A stretch of DNA of 64,000 bases from Chroococcidiopsis sp. CCMEE 29 (GTDB lineage Bacteria; Cyanobacteriota; Cyanobacteriia; Cyanobacteriales; Chroococcidiopsidaceae). The notes under the pieces are model-generated. The model had not been told where the DNA came from and searched no databases. It saw only the letters and a list, made by a program, of their open reading frames with translations. The stretch is taken from contig NZ_CP083761.1 of NCBI RefSeq assembly GCF_023558375.1, positions 2,908,001 to 2,972,000 of the forward strand, written 5' to 3'. Below are positions 1 through 64,000 of this stretch, in pieces; positions within the stretch are counted from its first letter, which is position 1; every line of letters begins with the position of its first letter. A program made the translations under genes and the position numbers.

Positions 1-819
1 TTAGTGGTTAATCGAGACTTCTACCAAGTCTTGAATTTGTGCTGAGGTCAATTCCTCAACATTACTGAAAATTGTAACTGCCCCAGCTGCTCTGAGAGTT
101 TCAGCATAGGTATCACGACGTTCAGGTGTTGTCTGGACGTGGGGCGGCAGAATTCCCACGCCAATCCAACAGCGGTGAGGATGAAGCGATCGCGCTTTCG
201 CCACCGTATACATATCAGCAACGGTATCTCCTACATACAAAACTGGAGTTCCCGACTCAACTTGCTGCTCCAACTGACGCACCGTTGTGACTAAACCAGT
301 CGGGTCAGGCTTTCCCGGAGCATCCTCCATTGCAATTAGTACAGGTGACCGCAAACCAAGGCGTTTTTCCAAAATGTAGGCAGCTGAGGCGCGAGTTGCC
401 CCGCTGAAAAAGCCCCAAGAAATCCCAGCTGTGCTCAACTCTTCTAGATAGCTGGGTTTTAACAACAAGGGTTCATCACAGATATAGCCTGTCCAGTTGC
501 GCGGATCTGGTCCACGGTAACGAGATTGGAAAAAAGTGACAAGCGTTTCGTAGTTAAGCTGAACCTGCGATCGCCTCTGCCCTTCTGCCTCAAAGTAGCG
601 ATAAATCAACTCCTGAGAAGCTTCCCAATCGTTATTCCATATCCCTTCCGACTTGAGCTGGTCAATATCTGCTTGAGAAGGACGATAAGCTCCACTAGTG
701 AAATGCTCTACTGTATCAGCCACCGCCCGCCGATAAGACCCGCCGACATCGCGCACAACACCGTCTATATCAAAAACCACGATTGCTGAGACTAATGGTT
801 GATTAAGTTGCTGAGTCAA
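1..819 (-). CDS. HAD-superfamily hydrolase, subfamily IA (TIGR01548-like)
   Basis: A 272-residue soluble phosphatase-type protein. Motif I is FDIDGVVRD near residue 17, giving the nucleophile and acid/base aspartates. The conserved lysine lies in GKPDPTG and the acidic motif in VGDTVADM, so all HAD active-site elements are present. I see no signal peptide or membrane segment. It resembles the uncharacterised family TIGR01548 found in cyanobacteria; the substrate is unknown. The stop codon is the first three bases of the window, so the gene is complete. It is divergent from ycf65 with about 110 bases between the starts. Phosphatase chemistry is a family inference. Confidence 0.8.
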   Translation of the reverse strand: MTQQLNQPLVSAIVVFDIDGVVRDVGGSYRRAVADTVEHFTSGAYRPSQADIDQLKSEGIWNNDWEASQELIYRYFEAEGQRRSQVQLNYETLVTFFQSRYRGPDPRNWTGYICDEPLLLKPSYLEELSTAGISWGFFSGATRASAAYILEKRLGLRSPVLIAMEDAPGKPDPTGLVTTVRQLEQQVESGTPVLYVGDTVADMYTVAKARSLHPHRCWIGVGILPPHVQTTPERRDTYAETLRAAGAVTIFSNVEELTSAQIQDLVEVSINH

Positions 820-932
820 TCGGTCTTTACCTCCAAAACAAGAATTGCGCTAGTTTCTGCCAAAGCATTGCGTTACAATTAATGATTGCAAAGTTTTTAA
901 ATCTTGCCTGGTATAAACGAGCGGAGGTGTAA

Positions 933-1232
933 TTGTCAAAGTTTATTCTAAAGGTTCTGTGGTTGGACGAAAACGTCGCCTTGGCGGTTGATCAAGTGGT
1001 AGGCAAAGGGACCAGCCCGTTGACTCGTTACTTTTTCTGGCCTCGGAATGATGCTTGGGAAGAGCTAAAGAACGAAATGGAGGCTAAAAACTGGATTGTG
1101 GACCAGGATCGGGTTGAGTTGCTGAACAAAGCCACCGAAGTGATTAACTACTGGCAAGAGGAAGGCAGAAAGCGTCCGCTTGCTGAAGCTCAGGCAAAAT
1201 TTCCGGAAGTTGCCTTCACAGGCAGCACTTAA
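933..1232 (+). CDS. ycf65: Ribosomal protein PSRP-3 / Ycf65
   Basis: A 99-residue protein matching the plastid-specific ribosomal protein 3 family, a component of the 30S subunit in cyanobacteria and plastids. The typical core includes [18 protein letters not shown] and [18 protein letters not shown]. The start is a TTG with a strong GGAGGT ribosome-binding site at 923-928. The GTG overlapping that site runs straight into a stop, so TTG is the only sensible start. It is convergent with atpC and shares a bidirectional terminator with it. Confidence 0.92.
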
Positions 1233-1304
1233 GCTTAAAACTCTGAGCCAGAGCGTCTTAGCCACGCCCCATTACTTGCCTCCTAAAGGGAAAAATCCTA
1301 AGAG

Positions 1305-1343
1305 AAAAAACTCCTCTAGTGCAATTGCACCGGAGGAGTTTTT
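1305..1343. terminator. Bidirectional hairpin terminator between ycf65 and atpC
   Basis: AAAAACTCCTC at 1306-1316 pairs with GAGGAGTTTTT at 1333-1343. The 11-bp stem is flanked by A and T runs on its two sides, so it can end transcription from both convergent genes. Confidence 0.8.
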
Positions 1344-1357
1344 GCTACCTGAGTCAA

Positions 1358-1771
1358 TTAAACCATGCCACCAGCGGCTTGAAACCGAGCACGAGCACGC
1401 TTAAATGCTTGCTTAGCCTGAATTTGTTCTTGGCGAGTAGCGTTTTGTATTTGATTCAACTTGGCTTGTGCTTCGTTGTAAGCAGTGCGGGCTGCTTCTA
1501 GATCGATTTTTTCACCTCGTTCAGCGCCATTAACGAGAATCGTCACTTCGTCGTTTTCCACTTCTGCAAACCCACCCATCAGGGCGATCGCCACCCAATC
1601 CTGATTTTTACTAGGGCGGACTCGCATCACAGCGGTATCCAGGGCAGTCAACAGTGGCGCGTGTCCACTGAGAATACCCAGCTGACCAGTCGTACTGGGC
1701 AGAATCACTTCTTCAGCTGCATCATCCCAAACAGTTTTGTCTGGCGCAACTACACGAACAGTCAAGGTCAT
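1358..1771 (-). CDS. atpC: F-type ATP synthase subunit epsilon
   Basis: A 137-residue epsilon subunit of F1, the rotor-stalk protein that inhibits ATP hydrolysis. The N-terminal beta-sandwich starts [22 protein letters not shown] and carries the family signature [20 protein letters not shown]. The C-terminal helical hairpin (about residues 90-130) is rich in Ala, Lys and Arg. It follows atpB on the same strand after about 146 bases filled by tandem repeats. A separate atpB-atpC pair away from the main atp operon is the normal cyanobacterial arrangement. Length matches the family. Confidence 0.96.
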
Positions 1772-1800
1772 AGTTTATAGAGATTAGGGATTAGAGATTA

Positions 1801-1910
1801 GGGGAAGCAGGGTAAGCAGGGGAAGCAGGGGGAGCAGGGGAAAAATTCCCCTACGTCACCGCGTCACCGCGTCACCGCGTCACCGCGTCCTCTTCCTCGC
1901 CCCTCGCAAG
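1801..1910. repeat. Tandem repeats GGGGAAGCA-like and GCGTCACC between atpB and atpC
   Basis: The left half holds degenerate units of GCAGGGGAA/GCAGGGGGA. The right half holds four successive GCGTCACC units (about 1859-1888) and ends in a CCTCGCCCCTCGC tract. The same words recur near 10860, 13080-13280, 39190-39325 and 58184, so these are dispersed short tandem repeats and not a feature of atp genes. They lie inside the expected atpB-atpC transcript. Confidence 0.8.
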
Positions 1911-1917
1911 AGCGGCC

Positions 1918-4180
<2,263 letters not shown>

Positions 4181-5053
4181 ATGAAAGTCTTTAAATTATG
4201 CTCATTCCAAACTCTAAAAAGCTCGAAATTTTTGTTGTTAGGGGTAGCAGCAGGCTTAATTGCAATTCACCTTACCATCACTTGGAAGAGTGACAATACT
4301 GATTTATGGGGTCTTAGTATCCTTTTTTTGGCTGCTGTATGTTCTCTAATCTGGAAAAAACGCAATACTTTAAATCTAGAAACTGGAATTATCTCCAGCT
4401 TTTTAGGCACCTTAATTATTGCTTTTGTGCTTTTTAAAATTACATCTCCTATTGGTAAATTTCCTGATGCCATTGATAAGTTTCATTACGTCTTACCTTT
4501 GATTTCATCTGTAGGCCTTGGACTTATTGCCTCTGGTTTTAAGGGATTAAAGCAATACAGTCAGGAGCTGACAATTTTATTTTTTCTCGGCGTACCACAG
4601 GCAACGATACCATCTCTAACTGATATATCTATATTCACGGCTAAATTTGCAACTGCTGTACTTTGGTACCTAGGATTTGAGGTCTCGCGCCAAGGAGTCA
4701 ATGTTATTCTTCCCACGGGAAGTGTAGAGGTATACTCAGGCTGTTCTGGCATGGTTGCTATCCTTTATCTCTGGGGACTAGCAGCTCTTTTTCTAGTGAT
4801 GTTCCCTATTGGCTGGAGCAAGAAAATCTTAGTACCTATTGTGGCAACCTTGTTAGCATTTGCGATCAATGGAGGACGGGTCGCCCTGATGGCTGTTCTT
4901 GCCGCATCCTCTAATAAATCAGCTTTTGACTACTGGCATACAGGAAACGGATCGCAGATATTTGCTATGACTTCTGTCATAATTTTCGGATTATTCTGCT
5001 TTTGTCTGCTCCAACTAAATGAAGCTAAAAACGATGATTTCGTGGAGTTTTAA
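4181..5053 (+). CDS. Cyanoexosortase (A-like)
   Basis: A 290-residue multi-pass membrane protein of the exosortase/archaeosortase superfamily, thought to process proteins with a C-terminal sorting signal (PEP-CTERM type) at the membrane. The three conserved catalytic positions are present: Cys188 in YSGCSGM, Arg233 in INGGRVALM and His253 in YWHTGNGS. I count about eight hydrophobic segments. The next positions hold a broken accessory gene, then an HpsJ-like gene. This order suggests the cyanoexosortase A type linked to extracellular polysaccharide and hormogonium loci. The sub-type is inference, the superfamily is clear. Confidence 0.85.
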   Translation: MKVFKLCSFQTLKSSKFLLLGVAAGLIAIHLTITWKSDNTDLWGLSILFLAAVCSLIWKKRNTLNLETGIISSFLGTLIIAFVLFKITSPIGKFPDAIDKFHYVLPLISSVGLGLIASGFKGLKQYSQELTILFFLGVPQATIPSLTDISIFTAKFATAVLWYLGFEVSRQGVNVILPTGSVEVYSGCSGMVAILYLWGLAALFLVMFPIGWSKKILVPIVATLLAFAINGGRVALMAVLAASSNKSAFDYWHTGNGSQIFAMTSVIIFGLFCFCLLQLNEAKNDDFVEF

Positions 5054-5066
5054 AAACTATAAACTA

Positions 5067-5212
5067 ATGGAAAAACTTCGAATTTCACTACTAGCTGTAA
5101 TTTTTATTACCGTTTTCTTTGTTTTAGGAAGACGATACTAGCTCCAACAGTTAGTAAAAGTGCGATTACTCCCTCTGTACCAAAAGCGGTTCTATTACCT
5201 GAATGACAACCT
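5067..5212 (+). pseudogene. Remnant of cyanoexosortase system-associated protein
   Basis: Starting 13 bases after the exosortase stop, ATG at 5067 opens a 24-codon frame coding a Lys/Arg-flanked hydrophobic helix (MEKLRISLLAVIFITVFFVL), ending at TAG 5139. Shifting one base, from 5141 the reading continues APTVSKSAITPSVPKAVLLPE, then TGA at 5204 where the family pattern LPxWQP expects TGG, then QP and a stop. The two pieces together look like the N-terminus of the accessory protein that normally follows cyanoexosortase, hit by a frameshift and a nonsense change and missing its C-terminal part. Assignment rests on position and on this short pattern only. Confidence 0.55.
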
Positions 5213-5287
5213 TAAATAACTAGTGTTTTCACAGCTTTACAAAACTTTGATTTCTAGCTAACACAATTCACCTGAAAGGATTTAATC

Positions 5288-6016
5288 ATGGCTCAATCAG
5301 TAAGCAATGTATCACCATCTAGTTCGCTATTTCGCCTAGTGGGCTATGGTCTACTAGTGTTAGCGTTATTTGATTTCATTCATATTCTCATTCCACTGCG
5401 GTTGATGAATCCTATGTGGGAATTTCAAACGACAGGAGCATTAGTCGAGCGTGTGCCTGTCCCCTTATTGGGACTGATGCTGGTGTTTTACGGGGAGACA
5501 AGTTCTCGTAAAAGATGGGAAAGTAACCTTTTGAAGTTTTTATCTTGGGCTTCTTTATTGATTGGACTGTTATTTTTTTTGTTAATTCCTTTAGTAGCAG
5601 TTAACACGTCGCGTATTAATAACCAAATTAATTATCAAACTAGCAATCAGGTTTCTCAGCAGATGACTCAGTTGCAACAGCTTGAGAATCAAGTCAGCAA
5701 GAGTACGGCTAAAGATATAAATGAAGTTGCAACTCGCCTGAACCAAGGACAACCATTGGATATCAAAGATCCTCAGGAAGTGAAAAGCCGAGTTTTGTCA
5801 GAAATCACTAAGGCAAAGAAAATAATCCAGCCCCAAACTGAAGCTGCTTTGGCAGATAGACGTTTTGCCTTGCTAAAAAGTTCTGCTAAGTGGCTTCTAG
5901 GAGCTTTAGTTTCGGGAGTTCTGTTCATTTATGTTTGGGCTAATACCCGTTGGGCGCGACGCGGTAGCAGACGCAGTAAAAGATTATCGACTGCTAATAC
6001 CCATTTTTCTCAATGA
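5288..6016 (+). CDS. HpsJ-like protein, exosortase-associated
   Basis: A 242-residue membrane protein. Hydrophobic segments lie near residues 15-40, 55-68, 84-105 and 202-218. Between the third and fourth is a Gln/Asn-rich helical loop (about 110-190) that should face outside or the periplasm. The N-terminal pattern FRLVGYGLLVLALFDFI and GALVERVPVPLLGLMLVFYGE is what I associate with HpsJ, a protein of hormogonium polysaccharide loci often found beside cyanoexosortases. It follows the exosortase by about 230 bases that hold the broken accessory gene. ATG 5288 has AAAGGA upstream. The function in polysaccharide export is inferred from context. Confidence 0.7.
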   Translation: MAQSVSNVSPSSSLFRLVGYGLLVLALFDFIHILIPLRLMNPMWEFQTTGALVERVPVPLLGLMLVFYGETSSRKRWESNLLKFLSWASLLIGLLFFLLIPLVAVNTSRINNQINYQTSNQVSQQMTQLQQLENQVSKSTAKDINEVATRLNQGQPLDIKDPQEVKSRVLSEITKAKKIIQPQTEAALADRRFALLKSSAKWLLGALVSGVLFIYVWANTRWARRGSRRSKRLSTANTHFSQ

Positions 6017-6133
6017 TGCTACCGTTTTGCTTTAGCTTGGCTACAAATCGCTACGCTGATGGGATTCTTGCATCATCCCCTCACCTAGGGAGATCTCATC
6101 AGCAAGCATCTTCAGGATGAGGTGTAAGTCTTT

Positions 6134-6158
6134 CCCTAACCCCTAACCCCTAACCCCT
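6134..6158. repeat. CCCCTAA heptamer tandem repeat
   Basis: About three and a half copies of the heptamer CCCTAAC. On the minus strand the repeat codes the last residues and the stop codon of the neighbouring channel gene. Confidence 0.9.
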
Positions 6159-7836
6159 CAAGCTGAGAGGGGTCAATGCGCCATAATTGCTCTAATTTAG
6201 TTGCTGGCATAGTGAGATACAAAACATCTCCAACGCTGAGACAAGCATCTAAAAGATTCCAACCATGAATAGTTTGGTAGCTTGTCTCAAGGTAAAGGGG
6301 CGCAAAGTCAGCATCCATTGCCACTTCTCTGACAATCCTGCCGCAAAAGGGATGTCCAGGTGTAATCAGAGTTGCCAAGGCGATCCAAAGACTATCCCCA
6401 GTCATACCATTACCCAAGATCCTTTCTCCCAAAGCTGCGGCGGCAAACGTCGGTGCAGCTAATTCTGCCGGACTCAGCACTGCCTCAAACTCAAACACCT
6501 GTTGTGCCATGTGTGCCAAGTTAGGATCTTCATAACGAACAATCGTAGGTAATCTTGGCTTCAGTCCTTTGGCATTAAGTGCAATTTCTAGGTTAGTGGT
6601 GTCGTTACTGGTAACTGCAAGCAGTGCTACTGCTTGCTCTAAATGAGCAGCTTTGAGAGTTGCTGGCAGGCTAGCATCTCCCTGAATAACTGGAATACCC
6701 AAGGAACGAACTGTATTCAAAAACCGACTATTGGGATCGCGATCAATCACCACAACTTCATTTCCATGAGTGTGGAGTTGATTGGCAATCTGGACTCCGA
6801 TTCCGCCTAGTCCACAGACAATGTAGTGATTTCGCTGAGGTACCCGTGCCGCATCCCAGAATTGTGTGAAACGGGTTCCCAGCACAAAATCGTTGAGCAG
6901 GGCGTAGCAAATGCCAATTATAGCTGCCCCAACCAACATCATGACTGCCGTAAATATCTTGATGCCGTCGGGAGCATGTTCTGCAACTTCCTCTTTGCCA
7001 CCAGCACCGGTGATCATGCCCACGGAAAAATACAAGGCATCAACAACTGAGACATTGAAGTCAACACAGATGTAGGTGAGTGTAGCAATCAGAATTGTCA
7101 CCAGTAGCACAAGAGCCACCACAACCACCGATTGACCGTGTTGTTGAAACTGTCTCAGGTTTGTGACGACTTTGAGTAGTTTCTGCATCAGGGAACTGCG
7201 GGTGGTGCGGAAGCTAGGTTTGGTACCGACAATTAAGCGATCGCCTGGTTGCAAATACTGTCCGTATACTACAGCAGAGACTAAATCCATTTGCTCCTTC
7301 AGCGGCAGGTAGTAAATTAACATCCTGCTACGGTCATTCCATAACTCACACAGTTGGCGACCAATCCAAGGGTGATTTTCATCAATGTATTCTTCGTGAA
7401 TTGGCCAAGTTTGGTTAAATAACCGCAGTTGTCCAATGGCTTGGTTTCCCAACGCCGCAAAGGTAAAGACAGGTGCTGCCAATGCTGCAACGCTTAAGGT
7501 GACATGATCGGGCAAAGTCTTGTCCAGGCGATCGCCCAAGTTGGTATTAAACAGACGATTGATAATCCGAATCTTCGGATTAAGCACCCGTGCCTGCAAC
7601 AGAATTGCCAAATTTAATGTCTCATCGGAGCCAGTGAGAACCAGAGTTTTTGCTGTCTGAATCCCTGCTGCTAACAACGTGGAAACTGCCTGTAGATTGC
7701 CAATGATAATTTCAGCACCTTCACCAGGTATAGGCTCGTCATTGACACCTATAACAGTCGCTCCTTGTTGCCTTAGTAAACAGAAGATCTGATACCCAGC
7801 GCGATCCAAGCCACAGACAATGATTCTGGATTTCAT
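6136..7836 (-). CDS. Two-RCK (TrkA-N) ion channel-like protein
   Basis: A 566-residue protein. An N-terminal RCK/TrkA-N Rossmann domain starts IIVCGLDRAG (residues 5-14). A TrkA-C-like part follows at about 130-210. Then come transmembrane helix 1 (about 235-258), a pore-like segment LYFSVGMITGAGG (268-280) and helix 2 (about 292-318). A second Rossmann domain starts IVCGLGGIG (339-347), with a further TrkA-C region to the end. The layout is that of potassium channel proteins, but the selectivity filter GYGD is replaced by GAGG. The last residues come from a heptamer repeat. It stands alone with no partner gene. Ion selectivity cannot be predicted. Confidence 0.8.
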   Translation of the reverse strand: MKSRIIVCGLDRAGYQIFCLLRQQGATVIGVNDEPIPGEGAEIIIGNLQAVSTLLAAGIQTAKTLVLTGSDETLNLAILLQARVLNPKIRIINRLFNTNLGDRLDKTLPDHVTLSVAALAAPVFTFAALGNQAIGQLRLFNQTWPIHEEYIDENHPWIGRQLCELWNDRSRMLIYYLPLKEQMDLVSAVVYGQYLQPGDRLIVGTKPSFRTTRSSLMQKLLKVVTNLRQFQQHGQSVVVVALVLLVTILIATLTYICVDFNVSVVDALYFSVGMITGAGGKEEVAEHAPDGIKIFTAVMMLVGAAIIGICYALLNDFVLGTRFTQFWDAARVPQRNHYIVCGLGGIGVQIANQLHTHGNEVVVIDRDPNSRFLNTVRSLGIPVIQGDASLPATLKAAHLEQAVALLAVTSNDTTNLEIALNAKGLKPRLPTIVRYEDPNLAHMAQQVFEFEAVLSPAELAAPTFAAAALGERILGNGMTGDSLWIALATLITPGHPFCGRIVREVAMDADFAPLYLETSYQTIHGWNLLDACLSVGDVLYLTMPATKLEQLWRIDPSQLEGLGVRG

Positions 7837-7902
7837 AACCTAGATAAGTAAGCTTGATGACGAACAAAAAGCCGCCTTTGATCGTCTAGGTAACTATTCT
7901 TG

Positions 7903-8070
7903 ATGACTGCTGCTAGCAGGACTGTAGCTGAAAACACTGCGTTACAAAACTTTGAGGAAATTTTACGAGCAGAATGTGTAGCTGAGATAGCACTATTAAC
8001 GATTGATTCCGGAAGGCGATTTGGATTTTTTGAAGCTATTAGTAGCGCATTAGCTGAAGGAGCATCATGA
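7903..8070 (+). CDS. Small protein of 55 residues coupled to the next gene
   Basis: ATG at 7903 opens a 55-codon frame ending in TGA 8068-8070. It overlaps the ATG of the following gene in an ATGA arrangement, the usual sign of translational coupling. The peptide is soluble and slightly acidic with a helical middle (NTALQNFEEILRAECVAEIA). I do not recognise the family. Support is the exact overlap and the absence of another gene in this gap; weak points are the lack of a clear ribosome-binding site and the short length. Confidence 0.45.
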   Translation: MTAASRTVAENTALQNFEEILRAECVAEIALLTIDSGRRFGFFEAISSALAEGAS

Positions 8071-8564
8071 GGAGTTTGGCAAACTTGACAACAGCATTGA
8101 GTGTATTACTGACTCTGCTTGTCTCGGCACCTACTCCTAGGCAGGCGCAGTTAGAAAAACCAATACTGCCCAAGACTCTACCCGATCTTGTGTTAAAAGT
8201 AGAACATCAATCGGGAACTTGTCCAAAGACGGTTGGGATTTGGACTGCGTTTCATTCCTATGAAGGTGGTGCAGAACATACTGTCATTGCCGATACGATA
8301 GCGTTTGCAGGTGACGCTCAATTGACATCTTCAGGTGAAAAGTTAGTTGAATACAGAGCACCTTTGAAAACAGCATACGCTTCCTGCATCGGTTGGGCTA
8401 GAGATGAGAATAACGGGCAAGATCTCTATCGGTTTTTGTTCCGGGAGGGCTATGTTTATTTTCGCGTAGAGCTACCGCCAGATACTCTTGCTAACCCTTC
8501 TATCTTTAGCAATGTCAGTTTTTTGGATGCGCATCCTTATGTACGCTGGGCGATCGCCGACTAA
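8067..8564 (+). CDS. Secreted hypothetical protein
   Basis: A 165-residue protein with a clear signal peptide (hydrophobic stretch LTTALSVLLTLLVSA, likely cut after RQAQ near residue 28). The mature part is beta-rich with two cysteines, one in SGTCPKTVG and one in ASCIGWARDE, that could form a disulfide. I do not recognise the family. The start overlaps the stop of the 55-residue gene upstream. A periplasmic or outer-surface location is predicted from the signal only. Confidence 0.7.
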   Translation: MRSLANLTTALSVLLTLLVSAPTPRQAQLEKPILPKTLPDLVLKVEHQSGTCPKTVGIWTAFHSYEGGAEHTVIADTIAFAGDAQLTSSGEKLVEYRAPLKTAYASCIGWARDENNGQDLYRFLFREGYVYFRVELPPDTLANPSIFSNVSFLDAHPYVRWAIAD

Positions 8565-8674
8565 TCCCTGCAACTTAAACTACAACCCGAGTACTTTAAT
8601 CCAACTCTTGAATAGAGCTGGTAGCCAGTGGGGATAACTAAGATGTTGTAGATCGTCTAAGTCCTAAAATATCT

Positions 8675-9496
8675 ATGGAAATTCTGTTGGCGTTACCAGG
8701 CTCTGTAATTGTCTTTGCCCTGGGAGCATCTGTTGGCAGTTTTATAAATGTTGTGGTTTACCGTTTGCCAGCTGGATTGTCAATTCTCTGGCCTCGTTCT
8801 CGCTGTCCCCATTGCTTACATCAGCTAGGTAACCGAGAAAATGTCCCTGTCTTAGGTTGGCTATGGTTACGGGGTCGGTGTCATCACTGCAACCATCCAA
8901 TTTCAATTCGTTATCCGGTAGTGGAAGCAGCAACTGGTCTACTGTTTTTGTTGATTTTCTGGAATTTTGAGGTATCAATTCAAACGCTTGGCTATTGGAC
9001 ATTTTGCAGCTGGTTATTAGCGCTGTCGCTGATCGATCTAGATACTATGACCCTGCCAAACCAACTAACTAAATCGGGATTAGTTACTGGTCTGACGTTT
9101 CAGCTAGTTTCAGGTTTTCTCCCACAGGCAAGCTGGATAGGAGCCGTTAACCAAATGATGTCTGGTATTATTGGAGCGGTACTAGGTTTATGGTTGTTTG
9201 ACTTAATCACTGTGGTGGGTTCAATTACCCTTGGACAAGCCGCCATGGGAGGGGGAGATGCTAAATTAACAGCAATGCTCGGCGCTTGGTTAGGTTGGAA
9301 ATATTTGTTACTGGCTGGGTTTCTTGCTTGTGCTGTAGGTGCGTTTGTCGGTGGTGGGGTGATCGCTTTAGGAATACTAAATCGGCGGCAACCGATGCCA
9401 TTTGGTCCCTTTCTCGCTCTAGGAGCGGTGATTACTCTGTTTATGGGTGAGACACTTTTATCCGCCTACATCCGGTTCGTATTTCCAGCCACTTAA
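8675..9496 (+). CDS. pilD: Prepilin peptidase (type IV leader peptidase, A24 family)
   Basis: A 273-residue membrane aspartyl protease that cuts and methylates type IV prepilin leaders. The N-terminal methylase-type domain has the zinc tetrad C44xxC47 and C69xxC72. Catalytic aspartates lie in LIDLDTMTLPNQL (near 121-123) and in GGGDAKLTAM (near 198). About eight membrane segments. Needed for pili and natural competence. A single gene here, with a DUF2007-type gene right behind it. Confidence 0.95.
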   Translation: MEILLALPGSVIVFALGASVGSFINVVVYRLPAGLSILWPRSRCPHCLHQLGNRENVPVLGWLWLRGRCHHCNHPISIRYPVVEAATGLLFLLIFWNFEVSIQTLGYWTFCSWLLALSLIDLDTMTLPNQLTKSGLVTGLTFQLVSGFLPQASWIGAVNQMMSGIIGAVLGLWLFDLITVVGSITLGQAAMGGGDAKLTAMLGAWLGWKYLLLAGFLACAVGAFVGGGVIALGILNRRQPMPFGPFLALGAVITLFMGETLLSAYIRFVFPAT

Positions 9497-9536
9497 ACGA
9501 AGTCAGCAGACAGCACGTTCTGCTAATATTAAGCAT

Positions 9537-9764
9537 GTGTCTTGGATTACATTAAAAACTACGAGTATTCGTTGGGAAGCAGAGCTGATGCAACAGATGC
9601 TGGCAGCTCACAATATACCAGTGCGAATCCTAGATTTGGGGATAGCTTGCTACTTCAGTAGTGGCAGTCCGGCTGCTTTACAAGTACACTCAGAAGACCA
9701 GTGGACAGCCTTGCTTCTATTAAGTCCAATCGAGGAGGAGCCAATCGACACCCAAGAGAATTGA
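9537..9764 (+). CDS. DUF2007-like small signalling-type protein
   Basis: A 75-residue protein from GTG 9537, reading MSWITLKTTSIRWEAELMQQ. The core (WEAELMQQMLAAHNIPVRIL, then a loop and ALQVHSEDQWTALLLL) fits the DUF2007 fold, a short beta-alpha-beta unit described as a putative signal-transducing domain. An upstream in-frame ATG at 9447 would overlap pilD by 50 bases and add 30 residues unlike the family, so I chose the later start although no good ribosome-binding site is seen. Function unknown. Confidence 0.65.
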   Translation: MSWITLKTTSIRWEAELMQQMLAAHNIPVRILDLGIACYFSSGSPAALQVHSEDQWTALLLLSPIEEEPIDTQEN

Positions 9765-9885
9765 ATTTATTTAAGTTTTTGGCTCAGCGGTAGCTAAAGA
9801 AGCTGAACGTGTTTACTAAAACTGAAAATGCTTGGGTTATAAGGCTGGCTTTTTTTGACCTCATACCCACTTAAATAAGATAAAG

Positions 9886-10839
9886 ATGGCTAACAACGAC
9901 GAATCACGCGGTTTAATGTCTCTGTTTGATTGGTTTGCAAATCGACGAAAATCTGGTCCAATTAGCCATGAGCGCCAAGAGCGTGACATTGCTGATGGGC
10001 TATGGAATAAATGTGAGGCTTGTGGTGTTTTGGCATATACCAAAGACCTAATGGCTAATCAAATGGTATGTCTGGAGTGTGGCCATCATCTGCGGGTGGA
10101 TAGCAATGAGCGAATCCGGCAGTTGATAGATGTCAATACCTGGACACCATTTGATGAAGAACTGCGTCCAGCCGATCCGCTCCAATTTCGCGATCGCAAA
10201 CCCTACAGTGATCGCCTCCGCGAAACTCAGAAAAAAACTAGTTTAGTGGATGCTGTCCAAACCGGTTTCGGTCAACTTGATGGCTTGCCAGTTGCCTTGG
10301 GTGTGATGGACTTCCGGTTTATGGGCGGTAGCATGGGTTCCGTGGTAGGAGAAAAACTTACCCGCTTGATAGAGAAAGCGACACAAAATCGGTATCCCGT
10401 GATTATCGTCTGTGCTTCTGGGGGAGCCAGGATGCAAGAAGGTATGCTCAGCCTGATGCAGATGGCGAAAATATCAGGTGCTCTGGAGCACCATCGAGAA
10501 GCCCAACTGCTTTACATCCCAATTTTGACTAATCCCACCACGGGCGGTGTCACGGCTAGTTTCGCCATGTTAGGCGATATCATTCTGGCAGAACCAAAAG
10601 CAACAATCGGTTTTGCGGGTCGCCGAGTAATTGAGCAAACCCTGCGAGAAAAGCTACCCGATGAGTTTCAGACTGCTGAAGATCTGATGCGTCACGGTTT
10701 TGTAGATGCGATTGTACCCCGCACCCAACTCAAGAAAACTGTGGCTCAGCTAATAGCTTTACACCAGCCTGTCACAACTACACCTAATTTGGTGCAGTTA
10801 GAGGCAATGGCTTTAAGTGTCAACGGTTCTGATTTGTGA
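9886..10839 (+). CDS. accD: Acetyl-CoA carboxylase carboxyltransferase subunit beta
   Basis: A 317-residue subunit of the enzyme making malonyl-CoA for fatty acid synthesis. The N-terminal zinc ribbon has CEACGV and CLECGHH (four cysteines). The crotonase-fold core has [13 protein letters not shown], the oxyanion-hole region [12 protein letters not shown] and [14 protein letters not shown]. It acts with AccA, which is not in the window. Typical length; a repeat tract of GCAGGGGGA units follows the stop. Confidence 0.97.
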
Positions 10840-11019
10840 GGGAGTAGGGATTAATAGAAGCAGGGGGAGCAGGGGGAGAACTGATTCCTTGTCACTTATC
10901 CCTCATACAGCCAGGGGATCAATAGCTACAACGGGATTTTGGGAAAAAAGTGTTCAGTGGCATGGTATTCATAATTAGAGCGGCTCAATCTCTAAATTGT
11001 CACTAAACAATTATTCATC

Positions 11020-11214
11020 ATGGGTTTTGCAGATTTGTCCATTGCAGAAATAGCAGCGGACTACAACCTTCCTGTAGAGGAGGTGTTCGCTTTGTGCGAT
11101 CAGTTGGGAATTGCCTATAAAAAGCCTCAGACCCGTTTGGCGTTAGAGGATGCCAAAGCAATTATTTCCCAAATTTTGTCTCAAAGACATCGCTCTAGCA
11201 GTGGCGGCGATTAA
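11020..11214 (+). CDS. Small protein with IF-2 N-terminal-like helical domain
   Basis: A 64-residue protein, MGFADLSIAEIAADYNLP onward. The pattern (LSIAEIAADYNLPVEEVFALCDQLGI then RLALEDAKAIISQIL) resembles the small helical domain at the N-terminus of translation initiation factor IF-2 and of some helix-turn-helix proteins. It is a stand-alone copy placed just before psbV, an arrangement I recall from other cyanobacteria. It may bind nucleic acid; there is no direct evidence. A direct role in psbV expression would be speculation. Confidence 0.7.
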   Translation: MGFADLSIAEIAADYNLPVEEVFALCDQLGIAYKKPQTRLALEDAKAIISQILSQRHRSSSGGD

Positions 11215-11301
11215 CATGCAGCCGAGATTCCCTCTTGGATGGAGGAGATTGAGCCAGTGCTAAATAGCTGTGTTGAGCATCCAAATTTTTTAAGGAGAAC
11301 C

Positions 11302-11793
11302 ATGTTAAAAAAATTGATCGGACTGGCGATGGCAACTATGTTGTTAGCGTTTGGGTTGGTTGTTGGTAGTGCAACAGCCGTGGAATTAAGTGAAAACATC
11401 CGCACGGTGCCATTAAATGACCAAGGTGACACCACGGTACTTAGCCTTAAACAAGTCCAGGAAGGCAAACGTTTATTTAACTTCGCTTGTGCCCAGTGTC
11501 ATGTTGGGGGCGTCACCAAAACAAACCAGAATGTAGGACTCGACCCAGAATCACTCGCCCTGGCAACACCACCCCGCGACAACATTGAAGGTTTGGTGGA
11601 TTATATGCACAATCCCACCTCTTACGATGGGGAAGAGGAAATTTCCGAATTACACCCCAGTACTAAGAGCGCCGATATTTACCCAGCAATGAGAAATTTG
11701 AAGGAAGATGACTTGGTGGCGATCGCGGGTCATATTCTAGTGCAACCGAAGGTTGTGGGTCAAAAGTGGGGAGGCGGCAAAATCTATTACTAA
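11302..11793 (+). CDS. psbV: Photosystem II cytochrome c-550
   Basis: A 163-residue precursor. Start ATG 11302 has AAGGAG at 11292-11297; the longer in-frame start at 11239 is rejected. The signal peptide (LIGLAMATMLLAFGLVVGSATA) sends it to the thylakoid lumen. Mature protein starts VELSENIRTVPLN. Haem attachment is CAQCH, and the distal axial histidine is in ISELHPST. It stabilises the oxygen-evolving manganese cluster as an extrinsic subunit of photosystem II. First of a four-gene electron-transfer cluster. Confidence 0.97.
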   Translation: MLKKLIGLAMATMLLAFGLVVGSATAVELSENIRTVPLNDQGDTTVLSLKQVQEGKRLFNFACAQCHVGGVTKTNQNVGLDPESLALATPPRDNIEGLVDYMHNPTSYDGEEEISELHPSTKSADIYPAMRNLKEDDLVAIAGHILVQPKVVGQKWGGGKIYY

Positions 11794-11837
11794 AACTCTA
11801 ACCACCAGTTCTGGGCGCTAGCGCTAACGGGGCTTCT

Positions 11838-11866
11838 CCCCCTCTGCCTTTAATCCCCAGAGGGGG
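11838..11866 (+). terminator. Hairpin after psbV
   Basis: CCCCCTCTG (11838-11846) pairs with CAGAGGGGG (11858-11866). It has a GC-rich stem but no T run behind it, so it may slow or end transcription, or protect the psbV mRNA 3' end. Confidence 0.5.
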
Positions 11867-12022
11867 CCCCAAGTTCCCCCATCACCTACTACCTGGTAGA
11901 GGAAGTGCGGAAATCACAAAAGTTGCCTGCGAGTAGCACATAGCTATTTGTCATTGGTGCACCAAGTTTCCGCCCCTCTTTACTGGGATTGAATAAATCC
12001 TGATTTAATGGGAGCGCCTTAA

Positions 12023-12517
12023 ATGCTAAGTCGATTGTGTTGCGTTCGTCGTCTGGTAATAGTTTTGGTAGTTTTTCTGGGAGTGATGCTACAAAGCTCT
12101 CCCGCAGAAGCTGCGATCGACTCCTATGTAGTTCGATTTTTGCGCGTAACTGAGCCAATTGCCCTAGAAACGGATACACAAGGTGAAACTCGCCCCTTTT
12201 CACCCGAAGAAATATCTCGTGGCAAACAGCTGTTTGAATCCAACTGCATGAACTGTCATGTGGGTGGAGCCACTTTACCAGATCCACAAATATCTCTCTC
12301 TCTGACCAAGCTAAAAGGTGCTAATCCTCCACGTGACAATATCAGCAGTTTAGTCGCCTACTTTCGCAAACCTATGACCTACGACGGCAGTGAAGAAACC
12401 TACTGGTGCCGTGAGGTACCAGAAAGCTGGATGTCACAGGAACAAGTGGAGAATTTAGCGGCTTTCATTCTGAGGGCAGCGCAAAAGGCTCCTGGTTGGG
12501 GAGCAGAAGATTTTTGA
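12023..12517 (+). CDS. psbV2: Cytochrome c-550-like protein PsbV2
   Basis: A 164-residue precursor with a signal peptide (VIVLVVFLGVMLQSSPAEA) and a lumenal haem domain. Haem attachment is CMNCH. Where PsbV has its axial histidine (SELHPST), this protein reads ETYWCREVP, so a cysteine is the likely sixth ligand, as I recall for PsbV2 of thermophilic cyanobacteria. It is a paralogue and not a replacement, since psbV is intact next door. Role not settled; it is not a regular subunit of photosystem II. GGGAG at 12009 serves ATG 12023. Confidence 0.9.
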   Translation: MLSRLCCVRRLVIVLVVFLGVMLQSSPAEAAIDSYVVRFLRVTEPIALETDTQGETRPFSPEEISRGKQLFESNCMNCHVGGATLPDPQISLSLTKLKGANPPRDNISSLVAYFRKPMTYDGSEETYWCREVPESWMSQEQVENLAAFILRAAQKAPGWGAEDF

Positions 12518-12518
12518 T

Positions 12519-12541
12519 AGAGAAAGGCAGAATTCTCTTTT
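12519..12541 (+). terminator. Rho-independent terminator after psbV2
   Basis: AGAGAA (12519-12524) pairs with TTCTCT (12533-12538) and is followed by a T run. Short stem, modest strength. Confidence 0.5.
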
Positions 12542-12633
12542 CATCAAAAAGTAGTATCTATGACAAGTTGTCATATTTCGGGGTCGATTTTATTTAAAAT
12601 TGAAAAATGAAGATAAACTTTCTGGAGCAAGCT

Positions 12634-13053
12634 ATGAAATTAATGGCTGCAACTCTGCGCCGCTTTGGTTTAGCTGTTTTAACAATAGTTTTGGTTGCTA
12701 GCAGCTTCGCTTTATTCACTCCCCCCGCAGCAGCGGAAACCTACAAGGTTAAGCTAGGGTCTGATAAAGGCATGCTGGTGTTTGATCCGCCAAAGCTAAC
12801 CGTTAAACCGGGTGACACAGTGGAGTGGGTAAACAACAAAGTTCCTCCCCACAATGTTGTCTTTGATACAGCAAACATTCCTACTAAGAGTGCTGATTTA
12901 GCTAAGAGCCTGTCTCATAAACAGTTGCTAATGACCCCCGGTCAAGAAGTGAAAACGACCTTCCCAGAAGACACCCCAGCAGGTACATACACTTACTACT
13001 GTGAACCTCACCGGGGTGCTGGAATGATTGGCAAAATTACTGTTGAAGGCTAA
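12634..13053 (+). CDS. petE: Plastocyanin
   Basis: A 139-residue precursor of the lumenal copper protein carrying electrons from cytochrome b6f to photosystem I. Signal peptide to about residue 34 (PPAAA), mature start [12 protein letters not shown]. Copper ligands are visible: His in PPHNVV and Cys, His and Met in [11 protein letters not shown]. Start ATG 12634 has GGAG at 12624-12627; an in-frame ATG at 12607 lacks one and would lengthen the leader by nine residues. It sits directly before petJ, whose product does the same job with haem, which points to copper-dependent switching. Confidence 0.96.
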
Positions 13054-13324
13054 AGCTGATTCAGATGGAGCTTGAAGAGGACGCGGAAACGGGGAGACGC
13101 GGTGACGCGGTGACATTACAGATGGAGATTGCTCAATAGAAGCTTTATTCCTGTGAGGCGCAAAGCGCCTCCTTCCCTCTCCGCGTACCCGTGTCCCCGT
13201 GTCCTCTTCAACCCTAGATGCCCTGCATCCGGACGCGGAGAGGGAACACTTTACGTTCCGCGTCTCCGTGTCCCCACGTCATTTCTTGTTCAAGCTGAAT
13301 TGAAGCCTCACTGGAATAGTAACT
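13054..13324. repeat. Repeat-rich spacer between petE and petJ
   Basis: Holds units of GACGCGGTGACGCGGTGA and their complement (GCGTCTCCGTGTCC, CGTACCCGTGTCCCCGTGTC). These match, in reverse orientation, the GCGTCACC repeats at 1859-1888 and 39283-39315. There is also a short GGCGCAAAGCGCC hairpin near 13157. No gene. Confidence 0.7.
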
Positions 13325-13369
13325 AGAAATGCCTCTAAGAGTCATAAAATAGTCTCTTGAGGCATTTCT
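13325..13369 (+). promoter_or_regulatory. Long hairpin just upstream of petJ
   Basis: AGAAATGCCTCTAAGAG (13325-13341) pairs with CTCTTGAGGCATTTCT (13354-13369), a 16-bp stem with one bulged base and a 12-base AT-rich loop, ending 17 bases before the petJ ATG and followed by GCTTTT. It can be a terminator for upstream transcription or a structure in the petJ leader. Confidence 0.65.
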
Positions 13370-13386
13370 GCTTTTGACCCATTCCA

Positions 13387-13734
13387 ATGAGGAAAACCAC
13401 GTTGATCAGACTACTAGCGCTTGTGCTGTTAGCGATCGCATTGTTCAACTTTGGATTGGTTCCCAAGGCACTGGCAGGAGACACAGCCAACGGTGCCAAA
13501 ATCTTCAAAGCTAACTGTGCGGCTTGCCACATGGGGGGCGGTAACATCATCATTGCCCACAAAACCCTAAAACAGCCAGCCCTGGAAAAGTACAAGATGA
13601 AATCGATTGAGGCGATTGTCTCCCAGGTGCAGAACGGAAAAAATGCGATGCCCTCCTTCAAAGGTCGGTTAACCTGTCAGCAGAGCAAGGATGTAGCTGC
13701 TTACGTTCTAGAAAAATCAGAGGTAGGTTGGTAA
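13387..13734 (+). CDS. petJ: Cytochrome c6
   Basis: A 115-residue precursor. Signal peptide to about residue 30 (LVPKALA), mature start [14 protein letters not shown]. Haem attachment is CAACH, and the distal axial methionine lies in [12 protein letters not shown]. The C-terminus [10 protein letters not shown] is family-like. It replaces plastocyanin between cytochrome b6f and photosystem I when copper is short. It stands 333 bases behind petE with a strong hairpin in front, so separate control is likely. Confidence 0.96.
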
Positions 13735-13911
13735 GTCCTATAAAAGGGGTGAGGGGCGAGAGGCGAGAGGAAGAAAGGATGCAACTTGAGGCAGAAGTTA
13801 TGGAAAGCGGGGATCAGTAGGATTCCAGTTGTAGAGTAGGAATGAAACATTGTTAGAGACCACAGTCGGGCTGGTGCTTCTGTTGGTTTTGGGAAAGTAC
13901 TGATGAACTGA

Positions 13912-13992
13912 TTTGATTTGTGGGGCAGGCTTCCAGCCTGCACAGGCAAGATGCCTATCCAACCTCTCACAACTTATTTAGGATTGCTATAT
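13912..13992. repeat. Dispersed 81-base repeat, copy A
   Basis: Starts TTTGATTTGTGGGGCAGGC and ends GGATTGCTATAT. Most bases are identical to copy B at 19911-19991. The inner part (GGCAGGCTTCCAGCCTGC and AGGCAAGATGCCT) holds two small inverted repeats. The rest of the gap 13735-14071 shows no gene. Confidence 0.85.
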
Positions 13993-14071
13993 CAACCCTG
14001 ATGTTCTGCTAGTGAGTATCTGTTATTGTTAGCTAATTGCTAGTCCTTCAAGTTTTACACAACCATAAACT

Positions 14072-14953
14072 ATGAACAAAGTAGATATATACGAGCAACG
14101 TATCCATAATATTTTTCCTGAGCTTTCAATTGAAAACATAAGTTTGAACGATGAAGGATTAAATAATGATATTGTCAAAGTTAACAATGAGCTAATTTTC
14201 CGCTTTCCTAAACATAAGGATGCATTTGAGCAGTTAAATCAAGAAGTAAAAATATTAGAATTAATTAAAGATTATATTACATTAGATATTCCAACTCTTT
14301 TTTATAAAAATTCTGAAATGCTTGGTTACTTTATGATTTGTGGAGTAACCTTAAGCAAGGAGATGCTGATAGAATTTGAGGAGCAAAAACTTCAGTTTGT
14401 TGCTGAACAGTTAGCAACTTTTCTTAAAGAACTACACTCTGTACCAAATGACAAAATTTTAGAATGCGATATTCCTAATGCAGACGTTCCTACTAAATAT
14501 GAGGATTGGGTTGATTTGTATCAGCGCCTTCACCATGAAGTCTTTCCTCACTTGATGAGCCACACGCAGGAATGGGCAAAAAATCATTTTGAATCTTTTC
14601 TAGATAGCAAAAGTAATTTTGAATACGAGCCTAAACTTATACACGGAGATCTAGGAGCGTATCATATAATGTTTGACAAACAAAAAGACTGTATTAGTGG
14701 CATCATCGATTTTGGCACTGCTGGCTTAGGCGATCCAGCAATGGATATTGCTATCCTAATTTATACGTATGGAGAATCTTTTTTAAGCAGATTCTATAAA
14801 ATTTACCCAGAAATACCTTCTTATTTGAAACGTGCTAGGTTTTACGCAGAAACTTTTGAATTACGATGGGCGCTTTTAGGTATAAAAAGCAAAGATATTA
14901 CATGGTTGTTTCATTTAGATAGTAAAAAAGATATTAAATACCATGATTCATGA
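14072..14953 (+). CDS. Aminoglycoside phosphotransferase-family kinase
   Basis: A 293-residue protein-kinase-like phosphotransferase. The catalytic loop reads LIHGDLGAYHIMFD (about residues 189-202) and the metal loop IIDFGTAGLGDPAMDIA. The catalytic Asp is present; the usual Asn of HGDxxxxN is His. An N-lobe lysine candidate is in FRFPKHK. The layout is like APH(2'')-type enzymes, but the substrate could be any small hydroxyl compound. The gene is much richer in A and T than its neighbours, which suggests recent transfer. Its stop overlaps the ackA start (ATGA at 14950-14953), so the two are translationally coupled. Confidence 0.75.
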   Translation: MNKVDIYEQRIHNIFPELSIENISLNDEGLNNDIVKVNNELIFRFPKHKDAFEQLNQEVKILELIKDYITLDIPTLFYKNSEMLGYFMICGVTLSKEMLIEFEEQKLQFVAEQLATFLKELHSVPNDKILECDIPNADVPTKYEDWVDLYQRLHHEVFPHLMSHTQEWAKNHFESFLDSKSNFEYEPKLIHGDLGAYHIMFDKQKDCISGIIDFGTAGLGDPAMDIAILIYTYGESFLSRFYKIYPEIPSYLKRARFYAETFELRWALLGIKSKDITWLFHLDSKKDIKYHDS

Positions 14954-16161
14954 AAATACTTGTACTTAATGCCGGCTCCAGTAGCCAAAAGAATTGCTTG
15001 TACCATCTAGAAGATACTTTGCCAAATGTCCCACCAGAACCGCTATGGGAAGCCAAGGTTGATTGGAGTCGGCATCAAGGTGTGGCAGAACTCAAGGTCA
15101 AAACCACTGACGCTGTTGTAGAAGAAGAACTAAGGACAGATTCCCGTTCGGTTGTAATGTCACATCTACTGGATACCCTTACTCAGGGGAAAACTCAGGT
15201 GATTAAAGACCCAGTTGAAATTGATGTAGTGGGTCATCGAGTGGTACATGGTGGTCAAGAGTATCGGGAGAGTATTGTTGTCACGCCAGAGGTGAAGCAA
15301 GCGATCGCTCGTTTATCTAGTTTCGCTCCCATCCATAATCCTGCCAACTTAGAGGGAATCGAGGCAATTGAACAGATCCTGCTAGATGTGCCGCAAGTAG
15401 CAGTATTCGATACAGCCTTTCATAGTCAACTGCCCCTCGGTGCTGCTGTTTACCCTGGTCCTTATGAGTGGTTTGAACAGGGCATCCGCCGCTATGGATT
15501 TCACGGGATCAATCACCAATACTGTGCTCAGCAGACTGCACAACTATTAGGCAGAGAGTTAAAATCTTTACGGCTAATTACCTGTCATTTAGGCAATGGT
15601 TGCTCTTTAGCAGCAATCCGAGGCGGGACGAGCATTGACACGACGATGGGTTTTACTCCCCTAGAAGGATTAATGATGGGTAGTCGTTCTGGATCGGTTG
15701 ACCCGGGCATTCTAATTCATTTGCTAAGACACCAAGGAATAGATGCCGACAAGTTAGATGAAATCCTCAATCGCGCCTCCGGGTTGAAAGGAATTTCTGG
15801 CATATCAAATGATATGCGGCAAATTGTATCTGCTAAGGCTGAAGGTAACTCACGCGCTCAACTAGCCTTTGATATTTATATTCATAGCCTGCGATCGCAC
15901 ATCGGAGCAATGCTTGCTACACTTGGCGGGCTTGATGCCTTGGTATTTACGGGCGGTGTTGGGGAAAATCAACCACCAGTCAGAGCAGCAGCTTGTGAAG
16001 CGTTTGATTTTTTGGGTATGAAACTTGATTTAGAAAAAAATGCTCAATCACCAGCCGATCAAGAGATCTCCACCCTAGATTCAACCGTGCGGGTTTTGAT
16101 TATCCAGGCGCAAGAAGACTGGGCGATCGCATCTGAATGTTGGAGATTGGTAAACTCTTGA
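14950..16161 (+). CDS. ackA: Acetate kinase
   Basis: A 403-residue enzyme making acetyl phosphate from acetate and ATP, or ATP in the reverse direction. Family motifs are VLNAGSSSQK at the N-terminus, GHRVVHGGQEY, VFDTAFH, FHGINHQY, HLGNGCS and FTGGVGENQ. No pta or phosphoketolase gene is beside it. It is coupled to the phosphotransferase gene in front by a 4-base overlap. Confidence 0.96.
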   Translation: MKILVLNAGSSSQKNCLYHLEDTLPNVPPEPLWEAKVDWSRHQGVAELKVKTTDAVVEEELRTDSRSVVMSHLLDTLTQGKTQVIKDPVEIDVVGHRVVHGGQEYRESIVVTPEVKQAIARLSSFAPIHNPANLEGIEAIEQILLDVPQVAVFDTAFHSQLPLGAAVYPGPYEWFEQGIRRYGFHGINHQYCAQQTAQLLGRELKSLRLITCHLGNGCSLAAIRGGTSIDTTMGFTPLEGLMMGSRSGSVDPGILIHLLRHQGIDADKLDEILNRASGLKGISGISNDMRQIVSAKAEGNSRAQLAFDIYIHSLRSHIGAMLATLGGLDALVFTGGVGENQPPVRAAACEAFDFLGMKLDLEKNAQSPADQEISTLDSTVRVLIIQAQEDWAIASECWRLVNS

Positions 16162-16190
16162 CTCTACCCTAGTAAGTCGGTAAGATAAAC

Positions 16191-16206
16191 TTAACGTTAA
16201 CGTTAA
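16191..16206. promoter_or_regulatory. Palindromic operator in front of the MerR gene
   Basis: TTAACGTTAACGTTAA is a perfect 16-base palindrome 17 bases before the regulator's GTG start. Its core TAACGTTAACGT recurs at 16631-16642 before the alcohol dehydrogenase gene. This makes autoregulation and control of the following genes likely. Confidence 0.7.
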
Positions 16207-16223
16207 TGTTGTGAAAGGATAAC

Positions 16224-16613
16224 GTGAATGAAAAAATGCGGATAGGAGAGCTTGCCCAAAAAGCAGGCGTGACTCCTCGAACAATCCGCTACTATGAAAA
16301 CTTAGGACTATTACATCCCAGCGAGCGTGAAGGGAGTGGCTTTCGGTATTACACAGCGAATGAGCTAGCCAGGCTCCAAAAAATTGACTGCCTCAAGGCA
16401 CTTGGACTCACCCTAGAAGAAATCAGAAGTGTGATTGAGCTGTACTTTGAAGACTCGACCGGGATACGGGGTAAGCAGAAAGTGCTGGAAATTTTGCACA
16501 AACATCTTCAGGAGACTGACGAAAAGATTGAAGCACTAGCGCAGTTTCGCTCAGAGTTAGAGGCTAATATTGCGAGTATTCAGCAATACATCGAGCAAGC
16601 TAAGAGCCAGTAA
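16224..16613 (+). CDS. MerR-family transcriptional regulator
   Basis: A 129-residue regulator. The winged-helix DNA-binding region reads MRIGELAQKAGVTPRTIRYYENLGLL (residues 5-30), followed by FRYYTANELARLQKIDCLKALGLTLEEI, then a long dimerisation helix. There is one cysteine (KIDC) and no metal-binding Cys cluster at the C-terminus, so a metal sensor is unlikely; redox, electrophile or metabolite sensing is more plausible. GTG 16224 has AAAGGA upstream. Its palindromic site is found before itself and before the oxidoreductase genes behind it. Confidence 0.88.
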   Translation: MNEKMRIGELAQKAGVTPRTIRYYENLGLLHPSEREGSGFRYYTANELARLQKIDCLKALGLTLEEIRSVIELYFEDSTGIRGKQKVLEILHKHLQETDEKIEALAQFRSELEANIASIQQYIEQAKSQ

Positions 16614-16630
16614 TTTTTTTTAATTTAATC

Positions 16631-16642
16631 TAACGTTAACGT
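16631..16642. promoter_or_regulatory. Second MerR-type operator, before the oxidoreductase genes
   Basis: TAACGTTAACGT, with perfect palindromic core ACGTTAACGT (16633-16642), repeats the core of the site at 16191-16206 and lies 27 bases before the next start codon. Confidence 0.65.
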
Positions 16643-16669
16643 AAAGGTTATAAAATTTCACGAAACACT

Positions 16670-17680
16670 ATGCAAGTATTTGAGATTCAGAACACATTTG
16701 GCTTAGACTCCCTTACCCTGACAGAACGTCGCGATCCAAGTCCTAGTTATGGGCAGGTACTGCTCAAGATGCGTGCAGTCTCACTTAACTACCGCGACTG
16801 GATGGTAGTAAAAGGCTTATACAATCCAAAGCTACCCTTGCCATTGATTCCTTTTTCCGATGGTGTGGGGGAAGTTGTTGCAGTAGGGGAAGGTGTGACG
16901 CGGGTAAAGACAGGCGATCGCGTGGCAGGAATTTTCTTTCAAAAGTGGCTAGATGGTGGACTGACGCAGGAAAAAACACAGTCAGCTCTCGGCGGAGCCA
17001 TAGAAGGTTTGCTGGCAGAGTATGCCGTGCTGCACGAGGATGGGGTTGTCCATTTACCTGAACATCTCACTGATGAGGAAGCGGCGACGCTGCCTTGTGC
17101 TGCTGTCACGGCTTGGAATGCACTGATTACCTCCGGCGGGGTGAAAGCAGGTGACACAGTGTTGGTGCAGGGAACGGGAGGGGTATCAATCTTTGCGCTA
17201 CAGTTTGCCCAATTGGTAGGAGCGCGAGTTATTGCCACTTCGAGCAGTGACGAAAAGCTAGATAGAGTGCTTCAATTGGGTGCTTCAGATGGCATCAACT
17301 ATAAACAAACCCCCAACTGGGGTAAAGCAGTGAGAGAACTCACCGACGGCATCGGCGTTGATTATGTTGTGGAGGTTGGTGGTGCTGGGACTTTAACTGA
17401 GTCGCTGCGTGCTGTTCGCCATGGAGGACAAATTAGTTTAATTGGCGTTCTGAGCGGCGGCAGTGGAGAAATCAGTACAGCTTCCATCTTGATGAAGAAT
17501 GTGCGCGTGCAGGGGATCTATGTTGGATCGCGGGAGATGTTTGAGGCGATGAACCGAGCGATCGCCCTACACACGTTACAGCCAGTCGTTGATCGCGTGT
17601 TTCCTTTCGAGCAAGCGCGTGAAGCCTTGGCGTATATGGAGAGTGGTTCACACTTCGGCAAGATTTGTATTCGGTTTTGA
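16670..17680 (+). CDS. NAD(P)-dependent alcohol dehydrogenase / quinone reductase, MDR family
   Basis: A 336-residue medium-chain dehydrogenase/reductase. The GroES-like domain reads VSLNYRDWMVVKG and GVGEVVAVGEGV. The coenzyme-binding fold starts VLVQGTGGVSIFALQFAQ. The usual structural-zinc cysteine cluster is absent, so it is closer to the zinc-free quinone oxidoreductase branch. It likely reduces quinones or enones with NADPH. First gene behind the MerR regulator with its own operator copy. Confidence 0.88.
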   Translation: MQVFEIQNTFGLDSLTLTERRDPSPSYGQVLLKMRAVSLNYRDWMVVKGLYNPKLPLPLIPFSDGVGEVVAVGEGVTRVKTGDRVAGIFFQKWLDGGLTQEKTQSALGGAIEGLLAEYAVLHEDGVVHLPEHLTDEEAATLPCAAVTAWNALITSGGVKAGDTVLVQGTGGVSIFALQFAQLVGARVIATSSSDEKLDRVLQLGASDGINYKQTPNWGKAVRELTDGIGVDYVVEVGGAGTLTESLRAVRHGGQISLIGVLSGGSGEISTASILMKNVRVQGIYVGSREMFEAMNRAIALHTLQPVVDRVFPFEQAREALAYMESGSHFGKICIRF

Positions 17681-17713
17681 TGGCTGAGATAAAAACATTT
17701 ACAGAGAAAACAA

Positions 17714-18787
17714 ATGCCACACTTATTCGACTCTTATCAACTAAAAAGCGTGAAACTGCGTAACCGCATTGGTGTTTCGCCCATGTGTCAATACAGCTCC
17801 GAAGATGGCATGGCTACAGATTGGCATTTTGTTAATCTAGGTTCCCGTGCAGTTGGTGGAGCCGGTCTTGTAATCGCTGAAGCTACTGCTGTTGAACCAC
17901 GAGGACGGATTACTCCGGGTGATGCGGGAATTTGGTCAGACAAGCACATTGAACCGCTGGAGCGCATCAACCGATTTATTAAAAGTCATGGTGCAGTGCC
18001 AGGAATTCAAATCGCACATGCAGGGCGTAAGGCAAGTGCTGCCCGTCCCTGGGAAGGAGCTCATTCTCTTAAAGATGAAGAAGGCGGTTGGGAGACTTTG
18101 GGAACAAGCCCATTGGCGTTTGGTAACGAATTATGGCGAGTACCGAAAGAAATGACGCTGGCAGATATTCATCAGGTGCAGGATGCTTTTCGGACTGCGG
18201 CAGTGCGATCGCTTGAAGCCGGTTATGAGTGGTTGGAATTGCATTTTGCCCACGGCTATTTAGTACACAGCTTTTACTCGCCACTATCGAATAAACGAAC
18301 CGATGAATACGGCGGCAGTTTTGCCAACAGAATTCGAATGGCATTGGAGACAACGCAAGCAGTAAGGGAGGTCTGGCCGGAGCGCCTACCGTTGACAGTG
18401 CGTTTATCGTGTTCCGATTGGGTTGAGGGTGGCTGGAGTATCGAAGATTCGGTAGAACTTTCCAAGAAGCTGAAAGCAGAGGGTGTAGACCTGATCGACT
18501 GTAGTTCTGGTTTCAATTCCCCCGATTACAAAAACTATCCTTTTGGTGCTGGGTGGCAAGTTCCCTTTGCCGAAAAGATCCGTCAAGAAGCTGACATTGC
18601 CACTGCTACTGTTGGTTTCATTACAAATGCGATGCAAGCCGAGCAAATCATTCGGAATCAGCGTGCGGATATTGTGCTCCTAGCGCGGGAAATGCTGCGC
18701 GATCCCTATTGGCCCTATCGTGCCGCTCAAGAATTGAATCGGAAAGATACAGCTACATTGCCTGTCCAATATGCCAGTTGGCTGTGA
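17714..18787 (+). CDS. NADH:flavin oxidoreductase, old yellow enzyme family (YqjM/NamA-like)
   Basis: A 357-residue FMN-dependent ene-reductase. Visible motifs are LKLRNRIGVSPMCQYSSEDG-type N-terminus (Cys in PMCQYS is typical of the YqjM class), HAGRKAS, ELHFAHGYLVHSFYSPLSN and RTDEYGGS. Near the C-terminus ADIVLLAREMLRDPYWPYRAA holds FMN-phosphate and active-site residues. It reduces electrophilic C=C bonds. It follows the MDR gene by 33 bases and is likely in the same transcript. Confidence 0.94.
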   Translation: MPHLFDSYQLKSVKLRNRIGVSPMCQYSSEDGMATDWHFVNLGSRAVGGAGLVIAEATAVEPRGRITPGDAGIWSDKHIEPLERINRFIKSHGAVPGIQIAHAGRKASAARPWEGAHSLKDEEGGWETLGTSPLAFGNELWRVPKEMTLADIHQVQDAFRTAAVRSLEAGYEWLELHFAHGYLVHSFYSPLSNKRTDEYGGSFANRIRMALETTQAVREVWPERLPLTVRLSCSDWVEGGWSIEDSVELSKKLKAEGVDLIDCSSGFNSPDYKNYPFGAGWQVPFAEKIRQEADIATATVGFITNAMQAEQIIRNQRADIVLLAREMLRDPYWPYRAAQELNRKDTATLPVQYASWL

Positions 18788-18880
18788 TGTTCCTACTCTC
18801 AAAGTTCTATGCATAGAGCACTCAAACTGAGCACGATCTAAACTAGCTCTCTAATCAAAACTTCAACCAGGAGAAAATTA

Positions 18881-19861
<981 letters not shown>

Positions 19862-19910
19862 GGTGGCGCAAAAGGCACAATAAGCGGATGCAACTGCTAT
19901 AGCAAGCTAA

Positions 19911-19991
19911 TTTGATTTGTGGGGCAGGCTTCCAGGCTACACAGGCAAGATGCCTATCCCACATCTCAGAATTTATTTAAGATTGCTATAT
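19911..19991. repeat. Dispersed 81-base repeat, copy B
   Basis: Second copy of the element at 13912-13992, same orientation, with about a dozen differences. It lies 50 bases behind the broken reductase gene. The rest of 19862-20296 holds no gene I can support. Confidence 0.85.
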
Positions 19992-20296
19992 TTCAAACTC
20001 CAGCTTAAGGCACCTGCAGAGTAGCCATTTGTAGCCTGACCAACCAAAAATGGTAGCAATTATTGGAATTTTTAATCGTCAGTTAGCAATTCGTTTAACT
20101 ACTAAAAAGGTGGAAATAAACTTTAGTAGTAGTTTATAAAAATTCTTTGCCCAAACTTAGGATTTAAGCTTCAAGAGACTATTAAGTTGTTCAGCCAATT
20201 GATTGCATTCCAACCTAGACAGAAACCATTAAAATTTAAAGATAAGCCAAGATTTTGTTAAAATTTGGTTTGTAAGTTGGCATTTGAATTAAACCC

Positions 20297-21604
20297 ATGA
20301 CAGCTGCCCAGATTGCTTCTCTGCCTCTAATGACGATCGCCCAACAAACACGCCAAGCAGCACGTAAGCTGGCAGTGCTGTCAACTGAAGGTAAAAATAA
20401 AGCAATTGAAGCGATCGCCCAAGCTTTAGAGTTAGCAACAAATGAGATTTTGGCAGCCAATGCAGCGGATTGCCAAGCTGCTGCAACAGCGGGGATTCCT
20501 AAACCACTGTACAACCGATTGAAGTTAGATGAAGCCAAACTTAAGGCAGCGATCGCTGGAGTGCGAGATGTAGGCAAGCTGCCCGATCCAGTTGGTGCAG
20601 TACAGATTCACCGCCAGTTAGATGATGGATTAATCCTCAAACGCCTCACTTGTTCGTTGGGAGTATTGGGTGTAATTTTTGAAGCCAGACCTGATGCGGC
20701 AATCCAAATTTCCGCTTTAGCGATCAAGTCTGGTAATGGAGTCATTCTTAAAGGTGGACAAGAAGCCGTTCGTTCCTGTGAAGCGATTGTCAGAACAATT
20801 CACCAAGGATTAGCTAAAACTGCTGTAGATCCAGCGGTTGTACAACTGCTAACAACTAGAGAAGAAACGCTGGCACTACTACAGCTGGATCAATATGTCG
20901 ATCTAATTATTCCTAGGGGTTCTAATTCCTTTGTGCGGTTTGTGCAGGATAATACCCGCATTCCAGTACTGGGACATGCGGAAGGAATTTGTCATCTCTA
21001 TGTAGATAAAGCAGCGGATATAGCAACAGCAGTAGAAATTGCAGTTGATGCGAAAACCCACTACCCAGCTGCTTGCAATGCGATTGAAACCTTGCTGGTT
21101 CACCTATCGATTGCCCCAGCGTTTTTGCCTCCGGTTGCCCGTGCCTTACAAGAACGCAATGTGGAGTTAAGAGGAGATGAGCAAACCCGCGCAATTCTGG
21201 ATATTGCAGCTGCGACTGAAACAGACTGGGCGACAGAGTATAGCGATTTGATGCTATCGGTTAAGATAGTGGATTCGCTTGAAGCAGCGATCGCGCACAT
21301 CAACAGCTATGGTTCTGGACATACAGATGCGATTGCTACAGAAGATCCAGATGCTGCCGCGACATTCCTAGCCCAGGTAGATGCAGCTGGGGTTTACCAT
21401 AACTGCTCAACTCGCTTTGCTGATGGCTTCCGCTACGGCTTTGGGGCAGAAGTTGGAATTAGTACCCAAAAGATGCCCCCTCGGGGTCCAGTTGGCTTAG
21501 AAGGACTGGTGACTTATAAATATCAAATCACTGGTAGCGGACATATTGCCGCCACTTACACAGGAGAAAATGCTAAGTCTTTTAATCACAAAGATTTAGA
21601 TTGA
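20297..21604 (+). CDS. proA: Gamma-glutamyl phosphate reductase
   Basis: A 435-residue NADPH enzyme, second step of proline synthesis (glutamyl phosphate to glutamate semialdehyde). The aldehyde-dehydrogenase-like fold has catalytic Cys260 in [13 protein letters not shown]. Other motifs are [25 protein letters not shown] and the C-terminal [17 protein letters not shown]. No proB is adjacent, so the gene is a singleton as in many cyanobacteria. Complete. Confidence 0.96.
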
Positions 21605-21827
21605 CTAAGAAGGGGCGAAAGATGAGAAAAGGCGCGATCGCAACTTTGTAAAATCCAAATTCGTCTTCATATTTATTGGACTTAGATCCTCCTTAACTCG
21701 GTTGGGGGATCTTTGATTAGACAAACTGCCCGGCTGTTCGCCAGCTTTGATTGACTAAACTGGGCGATCGGTACTTAAGCGCAGTTTTTGTCAAGTAACG
21801 AAGAACAACTCAGAAGTGGTTTTAATC

Positions 21828-22478
21828 ATGCGCCAGTTTGCCAGCACCCTTTGCATGGTCGTATTCCTTCAAGGCTTGCCAGCGATTGTTCAAGCTCAAA
21901 CACAACCTTTGCCTCCAACACAACCTGCTGCGCCAACCCCACCCAATCCTATTGAACAAGTGGTTGCAGCTGGATTGATGACCAACCTTCCAGATGGACA
22001 GTTTCATCCTGAAAGATTCATTAGTCGTGCAGAACTGGCATCAATTTTGGTGAAGGCATTTGGGTTAGATAAAAGAGCCGTTGCCAACCAACCAACTTCG
22101 GTTGAAGTTAAAGATGTACCAAGTACTCACCCAGCTTTTAATGATATTCAAACAGTTCTAAAAGCTGGGATTATGAAAGGCTATCGGGACAATATGTTTT
22201 TTCCTAATCAAAGGGTGAGTAGGGCAGAAGCCTTCGCCATTATTGCTCAAGCTTATGGAGTGTTTCAGTTTCCTGAGAACACCGTTGCCGAAATTTTAGC
22301 CCCCTATCCAGATGCAGCGTCGCTCCCTGATTGGGCAAAAAAATCCTGGGCTACTGCACTAAATTCAGGTTTTGTCAATGTTGATGCACAAAATAACATT
22401 TCTCCCTTACAGCCTATGACTCGTGGGGATATGGCTTATGCATTAAGTAAGTATTTGGCAGAACAACAAGCACCATGA
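21828..22478 (+). CDS. S-layer homology (SLH) domain protein
   Basis: A 216-residue secreted protein from ATG 21828 (a GTG at 21816 is also in frame). Signal peptide ends near LPAIVQAQ, then a Pro/Gln/Thr linker. SLH-type repeats follow: GLMTNLPDGQFHPERFISRAELASIL, then AGIMKGYRDNMFFPNQRVSRAEAFAII, then a weaker third unit with NSGFVNV and MTRGDMAYAL. SLH domains bind cell-wall polymers or peptidoglycan. There is no porin barrel behind them, so this is a short wall-binding protein of unknown role. Confidence 0.85.
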   Translation: MRQFASTLCMVVFLQGLPAIVQAQTQPLPPTQPAAPTPPNPIEQVVAAGLMTNLPDGQFHPERFISRAELASILVKAFGLDKRAVANQPTSVEVKDVPSTHPAFNDIQTVLKAGIMKGYRDNMFFPNQRVSRAEAFAIIAQAYGVFQFPENTVAEILAPYPDAASLPDWAKKSWATALNSGFVNVDAQNNISPLQPMTRGDMAYALSKYLAEQQAP

Positions 22479-22556
22479 ATAACACAAATATTCTCCTGGC
22501 ATCAACTTTCGCTACTTAAAATAATAAATAACGATGAGCAAAGGGTAGCATCTTCT

Positions 22557-24566
22557 ATGACTGTGAATCTCAACCGGATAGATTCCATCAAAGACTATGA
22601 CGAAGCCATCGAAGCTCTTGAGGAGTATGTTGGAGAAATGGTTGACGAGTTTACTCAATCTCCCGAGGGTAAGGCGTACCTAAAAGCGCATCCCGAAATG
22701 GAAGAGTATGTTGGGAGTTGGATCGACAACCTGCTCTACTTTGGCTATGCCTATGAATCTGTCACCCTGCCTCACATGACAAAGAATCATGTAGAGGTGA
22801 TTGTCACTAGGCTATTTCCGAATAAGGTCTCTTTGCTCAATCCAGATGAGGCAGATACCACAATCCCTGAACTGATTTCATTCTGGCAATTTCTGAAGCG
22901 AGAGTACAAACATCCAAACGCTACCAAAATCCTCAAATTCCTTGAGAAAATTCAGCCCAAATTCAAGGGAATTATGAATGATCCAAGTAAGTTTGGGATG
23001 GCAAAGTCGTTCTTCACGGCAGGCACGGCAGCAGGCTTTGATATGACAAACGAGGAAGGGCTAAAGGCATTCCAAGAGCAGTATAACCAGAACATTCGAG
23101 AATCGACAGCTAACTCCCCCGTTCCACCGGGCTTTGGGATGTTGCTAAGCAATGTTAATTTACAACGCGAGAATCCGCCTGAAGCTACACCGCAGCCAGC
23201 GGAGTTACAAGATCTCCTAAACAGCCTAGCAAGTGCGATCGCCCAAAATTCCTCACCGTCGCCGGAGTCACCCAGTGATTCAATTAACAACTTTAGTCAG
23301 CAACTTCGAGCTAGTATGTGGCAGTCGGTTGCGGAGGAATTGCAGTCCTTGTCAGAGGAAGCGATCGCTCTCCTAAAGCAACAGACCATTACAGAAACAG
23401 AACCAGGAACGATTCTGCAAGATTTCCAAACTCTACTGGATTTTGTGGGTAACGCAGGAATAGCCGTCAGTGGAACGCAACACCTCCTTCCCTTGAAGTC
23501 TTTGGCAGATCTAAACCAACGCCTGAGTGAACCAATCCAGACTGATCTCAAGCGTCCTCAACAAAAGTCCTATCCACCCATTAATGGTCTTTATCTCCTC
23601 TTACGCGCTTCAGGGGTGGGACAAATTGTTAGCCAAGGCAAAAAGCATTTGCTGGTGCTCAATCCGGAGTTGCTGCAATCTTGGAATAGCCTCAATCCAA
23701 CAGAACGCTACTTCACACTGTTGGAAGCCTGGTTAATTCGAGCGCACGAAGAGATGGTTGGAGAAAGAAGAAGTTCTTTGAATGAGGGAACTAAATGCAT
23801 TCAGTATTGGCCCCGGATTCCTGATAAAGGTCAGAAAATCCGCAGCTATGCCGAACAACAATCGTTGAGCTACTGGCCAGAATTGCACAATCTTGCTCTA
23901 ATGAAATTGTTTGGGCTGCTTCACGTAGAATCTGGCAAACCTGAAGCAGGCAAAGGTTGGCGGGTAAAAACAGTGAAGCAGTTGCCGTTCGGTGATGCGT
24001 TAATGCAAGTGATTGTTCGCGCCTTTGTAGAACACGGCATGGAGTGGGGGTCTGAGGAGAATTCATCCGTTTCCTTTGGAGAACTTCAGCCAGCACTACA
24101 ACCCTACTTTCCAGAGTGGCAGAACACCTTGGCAATACCAGAGCATGAGTTTCGCTCAGGAGTGTATGTCTTTAAGTTATATTTCGGCAAAATCTGGCGG
24201 CGAATTGCCATTTCTAGCCAAATGACTCTAGCAGATCTCAGTAGCCTGATTCTGGAGTCAGTCAATTTCGACTCCGATCACCTGGATATGTTTACCTACA
24301 AAAATCAGATCGGTCGCACCGTCGAAATTTCTCATCCCTATGCCGATGGTTCTCCCTCCACTACCGAAGTCTGCATTGGCGATCTACCCTTAAGTGAGGG
24401 AGCTGCCATGACCTACGTCTTTGACTTTGGAGATTGGTGGGAATTCAATGTGCAGTTAGAGAAAATCCAAAGCGATGATTCCCGAGTCAACTATGGGGCT
24501 ATCATCGAAAGCTACGGTGCAGTTCCTCCCCAATACCCCGACTGGGACGACACAGATAATGATTAA
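22557..24566 (+). CDS. Large protein with C-terminal pRiA4b ORF-3-like domain
   Basis: A 669-residue cytosolic protein. The last 150 residues (VYVFKLYFGKIWRRIAISSQMTLADLSS, a long strand-rich middle, then YVFDFGDWWEFNVQLEKI) fit the pRiA4b ORF-3-like domain, first seen as a passenger of plasmids and insertion elements. The first 500 residues are helical; I do not recognise a family. Residues ~215-260 are a Ser/Pro/Gln-rich linker. Function unknown; related proteins occur in accessory and mobile regions. The gene stands alone between the SLH gene and a tRNA remnant. Confidence 0.7.
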   Translation: MTVNLNRIDSIKDYDEAIEALEEYVGEMVDEFTQSPEGKAYLKAHPEMEEYVGSWIDNLLYFGYAYESVTLPHMTKNHVEVIVTRLFPNKVSLLNPDEADTTIPELISFWQFLKREYKHPNATKILKFLEKIQPKFKGIMNDPSKFGMAKSFFTAGTAAGFDMTNEEGLKAFQEQYNQNIRESTANSPVPPGFGMLLSNVNLQRENPPEATPQPAELQDLLNSLASAIAQNSSPSPESPSDSINNFSQQLRASMWQSVAEELQSLSEEAIALLKQQTITETEPGTILQDFQTLLDFVGNAGIAVSGTQHLLPLKSLADLNQRLSEPIQTDLKRPQQKSYPPINGLYLLLRASGVGQIVSQGKKHLLVLNPELLQSWNSLNPTERYFTLLEAWLIRAHEEMVGERRSSLNEGTKCIQYWPRIPDKGQKIRSYAEQQSLSYWPELHNLALMKLFGLLHVESGKPEAGKGWRVKTVKQLPFGDALMQVIVRAFVEHGMEWGSEENSSVSFGELQPALQPYFPEWQNTLAIPEHEFRSGVYVFKLYFGKIWRRIAISSQMTLADLSSLILESVNFDSDHLDMFTYKNQIGRTVEISHPYADGSPSTTEVCIGDLPLSEGAAMTYVFDFGDWWEFNVQLEKIQSDDSRVNYGAIIESYGAVPPQYPDWDDTDND

Positions 24567-24604
24567 AGGTTAGTGTGCGGCTAATAGATGCAATTTTGGA
24601 TAAA

Positions 24605-24649
24605 AGCTGGTGACAAGCTTTGAACTTGCGACCGGCTGATTACAAAACC
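24605..24649 (-). other. Partial tRNA-Thr copy (3' half)
   Basis: These 45 bases match 42 of 45 bases of the 3' part (anticodon loop to acceptor end) of the intact tRNA-Thr at 27252-27323, same orientation, and then similarity stops. It cannot fold as a full tRNA. It is either a decayed duplicate or the far end of an old integration event. Confidence 0.75.
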
Positions 24650-24741
24650 AACTTGCGAGTTTCACAATAACGACGGATACTGCTGTGCCCTGATCGCTGG
24701 TCTCTCCCTGATTCTAGGGTAGCGATCGCCGGAGCGCATCT

Positions 24742-26967
24742 TCAACATGGGATCGCCTTGACAAAAGCAACTGTACTCGACCAACCGACAGTTCGATTTA
24801 AGAGGGAACGTTCAAACTCGGCACGAACAAGGCTAATTTCTGGCGCTGACAAGTAGCGCGATAGATACTCGACATACGCAGGTCGCTTTGTAAGAGCAGC
24901 ATTAGCACTAAACCAGCGGTTTAATAGGTCTGACGACACGTAAAGTTGAGTCGGATAATGTTCGAGGGTTATTTTGACTGTTACCCCTACTGCCTTCAGT
25001 GCCAAGCGTAAATCTTCCACATCCCAATTCACCATCGGATCGGCGGGATTAGCGTAGATTTCCTCTTCTGCCGCTGCTAAACGCTCGTACAGCTTGGCAT
25101 CTAACCTAGCAGCATCGAACAAGCGATACAACCGTTGTGTATGGCGAGTCACTGTTTCTGCCAACACCAACACTCCCGACGGTTGCAGCAATTGGAGTAG
25201 CTGTTGCACTACTGCTGCCTTGTCAAGTTCGTTAGCCAAAGCGTTGCGTCCGACAATTGAGTCAAAGAATACGTTAGGAGCAATAGATGCTAATTTATTC
25301 GGTAACTCAACGAGCGTTGCAGCTACAGTGACGGGACGCATTAAGTGGGGCAACTTCTCTGCCTGTTCTTGGATTGCTTTCGCTTGTTGCTCGTTACGGA
25401 CGACAGCATACACCCCTCCTTCTGGCGCGTGACGCAGTGCTTCCCAAACGAGTAGACCGCCGCTGGCATTCACATCCAGGATGACATGGTGACGTTGGGG
25501 CTGGGCTAACTCAAACACGCGATCGCATATGCTCGCGAGTTGCTCGCCTACTTGGCTCAACGTGCGTTGCAACCACCTTTGGGATTGGCGAGCGCTGGGA
25601 CTAAAGGTGAGGATTTCGACTGGTGCTATCTGGGAATCTGACACCATTGCTGCCAGTTGAGCTTCCCGTCGCCGCATCACTGCTGCTTGAATTTTGCCTT
25701 CAAAGCCTTGGGCTGACGGTTGGTAAAATACCTGTCCTTGCAAGAATGCTGGTAAATACTGCTGCGCTACCCAATGTTCGCGATAAGCATGAGGGTAAAG
25801 GTAGCCCGCACCATGTCCGAATCCCTGCCGATCTCGATTACTATCTTTGAGGTGACTTGGTACATCAGCTTCCCTTTCCTTTTCCACTGCTGCCAAAGCA
25901 TCGAAAAAGCCCATCAAGCTGTTGGATTTTGGTGCAGTTGCTAAGTAGAGCGTCGCCTGGGCTAAATGGTAGCGTCCCTCTGGCATCCCCACGCGATCAA
26001 AGGCTTGGGCGCAAGCATTAACGACAACAACTGCATTCGGGTCAGCTAGTCCTACATCCTCGCTCGCCAGGATCGACAATCGACGTAAGATGAAACGCGG
26101 GTCTTCCCCCGCATAAACCATGCGTGCTAGCCAATATAATGCTGCATCTGGGTCGGAGCCGCGCACGCTCTTGATGAAAGCGCTAATTGTATCGAAGTGG
26201 GCATCTCCCTCTTTATCGTAGAGTACGGCACGCTGCTGAATCGACTCTTCCGCAACGGCTAGGGTGATGTGAACGACTCCCCGACGATCTGGGGATGTAG
26301 TTTCTACTGCTAGTTCTAATGCATTGAGCAGAGAACGGGCATCACCATTAGCAACATTGACTAAGTGAGCTAGAGCATCCGGCTCCACCTGGACTTTGAG
26401 TTTGCCATAGCCACGCTCTGGGTCGGAGAGTGCTTGTTCGGCAATGCGGTACAAGTCGCGATCGCCCAAGGGTTTGAGTTGGAAAATTCGCGAACGACTG
26501 ACGAGCGCTTTATTGACTTCAAAGTAAGGATTTTCAGTCGTTGCGCCAATCAGGATAACAGTGCCATTTTCTACCCACGGCAGCAGTGCATCCTGTTGCG
26601 ACTTGTTAAAGCGGTGAACTTCATCGACAAAAAGGATGGTGCGCTGTTTGTGTTTGGCAGCTCGATCTTGGGCAGTTTCTATCGCTGCCCGAATTTCTTT
26701 AATTCCAGCAAGTACGGCATTAATCGTAATGAAGTGAGCGCGAGTAGTATTGGCGATAATTCTTGCCAGAGTAGTTTTTCCGGTTCCAGGCGGTCCGGCA
26801 AAAATGACAGAAGATAATTGGTCGGCTTCGATGGCGCGGCGCAGGAGACGACCAGGCGCGATCGCGTGGTCTTGTCCGACGAACTCATCGAGAGTGCGCG
26901 GACGCATTCGATCTGCTAACGGTGAGGAGTTTGCTGTTGATTGGCGATCGCTGCTGAATAATTCCAT
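24742..26967 (-). CDS. RarA/MgsA-type AAA ATPase fused to a methyltransferase-like domain
   Basis: A 741-residue protein. Residues 1-430 are a replication-associated recombination protein A (RarA) with GPPGTGKTT (58-66), FVDEVHRF (Walker B), IGATTENPYFEVN and DGDARSLLNALE-like sensor and lid motifs, ending in the family's GYLYPHAYREHWVAQQYLP. Residues ~470-741 add a Rossmann-like part (HHVILDVNASGGLLVWEALRHA) similar to a SAM methyltransferase but with a poorly kept glycine motif. RarA acts at stalled replication forks. The fusion is one I associate with cyanobacteria; the job of the second half is unknown. It lies between a tRNA-Thr gene and a partial copy of it. Confidence 0.85.
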   Translation of the reverse strand: MELFSSDRQSTANSSPLADRMRPRTLDEFVGQDHAIAPGRLLRRAIEADQLSSVIFAGPPGTGKTTLARIIANTTRAHFITINAVLAGIKEIRAAIETAQDRAAKHKQRTILFVDEVHRFNKSQQDALLPWVENGTVILIGATTENPYFEVNKALVSRSRIFQLKPLGDRDLYRIAEQALSDPERGYGKLKVQVEPDALAHLVNVANGDARSLLNALELAVETTSPDRRGVVHITLAVAEESIQQRAVLYDKEGDAHFDTISAFIKSVRGSDPDAALYWLARMVYAGEDPRFILRRLSILASEDVGLADPNAVVVVNACAQAFDRVGMPEGRYHLAQATLYLATAPKSNSLMGFFDALAAVEKEREADVPSHLKDSNRDRQGFGHGAGYLYPHAYREHWVAQQYLPAFLQGQVFYQPSAQGFEGKIQAAVMRRREAQLAAMVSDSQIAPVEILTFSPSARQSQRWLQRTLSQVGEQLASICDRVFELAQPQRHHVILDVNASGGLLVWEALRHAPEGGVYAVVRNEQQAKAIQEQAEKLPHLMRPVTVAATLVELPNKLASIAPNVFFDSIVGRNALANELDKAAVVQQLLQLLQPSGVLVLAETVTRHTQRLYRLFDAARLDAKLYERLAAAEEEIYANPADPMVNWDVEDLRLALKAVGVTVKITLEHYPTQLYVSSDLLNRWFSANAALTKRPAYVEYLSRYLSAPEISLVRAEFERSLLNRTVGWSSTVAFVKAIPC

Positions 26968-27251
26968 TACTTATGCGCCGATACTCCCGATCCTGTTTGT
27001 CCTTAACTTCCCAATATTTATCTATTGTAGTTTTCGCTTTCACTGCAACAAAAGCGATCGCTCTTGTTGCAGCTGGAACAAATGGTGTAGTTGTTGGCTA
27101 TTCAGATCTGGAAATAGTAGACACTGGTAATTGGATTGTTCTTTAATCTATACAAGTTTGGAAGGGCAATTTAATCCTTTGACAACAGATGTACGACACC
27201 ACTCAAGGCTTTAGGCTCAAAAACCCGAACTGGATTCAGATAAAAAAAAAG

Positions 27252-27323
27252 AGCTGGTGACAAGATTTGAACTTGCGACCGGCGGTTTACAAAACCGCTG
27301 CTCTACCACTGAGCTACACCAGC
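27252..27323 (-). tRNA. trnT: tRNA-Thr (anticodon TGT)
   Basis: Seventy-two bases fold into a full cloverleaf. Acceptor stem GCTGGTG pairs with CACCAGC. The anticodon stem GCGGT/ACCGC holds the loop TTTGTAA with anticodon TGT. The T arm CAAGTTCAAATCTTG is normal. CCA is not encoded. Confidence 0.95.
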
Positions 27324-27557
27324 ACAATATCTAATAATATCAAACACTTGGATGCTTTAGCAAGGCTTAAGTACTCAATACACTAGCTTAAGCAATTTAG
27401 CCGCAAGTCAGAAAAGCATGAAAACTTGACTGTGCTAACCCAAAAAAATCTGCTAGGGTTTTAAGATTAGTATTTTTATAACACGGCTGGGTAGAGACAA
27501 GAAGTGCCTGCTGTGTCATTTTTAGTTGGGCGCTTTCTTCACAGAGTACGGACAAGC

Positions 27558-28478
27558 ATGGCAGTGTTGAAGGGACGAGATTTATTAAGTCTGGCAGATT
27601 TAAGTGCGAATGAAGTTCAAGAACTCCTGCAATTGGCAGCGCAGTTGAAATCTGAACAGGTGAACTTGCGGTGTAATAAAGTTTTAGGTCTTTTATTTTA
27701 TAAAGCTTCCACTCGCACGCGGGTTAGTTTTTCTGTGGCGATGTATCAGCTGGGTGGGCAAGTAATCGATCTCAATACCAGTACCACTCAAGTGAGTCGC
27801 GGCGAACCCGTTGAGGACACAGCGCGGGTTTTAGATCGATATCTAGATATTTTGGCGATTCGAACATTTGAGCAGCAACAATTAGAAACCTTTGCCCACT
27901 ATGCCAAGATTCCTGTGATTAATGCTTTGACTGATTTAGAGCATCCCTGTCAAATTTTGGCAGATTTACTGACAGTTCAAGAACGCTTTGGCAAACTCGC
28001 TGGCTTAACTTTAACCTATTTAGGCGACGGTAATAATGTCGCTCACTCGCTGCTATTAGGATGTGCGTTGGTAGGAATGAATGTTAAGATTGCCACTCCC
28101 CCAGGGTTTGAGCCTAATGCTGAGATTGTAGAGAAATCTAGGGCGATCGCACTTCCCCAAACAGAAATTATAGTAACTCATGACCCTGAAACCGCCGCAA
28201 AAGGAGCTGCTGTACTTTACACTGATGTCTGGGCAAGTATGGGTCAAGAGTCAGAATCTGATTCCCGAATTCCGGTATTTCAGCCTTATCAAGTGAATGA
28301 GCATCTGTTGAGTATTGCTGACCCAGAAGCAATTATTTTACATTGCTTACCAGCCCATCGGGGCGAAGAAATTACTAATGAAGTGATAGAAGGTTCCCAG
28401 TCACGAGTTTGGGATCAAGCAGAAAACCGCATGCATGCTCAAAAGGCTTTACTTGCAAGTTTGTTAGGAGTAGGGTGA
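27558..28478 (+). CDS. argF: Ornithine carbamoyltransferase
   Basis: A 306-residue enzyme converting ornithine and carbamoyl phosphate to citrulline in arginine synthesis. The carbamoyl-phosphate motif is STRTRVSF. The ornithine side shows HPCQILADL, DGNNVAHSLL and HCLPAHRGEEI. ATG 27558 gives family length; an upstream in-frame start at 27504 would add an unlike 18-residue leader. A TTTTGGA heptamer repeat follows the stop at 28484-28513. Confidence 0.95.
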   Translation: MAVLKGRDLLSLADLSANEVQELLQLAAQLKSEQVNLRCNKVLGLLFYKASTRTRVSFSVAMYQLGGQVIDLNTSTTQVSRGEPVEDTARVLDRYLDILAIRTFEQQQLETFAHYAKIPVINALTDLEHPCQILADLLTVQERFGKLAGLTLTYLGDGNNVAHSLLLGCALVGMNVKIATPPGFEPNAEIVEKSRAIALPQTEIIVTHDPETAAKGAAVLYTDVWASMGQESESDSRIPVFQPYQVNEHLLSIADPEAIILHCLPAHRGEEITNEVIEGSQSRVWDQAENRMHAQKALLASLLGVG

Positions 28479-28483
28479 GTCAA

Positions 28484-28513
28484 TTTTGGATTTTAGATTT
28501 TAGATTTTGGATT
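28484..28513. repeat. TTTTGGA heptamer repeat
   Basis: Four degenerate heptamers (TTTTGGA/TTTTAGA). The same motif recurs at 47448-47477 and, as its complement TCCAAAA, at 58219-58250. Confidence 0.8.
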
Positions 28514-28559
28514 GATCTGTACTATCTTCATAATTTTTTGCCAGTGGGGGCATTTTTGT

Positions 28560-28573
28560 AGTACGAATGTTCT
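28560..28573. promoter_or_regulatory. LexA box of lexA
   Basis: AGTACGAATGTTCT fits the cyanobacterial LexA consensus RGTACNNNDGTWCB at every fixed position, 33 bases before the chosen lexA start. It indicates autoregulation. Confidence 0.85.
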
Positions 28574-28606
28574 ATAGACCTTTGTGTGTCACCTGACGAC
28601 AAATTT

Positions 28607-29215
28607 ATGGAATCCCTCACCGAAGCTCAACAACAACTTTATGACTGGCTAGCAGAATATATTCAGCAGCACCAGCATTCGCCTTCAATTCGCCAAATGA
28701 TGCAAGCGATGCAACTGAAGTCGCCAGCACCAATTCAAAGTCGATTAGAACATTTACGCACTAAAGGATATATTGAGTGGACAGAAGGCAAAGCACGAAC
28801 GATTCGGATTTTACAACCACCAGTAAGGCAAGGTATCCCCGTTTTAGGCGCGATCGCTGCTGGTGGTTTAGTCGAACCGTTTGCTGATGCGGTGGAACAA
28901 TTAGATTTTTCTAGTCTGTTTTTACCACCCAAAACTTTTGCCCTGCGAGTAGTGGGTGACAGCATGATCGAAGACTTGATTGCTGAGGGGGATGTGGCGA
29001 TCATGCGTCCGGTGTCAGAACCAGATCAGCTGAAAAATGGGACGATTGTTGCTGCACGAGTAGATGGATACGGCACCACATTGAAGCGCTTTTATCGCCG
29101 AGGCGATCACGTCACACTCAAACCTGCAAATCCCAAGTACAAACCAATTGAAGTTGCTGCTATGCAAGTGCAGGTGCAAGGTGCACTCATTGGCGTGTGG
29201 CGGGGTTATAACTAG
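28607..29215 (+). CDS. lexA: LexA repressor
   Basis: A 202-residue repressor from ATG 28607 (a GTG at 28586 is also in frame). The N-terminal winged helix reads LTEAQQQLYDWLAEYIQQHQ to RTKGYIEWTE. The C-terminal self-cleaving domain keeps a scissile Ala85-Gly86 in GAIAAGGLVE, nucleophile Ser119 in VGDSMIED and general base Lys160 in TTLKRFYRR. It is therefore likely able to cleave itself, unlike the changed LexA of Synechocystis. A LexA box lies just upstream, and a second, perfect one is found at 55528-55541 in this window. Confidence 0.95.
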   Translation: MESLTEAQQQLYDWLAEYIQQHQHSPSIRQMMQAMQLKSPAPIQSRLEHLRTKGYIEWTEGKARTIRILQPPVRQGIPVLGAIAAGGLVEPFADAVEQLDFSSLFLPPKTFALRVVGDSMIEDLIAEGDVAIMRPVSEPDQLKNGTIVAARVDGYGTTLKRFYRRGDHVTLKPANPKYKPIEVAAMQVQVQGALIGVWRGYN

Positions 29216-29255
29216 TCAGGAGTGAGTAGTGAGTAGTGAGTAGAGTTCATAATCA

Positions 29256-30752
29256 ATGTATTTAACGCAGAGTCTAGTAAAGCGGCAATCAGGATTAAAA
29301 TCAAGATTTCAGAGCCAACTGAAATTACTAGTTGCTGGCGAAAGTAAAGGCAGTTATCAGCCTAATTCATTACCTAAGACTCTGCCACTACCGGGATGTC
29401 CCAGAATACCACCGCTTATCCAATTGCGGCAGTATCAGCAACAAGCAGTCGCTAGCTGGTTTGCCAATCGTGGTAGAGGTACGCTGAAAATGGCTACTGG
29501 TAGTGGCAAGACGATTACAGCACTGGCGATCGCCAGTGAACTCTATCAAAAAATCGGCTTGCAAGTCTTGCTGGTAGTCTGCCCTTATCGGCATCTCGTT
29601 ACTCAATGGGCGCGAGAATGCGAGAAATTTGGACTAGTGCCAATCCTGGCGTTTGAGAATGTACACAACTGGCAAAGTCAATTATCATCCGGGCTGTACA
29701 ACGTGCATTCTGGCAATCAGCCCTTTCTTACACTCATCACCACAAACTCTACCCTGATGGGAGAAGGCTTCCAATCTCAGTTGAAGTACTTCCCTGATAA
29801 AACCTTAATTGTGGGAGACGAGGCACATAACTTAGGCGCACCACGCTTGGAACAAAGTTTACCTCGGGCAATTGGGCTGCGTCTCGGCTTATCTGCAACG
29901 CCAGAACGATATTTTGATCGGGAAGGTACGCAATTTATCTTTGATTACTTTGGTTCCGTCTTGCAGCCAGAACTTACCCTAGCAGATGCTATTCGGCAGG
30001 GGGCGCTAGTTCACTACCTTTATTATCCGATTCTTGTGGACTTAACAGAGTCTGAAGCTTATGCCTACGCGCGGTTAACAACCAGGATTGGATGGGCACT
30101 TGCCTCTAAGGAAGATGGTGCTGATAGTGATGCTCTGACACCATTATTAATGCAGAGAGCCAGGTTAATCGGAGCAGCAGCCAACAAGGTAGAAGCTTTA
30201 CGGCAGTTAATGGTAAAGCGTTTAGATACTGATCGCACCTTGTTTTATTGTGGTGATGGTTCTGTAGAAGGGATAGTGAGTGCAGAAAGCACCAGGCAGC
30301 TGACAGCTGTGGTGAGAATGCTGGGTGCAGAATTAGGTTATCGAGTTAACACCTATACCGCAGACACACCCTTAGTACAACGAGAAAACTTGCGACGACA
30401 ATTTGAAACAGGCGAGTTGCAAGGTTTGGTAGCAATTCGGTGTTTAGATGAGGGGGTAGATATTCCCGCAATTGAGACTGCTGTGATTCTTGCCAGTAGC
30501 AGCAATCCGCGCCAGTTTGTGCAGCGTCGGGGGCGAATTTTGCGTCCCTATCCTGGTAAAGAACGCGCCACCTTATATGACATGATTGTCTTGCCTCCAG
30601 AATTAGACAGACAAACTTGGGAGGTAGAACGCAACTTACTACGAAAAGAGTTAAAGCGATTTGTAGAGTTTGCAGATTTAGCTGACAACGCTGGAGAAGC
30701 CAGAATCAAGTTACTGAATTTACAGAAAAGATATGGCTTGTTAGATATCTAA
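29256..30752 (+). CDS. DEAD/DEAH helicase, Dnd-associated restriction type
   Basis: A 498-residue superfamily 2 helicase. Motif I is ATGSGKT (80-86), motif II is GDEAHNL, motif III is GLSATPERYF and motif VI is QFVQRRGRILRP near residue 425. Similar stand-alone helicases are called DNA phosphorothioation system restriction enzymes (TIGR04095) because they travel with dnd genes. No nuclease domain is seen. It heads the accessory island and shares its core with the truncated helicase at 35341. A run of GAGTAGT repeats precedes the start. Restriction activity is inference from context. Confidence 0.75.
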   Translation: MYLTQSLVKRQSGLKSRFQSQLKLLVAGESKGSYQPNSLPKTLPLPGCPRIPPLIQLRQYQQQAVASWFANRGRGTLKMATGSGKTITALAIASELYQKIGLQVLLVVCPYRHLVTQWARECEKFGLVPILAFENVHNWQSQLSSGLYNVHSGNQPFLTLITTNSTLMGEGFQSQLKYFPDKTLIVGDEAHNLGAPRLEQSLPRAIGLRLGLSATPERYFDREGTQFIFDYFGSVLQPELTLADAIRQGALVHYLYYPILVDLTESEAYAYARLTTRIGWALASKEDGADSDALTPLLMQRARLIGAAANKVEALRQLMVKRLDTDRTLFYCGDGSVEGIVSAESTRQLTAVVRMLGAELGYRVNTYTADTPLVQRENLRRQFETGELQGLVAIRCLDEGVDIPAIETAVILASSSNPRQFVQRRGRILRPYPGKERATLYDMIVLPPELDRQTWEVERNLLRKELKRFVEFADLADNAGEARIKLLNLQKRYGLLDI

Positions 30753-31125
30753 GGATAAAGATTAGGCAGCTACAGGTATACACTGATTAACCCTTATCTG
30801 TGTTTATCTCTGTGCATTAGTGGTTGTTACTCTCTCGGTTATTCCTCACTGGAGTTTGTAAAATAAAAAATCTTAACGGTGTAACTAACCTATTTTTCTA
30901 TTTAATGATATTATTTTATAATAGGGGTATTTCTACTCAATAATAAACGCCAATATTTCTATTATTAAGTAAACTTTATTCAATATTGCAATCATATCAC
31001 TAAGCAGACAAAAACAAAAGTTTTTTTGAAATTGTTTTAATCCTAAATATCTAAGAACCAGGGGGCAATCGAGGGGAAAGTTTTCCTGGCAAGACAGCTA
31101 TAGCCTAAGTAGCCATGCGGTCATG
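30753..31125. other. AT-rich spacer between helicase and dndD-like genes
   Basis: About 370 bases, very rich in A and T from 30840 to 31050, with no supportable gene and no visible remnant of dndC, which commonly precedes dndD. Confidence 0.5.
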
Positions 31126-31152
31126 TAGATGTATAAAATATAGCTACATCTA
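31126..31152. promoter_or_regulatory. Inverted repeat overlapping a promoter-like sequence
   Basis: TAGATGTA (31126-31133) and TACATCTA (31145-31152) form an 8-base inverted repeat around TAAAATATAGC, 12 bases before the start of the small gene. It looks like an operator over a -10 element. Confidence 0.5.
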
Positions 31153-31164
31153 TTTGTTAACGCT

Positions 31165-31338
31165 ATGACTAATGAATCGAGTATGAATGAGGTGCAGGAG
31201 CCAATTAGCACTGCTCCGGCGGAAGTCCGACAAATTATTGAGCGGGTATGGCAGGTAGAAAAAGGCAGATTGGACAAGAAAAGTCTAAGTCATATTAATG
31301 ACGATATCTTGAAAATAGTGAAGGAAGTTGTGCAATGA
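31165..31338 (+). CDS. Small protein coupled to dndD-like gene
   Basis: A 57-residue soluble protein, MTNESSMNEVQEPISTAP then a helical part VRQIIERVWQVEKGRLDKKSL and HINDDILKIVKEVVQ. Its stop overlaps the next start in an ATGA arrangement (31335-31338). Short proteins at this place are known in Dnd-type DNA modification loci; I recognise the type and not a named function. It may be a partner or regulator of the ATPase. No ribosome-binding site is obvious. Confidence 0.7.
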   Translation: MTNESSMNEVQEPISTAPAEVRQIIERVWQVEKGRLDKKSLSHINDDILKIVKEVVQ

Positions 31339-33404
31339 AGCTGACTTCCATCAAACTTTGCAACTTTCGTCAGTTTTATGGCAAGACACCAGAGATTTTG
31401 CTGGCGTGGGGAAACGAGTGTAACACTACAGTAATTCACGGCAATAACGGAGCGGGAAAAACCGGGTTGCTAAATGCCTTTACTTGGGTATTGTATGAGA
31501 AATTTAGTGCTGCTTTTGCTTCAGTTGAGCAGCTGGTAAATAAGCGAGCGATCGCCGAAGCTCAACTCGGAGATGCGATTGAATGCTGGGTAGAAGTTGG
31601 TTGGGAGCATGACGGTAAACGCTACCTTGCTAAGCGGATGTGCCGTGTCTATAAGAATGAAACTGACTTTGACGCTGGTAAGAGTGAATTGTATATGCAG
31701 GTAGCTGGGGATGATGGACGTTGGTATCTACCACCACAGCAACCGGATGAAATCATTAATCAAATTTTACCAAGTAGTTTACATCAATATTTCTTCTTTG
31801 ATGGAGAGCGGATTGAGCAGATTGTCCGCTCTGATAAAAAAGCTGAAATTGCCGAAGCTACCAAAATGCTGCTGGGTGTGGAGGTGTTAAATCGTTCCAT
31901 CAGACATCTGGGGGAAGCGAAGAAAACTCTGGAAAACGAGTTAAAAGCAATTGGTGGTTCGGAAACTAAACAGTTATTAAAAAAGCAGGAAAAAATTAAT
32001 CAGGAGAGCGAGCGAATAATTAATCGTCAGAGTGAAATCAATCAAGAATTGGAATATCAACAAACGCTAAAAAAAGAAACTAGCAATCGCTTAAGAGAAC
32101 TCAGCGCTGCCAAAGTATTGCAAGAAAGACAGCAGGAGCTAGAGAGATTGAAAAAGTTAAACCAAGATAATTTAAAACAAAGTAAGGAAGCACTGAAACG
32201 AGCAATTTCAGCTAGAGGGTATACGGTATTCTTGTCAGAGACGACAACTCAGTTCCGTTCAATCGTGAATGATTTAAGGCAGCGAGGTGAATTAACTGCT
32301 GGAATTTCCCGAGAATTTGTCAATGAGTTACTGATTCAGCAATGCTGCATTTGTGGTGCCGAACTGCATGAGGGTAGTTCTACCTGTGAAAGCGTGAGAA
32401 GCTGGTTAGATAGAGCGGGTTCTTCGGCTGTGGAGGAAACGGCTATCCGTATGAGTGCTCAAGTTGATGAAATTGATAAGCAAGCAGCAGCATTTTGGGA
32501 AGAAATTGACACAGAGCAAACGAGGGTTACTCAGTTAAGGCAAGTTATTAACCAAATTGAAACTGAGTTAGATAGTATTCAAGAACGATTGAGAGCAGAT
32601 CCGAGTGAAGAAATTCGGAACCTGCAAAAGCGGCTAGATGAAATTGAAGCAAAAATTCGAGAGTTGACACTAGAACAGGGAGCCAATCAGCAGCAAATTG
32701 CTAATCTAAATGCTGAAATTGAAACCTTGGGTAAACAAATTGCTAAGCAAAAAATGAATGAGGAGAAGCAAGCACTTGCTCAACGACGGATTGTAGCAAC
32801 CCAAGATGCAATTGAGCGGTTAATTGAAGTGAGATATCGCCAAGAGCGACAGTTTCGCTTGCAGTTGGAAAAGAGAGTAAAAGAAATATTTCGGGAAATT
32901 TCATTTACGCCTTATCTACCTAGAATTAGTGAAAAGTATGAGTTAACACTAGTAGAAAATACGGCAGGTTTAGAGGCACCTGTTGCAGCTTCCACTGGAG
33001 AGAATCAAATTCTCAGCTTATCCTTTATTGCTAGCATCATTGACAGGGTAAGGGAATGGAGTGAAAGAAAAATGCTGATGGTTCCAGATAGCAGCACGTT
33101 CCCGATTGTAATGGATTCGCCATTTGGAAGTTTGGATGAAATTTATCGGCGGCAAATTGCGAAGACGATTCCTAAATTAGCTAATCAGTTAGTGGTTTTA
33201 GTTACTAAGACGCAGTGGCGTGGTGAAGTTGCAGCAGAAATGGCAGACAGAATTGGCAGAGAATATGTACTTACTTATTATTCTTCTAAACCAGATTGCG
33301 AACAAGATGCAATTGAGTTAGGTGGTACACGCTATCCTTTAGTCAAGCAAAGCCCCAACGAGTTTGAATACACCGAAATTATCGAGGTGGAACGTTATAG
33401 TTAG
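31335..33404 (+). CDS. dndD: DndD-like SMC/Rad50-type ATPase
   Basis: A 689-residue ABC-type ATPase. The N-terminal half reads FRQFYGKTPEI with Walker A GNNGAGKTG (36-44) and the DndD-typical YFFFDGERIEQI. Long coiled coils (about 190-330 and 370-500) flank a CxxC hook (Cys337, Cys340). The C-terminal half has signature STGENQILSLSF and Walker B VMDSPFGSLDE (Asp594). DndD is the ATPase of phosphorothioate DNA modification complexes. Here the sulfur-transfer partner DndC and DndA, DndB and DndE are not nearby, so the role may differ. Coupled to the small gene upstream. Confidence 0.82.
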   Translation: MKLTSIKLCNFRQFYGKTPEILLAWGNECNTTVIHGNNGAGKTGLLNAFTWVLYEKFSAAFASVEQLVNKRAIAEAQLGDAIECWVEVGWEHDGKRYLAKRMCRVYKNETDFDAGKSELYMQVAGDDGRWYLPPQQPDEIINQILPSSLHQYFFFDGERIEQIVRSDKKAEIAEATKMLLGVEVLNRSIRHLGEAKKTLENELKAIGGSETKQLLKKQEKINQESERIINRQSEINQELEYQQTLKKETSNRLRELSAAKVLQERQQELERLKKLNQDNLKQSKEALKRAISARGYTVFLSETTTQFRSIVNDLRQRGELTAGISREFVNELLIQQCCICGAELHEGSSTCESVRSWLDRAGSSAVEETAIRMSAQVDEIDKQAAAFWEEIDTEQTRVTQLRQVINQIETELDSIQERLRADPSEEIRNLQKRLDEIEAKIRELTLEQGANQQQIANLNAEIETLGKQIAKQKMNEEKQALAQRRIVATQDAIERLIEVRYRQERQFRLQLEKRVKEIFREISFTPYLPRISEKYELTLVENTAGLEAPVAASTGENQILSLSFIASIIDRVREWSERKMLMVPDSSTFPIVMDSPFGSLDEIYRRQIAKTIPKLANQLVVLVTKTQWRGEVAAEMADRIGREYVLTYYSSKPDCEQDAIELGGTRYPLVKQSPNEFEYTEIIEVERYS

Positions 33405-33502
33405 CAGAAGTCTTGGCGACTGTAAGTCGCAGCTACACAGACAAAACTTGCCTACGTAGGTTTCAAAAACCCTAAATTTCCGTAATTAATATCAGGTTTT
33501 TT

Positions 33503-34054
33503 ATGAGTATAGAAACTAAAGCAACTCTTGAAGATTTGTACCGCGTACCTGAAAATGGCAAAGCGGAGATTGTGAACGGAGAACTGGTGTTGATGTCTCC
33601 AACTGGTTTTCTGCCAGGACGTGCAGGGGGTGAAATATATGTAAGTCTGCGCGAGTATGAACGCCGCACTAAGAGCGGGTATGCTTTGCCTGATAATGTT
33701 GGTTTTATAGTTAATTTACCGAACCGTCGATCTTTCAGCCCTGATGCCGCATTCTACACGGGTAAACCTACAGGTGGTAAGTTTCTGAAAGGAGCGCCTG
33801 TTTTTGCTACTGAAGTGAGAAGTGAAAATGACTACGGTGATGCAGCAGAGGAAGCTATGGCAACCAAACGTCGAGATTACTTTGCTGCTGGTACTTTGGT
33901 GGTATGGGATGTAGACGTACTCAAAGAGGAAGTTGTCAGGGTGTATCGTGCCAGTAATCCTGAACAGCCGCAAGTCTATCATCGTGGTGAGGTAGCTGAA
34001 GCTGAACCCGCTGTGCCGGGGTGGGTAATGGCAGTGGAGGCTCTTTTTGTTTAG
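33503..34054 (+). CDS. Uma2-family (DUF820) nuclease-fold protein
   Basis: A 183-residue protein of the PD-(D/E)XK fold that is strongly expanded in cyanobacteria. Visible core: FSPDAAFY (Asp), FATEVRSEND (Glu) and AMATKRRDYFAAGT with the lysine near KRRDYF. The start reads TLEDLYRVPENGKAEIVNGE. Nuclease activity for the family is predicted. It sits inside the Dnd-like island with a second, distinct family member next; such genes are scattered widely, so this may be a coincidence. Confidence 0.88.
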   Translation: MSIETKATLEDLYRVPENGKAEIVNGELVLMSPTGFLPGRAGGEIYVSLREYERRTKSGYALPDNVGFIVNLPNRRSFSPDAAFYTGKPTGGKFLKGAPVFATEVRSENDYGDAAEEAMATKRRDYFAAGTLVVWDVDVLKEEVVRVYRASNPEQPQVYHRGEVAEAEPAVPGWVMAVEALFV

Positions 34055-34122
34055 GTGTGGAGCGATCGCTTACTCCATAGGAGAATTTGAAGCAATTAAA
34101 TTTTAAACAAAGGCATTGGATC

Positions 34123-34692
34123 ATGATTGCCAATCCAGAACGAAATTATATAGCTCCCCAGGAATACCTGGAATGGGAAGAACACCAAGAAATTAAACAC
34201 GAGTACGTCAACGGCGAAGTCTTTGCGATGACTGGGGGTACCATTCCCCATAACGATATTGCCCTAAACCTGGCGACTGGGTTAAAAAATCACCTCCGGG
34301 GGAGTCGCTGTCGTGTCAATATGGCAGATGTAAAAGTATGCGTGTCTGAGGATGGATCATTTCACTACCCGGATGTCGTTGTAAGTTGCGATGAAAGCGA
34401 TCGCCAAGCTATTAAATTCATCCGATATCCTTGTCTAATTGTCGAAGTCCTCTCCCCCAGTACAGAAGCTTACGATCGCGGTGGAAAATTTACTCAGTAC
34501 CGCCGCATCCAGACTTTAAGAGAATATGTCCTTATTGATGCGGAAAAGATTAGTATAGAGTGCTTCCGACTAAATGACAGAGGTTTTTGGGAATTACATC
34601 CTTACGAACAGGGGAATGAAGTGCATTTAACCAGTGTTGATTTCCGCTTTCCCATCTCTTTGGTTTATGAAGACGTGCAGTTGTCAATGTAG
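34123..34692 (+). CDS. Uma2-family (DUF820) nuclease-fold protein, second
   Basis: A 189-residue Uma2 protein from ATG 34123 ([20 protein letters not shown]); an in-frame TTG at 34087 is less likely. Core motifs are [28 protein letters not shown] (Asp), [17 protein letters not shown] (Glu) and [18 protein letters not shown]. It belongs to a different subgroup from the one before it, so it is not a tandem duplicate. Predicted PD-(D/E)XK nuclease; target unknown. Confidence 0.9.
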
Positions 34693-34830
34693 GCGATCGC
34701 TGTTTACAGAGGACGCACACACAAGGCAGTGCGATCGCGCTTGTTGACGAAGCCTTAAAACGCAGTTATACAGGAATGATGGGGAAGGCGATCGCTTAGT
34801 TAAGATTTTAATAAACTTGATATTAAGAAA

Positions 34831-35301
34831 ATGGCAGAAACTGGCAGAATTAGAGTTGCTAAAGATAAAGCAGATTTGGTGAAGGCTTTAACATCAGCAG
34901 ATGGTGCAACAGGTCCTTTCCAAACTTATGCCGATGTAATTGTATTTGCTGCTGCTTTGGGAGCAAAACATAAAAAGCGAGTGCCTTTAGGGGAAATATC
35001 TAAAAGAGAACCGTCACCGATTCCCCAAGAACAATTTATTGTCAGGGGGTATGACATGGTAATAAATTTACTGTCAAGTGCTGAAACAAAGGATATAAAA
35101 GTTTTATTTTTTAATGAGGAAAGTAACGCTGATAAACGCAACCATATTTTTGAAGAATATGCTAATGGAGGAATTGAATTGTTACAAGTAGAATTACGTG
35201 GAGCAGTAGATTATACAGAAAGGATTTTATTAATTATTAGCGCTGAAAGAGTGAATCAAGAGCAAATAGAAGACTTTGATTTAAGCAGATTCCTGTCTTA
35301 G
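34831..35301 (+). CDS. Dnd system-associated protein 4-like
   Basis: A 156-residue soluble protein. The pattern RIRVAKDKADLVKAL, FQTYADVIVFAAALGAKHKKR and YDMVINLLSSAETKDIKVLF, then ERILLIISAE, is what I associate with dnd system-associated protein 4, a family found beside phosphorothioation genes and of unknown function. It stands between the Uma2 genes and a PLD-helicase gene starting 39 bases later, so the two are likely cotranscribed. Confidence 0.7.
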   Translation: MAETGRIRVAKDKADLVKALTSADGATGPFQTYADVIVFAAALGAKHKKRVPLGEISKREPSPIPQEQFIVRGYDMVINLLSSAETKDIKVLFFNEESNADKRNHIFEEYANGGIELLQVELRGAVDYTERILLIISAERVNQEQIEDFDLSRFLS

Positions 35302-35340
35302 TTGCCTTATTGATATTGGTGACGTTTAGGGAGTACTAGG

Positions 35341-37080
35341 TTGAGTTTGAAAGGCTTGGAAATTCAGGATGAATACCGGAGTGATCGCTGTAATCTGCTC
35401 CAGGATTTCTACCTACCATGCTTGCAAAAATCAACGGTATACAGTCGAGCAGTAGGATTTTTTTCTAGTACTTCGATGGCAGCTGCTGCTAGAGGGTTGA
35501 CAGCCCTGATTCGAGTTGGTGGGAAGATGAGGCTAGTTGCTTCTCCTTTTTTGTCTCAAGAAGATGCAGAGGCGATCGCTACAGGACTGCGGCAGCGGGA
35601 GGAAATTATTACTGGTGCCATTCTGCAAGAGTTAGTTCAAGAATTTGAGCAAATCGTTAAAGATCGGTTGGCTTGTTTAGCGTGGTTGTTGGAGCAGAGA
35701 GTTTTAGAAATCAAGCTAGCGGTGGCTAAAAACATCCATCAACACGCCATTTATCACGAAAAGTTGGGCATATTTACTGACGCTATGGATAATATTGTTG
35801 CTTTCACAGGTTCTGCTAATGAGAGTTCTTCTGCTCTGATTGACAACTTTGAATGTATTGATGTCTTCTGCTCTTGGAAACTGAGTGAACGAGAAAGAGC
35901 ATTGCGAAAGGCTGAAAACTTCCAGCGGCTTTGGGATAACGGTACAGCCAAGGTGGAGGTGATGGGGTTTCCAGAAGCGGCGGCGCGATCGCTGCTAAGA
36001 CTACGCCCTGATAAACCACCTGAACAAGAACCTGAAATAAAAAGGGCTAAAAAATATTGGGGACTGGCTGAGCAAAGTGGAAGTTATCGTACTAATAGGG
36101 ATGAAATTAGCCAATCAGAACCTGAAACTCTAAGCCTTCCTACATTCCAGAATTTTCTTAAAGTCGAGTTAAGACCTCGCCAAGTTGATGCACTCAACAC
36201 TTGGGAATCTGCTAATCGCCAAGGCATTTTGGCTATGGCAACTGGCGCAGGTAAAACTATTACAGGATTGGCTTGTGCAGCCAGTGTCAAAGACCTTGAT
36301 TTCATTGTGATTGGCGCACCAACAAATGAGATTGTGCAGCAATGGGTTGATGAACTTGCACATCGAACAACATTCCGAACCCCATTGATTGCCACAGGAG
36401 GTGCAGAACTATGGATGGAACCACTTTTCAGGAAACTACGCTTGATACACAGTGGACAATTACCGCGCGAACGACTTCCAGTTGTTGTCGTAGGCAGCTA
36501 CAGCGAACTTTCAAAATCCCGCATAGATAATCTCATTGATGACGCAGGAGGTCTTCCACAGCATTCTTTATTAATTGCTGATGAAGTTCATGCAACTGGT
36601 GCTGCTGTCTTTCGACGAATATTGCGAAATGACTTCCAATTTCGCCTTGGTCTTTCTGCAACACCTGTTCGTCTTTACGATGAAGAAGGTACTGAATTAG
36701 TACTGGAGTATTTCGGCGGTGTTGTTTATGAATTCACTCTAGAACAGGCGATCGCAGCAGGTATTCTCTGCGAGTATGAGTACCACGTATATGTCACCCA
36801 ACTGACAGCAAGTGAATACGTAAGATTCCAAAATCTGACCACAAAAATTGCTCGTTTGTACAACAGTGACGAAGAAGATGCGATCGCACAAGCGAAGCTT
36901 TTATCTATCCAGCGTGCCAATCTTATCAAATCTGCCGCCTCAAAGCTTGCAGTTCTCAATCACATTCTTTCCGATCATCCTCCACGCAGAGGAATGATCT
37001 ACTGTGCTGACATAACACAGGCTACAAGAGTAAGCGGTCTGAGCAACCTTCACTTGCTCGTGGTAGCGCCGAATTTCTGA
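35341..37080 (+). pseudogene. PLD-helicase truncated in the second helicase domain
   Basis: A 579-codon frame from TTG 35341. Residues ~30-190 are a phospholipase-D-like part (HEKLGIFTD and GSANESSSAL). Residues ~270 on form a superfamily 2 helicase with MATGAGKT, IADEVHATG and GLSATPVRLY, closely parallel to the helicase at 29256. After RGMIYCADITQAT the match ends; motifs V and VI (such as QRRGR) are missing and the tail GLSNLHLLVVAPNF is the antisense of a different gene. The helicase therefore lost its C-terminal third in a rearrangement near 37020 and should be inactive. PLD plus helicase proteins are typical of restriction and Dnd loci. Confidence 0.85.
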
Positions 37081-37251
37081 ACGCCAAATCTCTCCAGGTG
37101 GAAGCTTGAGCCAAAGTGTGGCTGAAATTTGTTGCTCAACTAGTAAGTCAATCAGAGACTCAACGAGTGATAGAAGAGTGACTGGACTGACCGACAAGAG
37201 TTGGGGATGCCGCTCTATACTGAGGGCAAGTTTATAAAGGGAGACATCCAT
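37029..37251 (-). pseudogene. N-terminal fragment of an unknown protein cut at the same junction
   Basis: From ATG 37251 (minus strand) about 74 codons look like real protein: MDVSLYKLALSIERHPQLLS, then LLSLVESLIDLLVEQQISAT and LWLKLPPGEIWRSEIRRYHE. After QTAY the frame runs antisense into the helicase and stops at 36940. So two genes facing each other are both cut at about 37020-37040. I do not recognise the family; the helical start followed by a strand and Trp/Tyr-rich segment is reminiscent of cyanobacterial sensory input domains. Confidence 0.5.
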
Positions 37252-37322
37252 AAAGGAAGTAGGGGAAGCAAGGGGGAGAAAGGTTTTAACCTTATTACAG
37301 CTTTAAGACTACTCATGAAAGT

Positions 37323-38816
37323 TTACACTGTTCTTTGCATTAAGGCTTCTCGTGCCTGTTCTCGGTCATCAAAGTGGATTTTTTCGGTTCCCAGAATTTG
37401 GTAATTTTCGTGACCTTTACCGGCAATCAGCACCCCATCACCCGGTTGAGCTTGTTGAATAGCGGTATGAATTGCAGTAGCGCGATCGCTAATCACCACT
37501 GGCTCAACTGTCTTTGGTATGCCCACTAGAATATCTTGCAAAATCCGTTCTGGGTCTTCTGTGCGGGGGTTATCAGAGGTCACGAAGACGACATCAGCTA
37601 ACTGGGCGGCAATTTGACCCATTTTGGGGCGCTTTGTACGATCGCGATCGCCACCACAACCAAATACACAAATCATTTTTCCTGGAATAAAAGGTCGCGC
37701 CGCCTGAAGTAAATTCTCCAAACTATCCGGCGTATGAGCATAATCCACAATTACACTGATATCTTGCTCAGAACCCAACTGCACCCGTTCCATTCGTCCT
37801 GGCACCCCCGGAAACTGTGGCAGCAGATCGGCAATTAACTGTAAATCAATTCCCAAATGTAAAACGGCTCCCACTGCTGCTAGCAGATTAGCTAAGTTGT
37901 ACTGACCGACTAAGGGCGATCGGAAGGCAACCTCACCCTCAGGTGTATGCAGCATTCCACTGACTCCGGTTGGTTCATAACTAAGGTTACTCATCCATAA
38001 ATCAGCGGCAGTCGCATCGGTAACACTATACCGCCATAGTTGCTCTGGTTTTAACCGTGCAATTAACCTTTGCCCGTAAGGATCGTCAGCATTAATCACC
38101 GCTCGTCCTCGCAGATAGTCAGGGCTAAACAGCATGGCTTTGGCTGCAAAGTAATCTTCCATATCGCGGTGAAAGTCCAAATGATCCTGAGTTAAATTAG
38201 TAAACACCGCCACCTCAAACGGACAGTTCATTACGCGTCCCTGCGCCAATGCATGAGAGCTGACTTCCATTACCGCTAACTCACATCCAGCTTTAACTGC
38301 TGCCGCCAGTTGTGCTTGTAGTTCCACGGCAAAAGGTGTGGTGTGAACAGCTGTTTGCTCAAAGCCTGCCCAACGTGTATAAAGTGTTCCCATTAAGGCT
38401 GTGGAGCGTTGGGCTTGGGTGAGGAAAAATTCAATTAGATGGGTAGTTGTGGTTTTGCCATTCGTGCCTGTAACACCAACTAGTTTTAACTGTTGTGCTG
38501 GATAGCCATAAAAGGCGGCTGCCACCTGAGCACAAGCTTGAATCATGTTTGTAGCTGTAATAAGGCAAGGATTCCCTTCTCCCCCTGCTTTCTTCTGAGC
38601 AGCTTGAGGGGAAATGAGGGCAGCGACAGCGCCGGAAGCGATCGCACTCTGCCAAAACTCTCCACCATCCACCCGCGTTCCCGGCATGCCAATAAATAAA
38701 TCTCCTGGTTGGCAGGCATGAGAATTAGTCGTCAAACCTTTCACCTCTGCATCCAAGGCTGAATGATTAGGCAATTGCAAGCCACTCTCGACTGCCAATA
38801 GTTCACGCAACTTCAT
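37323..38816 (-). CDS. murE: UDP-N-acetylmuramoyl-tripeptide synthetase MurE
   Basis: A 497-residue peptidoglycan ligase adding the third amino acid to UDP-MurNAc-L-Ala-D-Glu. ATP-binding motif GVTGTNGKTTTTHLIEFF, the carbamylated-lysine region, and DYAHTPDSLENLL are present. The substrate motif DNPR occurs in TSDNPRTEDP, which marks specificity for meso-diaminopimelate. Complete. It lies downstream of the glutaredoxin-like gene on the same strand, 30 bases apart. Confidence 0.96.
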   Translation of the reverse strand: MKLRELLAVESGLQLPNHSALDAEVKGLTTNSHACQPGDLFIGMPGTRVDGGEFWQSAIASGAVAALISPQAAQKKAGGEGNPCLITATNMIQACAQVAAAFYGYPAQQLKLVGVTGTNGKTTTTHLIEFFLTQAQRSTALMGTLYTRWAGFEQTAVHTTPFAVELQAQLAAAVKAGCELAVMEVSSHALAQGRVMNCPFEVAVFTNLTQDHLDFHRDMEDYFAAKAMLFSPDYLRGRAVINADDPYGQRLIARLKPEQLWRYSVTDATAADLWMSNLSYEPTGVSGMLHTPEGEVAFRSPLVGQYNLANLLAAVGAVLHLGIDLQLIADLLPQFPGVPGRMERVQLGSEQDISVIVDYAHTPDSLENLLQAARPFIPGKMICVFGCGGDRDRTKRPKMGQIAAQLADVVFVTSDNPRTEDPERILQDILVGIPKTVEPVVISDRATAIHTAIQQAQPGDGVLIAGKGHENYQILGTEKIHFDDREQAREALMQRTV

Positions 38817-38846
38817 ATCAAAAACTCCTCACACAACCTTCTGCGC

Positions 38847-39161
38847 CTATTTTGCATCACTAGTTCTGATATATTTCCGTAGCATTTGCTCCAACTGTTG
38901 CACGGTTGCCCGGGGAGAAGGACGAGGCAAAGGTTCTTCCCTCACAGCAATATTATGATCTCTCTGCTTCTTATCCTCTATACTTCTGGGGTTTGATAAA
39001 CAAAGCACAGGCACTTCGTACTGATAAGCCTGGAACCACTCTTCACGAGTCGTAATATCTCGGATTTCTAGCTCAAAGCTCAGAGCTTGAATTTGTTCTA
39101 ACTTTTCTTGCAAGCCTTCGCATAAATGGCAACCAGGCTTGCTGTATAAAATTAATCGCAT
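38847..39161 (-). CDS. Glutaredoxin-family thiol protein
   Basis: A 104-residue protein from ATG 39161 (MRLILYSKPGCHLCEGLQEK). The thioredoxin-like fold has the redox motif CHLC and the cis-proline region YEVPVLCL. DUF836-type proteins look like this. A longer frame back to 39290 is translated repeat sequence and is rejected. It is likely cotranscribed with murE, 30 bases downstream. Target unknown. Confidence 0.85.
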   Translation of the reverse strand: MRLILYSKPGCHLCEGLQEKLEQIQALSFELEIRDITTREEWFQAYQYEVPVLCLSNPRSIEDKKQRDHNIAVREEPLPRPSPRATVQQLEQMLRKYIRTSDAK

Positions 39162-39184
39162 TTTCTTAACAGAGGTCAGGAGAG

Positions 39185-39330
39185 TGTCTAGAGCAGGGGG
39201 AGCAGGGGAACTCGGGGTCCCCACGTTAGCGAAGCGGGGCGAAGCCCAGTGGGGATTAGGGGCAGCAGGGGGAGAAATTCCCCGCGTCACTCCGCTTACC
39301 GCGTCACCGCGTCCTCTGCCTCGCCCCTTG
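39185..39330. repeat. Repeat cluster before cysH
   Basis: Contains GCAGGGGGAGCAGGGGAA-type units, the inverted pair TCCCCACGTTAGCGAAGC and GAAGCCCAGTGGGGA, and GCGTCACTCCGC/GCGTCACCGCGTCC units. The same words occur at 1801-1910 and 13054-13324. Confidence 0.75.
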
Positions 39331-39394
39331 CTATCTAGCAGATACTATATTTGGTTATTGTTAAAGATGCAGAAGAATTAAAACAACAGTTGAC

Positions 39395-40120
39395 ATGACT
39401 TATTCAACCGAAGCTCAAAGCCAAACTGCAAATTTTAACTTGGAGGAACTAAACCAGAGATTTGATACTGCCCATCCGAGAGAAATTCTAGCCTGGTGTG
39501 TTAAGCATATTCCAAACGGATTGGTGCAAACCAGTGCCTTTAACGTCGATGACATAGTAATCACCGATATTCTCTATCGCGACCTCAAGCGGTCAGTCCC
39601 AGTAGTCTTTCTCGATACACTGCATCATTTTCCCCAAACTCTAGAGCTAGTAGCCAAAGCCAAGGATTTATACAACCTAAATTTGAAAGTTTACAAAATT
39701 CTAGACATTGATTCCCGTGAAGCCTTTGCTGCTAAATACGGTGAAGCACTTTGGGATACAGACATTACCCAATTCCACCACCTCACCAAAATTGAACCTT
39801 TACAAAGGAGTCTAGCAGAACTGAATACCATTGCCTGGATCACCGGACGTCGCCGAGACCAAGCTAACACCCGCGCTGACATGCCAGTATTTGAACTAGA
39901 TGGCAAACAGCGCCTTAAAGTCAATCCCTTAGCTAGCTGGACACGCAAAGAATCCTGGGCATATGTATTTGAGCACGACGTTATCTACAATCCCTTACAT
40001 GACCAAGGTTATCCCAGCATCGGTGATGAACCAATCACTACACCAGTAGCCGAAGGCGAAGATGAAAGAGCTGGTCGCTGGCGCGGTACAGGCAAAACTG
40101 AATGTGGCATCCACATCTAG
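39395..40120 (+). CDS. cysH: Phosphoadenylyl-sulfate reductase
   Basis: A 241-residue enzyme reducing activated sulfate to sulfite with thioredoxin. Visible: QTSAFNVDD region, VFLDTLHHFPQT, the binding motif AWITGRRRDQANTRADMPVFE and the single C-terminal catalytic cysteine in KTECGIHI. The four extra cysteines of the iron-sulfur APS reductases are absent, so PAPS is the expected substrate. This is assimilatory sulfur metabolism and not the missing DndC. CCCCTAA repeats follow it. Confidence 0.93.
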   Translation: MTYSTEAQSQTANFNLEELNQRFDTAHPREILAWCVKHIPNGLVQTSAFNVDDIVITDILYRDLKRSVPVVFLDTLHHFPQTLELVAKAKDLYNLNLKVYKILDIDSREAFAAKYGEALWDTDITQFHHLTKIEPLQRSLAELNTIAWITGRRRDQANTRADMPVFELDGKQRLKVNPLASWTRKESWAYVFEHDVIYNPLHDQGYPSIGDEPITTPVAEGEDERAGRWRGTGKTECGIHI

Positions 40121-40149
40121 AGAGTTCAGCTGCCAGAAGCCACAAGGGT

Positions 40150-40184
40150 TGATCCCTAACCCCTAACCCCTAACCCCTAACCCC
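40150..40184. repeat. CCCCTAA heptamer repeat before the sbcD-like gene
   Basis: Five copies of CCCTAAC ending three bases before the next ATG, so the repeat occupies the place of a ribosome-binding site. Confidence 0.9.
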
Positions 40185-40186
40185 TG

Positions 40187-41515
40187 ATGATTAAAATCCT
40201 CCACCTATCCGATATTCACATGGGAAGCGGCTTCTCCCACGGACGAGTCAATCCAGAGACAGGATTGAATTCACGGCTGGAGGATTTTGTCAATACCCTG
40301 TCAAGGTGTATTGACCGAGCGCTAGCAGAACCTGTTGATCTCGTGCTATTCGGCGGTGATGCTTTTCCCGATGCCACACCACCACCCTTCGTCCAAGAAA
40401 AATTTGCCAGCCAGTTTCGCCGCCTGGTAGATGCCCAAATTCCCACAGTGTTGCTGGTAGGCAACCATGACCAACATTCTCAAGGGCAAGGGGGCGCAAG
40501 TTTATGCATTTATCGCACCTTGGGAGTGCCAGGGTTTGTTGTAGGCGATCGCCTCCAAATGCACCAAATTAAAACTCGCAACGGTTCTGTCCAAGTCATC
40601 ACTCTGCCTTGGCTTACCCGCTCCACCCTACTAACGCGCCCGGAAACTGACGGTTTTTCCCTGACTGAAGTTAACCAGCTACTGATTGAACGCCTGCGAG
40701 CCGCAATGGAAGGTGAAATCCGTCGCCTAGACCCCAAAGTGCCAACTGTCCTGCTAGGTCACTTAATGATCGACAATGCTTCTTATGGTGCAGAACGCTT
40801 CCTGGCAGTAGGAAAAGGCTTCACCATTCCTCTTTCTTTGCTGGCTCGTCCTTGCTTTGATTATGTAGCATTGGGACACGTTCACCGCCACCAAAACCTC
40901 AACAAGTCGAACGACCCTCCGATTATCTACCCAGGCAGCATTGAGCGGGTTGATTTTAGTGAAGAAAAAGAAGATAAAGGCTATATCATCATTGAACTGG
41001 AACGAGGCAACGCCAAGTGGGAATTCTGTCCGCTTCCAGTCCGCTCATTTTGCACCATCAATGTAAATATTTCTAGTGCAGCCGAGCCACAAGCAGCCTT
41101 GTTGAAAGCAATAGAAAAAAAGAACATCCAGGATGCTGTAGTACGGCTTATTTACAAACTCCGTTCTGAGCAGTTGGATCAAATTGATAGTGCCTCTATA
41201 CACCGCGCCCTGAGTCAGGCTCATAGTTACACCATTCAAACAGAATTAGTGAGTCAACTAGCTCGGCCCCGCATCCCTGAACTAGGGGCAAGCAGTAGTC
41301 TTGACCCAGTCGAAGCATTGAAGACCTACTTGGACAATCGAGAAGACCTTAAAGATATATCTGCCCACATGCTGGAGGCAGCGCACAAGTTGCTGGCAGT
41401 TGAAGCGGAAGTATGGCTCGATACATCTAGTAACGAAGAGCAGGCACAGAGAGGGCTTGAGCGACAAAGCCAGTTATCCATAGAAAACACAGAAGGTCAA
41501 TTGCGATTGCTTTAA
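40187..41515 (+). CDS. DNA repair exonuclease, SbcD/Mre11-like
   Basis: A 442-residue calcineurin-type metallophosphoesterase. Metal-binding motifs are all present: HLSDIHMG, FGGDAFPD, LVGNHDQHS, LLGHLMIDN and ALGHVHRHQN. A C-terminal extension (about 290-442) fits the capping and partner-binding region of SbcD. It should cut DNA ends and hairpins with an SbcC ATPase that is not adjacent. It starts directly at the end of a heptamer repeat and has no usual ribosome-binding site. Confidence 0.88.
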   Translation: MIKILHLSDIHMGSGFSHGRVNPETGLNSRLEDFVNTLSRCIDRALAEPVDLVLFGGDAFPDATPPPFVQEKFASQFRRLVDAQIPTVLLVGNHDQHSQGQGGASLCIYRTLGVPGFVVGDRLQMHQIKTRNGSVQVITLPWLTRSTLLTRPETDGFSLTEVNQLLIERLRAAMEGEIRRLDPKVPTVLLGHLMIDNASYGAERFLAVGKGFTIPLSLLARPCFDYVALGHVHRHQNLNKSNDPPIIYPGSIERVDFSEEKEDKGYIIIELERGNAKWEFCPLPVRSFCTINVNISSAAEPQAALLKAIEKKNIQDAVVRLIYKLRSEQLDQIDSASIHRALSQAHSYTIQTELVSQLARPRIPELGASSSLDPVEALKTYLDNREDLKDISAHMLEAAHKLLAVEAEVWLDTSSNEEQAQRGLERQSQLSIENTEGQLRLL

Positions 41516-41767
41516 ATTTATTGGTGAATCAGCACTTAATTTGCCAAAATTTCTGTATTCCTGATAACAGGCAAACTTTTCTCATGGGGAACTGCCATGT
41601 CTTCCCTTCTCGGGTCAAAAGAGCTTAAGGATCTGCACCCACCTAACACTGGGTTGGTGCGGACAGAATAGGGGTTATTGCCAGCGCTCAGCTCAACCGT
41701 TAGCCGTTTGTCGAAGAACAAGCATCGTGAAGCCACTGCTCTTATTTTTTGTACTTTCAAAAATTGC

Positions 41768-42322
41768 CTATTTTGGAAACAGCTTATCTGATGATATTTG
41801 GTCAGAAAACCCGAATTTCAACAACATCTGACGAGCTTCTTCCACACTTAAGTCTTGCTTAATCAATGTCTGCCCCGCTACATCTGCCAGACTTTGCAAC
41901 TCATCTAGTGACAGCTTTTCTGCTCTCGTACTGCCTAACTTTACTACCAGCAAGATTAAGAAACGACGCAATGCCTCTCTTTGAGCACCTGTTAGCTCGA
42001 TCTCGTCAGCACAAAGGGAGACAGCCTCTGTCAGCCCTTCTCTAGTAGTTGCCTCTTTATTAGCACTTGGGCGCGTCGCTAAGCCACTAATAAATGCACC
42101 CAATACCAAACCTACCCATAGCCCTGTTGTGCTGCCTTGCCAGATTGCTCTTGGTGCAACCCAGGCGTTGCAACCTGCTTTCAATCCCCAAGGCTGGGCT
42201 TGGCAGCTATGGCTATGAGTTTTCAGGCTAATTTGCCCACCAATGTAAGCACTAGAAACCCCCGATACTAGCGCCACAAAGGTACAAATCAGAATCCGTT
42301 TTTGTTGCAGCAATTTGCCCAT
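41768..42322 (-). CDS. Hypothetical membrane protein behind ppc
   Basis: A 184-residue protein with two hydrophobic segments (near residues 11-28 and 66-82) and a soluble C-terminal part. That part has two short helical units, TGAQREALRRFLILLVVKLG and SVEEARQMLLKFG. The ATG at 42322 overlaps the stop of ppc by one base (TGATG), so the two genes are coupled. I do not recognise the family; a link to PEP carboxylase is only suggested by position. Confidence 0.7.
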   Translation of the reverse strand: MGKLLQQKRILICTFVALVSGVSSAYIGGQISLKTHSHSCQAQPWGLKAGCNAWVAPRAIWQGSTTGLWVGLVLGAFISGLATRPSANKEATTREGLTEAVSLCADEIELTGAQREALRRFLILLVVKLGSTRAEKLSLDELQSLADVAGQTLIKQDLSVEEARQMLLKFGFSDQISSDKLFPK

Positions 42323-45300
42323 CAACCGGTATTTCTCATTCCAGCAGCAATCCCGTTGATAGTTAATAATGCCCCTCTGAGCAATTCACCCTTACTATGA
42401 CGAGAATCGATCACGCCAGAAACTGCGGGAGTCCCGCACTGTCGCAACCTTTTCAGCAAGGAAACTTGCAAAAATCCTAAGGGGACAATTGTACCGTTGC
42501 GCAACTGTACAGACCGCTGAAGTACAGGATCTCCATCCAGCAGTTTTTTATGCCCAGCGATCGTTAATACTAAATTACGGGTCAAATAGTACTCGTTAGC
42601 AATCTGCTCAAACAAACGTTCAAAACGGGCTTTATCCTCGGCTCGCGATAGCTCCTGTACGTAGTGGTGCGCCATCTGGATGTCTACCTTTGCCAAAGTC
42701 ATCTCTGCCTTGGAAACCGCCATCTTAAAGAAGGGCCACTTTAAATAAAAGTAGCGCAGCAACTTCAAGTGTTCCTCCGGCTCTTCGTTGACAAACTCTT
42801 GTAAAGCGGTACCAACCCCATACCAGGAAGGCAATAGAAAACGACTTTGCGTCCAGCTGAATACCCAGGGGATTGCTCGCAGACTGCTTAAATCTTTCTT
42901 GCCACTCTGACGACGGGCGGGACGAGAACTGATCTGTAACTGGCTAATTTCATCAATGGGTGTGACCTGATGGAAGAAATCAATAAAATCAGGCTGTTCG
43001 TAGATCAAGGCACGATAGTGTTGCCTTGAGCGTGCTGCCAGTTCTTCCATGATCTCGTTCCAGGATTGGATGTCATCAAACCCAGTCCGCAGTAGGCTAG
43101 CTTGAATAACAGCGGTAGTAATAGTTTCTAGGTTGTAAAGAGCTAACTCTGGCAACGAGTACTTGGATGCTAAGACTTCTCCCTGTTCAGTAATCTTGAT
43201 TCTGCCGTTGATGCTGTGCCCAGGCTGAGCCAAAATTGCCTCATAAGCAGGACCACCACCACGACCCACAGATCCACCACGACCGTGAAAAATCCGCAGA
43301 TTTACTGCATACTGTTCGGCTATTTGCTGAAGTGCTTTTTGGGCTTTGTGGATTTCCCAGTTGCTACTCAAGAAACCAGAATCTTTGTTGCTGTCAGAGT
43401 AGCCTAGCATCACCTCTTGTAAGTTAGGGGTGAGGGATGGACGGGGGCATGAGGGCAGAACCTCTTCAGCTTCTGTATTCCTCTCTTGGTAGCCTCCGGC
43501 AAGGAGGGCGCGGTAAAGGGGTAGTTCAAACAGCTTTTGCATCACGCTCGGAGCGCGTAGCAAATCCTCCACGGTTTCAAATAGAGGGACAACTTGGATA
43601 GTGGCAATGCCGGTTGCTGGGTCGTATAATCCGGCTTCTTTCGCTAACAGCAACACTTCCAGTAGATCGCTCAGTTCGCGGCTCATGCTGATGATGTAAG
43701 TCTGACAGATATTGCATCCAAATTCTTGCTGGAGCGATCGCACAACCCGGAAGGTTTCAATTAACTCATTCGTTTTCTCAGAAAAAGGTAGTTCCGCTGG
43801 AATTAACGGGCGACGGGTTTGTAGTTCCTTAGTTAGCCAACTGACTCGTTCTGCTTCTGATAGTTCGTGGTAGGATTGGGGCAAAATTTGCAGGTATTGC
43901 AGAATTTCATTCAACACATCGGCATGGCGGGATGATTCTTGCCGGATGTCAAGGTGAGCTAGGTTAAAGTCATAAATTTCTACCTGACAGATTAGGTTTT
44001 CTAGTTCCCGACAGCTTAAGCCGGTTTCAGCCAGGTTGCTCTGAATCATTCGCAACTCTGCTAAAAACTCTGAACCTGACTTATAGATTGCTGTGGTGTT
44101 GCTTTCTAGGTTTTTCTGTTGTCGCAGGTTGCTGTTGTAGAGGCGAGCATTGCGATCGCGTGTATTTTCCAGCCGTTTGAGCACATAAGATAGCTTCAGC
44201 CGATACGGCTCTTGGCGGTAACGCAGTGCTAGTGCTTCGTAAACTTCGCTTAGTTGGGACTGGTCCTGCTCCAAAGATTCCAGCAGGTCTGGCAATACAT
44301 CACTCCAGTGCAAAGAGACACTTAAAAGATCGATCAACCGTCTTACAGACTGGGTATACTTTTCCAACACCATTTGGCGCTGATAGCAGGCTGTTTGCCA
44401 CGTGACTTGAGGTGTCACAGAGGGGTTGCCATCTCGGTCTGACCCTACCCAGGAACCAAACTTACAAAAGTTATTGCTGGGTGGCCTTAACCGCGGGAAG
44501 GAAGTAGACAGGGCGTGTTTAAACCTGTGATACAGTTGCGGAATCCGCTCAAATAGGACTTCGTTAAAGTAGTGGAGGGCATATTCTACCTCATCTAGCA
44601 CTTCTGGCTTAAACTGATGCAGTTCGTCTGTGCGCCACCAAAGGCGAATTTCCTCAGTTAATTGTTCCTGCAAGGCTGCCACTTCCCACTGGTTTGCACC
44701 GTTGAAGCTGCCTTGTCCTTCCTCCAATTGATCCAGTTGTTGCAGGATCTTCGCCATCCGTCGCTGCTTGTCCCGGATAGTAGAACGCACAATTTCTGTC
44801 GGGTGAGCCGTGAAGACTAACCGCACATCCAGCTGGTCAATCAATCGCTGAATTTGCTGGGGTGGTACATTCATCTGGCGCAGATGCGGAAACAAGGCGT
44901 GTAATGTACCCTGCGTTTGCCGCTCTGTGTGTGTGGCTTGCCAAGTTTTCTCTAGCAGTTCTGCCCCAGGACCAGCGCTAATAAGTTGTCCCTTCTGCTC
45001 TACTTGGGATGGCTGGATTGATTCTGGATTTATTTTTTTTTGCCCTAATTTCTTGTGCTGTAAAGAGCGATCCAGTTGTTCGCGCTGTTCGTAGTGCTGC
45101 TCAACAATATTAATCAGTTGGAAATAGAGGGCAAAGGCACGAGCCGCCCGAATTGCTTCGTTCAGTTCGAGCTGTGAAATCAACTTGACGACTTCCGACA
45201 CTTGACCGTTAGTTGCCTGCCCCTCTGGGGAACACATATCGCGCAGTTTTGCCAAGAGATTGACTAATGCTTGACCGCACTCTTGCCGAATAACAGACTC

Positions 45301-45402
45301 CCACAAGTCCTCCACTACTTGGAGGCGTTGGCGCAGGAACAGATCAAACGGAGAGGGGCTGACAGTTAATGCCTCATCGGACGAGTGGAGGAGCGAACTC
45401 AT
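42322..45402 (-). CDS. ppc: Phosphoenolpyruvate carboxylase
   Basis: A 1026-residue enzyme fixing bicarbonate on PEP to give oxaloacetate. Signatures are [14 protein letters not shown] with the catalytic histidine, [22 protein letters not shown], the glycine-rich [19 protein letters not shown], and the C-terminal [10 protein letters not shown]. Length matches cyanobacterial enzymes. It supplies C4 acids alongside the malic enzyme gene at 49258. Complete. Confidence 0.98.
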
Positions 45403-45486
45403 AGCGTCTGTTCGGGTAAATCCGGGAATATTTACTAATTTTAGGATTTAACTCCAACTTAATTCGTTTCAGAGACAACAATCTTG

Positions 45487-45741
45487 TTATTCGATTGCCG
45501 ATCGCTCAGCTGTTTGAGATTCTGTTTCGACGGGAAAATCAAGCAGTGGCAAGCGATCGCCCCGAAATACTTCTTCACTGGCTTGCCCGATAGCTTGTAA
45601 TGTTTCAGCTATAGCTTTACCACCCACAATAGCTACTAGCATCGGTCCAGTACTGAGCTGTAACAAGAGCTGGTGGGAAATAGAGAAGAAAATCAGATTC
45701 AATTCGTCTTTAGCTGGGGGATTTGAACTAGTAGATGACAT
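45487..45741 (-). CDS. Small conserved hypothetical protein
   Basis: An 84-residue protein with a hydrophobic but not clearly membrane-spanning middle (LNLIFFSISHQLLLQLS, PMLVAIVGGKAIAETLQAIG). Upstream of ppc on the same strand, with about 85 bases between. AAAGG-like purines precede the ATG. No family recognised; composition and codon use look like real coding sequence. Confidence 0.6.
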   Translation of the reverse strand: MSSTSSNPPAKDELNLIFFSISHQLLLQLSTGPMLVAIVGGKAIAETLQAIGQASEEVFRGDRLPLLDFPVETESQTAERSAIE

Positions 45742-46119
45742 GTTTACCTTTTAAATAACTGAAGCGACTTTTATAGCTTTGACTGCTCTGGCAACTTAAG
45801 ACTAAGAGCTAAGCCTTGAGCCATTCACCAGCATTCCCCCACAGGAGATTGCTTTTTAGCTCTTATCTAATATTTTAATGGTTCCATTTTTCTATGAAAA
45901 AGCCCCTATACCACTTAAGGAGAATAAATTTTTTCTGATAGTAAATTTATTAGCAAAAATTAACAAACATGAGTTGATAAATACTAAAGAGTTAATGTAA
46001 ATTCTAATCTTAAGAGTCGCTAAAAACTTCTCCCGTATTACAGCATCTGTTTGGGAAAGTTTAGTAGAAGTGTGTTTGGTGTGAGGAAGCCCAGGATAAC
46101 TTAAGAGTCTACAGAGTAG

Positions 46120-46221
46120 ACTCAAGCACGAGTAGGGAGAGGAGATTCGGCTCGCGCTTTGGAAGCAAAGCAATTCTTGCAAAATGCGTATAAATCCCAC
46201 CCGCTTTAGAGGGTCGGGATT
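46120..46221 (+). pseudogene. Possible 3' end of a TnpB-type (IS605-like) gene with its hairpin
   Basis: A 29-codon open stretch reads [19 protein letters not shown], then [10 protein letters not shown] and stop TAG 46207. That stop lies inside the hairpin AATCCCACCC/GGGTCGGGATT (46193-46221). A transposase frame ending in the right-end hairpin is typical of IS200/IS605 elements. Further upstream in the same frame are stops at 46102 and 46117. It lies in the psbA leader. Recognition is by pattern only. Confidence 0.35.
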
Positions 46222-46258
46222 ACCAATAATAACCAAGCAATTTTTACAAGTTACAGCC

Positions 46259-47341
46259 ATGACTACAACTCTACAGAGACGCGAAAGCGCTAATCAGTGG
46301 GAGCGGTTCTGTGAGTGGGTCACTAGCACCGAAAACCGGCTGTATATAGGCTGGTTCGGCGTCCTGATGATTCCTACCTTACTGAGCGCCACCATCTGTT
46401 TCATCATTGCCTTCATTGCTGCACCGCCCGTTGATATTGACGGTATTCGTGAGCCAGTTTCGGGTTCTCTCTTGTACGGCAACAACATCATTACTGGTGC
46501 CGTTGTCCCAACCTCCAACGCCATTGGTTTGCATTTCTACCCAATTTGGGAAGCCGCCTCAATGGATGAATGGCTCTACAATGGCGGTCCTTATCAGCTA
46601 ATTGTCTTCCACTTCTTAATCGGGATCTTTTGCTGGTTAGGTCGACAATGGGAGCTTAGCTATCGCCTTGGCATGCGTCCTTGGATCTGCGTTGCTTACT
46701 CTGCTCCTGTAGCTGCGGCTACCTCTGTCTTTTTAATTTACCCACTTGGGCAAGGCAGCTTCTCTGACGGTATGCCCTTAGGTATTTCAGGCACCTTCAA
46801 TTTCATGTTTGTGTTCCAAGCAGAACATAACATTTTGATGCATCCCTTCCACCAGTTGGGTGTGGCGGGTGTATTTGGTGGAGCTTTGTTCTGTGCCATG
46901 CACGGTTCTTTAGTAACCTCTTCTCTTGTGCGTGAGACCACTGAAAGCGAATCCCAAAACCTGGGATATAAGTTTGGTCAAGAACAAGAAACCTATAGCA
47001 TTGTGGCGGCTCACGGCTACTTTGGACGGTTAATCTGGCAATATGCCAGCTTTAACAACTCTCGTGCCTTGCACTTCTTCCTAGCAGCTTGGCCCGTGGT
47101 GGGTATTTGGCTCACTGCCTTGGGCATCAGCACGATGGCATTCAACCTGAATGGGTTCAACTTTAATAATTCGGTGCTTGACTCACAAGGGCGAGTAGTT
47201 GCGACTTGGGCTGATGTACTCAATCGCGCCAACTTGGGGATAGAAGTGATGCACGAGCGCAATGCTCACAATTTTCCTCTGGATTTAGCCTCTAGTGAGG
47301 CTGTGCCTGTGGCTATGACTACCCCAGCGACCAATGGCTAA
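46259..47341 (+). CDS. psbA: Photosystem II D1 protein, divergent variant
   Basis: A 360-residue D1 from ATG 46259 ([17 protein letters not shown]). Redox and ligand residues are kept: Tyr161, Asp170, Glu189, His190, His198, His215, Ser264, His272, His332, Glu333, His337, Asp342 and Ala344, so it should support water oxidation and normal C-terminal processing. It differs from common D1 at several usually invariant places: Trp126 for Tyr, Leu127 for Met, Gln199 for Met, Trp260 for Phe, and Phe184 for Ile. Gln130 is the low-light type. A strong terminator follows. It is probably one of several psbA copies, expressed under special conditions. Confidence 0.95.
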
Positions 47342-47380
47342 GAACTAGATCTATAGAGTTGTCAATAACCCTACAAAACG

Positions 47381-47411
47381 AAAAGCGCTCTCCAAAGGGG
47401 GCGCTTTTTAA
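47381..47411 (+). terminator. Terminator of psbA
   Basis: AAAAGCGC (47381-47388) pairs with GCGCTTTT (47401-47408) and is followed by TTAAAG. Classic A- and T-flanked stem behind the psbA stop. Confidence 0.85.
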
Positions 47412-47447
47412 AGTTTATAGATATTTTGACACTCCCATACCTTACCA

Positions 47448-47477
47448 TTTTGGATTTTGGATTTTAGATTTTGGATT
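47448..47477. repeat. TTTTGGA heptamer repeat
   Basis: Four degenerate units as at 28484-28513, here behind the psbA terminator. Confidence 0.8.
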
Positions 47478-47598
47478 GTGAAAGTCTTACGGATAGGTAG
47501 TTCCGGCAATTCAAGTGTTGCAACAGTAAAACAAAATGGTACTTTAGGCGGCGGGATTCTTTCTTGCCGTTGTATTAAAGTTTGGCAAGGCAGCTTTT

Positions 47599-48318
47599 TT
47601 AGGGAGTGGCGGAAGCGGGGATGGAAGTAGATTGGACTTGGCGGTTCTCAAGCAAATTCACCATTTGCTCGGCAACACTGGTAGCTGAGGCTGGGTTTTG
47701 ACCTGTAACCAAGCGTTCACTAACCAAAGTATGAGCTTGGAAGTTAGGAGCCTTAGTAAATTCCGCACCCCGTTCCCTCAGCTTCGACTCCAGCAAAAAC
47801 GGCACAACTTGAGTCAGTTCGACAGCCTCTTCCTCTTCGTTTGTAAAAGAGGACACAGTCTTACCTGTAACAAGGTACTTACCGTTAGATAGTTTGACAT
47901 TCACAAGTCCAGCTGGACCATGGCACACTGCACCTACGACACCACCTTGTTCGTAGATAGCAGCAGCAATCTGGGCAAGTTGTTCGTTGTTGGGAAAGTC
48001 CCACATTGTGCCGTGACCACCAGCGTAGAAAATAGCGTTATACTGCTTGGGGTCAACCTGGGTAGGTTTGAGCGTGTTCTCCACCTGCCGCACCTTGTTC
48101 GGTTCATCGAGAAATGCCTGATTCAGCGAGTCTTCAAGTGTCACACCGTCCATTGGGGCTTTACCACCCTTTGGGCTAACAAAATCAATGTCATAGCCAG
48201 CACGGGTGAATACTTCGTAAGGGTGCGTGACCTCAGAAAGGTAGAAGCCAGTCTTTCTACCAGTGTTGCCTAGGCTGTCGTGGCTGGAGACAACAATCAG
48301 GATTTTCTTGTTTTGCAT
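47599..48318 (-). CDS. DJ-1/PfpI-family protein (Hsp31-like)
   Basis: A 239-residue class I glutamine-amidotransferase-like protein from ATG 48318 (AGAGGA upstream). The nucleophile is in GAVCHGPAGL, with AIFYAGGHGTMWDFP before it and the N-terminal ILIVVSSHDSLGNTGRKTGFYLSE including the conserved Glu. Members of this group act as glyoxalase III or deglycase-type stress proteins. It is downstream of a TetR gene and has a 20-base palindrome before it, so repression by that regulator is likely. Confidence 0.9.
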   Translation of the reverse strand: MQNKKILIVVSSHDSLGNTGRKTGFYLSEVTHPYEVFTRAGYDIDFVSPKGGKAPMDGVTLEDSLNQAFLDEPNKVRQVENTLKPTQVDPKQYNAIFYAGGHGTMWDFPNNEQLAQIAAAIYEQGGVVGAVCHGPAGLVNVKLSNGKYLVTGKTVSSFTNEEEEAVELTQVVPFLLESKLRERGAEFTKAPNFQAHTLVSERLVTGQNPASATSVAEQMVNLLENRQVQSTSIPASATP

Positions 48319-48428
48319 AGTATCCTCTTTTGAGCTTGAAGTGAAGTTTTGGTGATAGTGGCAAGTAAAAGGCTGGTAATAGCTAATCAACACCTTGCCA
48401 CGGGAATATCTCCGCTCGGGCAGCTGAA

Positions 48429-48448
48429 ATAGTAGACTAGTCTACTAT
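48429..48448. promoter_or_regulatory. 20-base perfect palindrome before the DJ-1 gene
   Basis: ATAGTAGACTAGTCTACTAT reads the same on both strands. The TAGAC/GTCTA arms recur at 49079-49093 before the TetR gene. It resembles TAGAC-type operators of TetR regulators of the LmrA/YxaF group. Confidence 0.8.
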
Positions 48449-48486
48449 AAAAAAGATTCCTGTATAAACCACAGGTTCGAGAAAGA

Positions 48487-49068
48487 TTAGCTCTTCAGAA
48501 CCAAGTCAAACATGACAGTAATAAACGCTTTTAAAGGTGTGGGACTTTTACTGACCTTCATTTGTTGAAGCGCTCCTTCCCAGCTATTTAAACAGAACTC
48601 ACCTAGGACACGAACATCCAAATGAGGCGAGATTTCACCGGCATCTTGAGCCTGCTGCAAACACTCAACATAGCGATCGCGCCATTGAGCAAAAATCTCC
48701 TCCAGCCGTAAACGAAACCTTTCGTTCTGGTCAGCCAATTCTTGACCGAGATTACCCAACAAGCAACCTTCCCGGCACTGCAGAGATGTAAACTCTTCGC
48801 TCTTTGCCTCGAAGTATCGCCTGAGACGGGTTAAGGGATTTAGAGTCTCGTCGTTCAGGTAGCTGTCCAAAACCCAGTTATGCTCACTAGCATCGTTGTC
48901 GATAATCTCAAGTCCAAAGTCCTCCTTACTTTTGAAGTAGTAGTAGAACGAGCCTTTGGGTACTCCTGTTGTTTGCAAGACTTCTTGTATCCCAGTGTGG
49001 TTGTAGCCCTTCTCCCGGAAGAAGCGCGCACCCGTCTTTAGGAGTGCCATTTTTGTCGTGTCCTTCAT
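48487..49068 (-). CDS. TetR/AcrR-family regulator
   Basis: A 193-residue repressor. The N-terminal helix-turn-helix is complete: LLKTGARFFREKGYNHTGIQEVLQ and GVPKGSFYYYFKSKEDFGLE. The ligand domain has CREGCLLGNLGQELADQN, a pattern of the TetR_C subgroup with conserved cysteines. It is encoded upstream of the DJ-1 gene on the same strand. Operator-like sites lie before both genes, which suggests it represses itself and the DJ-1 gene, probably answering to reactive aldehydes or thiol stress. Confidence 0.92.
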   Translation of the reverse strand: MKDTTKMALLKTGARFFREKGYNHTGIQEVLQTTGVPKGSFYYYFKSKEDFGLEIIDNDASEHNWVLDSYLNDETLNPLTRLRRYFEAKSEEFTSLQCREGCLLGNLGQELADQNERFRLRLEEIFAQWRDRYVECLQQAQDAGEISPHLDVRVLGEFCLNSWEGALQQMKVSKSPTPLKAFITVMFDLVLKS

Positions 49069-49078
49069 GACTTTATAT

Positions 49079-49093
49079 TAGACTGGTCGTCTA
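49079..49093. promoter_or_regulatory. Operator-like inverted repeat before tetR
   Basis: TAGACTGGTCGTCTA keeps the TAGAC and GTCTA arms of the palindrome at 48429-48448 with a wider spacer, 10 bases upstream of the tetR start. Confidence 0.6.
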
Positions 49094-49257
49094 CAAAAAT
49101 CAACTGGTTTTTTAGCTTTGTTTAGCAAAAGAATCGAAAAGTGAATCCAGCCTAGATGAATTAAAACATACCAATTTACCTGGCGAGATGTGGCAATTTG
49201 ATGCTGTATTGTGTATAAGCCTATGACTTATCAAGGGAAAATAATCGCAGACACAGC

Positions 49258-50649
49258 ATGGCAGACCTAACTCCTAACTCTAGCTTTAGTTTGACAATCC
49301 GCTTGCAGATTCCAAATCGTGTGGGTATGTTGGCGAGCGTGACACACGCGATCGCTGCCAATGGTGGCAATCTCGGTCAAATTGATTTAATTGAACAAAC
49401 CCGCCAAGTTTCTATCCGCGATATTACTGTTGATGCTGCTAGTACAGAGCACGCAGAAATCATCGTGCAAGCGGTTAAGGCAGTGCCAGATATCCATGTG
49501 ATCAATGTCTATGACCGCACCTTCAACTTGCATCGCGGTGGCAAAATCAGCATTGCCAGCAGAATTCCGCTTAAGAGCCAAGGCGATCTAGCAATGGCTT
49601 ACACGCCGGGAGTGGGTCGCATCTGTAACGCGATCGCCCAAGAACCAGAACAAGTTTATAACTTAACGATTAAGCAAAACACCGTTGCCATTGTCACTGA
49701 TGGCAGCGCTGTATTGGGATTGGGAAATCTTGGACCGGCTGCTGCCTTGCCAGTCATGGAGGGCAAAGCAATGTTATTTAAAGAGTTTGCTGGGATTGAT
49801 GCTTTTCCCATCTGTCTTGCGAGTCAAGACACCACTACCATTGTTGAAACTGTCAAACAAATTGCAACCGTGTTTGGGGGTGTGAATTTAGAGGATATTG
49901 CCGCTCCCCGCTGCTTTGAGATTGAAAAATTGCTGCGGCAGCAGTTAGATATCCCTGTGTTTCACGACGACCAACACGGCACGGCAATTGTCACTCTGGC
50001 AGCGTTGATCAACGCCTTGAAACTGCTGAATAAGTCAATGGCTGAGGTTCGGATCGTGATTAATGGTGCTGGAGCAGCTGGGGTGGCGATCGCGCGCTTA
50101 CTCCGCAAAGCTGGAGCAAAAAGTGTTTGGATGTGTGACTCCAAGGGTATTCTCTCAACTGGGCGGACTGACTTGACCGAAGAAAAGCGAGAATTTGCCG
50201 TTAGCCAGATGGGTTCCCTAGGCGGTGCGTTAGTAGGAGCAGATGTGTTTATTGGAGTGAGCGTACCTGGCGTGCTTACCCCTGAGATGGTGCGCTCAAT
50301 GGTGAAAGATCCGATCGTGTTTGCAATGGCAAATCCAATTCCGGAGATTCAACCGGAATTAGTTAAAAACGATGTAGCGATCGTGGCAACTGGGCGCAGC
50401 GACTATCCGAATCAGATCAACAACGTTTTAGCTTTCCCAGGCGTGTTTCGTGGGGCTTTAGATTGTCGAGCATCTACCATTACGACCACGATGTACCTGG
50501 AAGCGGCACAAGCGATCGCCTCCTTAGTCAAACCCTCCGACTTAGACCGCGAACACATTATCCCTTCAGTCTTTGACGAGCGAGTTGTTACTGCCGTCGC
50601 TGGTGCCGTGCAACGAGCTGCCCGTCAAGAAGGTATTGCTCGTAGTTAA
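49258..50649 (+). CDS. Malic enzyme with N-terminal ACT domain
   Basis: A 463-residue NAD(P)-dependent malic enzyme (malate to pyruvate and CO2). An ACT regulatory domain covers residues ~10-85 ([20 protein letters not shown]). The catalytic part has [36 protein letters not shown], the metal site [11 protein letters not shown] and the coenzyme fold [16 protein letters not shown]. The ACT domain suggests control by an amino acid. With ppc it forms a C4-acid interconversion route. Complete. Confidence 0.95.
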
Positions 50650-50745
50650 CTATACCGTCTTTAAGTAACTCTCTGGATAGACTTTCTATTTTGGAGGAAT
50701 TGGAACAATAAGGAGGGCAGGTATGATGTTTTAGCTATTGATTTC

Positions 50746-51639
50746 ATGAACTTTAATTTCTTTGATTTATTCTGGATTTTCCTGGTTATTTCCTCCCTTC
50801 AACCAGTGTTGCAGCGCCGCACGACGGAAATGCGGCGTGTCCAAGCCCTACGAGAATTTGAGCGAGGGCGCAATAGCCGTGTGATTTTACTAATTCATCG
50901 GCAAGAGTCACTCAGTTTACTGGGAATTCCCCTATCGCGCTATATCACTATAGAAGACTCCGAACAGGTGCTAAGAGCGATTCGCCTCACTCCACCGGAT
51001 GTGCCGATTGACTTAATCTTGCATACGCCAGGTGGTCTGGTACTGGCAACTGAGCAAATCGCTAGAGCGCTGATCCGCCATCCAGCAAAAGTTACCGTCT
51101 TTGTACCACACTACGCCATGAGTGGCGGCACCATGTTGGCACTGGCAGCTGACGAAATTGTGATGGATGCCAACGCCGTCCTAGGACCCGTCGATCCGCA
51201 GTTGGGGAACTTCCCAGCGGCTAGTATTCTCAAAGTCGTTGAAGATAAACCAATCGGTGAAATTGACGATCAAACGCTAATCATGGCAGACCTGTCGCGC
51301 AAAGCAATTCAGCAGGTACAGCGGTTTGTGCGAACTCTGTTGAAAGATGCTATCCCACAACCAAAAATTCAGCCGGAAAACATTGAAAAAATCGTTGATA
51401 CACTGACTACTGGACAGGTCACCCATGATTATCCAGTCACTGTTGAAGAAGCAACAGAATTGGGGCTACCGATTACCGTGGGGCTGCCCAGGTCGATCTA
51501 CAACTTAATGGAGTTCTATCCACAACCACAGGGTGGACGCCCCAGTGTGCAGTATATTCCTATGCCCTATGGCGAGCGCCGCCCAGCTTTACCCAGTCCT
51601 AAAGGAAGACCATTACCAGATACAGCTGAGCGGTCATAA
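50746..51639 (+). CDS. SDH-family ClpP-fold serine protease
   Basis: A 297-residue protein with an N-terminal membrane helix (FFDLFWIFLVISSLQP) followed by a ClpP-like fold. The nucleophile serine is in HYAMSGGTMLALAADEIVMD, with DLILHTPGGLVLATEQIARAL before it forming the oxyanion region and GPVDPQLG behind. It matches the serine dehydrogenase proteinase family (PF01972). The membrane anchor suggests a role in membrane protein turnover. Substrate unknown. Confidence 0.88.
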   Translation: MNFNFFDLFWIFLVISSLQPVLQRRTTEMRRVQALREFERGRNSRVILLIHRQESLSLLGIPLSRYITIEDSEQVLRAIRLTPPDVPIDLILHTPGGLVLATEQIARALIRHPAKVTVFVPHYAMSGGTMLALAADEIVMDANAVLGPVDPQLGNFPAASILKVVEDKPIGEIDDQTLIMADLSRKAIQQVQRFVRTLLKDAIPQPKIQPENIEKIVDTLTTGQVTHDYPVTVEEATELGLPITVGLPRSIYNLMEFYPQPQGGRPSVQYIPMPYGERRPALPSPKGRPLPDTAERS

Positions 51640-51694
51640 ACCAGTGCAGCACCCGTCTTCTAAAATTTTTAGAAGACGTGTGTGCTCGTAATGG

Positions 51695-52414
51695 CTACGG
51701 GGACGGTGTTGCCCTTGGTGTAGCCCCTGGGGTTCGTGTGGGTGATGCCTCGGGGGTGGTCTCCGGTGATGCTTCTGGAGCTGGGGATGGCGATGGTGTT
51801 GCCTCGGGGGCGGTCTCCGGTGACGCTTCTGGAGCTGGGGATGGCGATGATGTTGCTCTTGGTGATGGTGATGCCTCGGGGGCGGTCTCCGGTGATGCTT
51901 CTGGAGCTGGGGATGGCGATGGTGTTGCCCCTGGTGTTCGTGGCTGCTTATCTAGAATCTGCCTTGCCTCTTGGTCCAGTCTAGAGCGGGTTTGTAAGTT
52001 AGCAATGCCAGTCACGGGCAAGTTAAATTTTTTCTGAAACTCTTCAACGGCTCCTTCTGTTAGTTCTGTATAAAACTGGTTACGGGGTAGTGGGGGAACT
52101 GGTTGGACAACGAGGTTTAAACTGCCATGCAGATTTCTCATTAACTGCGCTGCCACTTCCTGTGTTTTCGGACCTGCTATACCGTCAGCTGGTAACCCGT
52201 AGCGCTGCTGAAAATCACGGATTGCTTTTTGAGTAGCCTCATCTGTCAAAGCTCCTGTCTCTGGGATGTCATATCCCAATCCTCTCATGACAACGCGGAA
52301 TTCGCCTGGCGTGTAATAATACCTCTGCTGAGCTGCAACGAATTCGTAGCTGACTAAGCTAGCTGTTACACCAAGTGTAATAGCTGTGATTGCTGGTCTC
52401 CATCTACACCACAT
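51695..52414 (-). CDS. Peptidoglycan-binding protein with Pro/Ser repeat tail
   Basis: A 239-residue exported protein. Signal-like segment ITLGVTASLVSYEFVAAQQ, then two PG_binding_1-type units: VMRGLGYDIPETGALTDEAT with IRDFQQRYGLPADGIAGPKT, and TEGAVEEFQKKFNLPVTGIA. Residues ~163-239 are a low-complexity tail of SPSPAPEASPETAPEA-type repeats, likely a wall-spanning linker. No catalytic domain follows, so the protein ends in the tail. The opposite strand also stays open here because of the repeat, and I reject it as a gene. Confidence 0.82.
   Translation of the reverse strand: MWCRWRPAITAITLGVTASLVSYEFVAAQQRYYYTPGEFRVVMRGLGYDIPETGALTDEATQKAIRDFQQRYGLPADGIAGPKTQEVAAQLMRNLHGSLNLVVQPVPPLPRNQFYTELTEGAVEEFQKKFNLPVTGIANLQTRSRLDQEARQILDKQPRTPGATPSPSPAPEASPETAPEASPSPRATSSPSPAPEASPETAPEATPSPSPAPEASPETTPEASPTRTPGATPRATPSP
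51747..51935. repeat. Coding tandem repeat, units of about 54-65 bases
   Basis: Three copies of GCCTCGGGGGCGGTCTCCGG then TGATGCTTCTGGAGCTGGGG and GATGGCGATGGTGTT, with a few changes. They code the SPSPAPEASPETAPEA tail of the peptidoglycan-binding protein on the minus strand. Confidence 0.85.
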
Positions 52415-53067
52415 AGATTAAGCTCCTGAGTAACTAATTAACTAGTTAACTAATGTGAATAAATATAAGTTTAAAACGACTCCTACTTTAATTGATTACT
52501 TTTTAGTTATTTGTCATTTTTTAGGTTAACTTTACATGTATTTAATCAAATAATCTTCACTTTGGTAATTTTGTCAACTGCCATTCGAATTATAATGATG
52601 AAAATTGCTATAAAACAAAATTTATTTAGGCGGAATTGGTAAATTCACATCTTGCACAAGCGCTTGACCTGTCCTATAAAGATAAAACCCGTCCTAACAC
52701 GTTGAAATTTAAGCGCAATCAGCTTCATCTGACTTCAGTTATAGCCGGGAAATCAAATCACTGGCAGGCAATGGAACTGATGCAAGATATGAAAACAATG
52801 AAGGAAGGAAGCGCAATTTATTAGGGTGATTATTGGGCTAAATATATAATTATATCAAATCCGCTTAAATGACTGTAAAATCTCGCCCTCACCCCTTGCC
52901 CCTCTCCTAAGCTTGGGAGAGGGGTGCCGGAGGCGGGGTGAGGGCTGCCAAATCATGGGCAATCAACCGGATTTGATACTAGATGAAATATAAAACACAA
53001 AAAAATGCCAGCAACAGCACACTTGCTCGCATTGATTCACTTAAAAAGTGTGCAGGAAAGCCTTGGT
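52415..53067. other. Intergenic region with hairpin repeat
   Basis: AT-rich, no convincing gene. A 12-base palindrome TTAACTAGTTAA is at 52438-52449 before the minus-strand gene. A large GC-rich hairpin repeat lies at 52885-52945: outer arms GCCCTCACCCC and GGGGTGAGGGC, inner arms CCCCTCTCC and GGGAGAGGGG, and a GTGCCGGAGGCGGGG tail like the one near 3597. Confidence 0.7.
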
Positions 53068-53913
53068 CTAAACAGATGGTGATTTCGCCACTAGAGTAAT
53101 CACTGTAACTTCTGGCGGGCAAAATAGGCGACCTGGTAGATAGGTTCCCAAGCCTCGATTAACGTACAATTGGTTCTTACCGACATAGTGGAATCCTTGG
53201 GCCCATTCCCAATGACGCACCACTTTGACCCAATCTTGTTGCATACATGGTACCCAACGCCGTGCTGATTTAGGAAGGTTGCGGCGGAGCGTTTTGTAAA
53301 ATGCCACCGCCGGTCCAATTCCTGGAAGTATAATCTGACCGCCATGAGTATGGCCTGAGAGTTGCAAATCTACCCGCCATTTTTTCAAAACTCTAGCAGT
53401 ATCAGGGTTGTGGGATAACACAATCCGAGGTGTCTCAGGATCTAACCGGCTCATCACTGGTTTAATCTTAAACTCCCATGACCAATAGTCAGCTAGTCCT
53501 ACTACAGGTAATTCTTGCCCTAGTGGATAAGCAATTTCATTCCAGAGGACGTGAATCCCAATACTAGTGAGGGCAGCGGTAATTTTAGCTTTCGATTGTT
53601 GGTAATAGAGATCGTGGTTACCGAGTACAGCATAGATGCCAGCGCGACTTTGCAGATGTTTAAGTCGTAATACCAACTGATGAATCGAGGTGGGGTCGTC
53701 AGTTACGTAGTCGCCAGTCAACAAAATTAAATCTGGTTCAGCTTCGTTACTAGCTGCGATCGCTTGTTCTAACATCTCTTCCGACAGCCGCCAACCATCA
53801 TAGTGAAAATCGGAAAGCTGCACCAGCTTTGTCCCTTGCAACGATACTGGAAGATCCGCGATCTCCACTGTCAATTTTTCCACACTCAATGGTCCGGATA
53901 GTAACCAGTGCAT
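53068..53913 (-). CDS. Metallophosphoesterase (YkuE-like)
   Basis: A 281-residue calcineurin-fold phosphoesterase. Metal-binding motifs: QLSDFHYDG, LLTGDYVTDD, VLGNHDLYY, LSHNPD and LSGHTHGGQI. The last motif, GHTHGGQ, is characteristic of the YkuE/UDP-sugar-type or phosphodiesterase branch. An N-terminal MHWLLSGPLSVEKLTVEI lacks a strong signal. Substrate unknown. It is downstream of the flavoprotein gene on the same strand, 46 bases away. Confidence 0.9.
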   Translation of the reverse strand: MHWLLSGPLSVEKLTVEIADLPVSLQGTKLVQLSDFHYDGWRLSEEMLEQAIAASNEAEPDLILLTGDYVTDDPTSIHQLVLRLKHLQSRAGIYAVLGNHDLYYQQSKAKITAALTSIGIHVLWNEIAYPLGQELPVVGLADYWSWEFKIKPVMSRLDPETPRIVLSHNPDTARVLKKWRVDLQLSGHTHGGQIILPGIGPAVAFYKTLRRNLPKSARRWVPCMQQDWVKVVRHWEWAQGFHYVGKNQLYVNRGLGTYLPGRLFCPPEVTVITLVAKSPSV

Positions 53914-53959
53914 ACCGCTGCTTCACTCCTCAAAGTTAGCGCTTTTAGCTTAACAGAAC

Positions 53960-55384
53960 TTATCCTAGTGTCCGTAAAAAATGAAATAACTTCTTTAACA
54001 AGCTCTGGAGTCCATGACTTTTTTCGTAGTTCTGCCTAGTTAGCTCAAACGCTGCTTTACTGTTGACTTCTGCCAAAGTTGGGTAGATGTGGATGCCACC
54101 TAGAGCAGAAATTTTTAGCTTATGAGACATTGCCAGAATAATTTCGTGAATTAATTCCCCAGCGGATGCTCCAACTAAATGAGCCCCGAGAATTTGACCA
54201 TTCCGTTGGGTAATAATCTTTGCAAATCCCTCTGTCGCAGCTTCTGCTTGAGCGCGATCTACCTCAGCAAATTCCTGCTTTACCACATTAATATCATTCC
54301 CATAACGCTCTCTAGCTTCTTGTTCTGTCAAGCCAACACGTGCCAGTTCTGGATCTGTGAATATCGCCCAAGGAATTACTCGATAATCAGCCTTGAAAAC
54401 AGGTAAGAACAGAGCATTTTTCAGCACTACATTCGCTTGGTATGAGGCAACATGAGTAAATTGGTAACCGCCAATCACATCACCACAAGCATAAATGCGG
54501 GGATTTGTTGTCTGGAGTTTGCTATTGACCTCAATTCCGCTTTTACCCAATTTCACCCCCGCTGCATCCAGGTTTAGAGATTCAACATTAGGCTGACGTC
54601 CAGTTGCGACTAAGATTTCATCTACAGCAAGTTTCTCTCCACCTGCCCAAACATACTTTTTACCATCAACGATTTCAACGCTTTCAGCTCTGGTTTGGAG
54701 CAAAATGCGAATGCCTTCGGATTCAAACTGTTTATGGACTACTTCAACTGCTTCTGGATCTTCTTTGGGTAGGAGGCGATCGCGGCTAGCAATAATCGTA
54801 ACTTGTGACCCCAGTCGGGAAAAGGCTTGCCCTAATTCACAACCAATCGGTCCACCGCCAATCACTGCTAAGGAATCTGGGCGTTCAGTGATGGAAAAGA
54901 CTTCTTCGTTGGTAAGATAACCTGCTTCTTTCAGTCCGGGAATGGGAGGAACTCCTGGTCTAGAACCTGTGGAAATTACAAAAGCTCTAGCTTTAAGACG
55001 GCGATTATTAACTTCAAAGGTTTTGCGGTCGATAAATTTGCCGCTCCCAAAGATTACCTCGACACCCAATCCTTCAAATCGCTCTGGTGAGTCGTGCGGT
55101 TGAATAGTAGAAATAACATCTTGAACGTAACCAATCGCTTTAGCAAAGTCGATTTCCGGCTCGCTGCAATAAACACCGAAGCGTCCAGCATGTTTCACTT
55201 CGTAAGCGATGCGGGAGGCATGGATTATAGATTTACTGGGGACGCAGCCATACCAGAGACAATCACCACCGAGGCGATCGCGTTCTACGAGAGCAACTTT
55301 TGCTTTCAGTGCGGCAGCTACACCAGCAGCAACTAAACCACCGGAACCGCCGCCAATAACAACTAGATCGTATTCAACTGCCAT
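53960..55384 (-). CDS. Pyridine nucleotide-disulfide oxidoreductase (mercuric-reductase-like)
   Basis: A 474-residue FAD flavoprotein. FAD motif VVIGGGSGGLVAAGVAA, redox-active disulfide GGDCLWYGCVPSKS, NAD(P) fold AVIGGGPIGCELGQAFSRLG, second FAD motif IYACGDVIGG, and the dimer-interface motif HIYPTLAEVN with the catalytic His. It lacks the N-terminal metal domain and C-terminal cysteine pair of true MerA, so mercury reduction is unlikely. Such proteins are common in cyanobacteria and of unknown substrate. A hydrophobic tail (SLLKKLFHFLRTLG) may touch the membrane. Confidence 0.88.
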   Translation of the reverse strand: MAVEYDLVVIGGGSGGLVAAGVAAALKAKVALVERDRLGGDCLWYGCVPSKSIIHASRIAYEVKHAGRFGVYCSEPEIDFAKAIGYVQDVISTIQPHDSPERFEGLGVEVIFGSGKFIDRKTFEVNNRRLKARAFVISTGSRPGVPPIPGLKEAGYLTNEEVFSITERPDSLAVIGGGPIGCELGQAFSRLGSQVTIIASRDRLLPKEDPEAVEVVHKQFESEGIRILLQTRAESVEIVDGKKYVWAGGEKLAVDEILVATGRQPNVESLNLDAAGVKLGKSGIEVNSKLQTTNPRIYACGDVIGGYQFTHVASYQANVVLKNALFLPVFKADYRVIPWAIFTDPELARVGLTEQEARERYGNDINVVKQEFAEVDRAQAEAATEGFAKIITQRNGQILGAHLVGASAGELIHEIILAMSHKLKISALGGIHIYPTLAEVNSKAAFELTRQNYEKSHGLQSLLKKLFHFLRTLG

Positions 55385-55516
55385 GATGTTTACCTAGATT
55401 GGGGGAAGTATGAGCGCCTAATGCCAGCTTACCAATCTACTCATGCCATGAAAGTGTTACTGGTTCAATGTTGTACTCCCCAAACCTCAGATCCGCCCAA
55501 TTGATTAGCAATTTTC

Positions 55517-55546
55517 TTGGTCGTACTAGTACATATGTACTATAAT
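55517..55546 (+). promoter_or_regulatory. SOS promoter with perfect LexA box before the ERF cassette
   Basis: AGTACATATGTACT (55528-55541) is a perfect palindrome fitting the cyanobacterial LexA consensus RGTACNNNDGTWCB, extended to TAGTACATATGTACTA. It lies in the spacer between TTGGTC (55517-55522) and a consensus TATAAT (55541-55546) with 18-base spacing. LexA binding here would block RNA polymerase. The rest of 55385-55734 has no gene. Confidence 0.85.
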
Positions 55547-55734
55547 TAGTACGATAGAACCAGGTTCAGAGCAAATGCGATTTGGTTATAGCTGTTTACC
55601 CTGACATGCACTTTAAAACTTTTAGTACTACTTAGCTATGTGGTGATATTTTTACTCTTAATTTTTTAAGTGTTTAAAAAACCATGGTGCTAGATAGTTG
55701 GCGTCTCTAGCTTTCATTTAAATGAGGTAGCAAC

Positions 55735-56394
55735 ATGAACGAGAAAGCAAAGCTATTCCAAAAAATTCTGGCAGTGCAGAAAGTTCTGGAACCCTTGGAA
55801 AAGAATGGGTGGAACGACTTTCAAAAGTATAGCTACAGTACAGCTAGCGATGTACTTTTACCAATTCAACGAATCTGCAATGATCATGGCTTAATCGTGG
55901 TGGCTGATTGCGTTGATTCCAAAATTGAACCTGGACGCGCATCGGTTACAGTGCGTCTCACCGTTGCCGATAGCGAAACAAGTGAAGCATTAAGCGTGAC
56001 AGCTCCTGGGTATGCTGAAGACTTCAGTTATAAGGATAATCGACCGAATGGTGATAAGGCGGTTTACAAAGCCATTACTGGTGCGACTAAGTATGCCGTA
56101 CGCTCTTTCTTCTGCTTACCATCTGATGACGATCCAGAACGCGCACCTACGAGGCTTGCTGCTAGGACTGTGATTAAGCCTGCTGTTAATAACAGCAAAG
56201 TAGATATCGCTCTGATTGAGCAGACGACTGCTGAACTCAAGCGACTTGGCTGGTCAAACAAAGAAGGACGGCTGTATTTACAGGAAACCTTTGGGAAATC
56301 GAGTCGTCAACACCTTACAGCGCAAGAGTTGCAGCAATTTTTGAATTACTTGCGTTCGTTGCAACCATCCGGAGCTCAATCCACTTCCGAATAA
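55735..56394 (+). CDS. ERF-family single-strand annealing protein
   Basis: A 219-residue phage-type recombination protein. The ERF core (residues 1-140) shows LFQKILAVQKVLEPLEKNG, KYSYSTASDVLLPIQRICNDHGL and the signature KAVYKAITGATKYAVRSFFCLPSDDDPE. A short C-terminal domain (about 160-211, LKRLGWSNKEGRLYLQETFGKSSRQ) resembles helical domains found behind other phage annealing proteins. It should anneal complementary single strands during repair. ATG 55735 has GAGG at 55724-55727. It leads a three-gene set under a LexA box; no phage structural genes or integrase are near. Confidence 0.88.
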   Translation: MNEKAKLFQKILAVQKVLEPLEKNGWNDFQKYSYSTASDVLLPIQRICNDHGLIVVADCVDSKIEPGRASVTVRLTVADSETSEALSVTAPGYAEDFSYKDNRPNGDKAVYKAITGATKYAVRSFFCLPSDDDPERAPTRLAARTVIKPAVNNSKVDIALIEQTTAELKRLGWSNKEGRLYLQETFGKSSRQHLTAQELQQFLNYLRSLQPSGAQSTSE

Positions 56395-56454
56395 GGAAAC
56401 GCTCCAATATGCTTTGGATGGAAGCTTTATACATTTACAAAGGGATACCTGCCA

Positions 56455-57030
56455 GTGAGTGAGCAACCTGCTTTTCCTCAAGTTGACACGCCAACCCAAC
56501 CTCAGCCGCAGTCTAGCACTAGAACACTCTTCAACATTAGTGAAGACCTAGAAAAGTTGAATGAACTGCTGGATGAAGCAGGCAACGATATCCAACAACA
56601 AGAACTGTTAAGACAGTGGTTTGAACAGCTGGGAACCGAACGCGATCGCAAGTTAGACGCCTACGCTGCCTTACTGACTGAAATGCTGGCACGAGCAGAG
56701 GTAAGGAAAGCAGAAGCAAAGCGGATGATAGCATTAGCAAATGCTGATGAAAAGCGGGCGCAACTACTTAAAGAGCGGCTAAAGTGGTTCTTTGAAACAC
56801 ATAACCTCAAGACGGTTGAGACGCTCCGTTATCGCCTATCACTTGCCAAAAATGGTGGCAAAGCGCCTGTGATTTTAAAAGAGGGGATGTTACCTACCCA
56901 ACTGCCAAAGCGCTTTCAGAAGGTCAGCATTGAACCTAATATGACTGCAATTCGAGCAGCACTGGAAACAGGAGAGCAGTTGGACTTTGCAACTCTTAGC
57001 GATCGCGGTACCGGTCTACGCATCAAGTGA
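56455..57030 (+). CDS. Siphovirus Gp157-family protein
   Basis: A 191-residue protein. The family pattern is plain: LFNISEDLEKLNELLDEAGN, a coiled middle ending AKRMIALANADEKRAQLLKERLKWFFE, then TVETLRYRLSLAKNGGKAPVIL and LPKRFQKVSIEPNMTAIRAALETGE. Gp157 proteins sit beside ERF or RecT genes in phages, and the Pfam description I recall links the family to phage resistance in Streptococcus thermophilus. The start is GTG 56455. It lies 60 bases behind the ERF gene and overlaps the next gene by four bases. Confidence 0.88.
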   Translation: MSEQPAFPQVDTPTQPQPQSSTRTLFNISEDLEKLNELLDEAGNDIQQQELLRQWFEQLGTERDRKLDAYAALLTEMLARAEVRKAEAKRMIALANADEKRAQLLKERLKWFFETHNLKTVETLRYRLSLAKNGGKAPVILKEGMLPTQLPKRFQKVSIEPNMTAIRAALETGEQLDFATLSDRGTGLRIK

Positions 57031-57266
57031 ACAAATTAAAACAACCTGTAATCCTAACTACTCAACAGTGCACCTACCGCTACTGTGTGGAGTTAGCCAG
57101 CAATCAACTTGACCATGAGGGAGTGCCTGAAAGCGTTCAAATTTTAGATGTAGTAGTGCTTGAGCCAACTGAAGAAGCAATTAAATCGGTGATTGCAGCA
57201 GTTGATTGGCTCTCCAGTTATACCATTGTGTCCTACTGGGTGCCACAAGACAACGATGAGTTTTGA
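57027..57266 (+). CDS. Third gene of the ERF cassette, unknown
   Basis: A 79-residue soluble protein with start GTG 57027 overlapping the Gp157 stop (GTGA). Short beta-rich pattern: PVILTTQQCTYRYCVELA, VQILDVVVLEPTEEAIKSVI, then VDWLSSYTIVSYWVPQ. I do not recognise the family. Tight coupling to Gp157 means it is probably part of the same function. The next gene rsmA starts 98 bases later. Confidence 0.65.
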   Translation: MNKLKQPVILTTQQCTYRYCVELASNQLDHEGVPESVQILDVVVLEPTEEAIKSVIAAVDWLSSYTIVSYWVPQDNDEF

Positions 57267-57364
57267 ACTTGCTTTTGTTTGTCATAAAAGGAAACTGAAG
57301 CTGCTATCAGACGGATAATAAAGGCAAAACTGAGAACTGGGAAATCTTCCCTAGCCGCCGAGGA

Positions 57365-58219
57365 ATGGAACATCGACCCCGCAAACAATTCGCTCAACAC
57401 TGGCTCAAAAGTGATAAAGCTCTGAATCAAATTGTTCAGGCAGCAGAAATTACCCAGTGCGATCGCATCTTGGAAATTGGTCCTGGCACAGGAATCTTAA
57501 CTCGTCGCTTATTACCTCTGGCTCAGTCTGTGGTTGCTGTCGAAATTGACCGAGATTTATGCCAGCTTTTGGCTAAACAACTGGGTAAAACCGAAAACTT
57601 TTTACTGCTGCAAGGCGATATCCTCTCCCTAGATTTGGCTTCCCAGCTAACTCCCTTTCCAGCCTTCCACAACCCCAATAAAGTCGTTGCCAATATCCCA
57701 TACAACATTACGGGACCAATTCTAGAGAAACTGCTAGGCACGATTACCAACCCAGCCACTGAGCCATTTGACTCGATTGTCCTGCTTGTCCAAAAAGAAG
57801 TGGCAGAACGATTGTATGCTCAACCGAGTTCAAGAGCATTTGGGGCATTATCAGTACGAGTACAGTATTTAGCAGAGTGTGAGTTGATATCCTTAGTGCC
57901 AGCGGGAGCTTTTCATCCCCCACCCAAGGTAGATTCAGCGGTGGTGCGGCTGCGTCCCCGCAAGTTATCACCAGCTGCCAACGATCCTCGCCGCCTGGAA
58001 ACTTTGGTAAATCTCGGCTTTGCTGCTAAGCGCAAAATGTTGCGAAATAATTTGAAAAGCATAGTAGACCGCGATCGCCTCACCCAATTACTGGAACAAT
58101 TAGAAGTAAATCCCCAAGCCCGCGCCGAAGACCTCAGCGTCGCTCAGTGGGTAGCCCTAAGTAATACGCTAAGGGTAAGGGTAGGGGAAGCAGGGGAAGC
58201 AGGGGAAGCAAGAGTGTAA
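57365..58219 (+). CDS. rsmA: 16S rRNA (adenine1518/1519-N6)-dimethyltransferase
   Basis: A 284-residue KsgA/RsmA enzyme that dimethylates two adenines near the 3' end of 16S rRNA. SAM site EIGPGTGILTRRLL, catalytic NIPYNITGPILEKL, and the start RKQFAQHWLKSDKALNQIV are typical. The last residues (VGEAGEAGEARV) come from three GGGGAAGCA repeat units read in frame, so the original C-terminus was overwritten. The enzyme core ends before this and should work. It precedes ispE with only repeats between. Confidence 0.96.
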   Translation: MEHRPRKQFAQHWLKSDKALNQIVQAAEITQCDRILEIGPGTGILTRRLLPLAQSVVAVEIDRDLCQLLAKQLGKTENFLLLQGDILSLDLASQLTPFPAFHNPNKVVANIPYNITGPILEKLLGTITNPATEPFDSIVLLVQKEVAERLYAQPSSRAFGALSVRVQYLAECELISLVPAGAFHPPPKVDSAVVRLRPRKLSPAANDPRRLETLVNLGFAAKRKMLRNNLKSIVDRDRLTQLLEQLEVNPQARAEDLSVAQWVALSNTLRVRVGEAGEAGEARV

Positions 58220-58297
58220 TCCAAAATCCAAAATCCAAAATCTAAAATCCCCTAACCCCTAACCCCTAACCCCTAACCCCTCGCCCCTCGCCCCTAA
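58184..58297. repeat. Three successive tandem repeats between rsmA and ispE
   Basis: GGGGAAGCA three times (58184-58210, inside rsmA), then TCCAAAA heptamers (about 58219-58250), then CCCCTAA and CCCCTCG heptamers (about 58251-58297), ending just before the ispE ATG. All three repeat types occur elsewhere in the window. Confidence 0.9.
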
Positions 58298-58299
58298 AA

Positions 58300-59250
58300 A
58301 TGCGTTCTTACACCCTAATTGCTCCAGCCAAAATCAATCTGTATTTAGAAATCCTTGGCGATCGCCCAGATGGCTATCACGAACTGGCAATGGTGCTGCA
58401 AAGCATCAATTTAACTGACAAGATCAACCTGCGTTCGATTAGTACTGACACTATCCGCGTCCACTGTGAGCATCCCCAAGTACCAATGGATAAGAGCAAC
58501 CTTGCTTACCGTGCAGCAGCACTGATGACGGCGGAATTTCCGGCAGCTTTTGCCCAGTATGGTGGAGTAGAAATTACCATCCAAAAACAGATTCCTATAG
58601 CAGCTGGGTTAGCTGGAGGTTCTACGGATGCGGCAGCTGTTTTAGTAGGATTGGATTTACTGTGGAAGCTTGGGCTCACTCAGTCGGAGTTGCAAGAACT
58701 GGCAGCCCAATTAGGGTCAGACGTGCCTTTTTGTGTGGCGGGTGGAACAGCGATCGCTACTGGGAGGGGCGACCAACTTTCACCCCTACCCAGTCTGGAT
58801 AATTTATATGTGGTGCTAGGAAAATATCGCAGCCTTACAGTTTCTACACCTTGGGCTTATCAGACCTATCGGCAGCAGTTTGGTAGTTCTTACGTAACTG
58901 ATACACAAAGCCTGGAATCTCGCGCTCGTGCAGTACACTCTGAGGCAATCGTCAAAGCAATCATCCATGAGGATGGGGTGGAAATTGGGCAAAGGCTCCA
59001 CAATGATCTAGAGCGGGTAGTTTTGCCAGAGTATCCACAAGTACTACAACTGCGGCAGGTGTTTCAGGACAATGGTGTCTTAGGGGCAATGATGTCTGGC
59101 TCTGGTCCAACTGTGTTTGGGTTGTGTGAGTCTTACGCTCAAGCACAGCAGGTTCAGCAGCAGGTAAGAGCAGCAATTCCTGACCCTGATTTAGACCTCT
59201 GGCTAGCTCAACTGTGCAGTACAGGTATCCAAGTTGCCTCTTCCCATTAA
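58300..59250 (+). CDS. ispE: 4-diphosphocytidyl-2-C-methyl-D-erythritol kinase
   Basis: A 316-residue GHMP kinase of the MEP isoprenoid pathway, phosphorylating CDP-methylerythritol. Visible: [20 protein letters not shown], the ATP motif [30 protein letters not shown] and the C-terminal [12 protein letters not shown]. The start codon directly follows heptamer repeats with no usual ribosome-binding site. The order rsmA, ispE, DUF3082 gene is one I associate with cyanobacteria. Confidence 0.96.
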
Positions 59251-59288
59251 GAATTGAGTACAGCCTTTGAAACTAAGGCAAGACACAT

Positions 59289-59639
59289 ATGAACAACCCT
59301 ACACCTACTGAGAAAACGATTGCCCAGTCGCATGATACAGCTCAAACGCTACCGAGTCCTGTGCGGTGTTTGAGCGGAGCCTTGATTTCTGGAGGAATGG
59401 CGATCGCGCTCTACTCCCTGATGACATCCATTGCTCAGACTTTTGCTGCCAAACCCATCCATTCGGACAATCCAGCCGTTGTAAATATTGCCTCTGCTGT
59501 TCGTACCCTAGTTGTAGGGATAGTTGCTTTAGGAACTGGGATATTTGGTTTAGTGGCTCTAGGACTGGTTGCTCTGGCTGTCCAAATCTTAGTCCAACGG
59601 CTAACAAAACGCTTTGCTCCGCCTTCAGATAGGCAGTAA
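59289..59639 (+). CDS. DUF3082 membrane protein
   Basis: A 116-residue protein with two membrane helices (about residues 30-52 and 69-102), the pattern CLSGALISGGMAIALYSLMTS and VRTLVVGIVALGTGIFGLVALGL being typical of DUF3082. This family is found in cyanobacteria, often directly behind ispE as here (38 bases). Function unknown. Confidence 0.85.
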   Translation: MNNPTPTEKTIAQSHDTAQTLPSPVRCLSGALISGGMAIALYSLMTSIAQTFAAKPIHSDNPAVVNIASAVRTLVVGIVALGTGIFGLVALGLVALAVQILVQRLTKRFAPPSDRQ

Positions 59640-59742
59640 AGCACCAAAGAACTTTAATCCTAGGCGGCAAGCAGGGTAGTAAATTGCGTGGAAGTCAGTT
59701 TCTAGCCGATCGCTTCGCGCCAGATCGGTGCGCTCCCCTCTA

Positions 59743-61125
59743 TTAACTGTTTTTGACCACACCCGCTAAATCAGCTTGCAGAAAATCAATAAACTGTCTT
59801 GCTGTCCTGCCTGAACGTCCATTGTGACGAGTTGCCCACTGGAGGGCGCGGTACTCTAAATCTTCCTGAGTGAGGGTAATTCCGGCTTGTGCTGCTAAAT
59901 GCTGGACAATTGTGAGATAAGTTGGTTGGTCGGCTGATTCAAAGGTTAAAGTCAGACCAAAGCGATCGCTAAACGAAAGTTTCTCTTGCACTGTATCCCA
60001 GGCGTGGACTTCTTCATTGTTGCTAGGACGGGGGCGATCGCCAAAAAATTCTCGAATCAGGTGCCTGCGATTAGAAGTGGCATAAATCACCACATTTTGA
60101 GGTCGTGCCGTTAAATTCCCTTCTAACACAACTTTAAGGGCTTTAAACGCATCGTCATCCTCTTCAAACGAGAGGTCATCAACAAAGATGATAAATTTCT
60201 GCGGCAGATCCCGCAGCTGTTCCACAATCGTTGGTAAGTCTTTCAGGTCAGATTTAGCAACTTCGATCAGGCGGAGATGGCAATTGCTATATCTATGTAA
60301 CAACCCCTTAACTAAAGAAGATTTCCCCGAGCCACGACTACCATAGAGCAAAACGTGCAATGCAGGATAGCCTGCCAATAAAAACTCGGTATTCTTCAGC
60401 AAAGCATTTTTCTGGTATTCATAACCCGCTAGCTGATTAAGCTGGACTGGATCGGGGTGGGGAATGCCGACTAGTTGCCCCGATTGCCAACGCAAGGCGG
60501 GATATGCAAATAGCCCAGTCCCAAATTCACGGTAATAGGCTGCCAAATCTTCTAGGGCATCAGCCCAGTTTTCTAGCTGTTGCAGCTTTTCTCGTAGGGG
60601 CATTTCATGAACTGCCACCCCCTTTGAATCATAATTCCAGGCGACAGGAGCAGCAGGCAGATCGGCTGCAGTTTTTACTAACTGGCTGATCTTATCAGTA
60701 CTAAACTTGTATATCCACTGCAAAGCTTGTAAATCTTGCTGAGCGGCTGCTATTAGGGCAGGTGGTAAGTTTGCTAAGTCTGTCTGCTGGACTTTACGAG
60801 TGAAGGGGTTATCATCTTGGAGAATTCGAGTAGTCAGATAGTCTTGCCAGCTTTGATTTGTAGCAGCGAGGGCTTTGAAGTAGCTGCCGTAGGCTTGGAT
60901 GCAACCTAGTTCATCAATATCGCTGTGACGTAAAGATTGCAATAAGTCTAGTTGACGCAGAGACTGCAATAGATTGAGGAAAGCTTGACCAACTTCGTCA
61001 GAGAGGACAGACTGATAGAGCAATAAGGATGCTGCTTGGCGTTGGAGAAATTTGAACGAGGTGGCAACTTGAGTATCCATTACAGCAGTAATTGTCTTTG
61101 CAGTCTGGTTGATTAAAGCTCGCAA
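59743..61125 (-). CDS. DUF815-family AAA ATPase
   Basis: A 460-residue ATP-binding protein. The C-terminal half is an AAA module: GSRGSGKSSLVKGLL (Walker A), FIIFVDDLSFEEDDDAFKAL (Walker B), VIYATSNRRHLIREFF (sensor 1) and FSDRFGLTLTF (arginine region), as in DUF815 proteins. The N-terminal 220 residues are helical. Function unknown. Complete; divergent from coaD with about 200 bases containing two HIP1 sites between them. Confidence 0.88.
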   Translation of the reverse strand: MRALINQTAKTITAVMDTQVATSFKFLQRQAASLLLYQSVLSDEVGQAFLNLLQSLRQLDLLQSLRHSDIDELGCIQAYGSYFKALAATNQSWQDYLTTRILQDDNPFTRKVQQTDLANLPPALIAAAQQDLQALQWIYKFSTDKISQLVKTAADLPAAPVAWNYDSKGVAVHEMPLREKLQQLENWADALEDLAAYYREFGTGLFAYPALRWQSGQLVGIPHPDPVQLNQLAGYEYQKNALLKNTEFLLAGYPALHVLLYGSRGSGKSSLVKGLLHRYSNCHLRLIEVAKSDLKDLPTIVEQLRDLPQKFIIFVDDLSFEEDDDAFKALKVVLEGNLTARPQNVVIYATSNRRHLIREFFGDRPRPSNNEEVHAWDTVQEKLSFSDRFGLTLTFESADQPTYLTIVQHLAAQAGITLTQEDLEYRALQWATRHNGRSGRTARQFIDFLQADLAGVVKNS

Positions 61126-61321
61126 GTTTATGCCTGCGGATTAATGATTATTTTAGGTCTGTTTGCACTGTTGCGGATAATAAACCAACTCATTACCTAG
61201 TATGGCGATCGCACCTTTTCTCGCGCGACATAGCGATCGCCTTGCTAAAAATAGCAACTTAACAGAGATAGCCACAATGATAGAAAATATAATTGCTCAG
61301 TAACTCTGACACTTTTCCCTC

Positions 61322-61810
61322 GTGATTGCCATTTATCCTGGTAGCTTTGACCCTATCACCTTGGGACATCTCGATCTCATTGAGCGCGGCTGTCGGCTGT
61401 TTGAACAGGTAATAGTCGCTGTACTGCAAAACCCTAATAAAGCGCCAATGTTTACTGTGCAGGAGCGGCTAGAACAGATCCGCCGCTCTACGTTGCATCT
61501 ACCCAATCTAGAAGTAGACTTCTTTGATGGTCTCACCGTGAACTATGCCCAAATGCGGCGAGCACAAGTCTTGCTGCGGGGTTTACGAGCGGTTTCAGAC
61601 TTTGAAGCGGAGCTTCAGATGGCTCACATCAATAAAACGCTTTCCGATCAAATTGAAACCGTTTTTCTGGCAACTTCAAATGAATATAGTTTCTTAAGTA
61701 GTAGTGTGGTGAAAGAGATTGCCAGGTTTGGTGGTCCCATCGATCATCTTGTTCCTCAGCACGTTGCCCTAGATATCTACCGATGTCACGCCAAAACCCA
61801 TCCCACCTAG
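61322..61810 (+). CDS. coaD: Phosphopantetheine adenylyltransferase
   Basis: A 162-residue enzyme of coenzyme A synthesis. Nucleotidyltransferase motif [19 protein letters not shown] with Tx[21 protein letters not shown] and the C-terminal [13 protein letters not shown]. Start is GTG 61322. It overlaps the next gene by 28 bases, which suggests joint expression. Confidence 0.95.
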
Positions 61811-62430
61811 AACCACCTGATCAGAACAAAAACAACACTCCTGGCGCAGATATCCAGCAGGAATTGAACCGACTGGAGGAGATTGTTCTTTCTAGTCCAC
61901 ACATTCCACTAACTCGGCGCACAGTGGTGGATGAAGAACTTTTGCTCGATCAGCTAGATTTGGTGCGACATAATCTACCAATAGCGTTTCAGCAGGCTCA
62001 AGCGATTATTGAGCAAAAAGAGGAAATTCTGCTACAGGCAGAACGACAAGCTGATGAAATTATTAAGGCGGCACAAGCTAGAGCAGCGCAAATTCTGAGT
62101 GAAACGGAAATTATGCGGCAAGCGGAATTGGCAGCAGAGCAGCTCCGACAACAAGTGGAACAGGAGTGTATTATCGTTCAGGAACAGAACCAGACTGAAA
62201 TCGATCGGATGCGTCTTCAGGCTCAACAGGAGTTAGAACAGATGCGGCAAAAGGCGATCGCTGAGGCAGAAGAGATTCAACACGGAGCAGATGAATATGC
62301 TGATAGTGTGCTCAAAAATCTGGAGCAGCAACTGCACGATATATTACGAATCACTCACAACGGACGGCAACAACTGAATTCTATAATTTCACCCAACACC
62401 AACTCATCCTCTGCCCAGCCAAAAATCTAG
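61783..62430 (+). CDS. Coiled-coil protein (DivIVA-like) behind coaD
   Basis: A 215-residue soluble protein. After a polar start, residues ~75-190 form one long coiled coil rich in Glu, Gln and Ala ([20 protein letters not shown] to [20 protein letters not shown]), similar to DivIVA- and FtsB-like scaffolds and to ATP synthase b-type helices. No membrane segment. The 28-base overlap with coaD is conserved-looking synteny in my experience. A role in division or cell shape is only a guess. Confidence 0.75.
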
Positions 62431-62435
62431 CAGCG

Positions 62436-62688
62436 CTACCGATTAGAAAACGACTCTGATTTCCATCCTCTGGCTGCTGCTGGCGAGCGCTGTGCCATAT
62501 AAACTCCTACAATTTCCCAGGTCTTGACATCGAGCGCTCACCACACCCAATGCTTGTTCCCCTTGTTGTCTACATCTGCATATTTAGGCATTGACATAAG
62601 CTTACACAGCCAAGGCTCGCCAACTCCACTTACTCTGGCTATTCCTGCTAAAGAAAAATGAGGAAGTTCTGCTAGTTCATAATCTGCC
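62436..62688 (-). pseudogene. IS1-family transposase remnant
   Basis: On the minus strand, from the SDR stop down to 62436, one frame reads FEADYELAELPHFSLAGIAR, VSGVGEPWLCKLMS, PKYADVDNKGNKHWVW, a TGA stop, then ALDVKTWEIVGVYMAQRS. These are recognisable parts of cyanobacterial IS1 transposases (GIARVxGVS and HWVWLALDVKTxEIVGVY), with an internal deletion between the first and second part, a nonsense codon and a changed C-terminal end. No intact ends seen. Confidence 0.75.
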
Positions 62689-63438
62689 TCAAACGTTCAT
62701 GTAGCCACCATCAACAACGAGATCGGCTGCTGTCATGTAGGATGACTCATTGCTAGCAAGGAATACAGCCGCGTTAGCAATTTCCTCTGGTTGCCCTGCT
62801 CGTGCCAGTGGTGCAATTTGTGTTGCATAGTTGATAAATCCGTCAATTGCCTCCTGTGGTAGATCTAATTTGCTTTGAAAGTCAGTTCGGACAATACCAG
62901 GACTCAAGGCATTGACACGGATTTTTCTTGTACTAAGCTCTGCTGCAAGCGATCGCGCCAAGGAACGCACAGCTGCCTTTGTTGCAAAGTAGATACTGCC
63001 TGTCGCTGCCCCTTTCTGATTAACGGCGGAAGCATTCAAGATGATGCTCGCTCCCTCATTCAGCAGGTTGAGTAGCTTTTGGACTGTAAAGAAAACACCT
63101 TTAACGTTGATATCAAACTGGTTGTCATAAAGGGCTTCATCAACTCCTTCAAGCGGAGCAAAATAGCCAATTCCAGCATTGGCAAAAAGAATATCAAGAC
63201 GACCAAACTCCTCCTTAACTCGTGCGGCGAGACCATTCAGATCGGATAGCGATCGCACATCAGCTCGAACCGGAATCACTTTTGAGCCAAGCATTTGAAC
63301 GGCAGTTTGCAAGCGATTGTCATTCTGTCCAGTAATAATAACTCGTGCTCCTTCTGCAATAAATTGTCTAGTGGTTTCAAAGCCAATGCCCGTCGTACCG
63401 CCTGTGATGACAGCTGTCTTGTTGTGTAAGCGTGTCAT
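62689..63438 (-). CDS. Short-chain dehydrogenase/reductase
   Basis: A 249-residue SDR. Coenzyme motif GGTTGIGFETTRQF, NAG motif FANAGIGYFAPL, catalytic Ser in ILNASAVN and Tyr/Lys in YFATKAAVRSLARSL, and the C-terminal VDGGYMNV. In this classical layout, the Thr/Gln after the glycine motif and GQND suggest NADP use. It lies directly downstream of a TetR gene on the same strand, so it is likely the regulator's target. Confidence 0.94.
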   Translation of the reverse strand: MTRLHNKTAVITGGTTGIGFETTRQFIAEGARVIITGQNDNRLQTAVQMLGSKVIPVRADVRSLSDLNGLAARVKEEFGRLDILFANAGIGYFAPLEGVDEALYDNQFDINVKGVFFTVQKLLNLLNEGASIILNASAVNQKGAATGSIYFATKAAVRSLARSLAAELSTRKIRVNALSPGIVRTDFQSKLDLPQEAIDGFINYATQIAPLARAGQPEEIANAAVFLASNESSYMTAADLVVDGGYMNV

Positions 63439-63472
63439 ACCGTTGCCTCCTGGTTGTCAATCAAAAACTTAT

Positions 63473-63489
63473 ACTGATTGGTCTAAGTT
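63473..63489. promoter_or_regulatory. TetR-type operator between tetR and the SDR gene
   Basis: On the minus strand it reads CTTAGACCAATCAGTAT, similar to the TTAGACC-type boxes of LmrA/YxaF-like TetR regulators. It lies in the 64-base gap before the SDR start. Confidence 0.55.
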
Positions 63490-63502
63490 AAAACAAAAAA
63501 AA

Positions 63503-64000
63503 CTAGCTGGTTTTGAGCAGTGAAATTGTTGCCTCAACTGTGCCCTGTAACAGGGTTTCGTTTTCCTGAACCCGACCCAACAAAGCCATTCCCTGAGTAG
63601 TGCAAAGCAGCATCCGAGCCAAATCACGAGGATTTGCTGTTGAACTGATTTCGCCTGCTTTTTGAGCACGAGAGATAACCATGTAATAGGCATCCTCCGT
63701 CTGTTGCAGATAGTGCCGCAAGAGTGACGCAATCTCCGCTTCACTTGTGTCAAAATCAGCGATGTTTGTACCCAACATACACCCCTTACTTCCAGGCTGG
63801 GAATGCACTTGCAGCAAGTCTTGAAGGACTCGCTCAAGATTGGTCAGTGGTGACCCTGGAGCTAATAGCTGCTCTCGCATAGACTTGATCTGCGTACAGG
63901 CATAGTATTCTAGTGCTTTGATGAAAAGCGATCGCTTGTTGCCGAAGGTGTCATAGAGACTCTTTCGACCAATGCCCATTTGTTCGAGCAACTCAGAGAG
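63503..64000 (-). CDS. TetR-family regulator, 5' end outside the window
   Basis: The frame continues past the right edge (SELLEQMGIGRKSLYDTFGNKRSLF is the second half of the helix-turn-helix), so the true start is beyond 64000. The ligand domain has GSKGCMLGTNIADFD with the Cys-containing pattern of the same TetR_C subgroup as the regulator at 48487, and GKGMALLGRVQE-like C-terminal helices. It likely represses the SDR gene. Confidence 0.9.
   Translation of the reverse strand, partial: LSELLEQMGIGRKSLYDTFGNKRSLFIKALEYYACTQIKSMREQLLAPGSPLTNLERVLQDLLQVHSQPGSKGCMLGTNIADFDTSEAEIASLLRHYLQQTEDAYYMVISRAQKAGEISSTANPRDLARMLLCTTQGMALLGRVQENETLLQGTVEATISLLKTS

What the first reader, a model, noticed from the sequence alone, without database searches (positions are those of the whole stretch)
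29256..37080. Dnd-like island without visible modification genes
Seen: helicase (TIGR04095-like), a 57-residue protein coupled to a DndD-like ATPase with CxxC hook, two Uma2 proteins, a dnd-associated protein 4 and a PLD-helicase. DndA, DndB, DndC and DndE are not in the window, and cysH at 39395 is an ordinary PAPS reductase. Known: DndD works with DndC and DndE in phosphorothioation, and restriction helicases need the mark to spare self DNA. Inferred: either the mark is made by genes elsewhere, the locus is decaying, or DndD with its small partner and helicase forms a modification-independent defence system.
Basis: partly seen in the sequence, partly recalled or inferred. Interest (0 to 1): 0.8.

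Follow-up and report, generated by a model that had tools for sequence, protein, structure and literature searches.

The report
Stranded Pbe defence genes, modification partner lost
A cyanobacterium carries the attack half of a known antiviral system that normally works with a sulfur tag on DNA; the tag-making genes are missing from its genome apart from a fossil, while most of the attack genes are still intact, which makes it a natural test of whether they can work without the tag.

Summary
The genes are real, but labels change. The locus is a PbeABCD ("CxC ABC-ATPase") system, not a Dnd modification operon missing pieces. The "DndD-like" ATPase is PbeC (CxC hook), the 57-residue protein is PbeB, and "dnd-associated protein 4" is PbeD, whose predicted fold resembles DndE. 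The 29256 helicase is PbeA-like without the nuclease domain. The PLD-helicase is a second PbeA, cut off near 37,030 where it meets a broken histidine-kinase gene.

In the window's order Pbe and DndC go together (of 341 genomes: 299 both, 7 PbeD only, 7 DndC only, 28 neither). This genome (2 contigs, 99.99% complete) has no match to DndC or DndB and no true DndD. It keeps a dndE 3' fragment and a frameshifted dnd-associated methyltransferase gene 2.35 Mb away, so mark-writing genes were probably lost. The helicase, PbeB, PbeC and PbeD have no internal stops and no clear acceleration, so the core still looks constrained.

Solitary pbe loci are already described (Xiong 2019; Rakesh 2024), so this is a member of a known kind. 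A split Dnd system is excluded for the assembled genome; decay holds for the dnd part and the second PbeA. Whether the orphan core still acts without phosphorothioate is open.

The parts
29256..30752 (+). PbeA-like SF2 helicase without PLD nuclease domain (TIGR04095), 40 bases after lexA
   Evidence: same place after argF-lexA in relatives G005, G006, G010 (broken), G011 and in 8 of 24 PbeC loci of named genomes
31165..31338 (+). PbeB, 57 aa small protein, overlaps the pbeC start by 4 bases
   Evidence: 55-72% identical in 20 relatives; upstream of PbeC in 24 of 24 loci
31335..33404 (+). PbeC, CxC-hook ABC ATPase (DndD-related), Walker A, signature and Walker B intact
   Evidence: PDLC02753, 1175 bits; invariant columns
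33503..34054 (+). Uma2-family putative nuclease (copy a), passenger or accessory
   Evidence: PF05685
34087..34692 (+). Uma2-family putative nuclease (copy b), lies between PbeC and PbeD in many relatives
   Evidence: PF05685; 16 of 24 PbeC loci, plus one fragment after PbeC
34831..35301 (+). PbeD (dnd_assoc_4), DndE-like predicted fold
   Evidence: TIGR04062
35341..37080 (+). second PbeA (PLD domain plus helicase), truncated: lacks the last part of the helicase (motifs V and VI, names recalled)
37020..37045 (.). junction joining the cut PbeA to the cut gene X (approximate)
37023..37251 (-). N-terminal remnant (about 76 aa) of gene X, a DICT-domain histidine kinase of 471 aa in G001, beside murE

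Best explanation
This is the effector half (PbeA-like helicase, PbeB, PbeC, PbeD, plus Uma2 neighbours) of a Dnd-Pbe island. In the ancestor it most likely worked with DndC-DndD-DndE, which write phosphorothioate marks. Rearrangement and deletion removed the mark-writing genes: the island now ends in a cut second PbeA joined to the stub of an unrelated gene, and only a dndE 3' fragment and a frameshifted dnd-associated methyltransferase gene survive 2.35 Mb away. Shown here: identity of the genes, absence of the writers from the assembled genome, the fossil, the junction, and lack of visible decay in the core. Inferred from published work: PbeC (Rad50-related ATPase) with PbeD (DndE-like, probably DNA-binding) scans or loops DNA, PbeB regulates, and the helicase translocates, together stalling replication of unmarked viral DNA. 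Inferred: without phosphorothioate the module is harmless to its host and probably gives no PT-based protection now.
For: Family assignment. DndE-like fold of PbeD: (three DndE entries at Z 8.9-9.9, next row Z 2.7). Writers absent. Island in a relative, argF-lexA-helicase-PbeB-PbeC-PbeD-dndC-dndD-dndE: (L067); similar order in named genomes. Co-occurrence of PbeD and DndC in 341 genomes: 299 both, 7 and 7 single, 28 neither (Fisher p 4e-28). Fossil. Junction. Lack of decay in the core. No toxicity or protection without PT: PMC6459918.
Against: A replicon missing from the assembly could still carry dndCDE; 2 contigs and 99.99% completeness do not exclude it. That fossil and island were once one unit is inferred from relatives (L060, L075), and the DNA around the fossil shares nothing else with four relatives' dnd regions. 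The dndE fragment is only about 52 codons, so the age of the loss is rough. The helicase is not strictly tied to Pbe: five of 100 genomes have it over cut-off without PbeD (G007, G016, G017, G044, G085; only G007 is over 90% complete), and in G001 it lies 1.5 Mb from PbeC. Intact core genes fit badly with 'idle'. No expression or chemistry data.
Confidence: 0.8

Rival explanations
1. The Pbe core keeps a function that needs no phosphorothioate, either alone (sensing a replication or DNA feature) or with another self-mark such as base methylation.
For: 0 stops in 1400 codons and no clear excess of private or lineage-specific substitutions, while the dndE fragment departs at 5 of 31 columns invariant in 11 other copies; a neutral clock set by that fragment predicts about 13 stops, about 5 at the lower 95% bound. 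Xiong 2019 found 320 of 553 pbeAC without dndCD within 10 kb, 155 of these near candidate base-modifying genes.
Against: Near-obligate pairing with DndC in this order. No DNA methyltransferase family among the Pfam matches of 9 proteins scanned between 20 and 47 kb of the window (argF, lexA, murE and cysH were not in that scan). In Natrinema, pbeABCD without PT gave no protection.
Confidence: 0.25
2. The whole locus is passively decaying and the core is intact only because the loss is recent.
For: Second PbeA cut, island junction, fossil dndE and frameshifted methyltransferase gene. Other members of the family show decay or loss: G010 with broken helicase, PbeB and PbeC, G007 without PbeD and DndC.
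Against: The core shows neither stops nor clear acceleration; at the lower 95% bound of the fossil's divergence (about 0.025 per site) simulated runs without a stop are about 1-2% (2% at 0.02, 1% at 0.03).
Confidence: 0.3
3. The mark is still made, by dnd genes on a replicon missing from the assembly, so this is an ordinary split Dnd-Pbe system.
For: Unlinked arrangements exist: of 74 genomes with both genes over cut-off, 13 have them on one contig more than 15 kb apart and 22 on different contigs.
Against: 0 DndC in a 2-contig, 99.99% complete genome. In this family 12 of 13 genomes with both genes have them within 15 kb, and the fossil points to loss.
Confidence: 0.1

Closest known systems
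PbeABCD of Haloterrigena jeotgali (Xiong et al. 2019, PMC6459918)
   Same: Small protein PbeB (57 here, 66 aa there), coiled-coil ATPase PbeC, PbeD (156 here, 152 aa there), helicase PbeA.
   Different: The complete PbeA-like helicase here lacks the PLD domain and a second, PLD-bearing PbeA is truncated; no dndCDE found in the genome; two Uma2 genes between PbeC and PbeD.
CxC ABC-ATPase/DndE-anchored systems (Rakesh, Aravind, Krishnan 2024, PMC10853773)
   Same: CxC hook at the coiled-coil tip, DndE-type partner, small protein, SF2 helicase; occurrence independent of the DndD-centred system is already reported there.
   Different: They report an HKD nuclease fused to the helicase in the vast majority; in these cyanobacteria the common helicase is too short to hold one.
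Dnd modification system DndBCDE
   Same: PbeC is related to DndD (156 bits, under the DndD cut-off) and PbeD resembles DndE in predicted fold.
   Different: No DndC, no DndB, no true DndD.
Solitary pbeAC loci (Xiong et al. 2019, 320 of 553)
   Same: Pbe genes without dndCD nearby.
   Different: Here the absence is checked across the whole assembled genome, and a fossil of lost dnd genes is found.

Membership tests
PbeABCD | PbeC-type CxC ABC ATPase | tested here: met
   PADLOC PbeC 1175 bits; invariant CIC hook, Walker A, signature, Walker B in 16 sequences
PbeABCD | PbeB small protein before PbeC | tested here: met
   57 aa, conserved in 21 aligned sequences; upstream of PbeC in 24 of 24 loci (within about 15 bases or overlapping in 23, 1.6 kb away in L089). 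No library model matches convincingly, so the name rests on place and size
PbeABCD | PbeD of about 150 aa, DndE-like | tested here: met
   TIGR04062 over cut-off and size. DndE-likeness: DndE structures top the fold comparison, Z 8.9-9.9 against 2.7 for the next row, but Foldseek E is only 0.15, the tool warns that helical folds can reach such Z by chance, and a sequence-profile comparison with DndE found nothing
PbeABCD | PbeA with PLD nuclease plus complete SF2 helicase in one protein | tested here: not met
   29256 helicase is complete but has no PLD match; 35341 has the PLD part but lacks the helicase C-terminal part. Filed as a variant with divided and damaged PbeA, not as a canonical PbeABCD
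PbeABCD | antiviral action dependent on phosphorothioate | not testable with these tools
   needs phage assay and PT chemistry
Dnd phosphorothioation system | DndC PP-loop enzyme | tested here: not met
   no match in own genome; PF01507 gives only two CysH
Dnd phosphorothioation system | DndD over cut-off | tested here: not met
   own genome: only PbeC, 155 bits against cut-off 245.85 (36 of 42 first-look candidates scored)
Dnd phosphorothioation system | DndE | tested here: not met
   3' fragment of about 52 codons with in-frame stops upstream
DndFGH restriction | DndF, DndG, DndH | not tested
   not searched
SspABCD | SspD-like PP-loop enzyme | tested here: inconclusive
   PF01507 search of own genome lists only two CysH copies; no Ssp model was run, and that SspD would match PF01507 is recalled

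The most novel reading that the evidence does not exclude
After losing the phosphorothioate writers, this lineage kept a nuclease-free PbeA-PbeB-PbeC-PbeD complex under selection as a stand-alone, modification-independent DNA-scanning defence or genome-maintenance machine built on a Rad50-like ATPase and a DndE-like DNA binder.
Probability: 0.22. Interest if true: 0.75.

Novelty: new member of a known kind. Interest (0 to 1): 0.42.

Why it matters
How Pbe acts is disputed: Xiong et al. report a block of viral replication without DNA cleavage, while Rakesh et al. argue for cleavage by the PLD (HKD) nuclease. This genome, with a nuclease-free helicase, an intact PbeB-C-D core, a damaged second PbeA and no phosphorothioate writers, is a natural test of the need for the mark and for the nuclease. 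The survey also shows that in this cyanobacterial order PbeD accompanies DndC in 299 of 306 DndC-positive genomes, which bears on the published statement that phosphorothioate restriction systems are absent in cyanobacteria (PMC8569181, passages only).

Tried and rejected
Rejected: "ordinary split Dnd system" (no dndC in the assembled genome). Rejected: the CxxC hook label; the conserved motif is CxC. Rejected: the rest of gene X lying elsewhere in the genome; the best other match is 40% identical, in the kinase part shared by many proteins (75 matches). For the rest of the second PbeA, one search counts 11 own-genome matches and its list, cut at E about 3e-26, shows 2 of them, so a weak remnant is not excluded.

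Led nowhere: profile comparison of PbeD with DndE by sequence; PDB sequence search with PbeD (0 matches up to E 10); library matches for PbeB (weak, unrelated names); comparison of the flanks of the fossil locus with dnd regions of four relatives (only the methyltransferase gene is shared). A first comparison of the dndE fossil used 49 codons, part of which is probably not homologous; it was redone on the 52-codon end and a 41-codon core.

Results against or beside my reading. Relative-rate tests for PbeC are not uniform: with the Nostocales-type loci L082 and L083 as sisters the window lineage has more changes with outgroups L098, L100 and L101 (L083/L100 p 0.07, the other five p 0.014 or less) and fewer with L068; those three outgroups are themselves Nostocales (from their record titles), so they are poor outgroups. 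In the private-change count the window's PbeC (4) is above the median (1) though far from the maximum (9). Of PbeD's five AlphaFold models only two exceed mean pLDDT 79; the others are 61-64. The dndE fossil's mean of 14.3 differences lies within the range of working pairs (2-15, mean 7.6) over 52 codons; over the 41-codon core it is 8-13 against a mean of 3.0 and a maximum of 8. In one search, 26 of 100 genomes have some match to the PLD part; 6 of them reach 61% identity, the other 20 are at 40% or less.

Not done: DndA and DndFGH were not searched; no other PbeD-positive, DndC-negative genome (G036, G079, G110, G207, G210, G293; G066 and G082) was examined for an intact PbeC; expression and chemistry are out of reach. 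The counts 299/7/7/28 come from comparing the two printed lists by eye; each call left 15 genomes without a match unlisted, and the totals agree with the tallies (306 in each). DndC positives there include 6 below the curated cut-off, PbeD positives 1. Reading G210 as the one below cut-off rests on its E-value (3.6e-11); its row of bits was not printed.
Full report
What is there. The window is from a cyanobacterium (photosynthetic reaction-centre gene at 46184 and PEP carboxylase at 42322-45402). Between lexA (28586-29215) and murE (37323-38816) lie seven genes on the + strand: a helicase, a 57-aa protein, a coiled-coil ATPase, two Uma2 proteins, dnd_assoc_4 and a PLD-helicase.

What the genes are. 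PADLOC models identify the ATPase as PbeC (1175 bits; best DndD model 154 bits) and both helicases as PbeA-like. The conserved hook is CxC (C338 and C340 invariant in 16 sequences), the mark of the CxC ABC-ATPase clade that Rakesh et al. equate with PbeC (PMC10853773; passages, one section). The 57-aa protein has no convincing library match but is conserved (55-72% identity in 20 relatives) and lies upstream of PbeC in 24 of 24 loci (overlapping or within about 15 bases in 23, 1.6 kb away in L089); by place and size it is PbeB (66 aa in Haloterrigena, PMC6459918). dnd_assoc_4 is PbeD (152 aa there). An AlphaFold model of PbeD (mean pLDDT 82) has DndE entries as its best structural matches: Z 9.9, 9.9 and 8.9, next row 2.7. 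Foldseek also ranks DndE first, with E 0.15 only, and a sequence-profile comparison finds nothing. The fold result agrees with the statement of Rakesh et al. that PbeD is a DndE cognate. So the locus has its own DndD-like and DndE-like pair; what is missing is the modification enzyme set.

State of PbeA. The helicase at 29256 is complete but has no PLD domain. This is the common form here: 81 of 100 genomes have a TIGR04095 helicase over cut-off, with open frames of 451-551 aa among those listed, too short for an added PLD domain. It is not strictly tied to Pbe: five of the 100 have it without PbeD, four of them incomplete genomes, and in G001 it lies 1.5 Mb from PbeC. A PLD-helicase at least 61% identical to the window's over the PLD part is in 6 of 100, the window's own genome included. 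The window's PLD-helicase ends before the last conserved part of the helicase. Right there, on the other strand, ends a stub of about 76 residues of gene X, which is a 471-aa DICT-domain histidine kinase in G001. In G001, G002, G007, G010 and G012 gene X has an open frame of 474-507 aa and lies beside murE; in this genome only the stub was found. Position 37,020-37,045 is thus a junction at which two genes were cut.

Are the modification genes elsewhere? In this genome (6.39 Mb, 2 contigs, 99.99% complete) DndC has 0 matches, DndB 0, and DndD only the window's PbeC. The PAPS-reductase superfamily has two members, both CysH. DndE has one weak match at C1:5296667-5296816: about the last 52 codons of dndE with stops upstream, followed by dnd_rel_methyl (TIGR04096), which changes frame near residue 418. 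In G001 and G010 dndE and this methyltransferase gene are adjacent and follow dndC-dndD (dndC a 3' fragment and dndD broken in G010). This looks like a fossil of a dnd operon.

How usual is that? In 341 genomes of the order (at least 95% complete) PbeD and DndC occur together in 299, PbeD alone in 7, DndC alone in 7, neither in 28 (compared by eye; Fisher p 4e-28). Of the seven PbeD-only genomes this is the only one with a strong PbeD match in an assembly of 10 contigs or fewer; G210 (1 contig) has only a weak one. In the 100-genome sample 74 have both over cut-off: 39 within 15 kb (median 4.7 kb), 13 farther apart on the same contig, 22 on different contigs. In the window's family 12 of 13 are within 15 kb. 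Relative G011 shows the island argF-lexA-helicase-PbeB-PbeC-(105-aa ORF, Uma2 fragment)-PbeD-(two genes)-dndC-dndD-dndE. G010 (73% complete) shows remains of the same island with broken helicase, PbeB, PbeC and dndD and no PbeD match. Of 24 PbeC loci fetched from named genomes, 21 have PbeD and 18 have dndC in the fetched stretch (some contigs end early).

Is the core decaying? Helicase, PbeB, PbeC and PbeD hold 0 stops in 1400 codons. Private changes at otherwise invariant columns are ordinary: helicase 4 (median 2, maximum 11), PbeC 4 (median 1, maximum 9), PbeD 1 (median 0, maximum 2), PbeB 0, against 6 for argF. Relative-rate tests against the closest relatives show no excess (PbeC against G001: 26-41 window-specific, 36-52 sister-specific changes over six outgroups); with Nostocales-type sisters L082 and L083 results go both ways. 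The dndE fragment departs at 5 of 31 columns invariant in 11 other copies (95% interval 5-34%); simulations at the matching neutral divergence (about 0.07 per site) give about 13 stops in the core, about 5 at the lower bound (about 0.025), none observed. The inference that the core stayed under selection after the dnd loss depends on a short fossil and on it coming from the same island.

How it most likely works. From the literature: PbeABCD with dndCDEA reduced plaque formation about 10^4-fold by blocking viral DNA replication without visible cleavage; without PT it neither protected nor showed notable toxicity (PMC6459918, parts 1-4 of 7 read). By analogy with Rad50/SMC-type ATPases (PbeC matches solved Rad50 structures), PbeC-PbeD may scan and loop DNA while the helicase translocates. 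Here the self-mark is gone, so the PT-dependent barrier is most likely silent; why the core is still intact is open.

Novelty. Solitary pbeAC loci (320 of 553) were reported in 2019 and independent CxC systems in 2024. What I add is a whole-genome check, a fossil of lost writers, and evidence that the core is not decaying. Searches listed no paper on this particular case by title or abstract; only PMC6459918, PMC10853773 and PMC8569181 were opened, each in part.

Noticed in passing
341 genomes of the window's order: PbeD is found in 299 of 306 DndC-positive genomes. PMC8569181 (passages only; 0 occurrences of 'pbe') states that phosphorothioate restriction systems are absent in cyanobacteria, apparently counting DndFGH only.
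   Followed up: partly
window 29256-30752: The common cyanobacterial PbeA-like helicase has no room for the PLD nuclease domain (81 of 100 genomes carry it), which bears on whether Pbe cleaves DNA.
   Followed up: partly
window 34087-34692; loci: A Uma2 protein lies between PbeC and PbeD in 16 of 24 PbeC loci (plus one fragment after PbeC in L083), suggesting an accessory role rather than a passenger.
   Followed up: no
L065 (G007:C6) 8075-9767: Another family member has no DndC, DndD or PbeD match but keeps a dndE 3' fragment next to an intact dnd_rel_methyl gene, so that methyltransferase may have its own role.
   Followed up: partly
L067:8333-10066 and 7356-8321: Between PbeD and dndC of G011 lie a protein with DGQHR/DpdB matches under their cut-offs and a 321-aa protein with a weak IscB match (22 bits, cut-off 175).
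   Followed up: no
L075 (G010:C46): argF-lexA-Pbe-Dnd island in which helicase, PbeB, PbeC and DndD are broken, DndC is a 3' fragment and PbeD has no match: an example of whole-island decay in an incomplete (73%) genome.
   Followed up: partly
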